DNA of 21,998 bases, taken from positions 1 to 21,998 of IMG/VR virus record IMGVR_UViG_3300030117_003545; one strand, given 5' to 3'. This stretch comes from a virus. The translations under genes and the position numbers were made by a program. Each line of letters starts with the position of its first letter. Position 1 is the first letter of the stretch. Below are positions 1 through 21,998 of this stretch, one piece after another. The notes under the pieces were generated by a model, which was not told where the DNA came from, did not search any database, and saw only the letters and a program-made list of their open reading frames with translations.

Positions 1-1
1 A

Positions 2-223
2 ACAAGTGTCACTCATTTAGATGGAGTTAAATCAGCTTGGTCTATTGGGTGTCTTAAAAAGATGGATGCACAGTCAAACAGCTTTTTATTAAATAGAAGA
101 CATAACTGGAGCCATGCGTTTGCAGTTGTAGATTACTTTGATAATGGTTACTTTACTGTACATATAGTTCAAATAATAGACGGTAGAACCTCATTATGGG
201 GTCAATTAATAAGGAGTAAATAA
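2..223 (+). CDS. C-terminal end of a probable calcineurin-like metallophosphoesterase (5' end outside window)
   Basis: An open frame runs from the window edge to TAA at 221-223 and gives about 73 residues. The start lies outside the window. The visible tail contains S-x-G-C-L-K, then N-W-S-H-A-F-A-V-V, then F-T-V-H-I-V-Q-I-I-D-G-R and a final W-G. From memory, this pattern (GCL, an aromatic-rich NW-x-x-F segment, a beta-strand and an 'I-x-dG-x' end) matches the C-terminus of phage calcineurin-like metallophosphoesterases. The metal-binding motifs would lie upstream, so the activity cannot be verified here. The AAGGAG ribosome-binding site of the next gene overlaps its last codons, so the two genes are in one operon. 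The reading frame is well supported; the family call is moderate. Confidence 0.55.
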   Translation, partial: TSVTHLDGVKSAWSIGCLKKMDAQSNSFLLNRRHNWSHAFAVVDYFDNGYFTVHIVQIIDGRTSLWGQLIRSK

Positions 224-224
224 A

Positions 225-797
225 ATGGCAATGCCAGGAAAAAGTTACGGTTTCCAAAGAGCACCTCTAGGCGGTGAAGACAGATTTGGATTCAAAAGAA
301 AAAAAGGTGGTTTTAGAGATAGGCTAGAAGGAATGTTACAAAAAAATGCATCTAAAGTAGATGATTCAGTTGTTGAACCTGAAAGAGAAAAAATAACAAA
401 ATCATCTGTTCAACAAAATGTTACAGATTACATGGCAAATACAGGTGATGTAGATATGTCAGGAGCAGGTCGAATAACTAATGTTGATGAGCAAGGTAAC
501 GTTATAGGAGATGATGATAAAAATCGTTTCTTTAATATGCAAAATCTTAATTACATGTCAAAGAATATAGACCCAAGTGACCCAAGTATGGTTTTAGCTT
601 TACAAAAAAAGTTAAATAAAATAGGTGGTTTTAACTTAGAAGAAGATGGTGTTATGGGTGAACTTACTACAAAAGCTCTTAGAATAGCACAAGGTAGTGG
701 TTTAGAACAAAATGAAGAAGAAGGTGGTTTACTACAAAAATCTTCTTTTATGCAAGGACCAAACTATGGTGTTAGTGATGGTTCGGTGAGAATGTAG
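225..797 (+). CDS. Small virion-type protein with a peptidoglycan-binding-like repeat
   Basis: This is a 190-residue protein. The ATG at 225 is supported by AAGGAGT at 211-217; a second ATG two codons later is less well spaced. The N-terminal 40 residues are basic and rich in Gly/Phe/Lys, and the middle is polar and probably flexible. Residues 123-153 (V-L-A-L-Q-K-K-L, then D-G-V-M-G-E-L-T-T-K-A-L) follow the PG_binding_1 pattern of L-Q-x-x-L followed by D-G-x-x-G-x-x-T-x-x-A. No hydrolase domain accompanies it, so cell-wall binding without cleavage is the most that can be inferred. The gene sits two bases after the preceding stop and three bases before the tail nozzle gene. A structural or accessory virion role fits, but the exact function is not recognised. 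Confidence 0.8.
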   Translation: MAMPGKSYGFQRAPLGGEDRFGFKRKKGGFRDRLEGMLQKNASKVDDSVVEPEREKITKSSVQQNVTDYMANTGDVDMSGAGRITNVDEQGNVIGDDDKNRFFNMQNLNYMSKNIDPSDPSMVLALQKKLNKIGGFNLEEDGVMGELTTKALRIAQGSGLEQNEEEGGLLQKSSFMQGPNYGVSDGSVRM

Positions 798-800
798 ATA

Positions 801-3800
801 ATGCCAAAATTAGTTCAAGAGCTAAACAACTTTAATGTAGGTACTCTTACTACTCCTGATATTAGGGATTATCCAGAGGAAGCAGCATCTTATTCTTTAA
901 ATTTAGATAGTGTTGTAGAAGATGGATTATTAAGAGGAGTACCTGCTGATGTTGCTAAGGTTACAAATAACTCAGATAGTAGTACTGCAATGGCTGCATA
1001 TGAAAGTGCAACTATAAAACGTAACTCTACTACAAATGATGTAGTATATTATAATACAAATAATACTATTAGTATGATTAAGGACTTTGAAGGAACTCCT
1101 GCAACTATTAGTACATTTGAAGATAGTGTTAGTGGTGGAAGCCAAGTTAGTAGTTCTGATGAAGTATGTATGGAAACTAATAATAGAGAAGTACATATTG
1201 GTATGGGTTCAGGTGCTACTGATAAACCTAAATGGTGTGGTTGGATTGACTTTAATCAATTTGGTGGAAGTGCTCCAGATGAACCTGTATTAGCAGATGC
1301 TGAGTTAAAGTCAGGTGAATCATTTCCTGATTTTTATAAGGTTGTACATGCTAACAATTCTGCAGGAGCAGAATGTTTATTTGGTATAAAATATCAAGGA
1401 GAACATTTATATCAAATATTAATTAGTGATGGGACAATTACTAAGTCTGCACAAACCTTTAAAAGTACACAAGGGTTATGTTTGTCTAAAGGAGATACTA
1501 CATCTACTAGTGATATATTGGTATATGATGGTGGACAAGGTAGTGAAGGTACCTTATATGTTGTTGATAACACAACAAGCGGTGTAACAGATTTACCTGT
1601 TAAACAAACTAATCCTGTTGTTGATTCTTTAAGTAATATACTTGGTGCTAGCTCTACTGATTTAGGTAACATTAGTGATATTATATCTGATTATAAAGAT
1701 GATAGTACAGCTAATTTAATTTATTTTTCAGTATTTTATCCTACTTCAATTAATAAAACTGCTGATAGTGGTAATTGTAAATATTTATATTCTGTAACAA
1801 AACCTACTACAACTACAAATATTACATTAACAGAAAGAACTCCTACTTGGGTAGGTCATGCAGTTAGTGGTGCAGGAGCATCAGATGTAGGTAAATGGGT
1901 AAATTATTCTACTGGAGATTTAATGACTCCAACATTACAAACATTTAAGAATGCGTTATTTTTTACAGACTCAGATGCAACAAGTACTAAACAAGTAGGA
2001 TTAATTGTAAGAAATACAACAAGTAATTTAACTTTTATTAATAACAATAACTACAATGGAAGTGGAGCTGGTAGTGCTCAAACAGGAAATGGTAGTAATA
2101 GTTATGCACAAAATGAAAACTTTTTTGACACAGATGGTACTACAGTTGTAGGAGGTACTACTAAATCTTTAGGATTAAAATTATTTGCTTTTTTATTTGG
2201 AGGTCAAGGTGCGGCTGGTACAAATGCAACAGGTATTTGTAATACTTTTGGTGCAGTAAGTTTTATGAACGCAGATTCTAGTGCAGTGCATGATACTGCT
2301 TATCATACTGGAGCTGCATCAGGAGATGGTTTAGATGTATTATTTTTAGGTTATTATGATGGTACAACAAATGTAACAAACTATGCTACATATCCAGATG
2401 TAGTTGAAATGGGTCTTGTTAATCATGGTACTAGTAATACATCAGTTAATAGAGGTTTTGTACAAAAACAAATGTTAACTAGTACTAGAAGTCATGGTAA
2501 AACAGAACGTGGTACTTTTACAAATAAAATAGCTACTGGAGGTAGTAGCACAAAAGATATTTATGTTGCTAATGGTCTTGATGGAGGTAGAATAATTAAA
2601 TCTGTCTATACTATTAGTGGTAATAGTCCTGCAACACCTACAGCAATAGCAAAATCTAAAACAGGTATAACCTTAACTGCAACTGCAAATACAGGAGGTA
2701 GTTACCTTTCTACAAAAAAATATTTTTATTGTACAAGTTTTGTATACGATGGATATCAAGAAAGTCCATTAACAGAACCTGTTAGTATTATACCGTCAGC
2801 AACATCTAATTTAGATGTAAAGATGGATATAAGAGATGTATCTACTTTAAGTAGAAGAATAAGTCATATTAATTTATATAAGGGTGAGAGTGCAGATATT
2901 ACATCAGGTAAACCAGATGGTTTTTTTAGGCTAGTTAAATCATTTAGATTAAATGTAGAATGGTCTAGTGTAACAGATAGTTTTTGGGAGAGTGCTAGTA
3001 GTAATGCTTATAGAAGTTTACAATATACTGACTCATCTCCAGCTGGTGCAAGTTATGAAGCTATCAACGGATTGTCTGAAGTAATAGATTCTACAATAGT
3101 TAATTATGCTTTTAGTACACAATTAAATGGACATCATGTAGTAGCAAAATGTTTTCATCCTGATTTACCAGATGCTGAAAGATACATTATGAAATCTAAG
3201 CCTGGTAAGTTTGACCAGTTTAATTGGACAACAGATTATTTAAAACTACCTAATATACCTACAGCTATTGCAGCGTTTAAAGGTAGAATATATGCATGGG
3301 ACGATAACCATACTTATAGAATTAATTTAGATGGTATGTACATAGAAGATATCTATGAGGGTGTTGGCTGTATAGGTCCACAAGCATTTAAAGTGTCTGA
3401 ATATGGTATGTGTTTTGCAGATGAGTTTAATATTTATCTACATAATGGTGTATCTCCTGTAGCAATATCAGAAACTATTAAAGATGGAGATAGCATACAA
3501 AGACCTACAACCCTAGATGGTGCAACAATTGCTACATTAGATTTAAGTTGGGATGCTAAAGCAGATAGTGCTGGTGCTAATAGAGCTGCAATATGTGTTG
3601 AATTTGATAGTAAAAGAACATCATTTCTAATATTCTGGTCACATGCATCTGTATCTGACCCTAGTAGAGCTTTTGCTTGGTCATATAATTTACCAAGAAA
3701 ACGATGGGATTTGTTAACTGTTACTACATCTAGTACATCTAGTTATGTTAGAAATACATTTCAAGATAGCAAAGGTAATATATTTTATAGTGATGCTACT

Positions 3801-4241
3801 AATTGTTACGAACTATTTGGTGGTACTACTAGAAAATCATGGGAGTATATGACTAAAAAATTATCTATGGGTCAACATACTCAACCAGTAAAATACTACA
3901 ATTGGGAAGTATTGTACAAGCGTGGTGGTAGTAGTAAAACACCTCTTGTTTATTGGAGTGTTGTAGGTGGTACTAGATGGACTCATGGTACACATAGTGG
4001 AGACTTTGCAGAATCTGCTACAACACAAAATAGTAACACAGTATATACACATATGCAAGGAAAGTTCAGAGCAAGTAATGGTGGTGCTGTACAAACACAA
4101 GAAGCAAGAGATATAATAATGTTCTTGTGTGATAATAATACAGCAGGTTCTAGGGTAGGTGGTACTGTAGCTGAAACAGAAGTAGATAGTTTAGCTGTAG
4201 TGTTTAGACCATCAAGAAAAGCAGCTAGGAGTGCATTGTGA
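801..4241 (+). CDS. Tail nozzle / tail tubular protein B-like structural protein
   Basis: This 1146-residue, Ser/Thr/Asn/Gly-rich protein has no catalytic motif that I can see. The N-terminus (D-I-R-D-Y-P-E-E-A-A-S-Y-S-L-N, then E-D-G-L-L-R-G-V-P) resembles the opening of podovirus nozzle or stabilization proteins, which describe the DNA-exit end of the tail. Around residues 826-840 there is F-K-G-R-I-Y-A-W-D-D-N, followed by a Y-E-G-V-G-C segment and an aromatic A-F-A-W-S-Y-N-L-P-R-K-R-W stretch near 957-969. Repeated strands of this kind fit a beta-propeller, as in T7 gp12. It begins three bases after the stop of the preceding gene, with only a weak GGTGAG upstream, so translation is probably coupled. 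The fibre gene overlaps its stop. The structural assignment is good; the precise tail part is inferred. Confidence 0.8.
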   Translation: MPKLVQELNNFNVGTLTTPDIRDYPEEAASYSLNLDSVVEDGLLRGVPADVAKVTNNSDSSTAMAAYESATIKRNSTTNDVVYYNTNNTISMIKDFEGTPATISTFEDSVSGGSQVSSSDEVCMETNNREVHIGMGSGATDKPKWCGWIDFNQFGGSAPDEPVLADAELKSGESFPDFYKVVHANNSAGAECLFGIKYQGEHLYQILISDGTITKSAQTFKSTQGLCLSKGDTTSTSDILVYDGGQGSEGTLYVVDNTTSGVTDLPVKQTNPVVDSLSNILGASSTDLGNISDIISDYKDDSTANLIYFSVFYPTSINKTADSGNCKYLYSVTKPTTTTNITLTERTPTWVGHAVSGAGASDVGKWVNYSTGDLMTPTLQTFKNALFFTDSDATSTKQVGLIVRNTTSNLTFINNNNYNGSGAGSAQTGNGSNSYAQNENFFDTDGTTVVGGTTKSLGLKLFAFLFGGQGAAGTNATGICNTFGAVSFMNADSSAVHDTAYHTGAASGDGLDVLFLGYYDGTTNVTNYATYPDVVEMGLVNHGTSNTSVNRGFVQKQMLTSTRSHGKTERGTFTNKIATGGSSTKDIYVANGLDGGRIIKSVYTISGNSPATPTAIAKSKTGITLTATANTGGSYLSTKKYFYCTSFVYDGYQESPLTEPVSIIPSATSNLDVKMDIRDVSTLSRRISHINLYKGESADITSGKPDGFFRLVKSFRLNVEWSSVTDSFWESASSNAYRSLQYTDSSPAGASYEAINGLSEVIDSTIVNYAFSTQLNGHHVVAKCFHPDLPDAERYIMKSKPGKFDQFNWTTDYLKLPNIPTAIAAFKGRIYAWDDNHTYRINLDGMYIEDIYEGVGCIGPQAFKVSEYGMCFADEFNIYLHNGVSPVAISETIKDGDSIQRPTTLDGATIATLDLSWDAKADSAGANRAAICVEFDSKRTSFLIFWSHASVSDPSRAFAWSYNLPRKRWDLLTVTTSSTSSYVRNTFQDSKGNIFYSDATNCYELFGGTTRKSWEYMTKKLSMGQHTQPVKYYNWEVLYKRGGSSKTPLVYWSVVGGTRWTHGTHSGDFAESATTQNSNTVYTHMQGKFRASNGGAVQTQEARDIIMFLCDNNTAGSRVGGTVAETEVDSLAVVFRPSRKAARSAL
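4227..4231 (+). promoter_or_regulatory. Shine-Dalgarno AGGAG that fixes the GTG start of the tail fibre gene
   Basis: AGGAG ends six bases before GTG at 4238-4240. That GTG overlaps the TGA stop of the nozzle gene (GTGA, 4238-4241). The next in-frame ATG lies far downstream, inside sequence that clearly belongs to the protein, so this site decides the start. Confidence 0.7.
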
Positions 4242-5986
4242 CGTTTATAGGTCAAAAAGAATCTACTAAAAAGAAACCTCCAACTGTTCAAAATGACCAT
4301 AGAGCATGGGAAGATGTATATGATATTTTAAACCATTTAATAGATTCTGTTAATAGTAAAAAAACAACTGAGTTAAGACAACCTGGTGATTTACATAATA
4401 GTATAGGTGATATTAGAGTTTTTAAAGACAAGACAGATAATAAATACTATATGGAAACTATGACAGAAGATGGTAATGCTAGAAGAGAATTAGAAATATC
4501 TGATAAAGATGTAAGAACAGGTAAGGGTTATTATTCTACTAGCAGTGCATCTGAAGGTGGTGGATTAACCGCAAGTAATGATTCAAGAAGTAGTGAACAA
4601 AAGTTATTTGATAATGTACCTTGGACAAATGGTAAACCTAATAATACATCTATAGATAGTGATGGAAATATTGTTAACGATAATGTAACAGGTGCAACAG
4701 TTAGTAATAATAATATTGTAGAAGCAAATTTAGTAGGTAGTGGTAAAACATTTTCTGCTGGTCAAAAACCTAATAAAACAGAGATTAATAGTGATGGAGA
4801 GCTTGTTGCTGATGGTACAACTACAAGCACTAAAGTTGCAAATACTGCAATAACTGCAACAGACATAATAGGTAGTAGTGGGCAAGTTTTTGCAAGTAAT
4901 CCATTAACTGTAGCACAAGGTAAAAACTTTACTTTTTATCAAGATAGCGTACCTACTGCATTAGCTGAAGGTGATATGTGGTTTAATACTGGCGATGAAA
5001 ATAAAATGTATCGATATAAAGGGACATTAGGAACACAAAGTATTGTAACATCTGGTAATGGTTGGTATATAGTAAATGCTGTTCCTACGCTTGATGCTAT
5101 AACAATTAATGCTAGTCAAGTAAACGCAGGTACAATAGCAGCCGCAAGGATAGCTACTAGTTCTTTGACATCTGCAAATATTAGTGCTAATAACATTAAT
5201 GCTGGAACTTTATCTGCAGCAGAAATAAATATGAGTAGTGGTACAGCAAGAATTGAAACTGATGGTAATGCTACATTTGGTTCTGGCAACTTTAAAATAG
5301 ATAGTAATGGAAATATTCACATACAAGGGGCTAGTGCTAATACTGGTAATCTTTATTTTCATGAAAGTAATGATACAAAAGATTATACAGGTAATGCTTT
5401 TAGAATGTTTCATGCTTCTTCAGGCGATGTGTTTAAAATTAATTATGATGCTAATAATAGATTTGAACTATCAGATGGTGGTAATTTAACTGTACAAGGA
5501 GAAATATCATTTGGTAATATGAGTACCAAAGATTGTAAGTTTACTAGAGATTCAGGTAGAATTAAAGTTTCATTATCTAGTGGTAGTGCATTTTATCCTG
5601 CAGTAAATGATAGTCATGATTTAGGAAGAAGTTCTAGTGGTTATTGGGATGATGTTTATGCTACAGGAGGAGTAACTACTTCTTCAGATAGTTCTTTAAA
5701 AAATAATATTGCAGATTCAACATTAGGATTAAATTTTATAAATAGCTTAAGACCTGTATCTTATAAACTAAATAACAAATCAAGGACACATTATGGTTTA
5801 ATAGCACAAGAAGTAAAAAGTGTATTAGATTCTTTAAATATTAATACAAATAATTTTGCAGGGTATATAGACCCAAGTGTAAATGAAGATGAAGGACCAT
5901 TAGCATTAAGATATTCAGAGTTTATATCACCTATAATAAAAGCTATACAAGAATTAAAAGAGGAGATAGAAAAATTAAAAACTTGA
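4238..5986 (+). CDS. Tail fibre / receptor-binding protein with C-terminal S74 intramolecular chaperone
   Basis: This is a 582-residue protein starting at GTG (4238) with AGGAG six bases upstream and a four-base overlap with the preceding gene. Residues 134-221 contain two tandem 44-residue repeats, each beginning K-P-N-x-T with x-S-D-G inside, typical of trimeric beta-helical stalks. Residues 237-262 (S-V-P-T, G-D-M-W-F-N-T, M-Y-R-Y-K-G) and the repeated I-N-A-G-T-I/L units at about 285-325 are common in phage tail fibre and tip proteins. The last 100 residues are a Peptidase_S74 domain: S483-D484 with K488 form the Ser-Lys pair, followed by G-L-I-A-Q-E-V and a terminal coiled coil. The known role of S74 is to trimerise the fibre and then cut itself off, here probably just before S483. 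Host recognition is inferred. Confidence 0.93.
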   Translation: MTFIGQKESTKKKPPTVQNDHRAWEDVYDILNHLIDSVNSKKTTELRQPGDLHNSIGDIRVFKDKTDNKYYMETMTEDGNARRELEISDKDVRTGKGYYSTSSASEGGGLTASNDSRSSEQKLFDNVPWTNGKPNNTSIDSDGNIVNDNVTGATVSNNNIVEANLVGSGKTFSAGQKPNKTEINSDGELVADGTTTSTKVANTAITATDIIGSSGQVFASNPLTVAQGKNFTFYQDSVPTALAEGDMWFNTGDENKMYRYKGTLGTQSIVTSGNGWYIVNAVPTLDAITINASQVNAGTIAAARIATSSLTSANISANNINAGTLSAAEINMSSGTARIETDGNATFGSGNFKIDSNGNIHIQGASANTGNLYFHESNDTKDYTGNAFRMFHASSGDVFKINYDANNRFELSDGGNLTVQGEISFGNMSTKDCKFTRDSGRIKVSLSSGSAFYPAVNDSHDLGRSSSGYWDDVYATGGVTTSSDSSLKNNIADSTLGLNFINSLRPVSYKLNNKSRTHYGLIAQEVKSVLDSLNINTNNFAGYIDPSVNEDEGPLALRYSEFISPIIKAIQELKEEIEKLKT

Positions 5987-6040
5987 CGATAACAAATTTT
6001 ATAACTAAATTACACACACAACCATATACCCAGGATTATT

Positions 6041-6652
6041 ATGTTTAATGCTATAGCAAAATTTATGCAAGGACCAGTTTACTCTGGGAATCAATTTGAA
6101 AGAGATTTTTACAGAGGTGGAGTTGGTGATGAAATGGAAAGACAACAAGGGTTGTTTCAAAATTTGTACCAACAAGGACAAGAGTTAAGCGAAGGTAATA
6201 TACCTCAAGCTGTTAGACAACAATTATATAGTACAGGTCAAGATTCAGCTGCAGAACAAGCTATGTTAGGAACAAGAAATATGATGGCAATGGGTGCAGA
6301 CCCTAGTTCTGGACAAGGTGGTATGATGCAAGCTATTTTGCAAAACCAAGCAAGAAACAATGCAACTAATCAAATGGCTAATATGATTCCTCAATTTATG
6401 AACCAAGGATATAATTTACAGCAACAAGGTTTAAAAGGAATGGCAGATTTGTTAAGCCAAAGACAAGGTGTAAATGTAGGTAGGCAAAATTTAATACAAG
6501 CAAATTTAGCAGACCGTGCTGGTATAAGAAGAGATTTATTAAGTACAGCAGGCGGTATGTTATTGAACCCTGCAGATAATTTTCAAACTTTAAGAAATGT
6601 TGGAAAAATAGGTGGCAGTTTGCTTGACCAAGCAGTAGGGATATTTACATAA
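6041..6652 (+). CDS. Gln/Met-rich internal virion protein (candidate DNA-ejection protein, gp14-like position)
   Basis: This 203-residue protein is rich in Gln, Met, Gly and Asn and is predicted to be mostly helical. It contains runs such as M-G-A-D-P-S-S-G-Q-G-G-M-M-Q and Y-N-L-Q-Q-Q-G-L-K-G-M-A-D-L-L. No enzyme motif is visible. AGGA at 6032-6035 precedes the ATG by five bases. It follows the tail fibre after a 54-base gap, in which I see no clear promoter, and its TAA overlaps the next ATG (TAATG), so the two are translationally coupled. First of three genes ending in a giant protein, it occupies the place of T7 gp14 in a gp14-gp15-gp16 ejection cluster. The role is inferred from position and composition; no sequence homology to gp14 is claimed. 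Confidence 0.85.
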   Translation: MFNAIAKFMQGPVYSGNQFERDFYRGGVGDEMERQQGLFQNLYQQGQELSEGNIPQAVRQQLYSTGQDSAAEQAMLGTRNMMAMGADPSSGQGGMMQAILQNQARNNATNQMANMIPQFMNQGYNLQQQGLKGMADLLSQRQGVNVGRQNLIQANLADRAGIRRDLLSTAGGMLLNPADNFQTLRNVGKIGGSLLDQAVGIFT

Positions 6653-8226
6653 TGGCAACTAATTTTGGTTTTACAATTACCCCAGTAAGAACAGGTAGTG
6701 TAGTTGATACTGCTAGACAAACAATTGATAATTTAGAAAATAGAAGAAGACAAAAAAAACTTGAAGAAATACAAGACCAACAATTAGAGGCATCTAAGCT
6801 TAATTTTCAAATAGCACAAACTGATTTTAACCAATCACAAAAAATAAAAAAATCAGATAACTTTCATAATACATTTGAATTAAATTTAATAAGAGGTTTA
6901 GACAGTGAAATAGACCCTACTACTGGGGCTATGGTTAGTAAAAATTCAATATCTTTTGATAAATTTAATGACCCACAATTTGATGTTAATAAATTTATAA
7001 GTACAGATTATGGTGCATTAAGTGGTAAAAAACAACAATTTATAGATAATTATATTCAACAAATGCAATCACAAGGTTTAACACCTAATGTACAAAGAGC
7101 TGAATTAATGTTTCAAAACATGACTAGCAGAGAAGCAGAAAAAAAATTAAATGAATTAATTAGTGTAGCTCAAAATAATAATTTATCTCCAAAAAAATTT
7201 AATCAACTTCTTAGAGGAAAACGTAATACTTTTGCAGGTACGAATGCAGTAGATTATTATTTACAATTTGTGCCAGATGAAGTTAAAAATGCATTTAATT
7301 CTTCTACTGGTTATGTATCAGGATATGAAACAACATTAGAAAAATTTCCTGGTATAGGTCCTAAAAGAAGTACTTATAGAGCAGGAGAAGGTGGCTTAGG
7401 TGTAGGTATTGGTAAGGCTGTAGATGTTGCTGTTCCTTTAGGAATAGGTGCAGGAGTAGTTGCAGGTGGATTAGAAGGTGCTGGTGCATACTCAGATTTT
7501 AGAGCAAGACAAAATATACCTCAGTTTAAAAAAGATTTAAAAGAAGGGCTTGTAAATAAAAAAGGTAATTTAAAAACAAATTGGAAAAGTCTAATTACTG
7601 ATTCACAAAAAAAACTTTTAGGTGGTGGTAGTTTAGATGAAGGTCAAAAAGTTATAGATGGATTAAAGAAAGGTAACAAAATAAAACAATTAAATGCTGC
7701 TATTGATAAAAATACTAAAGGTGGTTTTAAATATAGACCAAGTAATATTCCTGGTATAAAAGATTTACCAAAGAAGATTCTTGAGGGAAGTAAAGAAACT
7801 AAAAAAACAATTTCTAATATGAAAGGATTACCAATTTATAAAGATTTTGTTACTACCTCTGCAGGTAAAACAGCATTAAAATTAGGAGCAGGAAGTGTTC
7901 TTGGTGGTTTAGCAGGTAAAGCTGCAGGTGACGTAATTGGTGGTGAGACAGGAGCAGCAGTTGGTGACCTTGCAGGTAGTGCAAGTGGAGCATATTATAT
8001 GAATAAGCTAATGCAACCAGAGGTTATGAAAAAAGTTATGGGCATACTTGCTAAAAAAGCTCCAACACAATTTGCTAAAATAGTAGCAAAAGGTGGTATA
8101 TCAGGTGTATTGTCTGGTACAGGTATTGGTACTGCTGTTGGTTTAGCAGGACTTGCATGGACAGTTCATGATATTGTAAAATTAATTCCTAAAATTGCTG
8201 AACTCTCTGAAGTTTTTTCTGATTAA
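6652..8226 (+). CDS. Glycine-zipper internal virion protein (candidate DNA-ejection channel protein)
   Basis: This 524-residue protein starts at an ATG sharing one base with the preceding stop. Residues 22-60 are a charged coiled-coil-like helix. Three Gly/Ala-rich hydrophobic regions follow, at about 248-280, 404-450 and 482-512, with repeated G-x-x-x-G spacing. The stretches between them are Lys-rich. Such glycine-zipper segments are common in proteins that insert into or cross membranes, and phage internal virion proteins often have them. Sitting between a Gln-rich protein and a 3237-residue protein, it fits the middle member of a short-tailed phage ejectosome (T7 gp15 position). The family is not recognised, and the membrane role is inference. 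Confidence 0.85.
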   Translation: MATNFGFTITPVRTGSVVDTARQTIDNLENRRRQKKLEEIQDQQLEASKLNFQIAQTDFNQSQKIKKSDNFHNTFELNLIRGLDSEIDPTTGAMVSKNSISFDKFNDPQFDVNKFISTDYGALSGKKQQFIDNYIQQMQSQGLTPNVQRAELMFQNMTSREAEKKLNELISVAQNNNLSPKKFNQLLRGKRNTFAGTNAVDYYLQFVPDEVKNAFNSSTGYVSGYETTLEKFPGIGPKRSTYRAGEGGLGVGIGKAVDVAVPLGIGAGVVAGGLEGAGAYSDFRARQNIPQFKKDLKEGLVNKKGNLKTNWKSLITDSQKKLLGGGSLDEGQKVIDGLKKGNKIKQLNAAIDKNTKGGFKYRPSNIPGIKDLPKKILEGSKETKKTISNMKGLPIYKDFVTTSAGKTALKLGAGSVLGGLAGKAAGDVIGGETGAAVGDLAGSASGAYYMNKLMQPEVMKKVMGILAKKAPTQFAKIVAKGGISGVLSGTGIGTAVGLAGLAWTVHDIVKLIPKIAELSEVFSD

Positions 8227-8229
8227 TGT

Positions 8230-11200
8230 ATGTCTTATTCACAAAATCCTCTACAACCATTTAGAAGTCAAGCTGAAGAAGAAGAACAAAGACAACAACA
8301 AGTTTACCGACCTCCTAGTACTTTTCCATCATTTAAACCTACTATAGATAAACCTCAAACCGAAGAGTATATAAAAGCATATCAAGATAATCCTAGGCAA
8401 TTTCAGCCTGAGATGTTAAATCTTTTAGATAAACATGCCGCATATTATAAATTACCTTTTTCTTATAATGAAGAAGATAATAAAGCTACTATTGGTAGTG
8501 TTATAAAAAATGTAGGTCAAGGATTTATAGAAGGTTTTACAACATTACCTGTTTCTGGTAAAGATAAACCTACAAATAGTATAGATGCTATAGCAAAAAA
8601 TTTAGGTCATTTAGCAGGTTTTATAGGTTATGTACCTGCAACACCATTAAAATTATTAAATTTAAATAGATTAGCTAATGCTGCTAGAGGACTACGTGGT
8701 AACTCGTTTCCTTTATATGTTGGTAAAAAAGCTACTGAATCAGCAAGTAAAAGAGTAAAGAAAATAATTAATACAGCACAAGGTACTAGAGCTGGTGCTA
8801 GAGAAGCATCAACATCTTTTTTACAAAAAGGGATTGTTAAAGATTTAGCAGAAGGTTCTTTTAACTTAGGTGTAGCTAGTGGTGTAAGTTCTGTTTGGGG
8901 TGGCGTTGACCAGATAATGGAAGGATTTATAGGCGGTGCTGTTACAGGTGGTGCATTTAGAGCTATAGGTAACTCTATACAAGGTTTTGGTCCTCAAGGA
9001 GATAAAGCATTAAGAGCATTAGCATCATCTGTTATGCAAGGATTACCAGCAACACAAGCTGGGATGACAACAGAAGAACAAATATATGAGTACCTTATGG
9101 GTGCATACTTTGGATTTAATGAATTACCTTTTCATAGAAGACAAGGTCTAAAGTTTTTACAATCTAAAAAAGATAAAAACGAAGGTAAAAGAATTGATGA
9201 GATAGAAGGTTTTGATAGATTAGAAAAGAAAACACAAGAATTTTTAGAAAGAGATTATCCTGTTATACCTCCTGGTGAGAATATTGCTGCAGCATTACGT
9301 GAGTTGTTAAAGTTTAGAGATGAGGAAGGTAGACCTATAGACCCTGAAAGTAAACAATTTAAAGATGCAGTACGTGAAGCACAATTAGATAAACCTGTAA
9401 GTAAAGAAGAGTTTTATGAAAAAACTTCAGCAGAACGTTTAAGTGAAGATATAAACTTAAGAACTACAGAAGGTGACCCAGTATTAAAAGATGACTATCA
9501 AGTATCTACAATAATAACTACAGGTAGAGTAAAAGGTTATGTAGATAGAGATAAAGGTGGTTTAAAAAAAGTATGGGATAAAGAAGGTGGAGATGTATTT
9601 GAAAACAGGCAAACAAGATTAAAACTATATGAAGAAGTACAAACACAATGGGATAGGTTAATAAAAAAAGCTATAGAGAAAAGAGACGAGCAGACCTCAG
9701 TAGGAAGAGGAAATACTCTTACAGGTCAAACAATTTTAGAAAGAGAAAGATTAAATATCGAAACTAATGAAAGAGAATATATAAAATTAAATCCTGCTGA
9801 AAATATAGTTGATAGTTTTAGCAAAAAATATAAGGTAGATTTAAGTGATGCAGAACATATTAATTTTTGGAGACAAGAAGGTAATAGAAGATTAGCTGAA
9901 CGTGATGTATTGCAACTTACTGCTTATCAAGGAGAAGGTAAAAATAATTGGATTATAGAAGATGCAATTCTTGGACAACAAAAATCAGGTGAAATAAAAA
10001 TTCTAAAAGAAGAACCTAAATTATTAGAATTAAAATACAATGAAATATTATTAAGTTTAGACCAAAATCCAACATCTCCTAGACCTTTTAAAATTTTGGA
10101 TTCTATTACATTTAAAACTAAAGATAAAAAAGGTAAAGAAATATATTTTACTAAAGACTTTGGACAATGGGAAAGGGATAGAGTTGATGAATATGGTAAA
10201 GATTCTGTTGAAAGCAGAGAAAAATTTACAAAAGAAAAGCAAGAATTTAATTCACAATTATTTAAACAAGTTGATAGAAAGGATGGGATGTACTTCTATG
10301 GAGGACGTGGTGATGCTTATCGTAGTTATTTTGTCAAGGTAAACCCTCATATAAGAGAATATAGTCCTAAACAATTAAAAGAAGAATTAAATAAGATATT
10401 TACAAAAAGTAAAAGAAAATTATATGAAATTGACAGAGAACAATTTATAGATAAATATGGTAATATGGGACCTACTGGAACAAAAAATAAAGGGCTAAGT
10501 AAAGAAGAGGCTCGTGTTTATTATGATAAAGCTACATTGTCTAATATTTATTATGCACATGCTATGTTTGGTAAGGGTTCACTTAAACCAACAATAAAAG
10601 ATTTAAAAAATGTTTTTTATGGCAAGGATAATAAAGTTTATAAAAATGCAAAAGATTTTAATAAACGTCAACAAGTATGGTTTACTGCAGGTATAACTGT
10701 TAGTCCAAGATATATACAAACAAAAATAAAAGATTTAGCTCAAGTTTACACCGCTGCTCCTATAAAAGGTGGTGATGGAATTAGAATGTTACTTGCAGAA
10801 TCTGTAAAAAATCCAGATGAAGCTACATTAAAAAAAGGTAAGGTAAAAGCTAACCAATTAGAAGAACATGAAGATGGAGCTGTTATAGTTAGAAGAGACC
10901 TTGCAGAAGCCTTATTAGCTGAAGCAGGACTGCCAACCGATGGTGGATTCGTTAAAAACTTTATCGTGCATTCTGACCCCGTTTACGGAGCTTTAATAAG
11001 CAAACATGGTATGCATGTTGCATCTCCTAAGTTAGACAAAGCTATGGAAAAAGAAGGTTTACATGTTATAGTAAATACTCTTAGTGCAAAAGCTACTGGT
11101 TCTCGTAAGCCAGTTAAATATGATTTTGAAAAAGGTAAATTAATATTTCCTGATAGGAAAATAGGTGAGTTACCTATGCTTGATAAACCTTATGAAGTTA

Positions 11201-14200
11201 TTCCTATTACTAGTATTAAAAGTGTATATAGTGAATATGCTAACTCTGAATTATCAGGAACTCTTAATAAAGATATAAGAATTCCAAAACCATTGTTTAC
11301 AAATTTAGTAATAAGAGGTAATAAAGGTATTACTGCTGAATCTATAAGAGATATGTATGAACATACTAGTAATGCAAGATTTATAGGTAACCCTGAAATG
11401 AATGCAAAACTTGAAAATTATTTATCATCAGGTTCTAAAAATGAAGGTGTTCTTAATGATTTAATAAATAATGTTGAACAAATAGGTATTGTGCAATTAA
11501 TAAAAGGAATGAATAACAATACAGAGAATGGTCATTTGTTTGCATCAAGAATGTATGACAAGTTATTAAGATTTAACAGACGTTTAGAAGCAGAAAAATT
11601 AGAAGAAGATGGTGCTACTGAACATGAAATTACAGCTAGAATAAATGAGATAAATGATTTTCAAAGTATAAGCGAACGATTAGTAAACTTATTACCAGAC
11701 CATATATCTGTTTATTTACATAAATTTAATTCACCAATTAAAGGTGGTAGTTTAAGAAATTATATTATAAATGAATTAACTAAACCTGTTATAGGTAATA
11801 GTTTAAGTGCTAGAATGCGTCCTTATGATAAAGAGATGCAAGTAAGAAGACATAAAGATGGTCCAACTAAACAGTTAAATACTGATGAAAATATATTTTT
11901 TTTAGATGAAGGATATAGAGCAAAAAAAATTATATTTGAAGGTCAAACTTATACATTAGAACAGTTATTTAAATTAGTTAGAGATAAAAAAGGAGGGTTT
12001 TCTCCTGAAGTTAGAGAAAAAGCAGAAGAAGTTTTAAATGCATTAGTAGTTAGAGTGCCTATGGATAGTGTATCTGGTGCACAGGTATTAAAATTTTCAG
12101 GGTTTACAGGAGCATCTGGTTATGGTGTTTTGTTACATCCAAAAACTATGAAAGCATTAGGTGGTGCAGATTTAGATGGTGATAAAGCTAATGTTTATTT
12201 TGGTGATGAAGTAAGTGGGTTTCATAAGCAATGGAAAAAAATGTTTTCTGCTAACAAAGATGAGTATAAAATTAAAAATGATTTGTCTTTAGATGCTAAA
12301 TCAGAAAAAGATGTTTTTATTAGAGGTGCACAGCTTGATTTAGAGTTAATGGATTCTCCAGATTTAGCATTTTCTCCAATGAGAAGAATGTTAGCATCAG
12401 AAGGAGCTGCACAAGGTAGAGGTATGTTAGGAATAGCTGTTACTAATAAAGCTGCTATTGCTGCGGCACATTCTACTATTGCAGATTTACCTGCAAGAAC
12501 AGAAACAGTTCAAAATAAAAATAAACAACCTGTGCAAATTGCTTTAAAAAAAGGTGAATATTTATATCAAGACATTGTAGATGGAAACATTGTTTACGTT
12601 ATAGCAAAAGCTAACACAAGCAAAGCTGCTTTGGATTTATTTAAAAGAAGGTCAAGGACTGCAATTAACTTAGCTGCTGACCCTATGGATGAAGCAGGAT
12701 TAAAAACTACTAAAGAATTTACACAGCTTATGTTAGAGCCTTTATTTGATTATAAGGTATATAATGAAAATTTTGTAAGTAATAAAGGTAAGTTGTATAG
12801 AGAAGTAAAAACAATGAAAGATGAGCAAGGTAAAAGAGTAGCTTTAAAATTAGATTTAGATGTGCAAAAAGCTCCTATTCAACCTTTTCTAAGTGTAAAT
12901 TCTGCTTTATATGGGTATAATTTTAAAGAAGGCAGAAGGTATTATTCTCAAGAAATATTACAGAGAGTAGATAGAATACATGATGAAGGTAATCAAGTAA
13001 GAAAAGAGTCTGATGGTTTAACTAGATTTTTACATAGACCTGGGTTTGGTGAAAAAAGTAGAAATAGTTTTTATCATTACTTATCAGACAATGTAAAAAA
13101 AATAGGCTCATTTGAAGACTCTATATTTAGAAAAATAGATGAAACTAAATTAGTAGATTTATATACTTTTTTTGAACAAAGTATTAATAAACCTGAGTTT
13201 GAGTTATTTAAAAAAGACATGGATAGAAGAAGTGTAAGCGTAGGAATGGGTCCAGTTATAAGAAATATTTTAAGTAAAAAATTATATACAGAAGAAGGAT
13301 TTAATAAACAATTAGACCCAAATAATTGGGATAAAAATTTAATGGACAAGTATGTTCCTATATCTGAAAGAACAGATTATAATTTTGGAAAAGAAAATAT
13401 TTCAAAAAGACGTAGTTATCTTTTACAATATTTAAAAGCAGGTGAAGATTTTATAATTAATGATATGTCTGATATGGTATCGTTAAAAAGAATTATGAAA
13501 GTAATAGATAAGTATAATATAGATAAAGATAGTCTTGTAGATATAGCACAAAAAGTTGGCAGAGTTAAAATACTTAATGACAAATTATTTCATGGTTCAA
13601 AGTTTAATTTTATACCTTTTGAAGAATTTGCTAAGCTTCCTAAACATAAAGGTATAAGTCAAGAAAGTTTAAAAAAATTATATGAAATAGAAAATGAAAC
13701 AGTACGTCAAGATAAAACTGGAGTAACAGTTACTAATCAAACAATTATAAATAGAAGAATAAAGAGAGATAAAGAACTTTTAAGTAAAGAAGAAAAACAA
13801 TTATATGACGAATTAATGTTAGGAACTTGGAGATTAGGTGAGCCTAAACAAATAAAAAGAATTGAAGATGCTATAAAAAAAGAAAAAGATGATAATGTTA
13901 AAAAAATATTAATAGAAAGAGTAGAAAGTTTAAAGAAAGATGGGTTATCTACAAGATTAGCAAGAACAGGTTTTGGTTCTAGTGAAATATCTGATAGTGC
14001 AATAAAAGGCTATTTAAAAGAATACGACACAATGTTTCAAAAAACTAAAATAATACCTGATTTAGAAGTCAAAAAAATTCAAGATGAAGCTATAAACGCT
14101 ACAAAAATAACTAATATGTTAGATTCTAATGGTGAAAAAATTAAAGGCACTCCTATTAATGTTAATGATTTAGATAGAAAATCACAAAAATATATTGATG

Positions 14201-17200
14201 AGATAGCACCATTTGAAGGATTAACAAGCAAAAAAGCTGCACAAATGACACCAGAGCAAAGAAAGGTATATGAAAATATAGTGCATAATGTAAGAAATTA
14301 CTTTGGTGAACAACCACTTGTTGGTTCTGAGTTTAATGCTTTTGTTCGTGGCACTATGAATAAAGATATAAATACTATGACAAATAATGATTGGGCTGCA
14401 TTTGATGCATTCTTAACAGACATTAGAACAGGTTCTTATATACAAAATTGGTTTTCTAAATCAAAAGACCCTAATCAATACCCTGAAAGAAGTTGGTTAG
14501 ACAATATGTTATTTCCTGAATCTATAAATAAACAATTAATGCGTCATGAAATACAAAGGGTAAAAGCTCTTGGAGTATGGACAGATAAAGCTGGTAATGT
14601 AATAACAGGCACAGTTACAAAGCCTACTCAAATTATTAATCAAATTAGAGATGATTATCACTTTGCACAAGAAAGAAGTATAAGAGATAGTGAAGAAAAA
14701 GTAAAACAATTTGATGATTCATTAGCTCCTTATTTATATGGAATAAAAGAAGGTAATGATTTTTATAGAGTTGCTGGTAGAATGATGGAACATTTTGGTG
14801 GCAAAGTTAGATTAGAACGTAATTTGTTTGATTTAGCTCCAGAAGGTGTTGTAGGACAATACTTAAAAAATACTAGTTTAAGCCCAGAAAGAATAAATTA
14901 TATACGTAATGTGTATAAAAACAAATTAAAACAAATTATTAAAGATACTAATTGGCATAAAATAAAAAATCAATCTTTTGTTATAAGAACTAAAGATGGT
15001 GCTAGGACATTAAAAGGTTATGAAATAGTAAAAGAAATAATAAACTTGCGTGCAAAATTTAATGTTGAAATGTTTAAAAACCTTAGAGGTAAACAAGACG
15101 AAGATGGTTTGTATATAGCAGATAAAAAATATTTAAGTTTAGTTGAGATACCAAATTTACCTGATAGAGTTGGAAACTTAACAAAAAAACAAGAAGATAG
15201 TTTAATTAATGGCGTAGAAAAATTAGTAAAAAAAGTTGTTAATGATATTAATTCAACTAAATATTCAGGTAATAAATTTAATATTGAAGATATAGGTATG
15301 GATGGTATAAATAAAATTAATAAGTACGTACAAATTTATCAAATACATAATCATATGAATATTAAAAAAAGAGGTCATGATGATAGGAAAATGTATTTAG
15401 GTCATATAATGAAAGAAATAAGAAATGGCGTTGAAATGACAGGTCGTATTAACGCTAATGAATATGTGCCTCATACTATGTATAATAGAGCTGCTGCTGC
15501 AAGAAGTATGTTAGCATATATTAAAGCAGTATCTAAAGAATCTGTAGATGGAAAAGATATAACAAGTAAAGAAGCAGATTTAAAAAAAGCTATTATAAGA
15601 TTTAAACAACTAACAGGTGATTATGTAACTAGTAATCAAATATCTGAAGGTTGGACAAAAGTAAGTGAAGTATTTAGGGGTATTGCAGACAATAAAAAAA
15701 CAGTTTTAGATGAAGGTTTTAAAGATTTTTTTAGAAACCAAAGAACAGGTAATGCTTTTAAAAGAACTACACATATAGAAGGTTTTAGTGACCAGCCTAA
15801 TGCATACCATTCTTATATTAAAAATATATATTCTTCTTTTTATAATAATGTTGCAGAAATAAGTGCAAGACAAAAAACTTATGATTTTAGAATAGCTAAT
15901 AAAACTGGTGATAAAGCATTAACAGAAAGATGGGCACAATTTTTTGATATGTATGCAAGAGAAGCTGCTGGTGCACCAGTAAATATACCTAACTGGATGT
16001 TAAATGACCCTAATTATAAAATAAAAGGCACTCCTTATGCATGGTTTGCAGATAATTTATGGGTAAAAAGATTAAATAAAATGCGTAAAAAATTAGGCAT
16101 GGATAAAAAAGTTACAGAAGATTTAATAACTGAGAATGTAATAACAAGGGCTGGTTATAAACCTCCAACTAAAGTTATATCTGGTGGTCAAGAAGGCATT
16201 GATACAATAGGTTTACAAATAGCTAAAGAAAAAAATATTACAACTGGTGGTACAGCTCCACCAGATTTGATTAGAGGACCAAAAGGAAAATACACTCCTG
16301 AAGAAAACAAAAAGTTTGCACAAGAATTTGGTTTAGTAGAAGGTGAACCAGACCCTTATTTTTTTCCTAAAAGAACTATGAAAAATGTAGATGATTCTGA
16401 TGGTACATTAGTATTTAGATTTAGAGTTAGTAAAGGAACAGATAGAACTGTTGGTTATGCTAGGACTGGAAAATGGAAATTAGGTTATGGTAGTAAAGAA
16501 GGAAAAGGTGCTCACAAACCTGTGTTAGTTATTAAAAACATGAACAATGTTACACAAGTAATGCAAAGCATAAAAGATTTTATTACAAGAAATAACATAA
16601 AAACATTAAATGTTGCTGGTCATCAAGAAGTTGGTGCAAATAAAGATATAGTACAAAATATATTAAGAAATGTTTTTACTGGAATTAAACAAAAAACTAC
16701 AAAAGTTACTGCTGATAAAAATCTTCCTATTGAATTAAGACAATTAGATTTTAATCAATTAAAAACATTAGGTCAAATGGAAGCAAAGTATCAGTTAGCT
16801 ACCTTGTTAGCTCATCCAAAAAGTGCAATAGGTAATTTATATGGTGGTACTGTTCATACTTATATTAGCACAGGTTGGGAACATTTTTCTAACGCACAAA
16901 AATTTAGTTACTTAAAACAAAATATAAATCCTAAATGGCAAAACAAAGAAGAGGTGTATGATTGGGTAAAGAGCCATGGTGTTATAGAAGAATTTTTATT
17001 ATACGAAGCTAACATAAATCCTAAAGTACAAAGCTCAGCATTTCAAAAAACAATTAAAGATATTGTAAAGAAATTAGAAAAAGACCCTGATATGGCTGAT
17101 AGAAGTCTATATGAGATAGCATCTAAAAATGGTATTGGAGAAAAAACATTTAATAATGCTGCTTGGTTTATGAGGGCACCAGAAAGAAAGTTAAGAAGAG

Positions 17201-17943
17201 ACGCTTTTGTTGCTCACTATTTAAAAGCACATGAAAAATTTGGTAACATGATAGGTGATTATAACAATCCTTTCTTAATAGAAATGGCAAAGAAAGGTGT
17301 AAAGGGAACACAGTTCTTGTATAGTGCACCATTTAGACCTGGTTTTTCTAGAAGTACCGCAGGTAAAATATTTACACGTTTTCAAATATGGGCTTGGAAT
17401 TCAGTTAGATTTAGAAATCAAGTACTTAGAGAAGCAAACATTAGAGGTTTTAAACAAGGTACACAAGAGTATGACACATTTAAACGTTTGGCAATAGCTG
17501 ACATGTTTATGCTTGGGTTAGCCAATATGTTTCCTTATTCTATATTTGAAGCTACATTGCCAGCACCATTAAACTATTTTGAAGATACAGCTGCAGCTAT
17601 GTTTGGTGATGACAGAGAAAGAGAAAGAGCGTTTTTTGGAGCATATCCTGCACCTTTTCAACCTTTGCAATTAGTTACACCACCTGCATTAAGATTATTA
17701 CCTGCTACATTTAAAGCTATGGTAACAGATGACTACACAAGATTATCTGAGTATTATATGTGGACGATGTTTCCATTTGGTAGAATTGCTAGAGATACAG
17801 TTGGACCTGGAAGTATATTAGAGAATCCCGCTAGAACAATAGAAAAATTAACAGGATTACCTTATTTGGCTGGAACAGCTAGAATTAAAAAAGAACAGGA
17901 AGATGATAAACTAGCACCCAAAGGATTGTTAAATTTTTTTTAG
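8230..17943 (+). CDS. Giant polyvalent virion protein with two-barrel RNA polymerase-like core and SLOG domain
   Basis: This is an intact 3237-residue frame starting three bases after the preceding stop (TAA-TGT-ATG). The order seen is: a Gln/Glu/Pro-rich N-terminus (1-60); hydrophobic Gly/Ala-rich segments at about 121-139 and 209-250; a long charged region; a DPBB-like stretch with D882-G883, K909 and K925; R1275-x-P1277, L-H-P (1302-1304) and G-G-A-D-L-D-G-D with D1314, D1316 and D1318; a cpYpsA-type SLOG domain at about 2645-2815; and a C-terminal 220-residue aromatic region with a hydrophobic segment at 3087-3106. The D-x-D-G-D triad binds catalytic magnesium in all two-barrel RNA polymerases. 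Giant virion RNAPs are known from N4 (a different fold) and crAss-like phages (this fold). Position at the end of the ejection cluster suggests packaging and injection. Size, frame and motifs are seen; polymerase activity and injection are inferred. Confidence 0.92.
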   Translation: MSYSQNPLQPFRSQAEEEEQRQQQVYRPPSTFPSFKPTIDKPQTEEYIKAYQDNPRQFQPEMLNLLDKHAAYYKLPFSYNEEDNKATIGSVIKNVGQGFIEGFTTLPVSGKDKPTNSIDAIAKNLGHLAGFIGYVPATPLKLLNLNRLANAARGLRGNSFPLYVGKKATESASKRVKKIINTAQGTRAGAREASTSFLQKGIVKDLAEGSFNLGVASGVSSVWGGVDQIMEGFIGGAVTGGAFRAIGNSIQGFGPQGDKALRALASSVMQGLPATQAGMTTEEQIYEYLMGAYFGFNELPFHRRQGLKFLQSKKDKNEGKRIDEIEGFDRLEKKTQEFLERDYPVIPPGENIAAALRELLKFRDEEGRPIDPESKQFKDAVREAQLDKPVSKEEFYEKTSAERLSEDINLRTTEGDPVLKDDYQVSTIITTGRVKGYVDRDKGGLKKVWDKEGGDVFENRQTRLKLYEEVQTQWDRLIKKAIEKRDEQTSVGRGNTLTGQTILERERLNIETNEREYIKLNPAENIVDSFSKKYKVDLSDAEHINFWRQEGNRRLAERDVLQLTAYQGEGKNNWIIEDAILGQQKSGEIKILKEEPKLLELKYNEILLSLDQNPTSPRPFKILDSITFKTKDKKGKEIYFTKDFGQWERDRVDEYGKDSVESREKFTKEKQEFNSQLFKQVDRKDGMYFYGGRGDAYRSYFVKVNPHIREYSPKQLKEELNKIFTKSKRKLYEIDREQFIDKYGNMGPTGTKNKGLSKEEARVYYDKATLSNIYYAHAMFGKGSLKPTIKDLKNVFYGKDNKVYKNAKDFNKRQQVWFTAGITVSPRYIQTKIKDLAQVYTAAPIKGGDGIRMLLAESVKNPDEATLKKGKVKANQLEEHEDGAVIVRRDLAEALLAEAGLPTDGGFVKNFIVHSDPVYGALISKHGMHVASPKLDKAMEKEGLHVIVNTLSAKATGSRKPVKYDFEKGKLIFPDRKIGELPMLDKPYEVIPITSIKSVYSEYANSELSGTLNKDIRIPKPLFTNLVIRGNKGITAESIRDMYEHTSNARFIGNPEMNAKLENYLSSGSKNEGVLNDLINNVEQIGIVQLIKGMNNNTENGHLFASRMYDKLLRFNRRLEAEKLEEDGATEHEITARINEINDFQSISERLVNLLPDHISVYLHKFNSPIKGGSLRNYIINELTKPVIGNSLSARMRPYDKEMQVRRHKDGPTKQLNTDENIFFLDEGYRAKKIIFEGQTYTLEQLFKLVRDKKGGFSPEVREKAEEVLNALVVRVPMDSVSGAQVLKFSGFTGASGYGVLLHPKTMKALGGADLDGDKANVYFGDEVSGFHKQWKKMFSANKDEYKIKNDLSLDAKSEKDVFIRGAQLDLELMDSPDLAFSPMRRMLASEGAAQGRGMLGIAVTNKAAIAAAHSTIADLPARTETVQNKNKQPVQIALKKGEYLYQDIVDGNIVYVIAKANTSKAALDLFKRRSRTAINLAADPMDEAGLKTTKEFTQLMLEPLFDYKVYNENFVSNKGKLYREVKTMKDEQGKRVALKLDLDVQKAPIQPFLSVNSALYGYNFKEGRRYYSQEILQRVDRIHDEGNQVRKESDGLTRFLHRPGFGEKSRNSFYHYLSDNVKKIGSFEDSIFRKIDETKLVDLYTFFEQSINKPEFELFKKDMDRRSVSVGMGPVIRNILSKKLYTEEGFNKQLDPNNWDKNLMDKYVPISERTDYNFGKENISKRRSYLLQYLKAGEDFIINDMSDMVSLKRIMKVIDKYNIDKDSLVDIAQKVGRVKILNDKLFHGSKFNFIPFEEFAKLPKHKGISQESLKKLYEIENETVRQDKTGVTVTNQTIINRRIKRDKELLSKEEKQLYDELMLGTWRLGEPKQIKRIEDAIKKEKDDNVKKILIERVESLKKDGLSTRLARTGFGSSEISDSAIKGYLKEYDTMFQKTKIIPDLEVKKIQDEAINATKITNMLDSNGEKIKGTPINVNDLDRKSQKYIDEIAPFEGLTSKKAAQMTPEQRKVYENIVHNVRNYFGEQPLVGSEFNAFVRGTMNKDINTMTNNDWAAFDAFLTDIRTGSYIQNWFSKSKDPNQYPERSWLDNMLFPESINKQLMRHEIQRVKALGVWTDKAGNVITGTVTKPTQIINQIRDDYHFAQERSIRDSEEKVKQFDDSLAPYLYGIKEGNDFYRVAGRMMEHFGGKVRLERNLFDLAPEGVVGQYLKNTSLSPERINYIRNVYKNKLKQIIKDTNWHKIKNQSFVIRTKDGARTLKGYEIVKEIINLRAKFNVEMFKNLRGKQDEDGLYIADKKYLSLVEIPNLPDRVGNLTKKQEDSLINGVEKLVKKVVNDINSTKYSGNKFNIEDIGMDGINKINKYVQIYQIHNHMNIKKRGHDDRKMYLGHIMKEIRNGVEMTGRINANEYVPHTMYNRAAAARSMLAYIKAVSKESVDGKDITSKEADLKKAIIRFKQLTGDYVTSNQISEGWTKVSEVFRGIADNKKTVLDEGFKDFFRNQRTGNAFKRTTHIEGFSDQPNAYHSYIKNIYSSFYNNVAEISARQKTYDFRIANKTGDKALTERWAQFFDMYAREAAGAPVNIPNWMLNDPNYKIKGTPYAWFADNLWVKRLNKMRKKLGMDKKVTEDLITENVITRAGYKPPTKVISGGQEGIDTIGLQIAKEKNITTGGTAPPDLIRGPKGKYTPEENKKFAQEFGLVEGEPDPYFFPKRTMKNVDDSDGTLVFRFRVSKGTDRTVGYARTGKWKLGYGSKEGKGAHKPVLVIKNMNNVTQVMQSIKDFITRNNIKTLNVAGHQEVGANKDIVQNILRNVFTGIKQKTTKVTADKNLPIELRQLDFNQLKTLGQMEAKYQLATLLAHPKSAIGNLYGGTVHTYISTGWEHFSNAQKFSYLKQNINPKWQNKEEVYDWVKSHGVIEEFLLYEANINPKVQSSAFQKTIKDIVKKLEKDPDMADRSLYEIASKNGIGEKTFNNAAWFMRAPERKLRRDAFVAHYLKAHEKFGNMIGDYNNPFLIEMAKKGVKGTQFLYSAPFRPGFSRSTAGKIFTRFQIWAWNSVRFRNQVLREANIRGFKQGTQEYDTFKRLAIADMFMLGLANMFPYSIFEATLPAPLNYFEDTAAAMFGDDRERERAFFGAYPAPFQPLQLVTPPALRLLPATFKAMVTDDYTRLSEYYMWTMFPFGRIARDTVGPGSILENPARTIEKLTGLPYLAGTARIKKEQEDDKLAPKGLLNFF
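10873..12219 (+). other. Candidate two-barrel RNA polymerase core within the giant protein (residues 882-1330)
   Basis: The first barrel candidate reads D882-G-A-V-I-V, then F-V-K909, then G-A-L-I-S-K925-H-G-M-H. This resembles the D-G ... F-x-x-R/K ... G-x-K-G layout of RDR-type polymerases and the two conserved lysines of the bacterial beta barrel. The second barrel reads V-R1275-V-P, about 22 residues, L-H-P, then G-G-A-D1314-L-D1316-G-D1318. This follows the beta' order N-R-x-P, L-H-P, A-D-F-D-G-D and even more closely the S-D-L-D-G-D of RNAi polymerases. Just upstream, S-A-R-M-R-P-Y-D-K-E-M (around 1194-1204) sits where other members have a conserved basic segment before barrel two. Motif order and spacing are seen directly; fold assignment awaits a structure prediction. 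Confidence 0.7.
16162..16674 (+). other. SLOG domain (cpYpsA-related, 'molybdenum carrier-like') within the giant protein, residues about 2645-2815
   Basis: Four family motifs appear in order: V-I-S-G-G-Q-E-G-I-D (2649-2658), G-G-T-A-P near 2675, R-T-x-x-N-V-x-D-S-D-G-T-L-V-F, and L-N-V-A-G-H-Q-E (2793-2800). This matches the SGGQTGVDR / GGWCPKG / NVxDSDGTL / LNVAGPRE layout of the cpYpsA-related SLOG family. The usual final D-R of SGGQTGxDR is D-T here, and PRE is HQE. SLOG domains have a Rossmann-like fold and typically bind or process nucleotides and nucleotide-derived signals; the 'molybdenum carrier' name is historical. Its ligand here is unknown. Confidence 0.85.
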
Positions 17944-17965
17944 GCTGAGTCCTATTCGTGCATAC

Positions 17966-17994
17966 AAAAAAAAAGAGTAGGTGTTACCCCACTC
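17966..17994 (-). terminator. Rho-independent terminator for the leftward module at the convergence point
   Basis: On the minus strand, GAGTGGG pairs with CCTACTC (seven pairs including one G-U) around a six-base loop and is followed at once by nine T. This is a standard intrinsic terminator for the leftward genes. The stop codon of the last leftward gene falls in the loop. Read rightward, the stem has an A-C mismatch and no T-run, so it should be weak for the late operon. Confidence 0.75.
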
Positions 17995-18175
17995 CTTTCT
18001 TAACTACGTTTTCAAAGAAATCACATTTCTTTTCTTCTACTACGCAGGGTTTATTAGCATACTTTTTATCTATCCATTGGATTAATTTATTGTTCTCACT
18101 TTTCATCATCCAACCAGCACAGTTGCCTAAATTCCAGTTAGAACAATGTTTCTTTGCTATATCTAATCTTCGCAT
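17984..18175 (-). CDS. Small four-cysteine phage protein (Cys-rich VLP-like, possible zinc binder)
   Basis: This is a 63-residue protein if it starts at ATG (18175); a GTG at 18184 would give 66. Neither has a strong ribosome-binding site, and the gene overlaps the end of the upstream gene by 13 or 22 bases, so coupling is likely. It has the pattern C-S-N-W-x-x-G-N-C, a spacer, then K-P-C and K-K-C-D-F-F-E. This resembles small Cys-rich proteins with C-x-N-[Y/W]-x-x-G-x-C and C-x-[Y/W]-F (the 'Cys_rich_VLP' type). The usual V-L-P after the last cysteine is absent and V-K-K-G is found instead. Four well-placed cysteines suggest a bound metal. The function is unknown. It is the last gene before the terminator. 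Confidence 0.7.
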   Translation of the reverse strand: MRRLDIAKKHCSNWNLGNCAGWMMKSENNKLIQWIDKKYANKPCVVEEKKCDFFENVVKKGVG

Positions 18176-18411
18176 TCTACACACTTAATATGACCGCTTC
18201 TTGCTCTAGGATATTCGTAATCACTATCCATTTGCACTGTCATTTTAGATAATAATCTTTCTGCTAATAATATTTCTTTGGTTACGCTATCATTTTCTTT
18301 ACGTAATCTTGACCTAATTTCTTTCATATCCTCTAGATAATCTTGTGTTAATTCTAACATAAGGTCATGTTCTTCTTTTTCTACGCTTGCTATACGTTTT
18401 GCTACTGCCAT
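18163..18411 (-). CDS. Small helical protein of unknown function
   Basis: This is an 82-residue protein that I do not recognise. The ATG at 18411 has an excellent AAGGAGG nine bases upstream (18421-18427) and shares one base with the stop of the HNH gene. Residues 8-60 are rich in Glu, Lys, Leu and Arg and look like one long helix or coiled coil (E-K-E-E-H-D-L-M-L-E-L, then L-L-A-E-R-L-L-S-K-M). The tail ends C-V-E-C-E-D, a single C-x-x-C pair. Coupled translation with both neighbours is likely. A dimeric accessory or small inhibitor protein is possible, but nothing in the sequence decides it. Confidence 0.75.
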   Translation of the reverse strand: MAVAKRIASVEKEEHDLMLELTQDYLEDMKEIRSRLRKENDSVTKEILLAERLLSKMTVQMDSDYEYPRARSGHIKCVECED

Positions 18412-18851
18412 TAGTATTTACCTCCTTTTGACAATTTGCTTAATACATACTTACTTATTTCTTCTGTTTGTTCTGACAACCAAGATAAGATATATTTAAA
18501 ATCTTTTTCTTTTAATGCACCTTTTCTTGTGTTACAGGTTTTACATATCATTTGTAAGTTTTTTGGTATTGATTTACCTTGTTTAGATAATGGTATTATA
18601 TGGTCACATACCATATTTCTAACATTTAGAGTTTTATCACAATACTTACATTTTTTGTTATAGGCTAAATAAAATAATTTTTTTATATCATTTAGGCTAA
18701 CATCAAATAATACATCGTATTCTTCTGAACGTTTTTTAAGTGATTGTTTTAAAGCACTTGCTTTACGTGATAGTCTTTTCCAGGCACGGTTCCATTGACG
18801 ACCGTGTACCTCAACTAACTTTTCTCTAAATTTATTTTTTTTATATTCCAT
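18411..18851 (-). CDS. HNH endonuclease (possible free-standing homing enzyme)
   Basis: This is a 146-residue protein from ATG at 18851; a TTG at 18893 would add 14 residues but would start inside a hairpin. The N-terminal half is a very basic helix region (R-A-W-K-R-L-S-R-K). The C-terminal half is a canonical HNH fold. Numbered from the TTG, C82-x-x-C85 and C117-x-x-C120 form the structural zinc site, D97-H98-I-I-P-L-S carries the catalytic histidine, and N112 and N121 complete the motif (N-L-Q-M-I-C-x-x-C-N-x-x-K-G). HNH enzymes nick or cut DNA. In phages they act as homing endonucleases or in packaging, and the position among replication genes away from a terminase favours homing. The gene after it is coupled by a one-base overlap. 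Confidence 0.88.
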   Translation of the reverse strand: MEYKKNKFREKLVEVHGRQWNRAWKRLSRKASALKQSLKKRSEEYDVLFDVSLNDIKKLFYLAYNKKCKYCDKTLNVRNMVCDHIIPLSKQGKSIPKNLQMICKTCNTRKGALKEKDFKYILSWLSEQTEEISKYVLSKLSKGGKY

Positions 18852-18857
18852 AATATA

Positions 18858-18904
18858 ATAAGGGTAGGATGCTATTACTATTTTTGGAAACAACCTACCC
18901 CTAT
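18858..18904. repeat. Inverted repeat (hairpin) in front of the HNH gene
   Basis: GGGTAGG (18862-18868) pairs perfectly with CCTACCC (18894-18900). The arms extend to 11 bases each (18858-18868 and 18894-18904) with one mismatch, around a 25-base loop. On the leftward transcript the hairpin ends six bases before the ATG of the HNH gene, and the alternative TTG start is in its loop. It may control HNH translation or end transcription from upstream; the T-content after it is only modest. Confidence 0.6.
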
Positions 18905-18940
18905 TTAGTACACTACTTTGCTAAAAGCGTATTGTCTATC

Positions 18941-19156
18941 TTATGCTAGATAATACTGAGCGTACATTTTTCCCGTATTTTTATTAACAACCATATTAGT
19001 TTTGATATCCATTTTATATCTCTTCTTGAGTTCAAATATAACACCGCTTAATCTAGTAGCATTAAATTTCTTAAATGCTTGCATGCTAGTTAATTTACCT
19101 CCTCTTTCTAAGAATGATTGTATTTTTTCTCTTTGATTTTTTCTGCGTCTAGGCAT
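18941..19156 (-). CDS. Small helix-turn-helix DNA-binding protein
   Basis: This is a 71-residue protein with ATG at 19156 and GGAGG four bases upstream (19161-19165). A basic N-terminus (P-R-R-R-K-N-Q-R-E-K-I) leads into a helix-turn-helix: L-T-S-M-Q-A-F-K-K-F-N-A-T-R-L-S-G-V-I-F. A wing-like end follows (M-D-I-K-T-N-M-V-V, then Y-A-Q-Y-Y-L). This matches the layout of small phage HTH proteins (L-T-x-x-x-A ... R-L-x-x-x-I-x-x-L-K ... Y-x-x-Y-x-L), of which HTH_39 is an example. It probably binds DNA and may regulate the module. Its target could be the inverted repeats nearby, but that is inference. Confidence 0.82.
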   Translation of the reverse strand: MPRRRKNQREKIQSFLERGGKLTSMQAFKKFNATRLSGVIFELKKRYKMDIKTNMVVNKNTGKMYAQYYLA

Positions 19157-19157
19157 A

Positions 19158-19382
19158 TTACCTCCAGTTGAATTGTATGGAAAATATACTAATTAATTTC
19201 CATATGTTAAACGAAAAAGATATAGTGTTAGTTTTGTTTTGTTCATCAAGTTTTAAATCTATACCAATAGCAATAACAGACAACAATATAATTCTGTAAT
19301 GTTGTCTTGTTATTGTTTTAGTATTTTGAAAAACCCAATCTAACCATGCAATACGACTCACTATACTTACTAATGTATTCAT
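19158..19382 (-). CDS. Doubtful small ORF of unknown function
   Basis: This is a 74-residue frame that fills the gap between two good genes exactly. Its ATG overlaps the preceding TGA (ATGA, 19379-19382) and its TAA ends one base before the next ATG. That fit argues for a real gene. Against it, there is no Shine-Dalgarno site, the protein is Ile/Asn/Ser-rich with no known motif (one hydrophobic stretch, I-I-L-L-S-V-I-A-I-G-I), and the frame contains a 15-bp inverted repeat and a T7 promoter-like sequence on the other strand. It may be a coupled small protein or a noncoding regulatory spacer. Confidence 0.42.
   Translation of the reverse strand: MNTLVSIVSRIAWLDWVFQNTKTITRQHYRIILLSVIAIGIDLKLDEQNKTNTISFSFNIWKLISIFSIQFNWR
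19271..19315. repeat. 15-bp inverted repeat with one-base bulge
   Basis: CAATAACAGACAACA (19271-19285) pairs with TGTTGTCTTGTTATTG (19300-19315), with one extra T in the right arm, around a 14-base AT-rich loop. Read rightward it is followed by TTTTAGTATTTT, which is terminator-like; read leftward there is no T-run. It could be an operator for a dimeric regulator, a rightward terminator or part of a replication origin. Confidence 0.65.
19350..19365 (+). promoter_or_regulatory. Exact match to the phage T7 RNA polymerase promoter core
   Basis: AATACGACTCACTATA matches positions -16 to -1 of the T7 class III promoter without a mismatch. The -17 base is C instead of T, and the +1 region is CTTAC instead of GGGAGA. 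It points rightward, antisense to the leftward genes. The match itself is certain; promoter function is doubtful because no T7-like polymerase is visible in this window and the initiating G is missing. Confidence 0.4.
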
Positions 19383-21169
19383 ATTCGTTTTAAACGAAAT
19401 GAATCTTGAAACTCTAAGTCTACTTCCCAGAGTTCACCGTCAGTGCTTTTTACCATTTTTAACCTCCGTTTCCGATTTTTAGATTCACCTTCTAGCACTA
19501 ATAATTTACGTGATGCATTCTCTATTGCACCACTACCTTTACCTGAGTAAATATCTAATACTCCACTTCTTGCATATTCTCTTGATGTCTGAGATAATTG
19601 TATTATAATTAAATCATAATTAACTGCAAGATTACTTAATGCGTGTGATATATGACGTAATGATTCGTATTCACCTCTTGTATGTTTAGGTGGTTCTACT
19701 AAATCAATATAATCTATCACAATGCACGCAGGGGATACCTCTCTTATTTTCTTTCTTATGTCTTCTACAGTTGGACTAATAGTTTGTAACATAAGATGGT
19801 CTAGTTTATCTCTGTGTATATCATACAATGTTCTTGCACTATCTCTTTTCATATTATCACTTGTTGTATTAGATACAATTTGGATATTTCTTCTGTGCAT
19901 TAGCCAAGGTGCAAGTTCTAAAGATAGATATAACGTAGGGATTTGCAATTCCTTTTCTATTGTATCTTCTGATGCATTATAAGACAATGCAATATTCTGT
20001 GCAAGTGTAGTTTTATTTGTACCTGTTGGTCCAACAATAGTAACTAACTCACCTGGATATACAATAGATTCAGTTCCAACTAAACCATATAGTTTAGATA
20101 GATTAATGCTTACACCTGAAAAGTCTTTTTCCATACGATTATTTAATAACGCTTGTAAATCGTCAACGTTAAATACGTCCATAAGGTAATCCTTTCTTTT
20201 AAAATGTATACAATTAGGTTGACAATACTGCATCATTATGTTATCCATACAACCGTATTGATACCCTTTTGTGTAAACATCATTTATGTTTTGTAACAAT
20301 TGAGTTTTAGACAAACCATTTTCTTTGTTCCAATGGAACATTGCTGCTTTCGTAGCGTTTAATGGAATGCCATTTCTTTTAAAGTGTGATATAATACGCA
20401 TAGAAGTAATATGTCTTTGTCCTTCTTGAGGTTTATTATTGTACATATCTTGTACACAAGGAACAACATTACTAGATACAGTAACATTGTTAAATGCTTT
20501 TACATTAGGTGAATCAAAACGAACTAAACTTTCTAGTTTACCTTGTTGTTCATCTGATGGATATGTATAAACATCGTTTCTATCCCATTTCTTACCAAGA
20601 TTAGAGATAGCCTTATAAGACATACCAAAAAATTGTTCTTCACTAATATATGTTTTGTATAAACCTGATTTTAGATTTTTACTACCTGCACATCTATACA
20701 ATGCAGACCTTGAATATACAGACATATCTGCATCTGGTATAAGTTTCATCATAGTATTTTTTACTATATAAGGTAAATTTTTACCTGCGTGATTTTCAAA
20801 GCCAAATACATTTGCTGATACATCAAAGTGAAAACCTGTACCACTAAAAAATACACAGATACTTTCAGCATCTAAATGTTCTTTTAATAAATCATATACA
20901 TCATGTGCTTTGTCAAGTGTTTTATCACCTGAGTTTTCAACCATATCTATGTCTATAGGTACATAGTCTATACTCCTATAACCGTTATATCCTTTTACAC
21001 TTTTAGTTTTCTTAATGAAATCGTAACCTTCGTCATCATATAAATAAACAGAACGATATACAGGAAACTTTTTCCCGTATACCGTTACTGCTTCTTCAAG
21101 TTTGTCAAGAGTTGTTAATTGTCCTCTTGACATTGGATTACGCAAGGCTATCTCAACATAGCCTTGCAC
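19379..21169 (-). CDS. Replicative primase-helicase: archaeo-eukaryotic primase fused to a DnaB/RecA-type ATPase
   Basis: This is a 596-residue protein from GTG at 21169; an ATG at 21133 would give 584. The N-terminal third is an AEP-type primase: I-D-I-D (D73, D75) supplies metal ligands, S-G-T-G-F-H114 is the S-x-H motif, and P-D-A-D148 followed by Y-R-C-A-G-S-K-N-L-K-S-G is the third motif region. A cysteine cluster (C307, C316, C320, H322) may bind metal. The C-terminal third is a hexameric-helicase ATPase: Walker A G-P-T-G-T-N-K386-T, Walker B C-I-V-I-D486, and I-I-I-Q524-L-S-Q as motif 3. It should unwind DNA at the fork and lay primers. The stop overlaps the next ATG. Gene order (SSB-like protein upstream) supports replication. 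T7 does the same job with an unrelated TOPRIM primase. Confidence 0.9.
   Translation of the reverse strand: MQGYVEIALRNPMSRGQLTTLDKLEEAVTVYGKKFPVYRSVYLYDDEGYDFIKKTKSVKGYNGYRSIDYVPIDIDMVENSGDKTLDKAHDVYDLLKEHLDAESICVFFSGTGFHFDVSANVFGFENHAGKNLPYIVKNTMMKLIPDADMSVYSRSALYRCAGSKNLKSGLYKTYISEEQFFGMSYKAISNLGKKWDRNDVYTYPSDEQQGKLESLVRFDSPNVKAFNNVTVSSNVVPCVQDMYNNKPQEGQRHITSMRIISHFKRNGIPLNATKAAMFHWNKENGLSKTQLLQNINDVYTKGYQYGCMDNIMMQYCQPNCIHFKRKDYLMDVFNVDDLQALLNNRMEKDFSGVSINLSKLYGLVGTESIVYPGELVTIVGPTGTNKTTLAQNIALSYNASEDTIEKELQIPTLYLSLELAPWLMHRRNIQIVSNTTSDNMKRDSARTLYDIHRDKLDHLMLQTISPTVEDIRKKIREVSPACIVIDYIDLVEPPKHTRGEYESLRHISHALSNLAVNYDLIIIQLSQTSREYARSGVLDIYSGKGSGAIENASRKLLVLEGESKNRKRRLKMVKSTDGELWEVDLEFQDSFRLKRI
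21142..21167. repeat. Perfect 10-bp hairpin at the start of the primase-helicase gene
   Basis: GCAAGGCTAT (21142-21151) and ATAGCCTTGC (21158-21167) are perfect inverted repeats around a six-base loop. On the leftward transcript the stem begins at the last base of the GTG start and ends before the alternative ATG at 21133. No T-run follows. It may control start choice, block ribosomes or mark an RNA-processing site. Confidence 0.7.
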
Positions 21170-21172
21170 AAC

Positions 21173-21811
21173 CTAACCTATATTATTTATAGAGGGTGAT
21201 TGAGTTGTTGTGCCATTTGGTAATGCACTCTTAAGAAAATCTAAATCATCTTCAGTATGTTCTACAATAACTTCGTTTTTCTTTGCCCAATCTATATATG
21301 ATTTAAAATCAGCTACTGCTTTTGGATTGTCAGCCCTAGCTATTCTAGGTACAATACGTGTATAAACATTTTCTTCAGCTGTATTTTTATTAGTTACTTT
21401 ATGTTTATATACATACACACAAAAAGGATATATGTCTGTATCTGTATTGTCAGTATAGTTATTATTTAAGAAAGTTGCTATATCTTCAATAGGTTCATCT
21501 ATTTTATTAACCCATTTACCTTCTTTGTCTATACCTCCACCAAATCCAAGAGCGTCAAACAAACTATACATTTTTCTTAACAAAGAATTTTCTACAATAG
21601 AACCATCTTCTTTATCAAAAGAACCTGATATAATTAATTTGTTTGAATACTCACTATTTCTTGTTTTTATTTCTACTTCAAGATAAACATCAGCCCAATC
21701 ATATGCGTCTGGTTTACTTTCAAAGTTAAGAATTTTAGCATCTTGATAACCTAACCAAGGTGCTGGACCATCTTTTGAATTACTTTTTTCTTTTATTGGT
21801 CTATGTGGCAT
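21173..21811 (-). CDS. Unrecognised phage protein in a single-strand-binding-protein-like position
   Basis: This is a 212-residue protein from ATG at 21811, with AGGGA about eight bases upstream. I do not recognise a family. Residues 40-75 and 125-155 are strand-rich (V-Y-L-E-V-E-I-K, N-K-L-I-I-S-G-S-F, then F-C-V-Y-V-Y-K-H-K), which would suit an OB-like or similar beta fold. The middle has L-F-D-A-L-G-F-G-G-G. The tail is Asp/Glu-rich, then Ser/Thr/Asn-rich. It lies between a possible recombination protein and the primase-helicase, three bases before the latter's GTG. Single-strand DNA binding or a related replication role is the natural guess from position, but only a guess. Confidence 0.8.
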   Translation of the reverse strand: MPHRPIKEKSNSKDGPAPWLGYQDAKILNFESKPDAYDWADVYLEVEIKTRNSEYSNKLIISGSFDKEDGSIVENSLLRKMYSLFDALGFGGGIDKEGKWVNKIDEPIEDIATFLNNNYTDNTDTDIYPFCVYVYKHKVTNKNTAEENVYTRIVPRIARADNPKAVADFKSYIDWAKKNEVIVEHTEDDLDFLKSALPNGTTTQSPSINNIG

Positions 21812-21812
21812 T

Positions 21813-21998
21813 TTAAGTCCCTTTCTTATTATTTTGTTGATGTATTGCGTTCATTACCTCATTAGCACTTGCAATGCTTTCTGCACTACCATATCCAGCG
21901 TTACCTAACGCTCTACCGATAGCACTTGTTTCACAGTTCTCTAATGCACTTGTACCATTTACTTGTCCTTTACTTTCATCTTCTTTAGCATGACCTGT
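21813..21998 (-). CDS. C-terminal end of a probable single-strand annealing/recombination-type phage protein (5' end outside window)
   Basis: An open leftward frame of 61 residues plus TAA (21813-21815) continues past the window edge. It contains A-L-E-N-C-E-T-S-A-I-G-R-A-L-G-N-A-G-Y-G, then S-I-A-S-A-N-E-V. The E-N-C-E-T-S-A-[IV]-G-R-A-L pattern is a strongly conserved block in phage proteins near replication and recombination genes. From memory I link it loosely to Erf/Rad52-like annealing proteins, but I cannot confirm that link here. The stop overlaps the leader of the next gene by a few bases, so the two are in one operon. Confidence 0.6.
   Translation of the reverse strand, partial: TGHAKEDESKGQVNGTSALENCETSAIGRALGNAGYGSAESIASANEVMNAIHQQNNKKGT

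Follow-up and report, generated by a model that had tools for sequence, protein, structure and literature searches.

The giant ORF and its genomic setting

The window, i.e., the whole stretch of DNA that was analyzed (21,998 nucleotides of IMG/VR record IMGVR_UViG_3300030117_003545), originates from an uncultured, probably short-tailed phage. It contains a giant gene preceded by two smaller genes on the same strand and followed by two genes on the opposite strand (Table 1). Searches of Pfam and PHROGs with the giant protein revealed nothing convincing except for an inserted SLOG domain, at the site of which only 5 of 133 ORFs carried a long insert. Similarly, no convincing family match was found for the 203-aa protein. 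Full-length relatives of the giant ORF exist (e.g., L002, 3,260 aa), and its N-terminal domain shares 34 to 43% identity with the giant proteins encoded in six related genomes.

Table 1 Features of the window and of the giant ORF
Feature	Coordinates	Strand	Residues	Basis or remark
203-aa protein, upstream of giant gene	6041–6652	+		Candidate small ejection/core protein, by position only
524-aa protein, directly upstream of giant gene	6652–8226	+		Candidate ejection protein, by position; hydrophobic segment 256–274
Giant ORF	8230–17943	+	3,237 aa	N-terminal conserved domain, predicted two-barrel RNA polymerase, helical ejection-type half
N-terminal conserved domain	8329–9264	+	~34–345	Function unknown
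Predicted two-barrel RNA polymerase domain	10063–13122	+	~612–1631	AF2 model, Foldseek/VIA matches
First barrel, DPBB-B-like	10777–11238	+	~850–1003	Limits approximate; strands in model
Second barrel, DPBB-A-like	11800–12198	+	~1191–1323	Limits approximate; model, hhalign, conservation
Long helix, candidate bridge helix	12376–12483	+	1383–1418	Model, conservation
R1476...D-P-x-D-E1488 motif, candidate trigger-loop region (inference)	12655–12693	+	1476–1488	Conservation
Helical region, weakly like T7-type ejectosome core proteins	14629–16764	+	~2134–2845	Model of relative L023
Circularly permuted YpsA SLOG domain, inserted, lineage specific	16174–16632	+	2649–2801	Pfam PF12694, E 5e-16
C-terminal conserved domain	16717–17940	+	2830–3237	38–72% identity across family
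HNH endonuclease, after late cluster	18411–18893	-		Homologues in six related genomes
Primase-DnaB-type helicase, replication module	19379–21169	-		Homologues in six related genomes

In these six genomes, the giant gene was observed behind tail and other late genes, as the last or next-to-last gene of the late block, and the homologues of the HNH and primase-helicase genes were located in a replication module on the opposite strand. In the L002 locus, too, an HNH-type gene lies behind the giant gene in the opposite orientation. The related genomes encode a large terminase, and a P22-type portal exceeded the profile cutoff in 18 of 20 related records, whereas phi14:2 itself gave only a subthreshold match to it; an SU10-type capsid protein (MCP) was found in one related genome (G014). 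The related records are ~40 to 54 kb in size, and one of 53,236 bp (G023) appears to be complete because of its terminal repeat of ~152 bp.

Predicted fold and conserved active-site residues

The middle region of the giant protein (residues 612 to 1811) was modeled with AF2, using an alignment of 81 sequences from the first set of relatives described below, which resulted in a confident model (pLDDT 86, pTM 0.87). Foldseek searches of the PDB identified the virion RNA polymerase (RNAP) of the crAss-like phage phi14:2 (6vr4, E 1.8e-10) as the best match, followed by five QDE-1 entries (E 8e-6 to 6e-5). All PDB matches at E < 0.001 were single-chain two-barrel RNAPs, and the weaker matches among those listed were chains of Pol I, beta', and further RNAPs of the multisubunit type. 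When the Foldseek candidates were reassessed with VIA-align, in which rows within one Z unit count as tied, P74-26 gp62 (8f5m, Z 12.7 over 455 residues) ranked at the top, tied with maize RDR2 (Z 12.4). 6vr4 (Z 11.6 over 719 residues) and QDE-1 (Z 11.6) came next, and Pol I/II, ASFV, and bacterial beta' scored between 9 and 10. The matches spanned both barrels of gp66 (the phi14:2 enzyme), P74 gp62, QDE-1, and RDR2. In BFVD, the best two matches were unnamed viral proteins (21 to 24% identity, E 1e-48 and 3e-37), with further unnamed and crAss-like proteins ranking below them. The best two are probably members of the giant-protein family, implying that relatives are already present in UniProt, although nameless in the tables used. 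In contrast to these structural matches, sequence searches of PDB chains with the RNAP region, either as a single sequence or as a profile, retrieved only a chance coiled-coil match; similarity to characterized polymerases lies below detection by ordinary sequence search. Based on the model, we predict with high confidence that the middle third of the giant protein forms a two-barrel RNA polymerase, a fold shared with cellular RNA polymerases.

A previous sequence-only reading of the window had proposed a two-barrel polymerase active site at positions 10873 to 12219. This segment indeed falls within the modeled domain, which shows the two-barrel fold around residues 1270 to 1330, but it was drawn too narrowly, as comparison of the model with solved polymerases extends the domain to the limits given in Table 1. 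The residues on which that proposal relied were all recovered at the claimed positions in the translated ORF: R1275-V-P, L1302-H-P (with H1303), and G1311-G-A-D-L-D-G-D1318 (with DLDGD at 1314 to 1318) in the second barrel, and D882-G883, K909, and K925 in the first, which additionally carries K954. DxDGD occurs only once in the 3,237 residues of the giant protein.

The first set of relatives was collected by scanning IMG/VR for back-translated GADLDGDK, which yielded at least 120 stretches. About 100 ORFs were retained as relatives, most of them sharing 25 to 40% identity with the window in the polymerase region, and 81 sequences, including the window, remained after removal of near duplicates. 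Since this set had been selected on GADLDGDK, Asp conservation within it was discarded as evidence and a second set was substituted. For the latter, IMG/VR was scanned with the C-terminal domain (residues 2830 to 3237) without using the motif, which gave 297 relatives, 80 of which were kept. DxDGD was present in all 52 second-set ORFs reaching the polymerase active site (not counting eight further ORFs with polymerase matches that start at or after it), and is therefore not a chance occurrence. In the nonredundant second set, D1314, D1316, and D1318 were invariant (38/38), as were D882, G883, K909, K925, and K954 (35/35) and R1275 and P1277 (37/37). Thus, the three Asp and two Lys residues whose invariance the sequence-only reading had set as a check proved to be invariant, and the same applied to the third lysine, K954, which that reading had not mentioned. 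In contrast, its L-H-P motif was conserved only in part: H1303 was found in 37 of 38 sequences, but P1304 in only 21, with Gly at this position in 14.

Downstream of the second barrel, the model contains a 36-residue helix with four invariant residues (R1386, G1396, R1397, and L1400; 38/38 each). We infer that it is a candidate bridge helix from the model and conservation, without residue-level superposition. Farther downstream, D1484 and P1485 (38/38) and D1487 and E1488 (37/38) were strongly conserved, and R1476 was present in 35 of 38 sequences, with Lys in the other 3; this region is a candidate trigger loop by inference only. Together, the model and the conserved residues support a two-barrel polymerase active site, the core of the earlier proposal, and neither of the two outcomes that would have refuted it (no such barrel in a confident model, or an Asp triad not conserved in homologues) was obtained. 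As activity data are absent, a decayed polymerase fold, retained merely as a structural part of an ejection protein, might be considered; ejection proteins of phages may reach a large size and accommodate insertions. However, all active-site Asp and Lys residues are invariant in relatives gathered independently of the motif, in a family that is only ~30% identical to the window around them, which makes such decay extremely unlikely.

The giant-protein family is common, as judged from at least ~100 motif-bearing loci and 297 C-terminal-domain loci, each recovered in a single IMG/VR scan. No relative was found in GTDB genome contigs searched with the RNAP alignment, and hence no prophage or cellular copy was seen. 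Likewise, tblastn searches of INPHARED gave no match with two RNAP-region members as queries and a single chance match (E 0.5) with the C-terminal domain. As far as these comparisons go, the lineage thus appears to be without a known isolate, no INPHARED isolate matching either the polymerase or the C-terminal domain.

Relationship to known two-barrel polymerases

The window family was compared by hhalign with a crAss profile comprising gp66 and eight homologues. Both aligned collinearly over 450 columns (E 9e-4, score 46), although hhalign itself assigned a probability of only 23%; for comparison, scores were 21 with the reversed window profile and no higher than 29 in 60 block shuffles. The alignment placed D1314, D1316, and D1318 on D1361, D1363, and D1365 of gp66. 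When aligned by eye, K909, K925, and K954 matched lysines that recur through the crAss family in the pattern PLKxxYFG, K 15 residues on, and then S-A-V-K-V-G. Between the RxP arginine and the first Asp, the spacing is 39 residues for both the window and gp66, compared with 38 for P23-45 gp96. Single-sequence hhalign gave no signal to gp96 and gp66; for gp64, it returned just a weak match, confined to 46 columns around the active site.

The giant protein therefore resembles phi14:2 gp66 and crAss001 gp49/gp50 in having two barrels in one chain inside a large virion protein (with virion location being inferred for the window), a lysine pair 15 to 16 residues apart, an S-A-x-K-x-G motif, and DxDxD usually followed by K. 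The crAss RNAP was both its best Foldseek PDB match and its only clear profile alignment. On the other hand, the putative relationship is detectable only profile to profile, the window family carries DxDGD instead of the mostly DFDID or DFDVD of crAss RNAPs, and the C-terminal half of the giant protein is unlike its crAss counterpart. Moreover, the related phages, with a P22-type portal, an SU10-type capsid, and ~40 to 54 kb, differ from Crassvirales with 90 to 100 kb; together with the lack of INPHARED matches, this speaks against membership in Crassvirales without excluding it. These likenesses and differences are consistent with the suggestion that the protein is comparable to the crAss-like virion RNAP but in a different gene setting.

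Other two-barrel enzymes are less close in context. P23-45 gp64 and gp96 and P74-26 gp62 share the two-barrel fold and DxDGD with the window protein. According to PMC10770324, gp96 is a tape measure-fused RNAP that is present in virions, where RNA extension by the enzyme and its binding to pre-early genes have also been shown. Fusion of an RNAP to a cell-entering protein would thus be common to both, with entry being inferred for the window protein. However, gp96 belongs to a long-tailed phage and has its RNAP at the N terminus without a clamp, whereas the window RNAP lies in midprotein in a podovirus-type setting, and there is no significant sequence link. QDE-1 and the RDRs share the single-chain two-barrel fold (Foldseek E ~1e-5, VIA Z 11 to 12) but are eukaryotic, act in RNA silencing, and lack a phage context.

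The high rank of QDE-1 and RDR2 among the fold matches raises the question of whether the two-barrel polymerase might have another job, namely, priming or copying phage DNA in the manner of PolD or copying RNA like an RDR. In addition, profile searches of the 20 related records, which may be fragments, detected no DNA polymerase of family A, B, or C, while controls were positive. We nevertheless consider another job unlikely, given that the crAss virion RNAP is both the best Foldseek match and the only relative at the profile level, and given the long helix after the barrel that fits a bridge helix, a primase-helicase already encoded, and the placement in a late cluster that fits a virion protein. 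As for PolD, PMC10770324 reports that no conserved elements beyond the barrels are common to it and RNAPs.

Proposed role at the start of infection

The C-terminal half was modeled from the last 1,200 residues of the relative L023, which gave a helical model of moderate confidence (pLDDT 73, pTM 0.69). Foldseek found nothing below E 0.001 for this model. By VIA, phage ejectosome or core proteins appeared in rows 1, 3, and 8: 8vb2 (Z 7.2 over 220 residues), 7eyb (Z 6.5 over 205), and 9vvp (Z 5.5 over 210), which we take to be gp16-type proteins from their lengths. Even the best of these Z values is within the chance range for helical models, and the matched model is that of a relative. In its predicted fold, the C-terminal half is therefore only weakly similar to T7-type ejectosome core proteins, a likeness that is suggestive but not proof. 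Like the gene for T7 gp16, the giant gene is the third of the putative internal virion proteins; in contrast, T7 gp16-type, PhiM1, and E1004 core proteins are without a polymerase.

In the literature, giant RNAP-associated cargo proteins have been found in crAss001 virions (PMC10172136). For the window protein, the location at the end of the late cluster, the weak ejectosome likeness, and the crAss parallel support the earlier assertion that the polymerase is virion carried, but proteomic confirmation is lacking: neither proteomic data on virions nor transcript or biochemical data were found for any family member. As virion location has not been demonstrated, the protein could be an active RNAP that is synthesized within infected cells without ever being packaged, as is P23-45 gp64, an enzyme of the same fold (PMC10770324). 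We regard this as very unlikely in view of the gene position at the end of a structural cluster and the covalent fusion to a conserved C-terminal half with weak likeness to ejectosome core proteins.

Our preferred interpretation, which we hold to be probable, sees the giant protein as an ejection protein that is packaged in the virion and into which a single-chain, two-barrel, DNA-dependent RNAP is covalently built. It would be made late together with its two smaller neighbors and packed into the head. Upon infection, it would be threaded through the portal and short tail, its helical C-terminal half may, like T7 gp16, help to form an envelope-spanning channel (for which there is only the weak fold match), and the RNAP part would refold in the cytoplasm. 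By homology, the Asp triad would bind the catalytic Mg2+, lysines of the other barrel would contact the substrate, and the long helix would act as the bridge helix. The enzyme would then transcribe the first-entering phage genes, before or instead of host RNAP. Packaging, ejection, refolding, RNA synthesis, and early-gene transcription all remain inferred.

Consistent with the idea that such a phage starts transcription without a T7-type enzyme, albeit without biochemical data, no T7-type RNAP (PF00940) was detectable in the 20 related records, which may be fragments (T7 control, E 1e-109). We consider it probable that the phage carries a polymerase of its own into the cell and thereby initiates transcription, with virion location, catalysis, and early transcription being inferences. 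The early region of one complete-looking genome contained no repeated promoter motif, and sigma-70-like sites occurred there at chance level, without excess. N4 virion RNAP has the T7 (right-hand) fold. Virion delivery of an RNAP within a giant protein of a short-tailed phage, if it applies to the window, would be shared with N4, but the polymerase fold would not, as PF00940 was not detected in the related records. More tentatively, the polymerase might remain covalently tethered to an envelope channel formed in part by the same polypeptide, and its transcription of the incoming DNA would then also pull the genome into the cell. We consider this possible but doubtful; if true, a single molecule would combine ejectosome and RNAP in a lineage of small phages that is widespread but has no known isolate.

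Neither the fold nor the general concept of a two-barrel RNAP carried in virions inside a giant protein is new. As far as searched, the novelty lies in the lineage, in its setting of small genomes with a P22-type portal and an SU10-type capsid, and in the joining of the polymerase to a conserved C-terminal half of ejection type. Our literature search found no paper describing the family, although it may be included in the supplement of PMC10770324 (23 RNAP families and a viral-genome survey). We judge the giant proteins to be a new lineage of virion-delivered two-barrel RNAP, with virion location inferred, and a variant alongside crAss gp66 and P23-45 gp96. Compact constructs (~residues 612 to 1700) could be used to test activity, template entry, and the coupling of DNA entry to transcription. 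The few phages that apparently inject a two-barrel RNAP (crAss-like, P23-45) are joined by a distinct phage lineage whose genomes are smaller and whose virion type is different, which suggests that attaching such an RNAP to a protein that is ejected is a recurrent strategy.

Inserted SLOG domain of the giant protein

The 3237-aa giant protein with the predicted two-barrel RNA polymerase domain carries an inserted cpYpsA-type SLOG domain. Only 5 of 133 ORFs had a long insert at this site: the window's own ORF, the ORF of one relative in triplicate, and L049 (loci listed with the window for this insert: L045, L206, L207 and L049); the remaining 128 had a short linker there. The SLOG domain may be an effector co-delivered with the polymerase.

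Locations of the features described
Feature	Location	Giant protein residues
cpYpsA-type SLOG domain, inserted	window 16174-16632	2649-2801
End of a gene with a metallophosphoesterase-like homologue in G014	window 2-223	
Mu Gam-like DNA-end-protection protein	L132:5596-6159	
Adjoining JAB-like peptidase and ThiF/E1-like protein genes, replication module	G014 35687-37162	
584-aa protein, adjoining the JAB gene	G014 37089-38843	

Other genes in the window and related genomes

The gene ending at the window start had homologues in all six related genomes compared, and that of G014, a related phage record, matched a metallophosphoesterase family (PHROG 221, E 4e-24). In G023, another such record, the gene for the Mu Gam-like protein (PHROG 253, E 5e-12) adjoins the helicase gene.

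The ThiF/E1-like protein of G014 matched Pfam ThiF (5e-13), and its JAB-like peptidase matched Pfam JAB at 0.001, under the family cut-off. Neighbours similar to this pair were observed in G002, G004, G023 and G024. Searches of Pfam and PHROGs gave no match for the 584-aa protein of G014; G002 has a ∼540-aa gene in a similar position, a likeness of position only.

DNA replication

No DNA polymerase of family A, B or C was detected by profile searches with positive controls in 20 related records (G001, G006, G008 and others), which may be fragments. A primase-helicase and a Sak4-like protein were present in the genomes examined. Replication of these phages may depend on a host polymerase.
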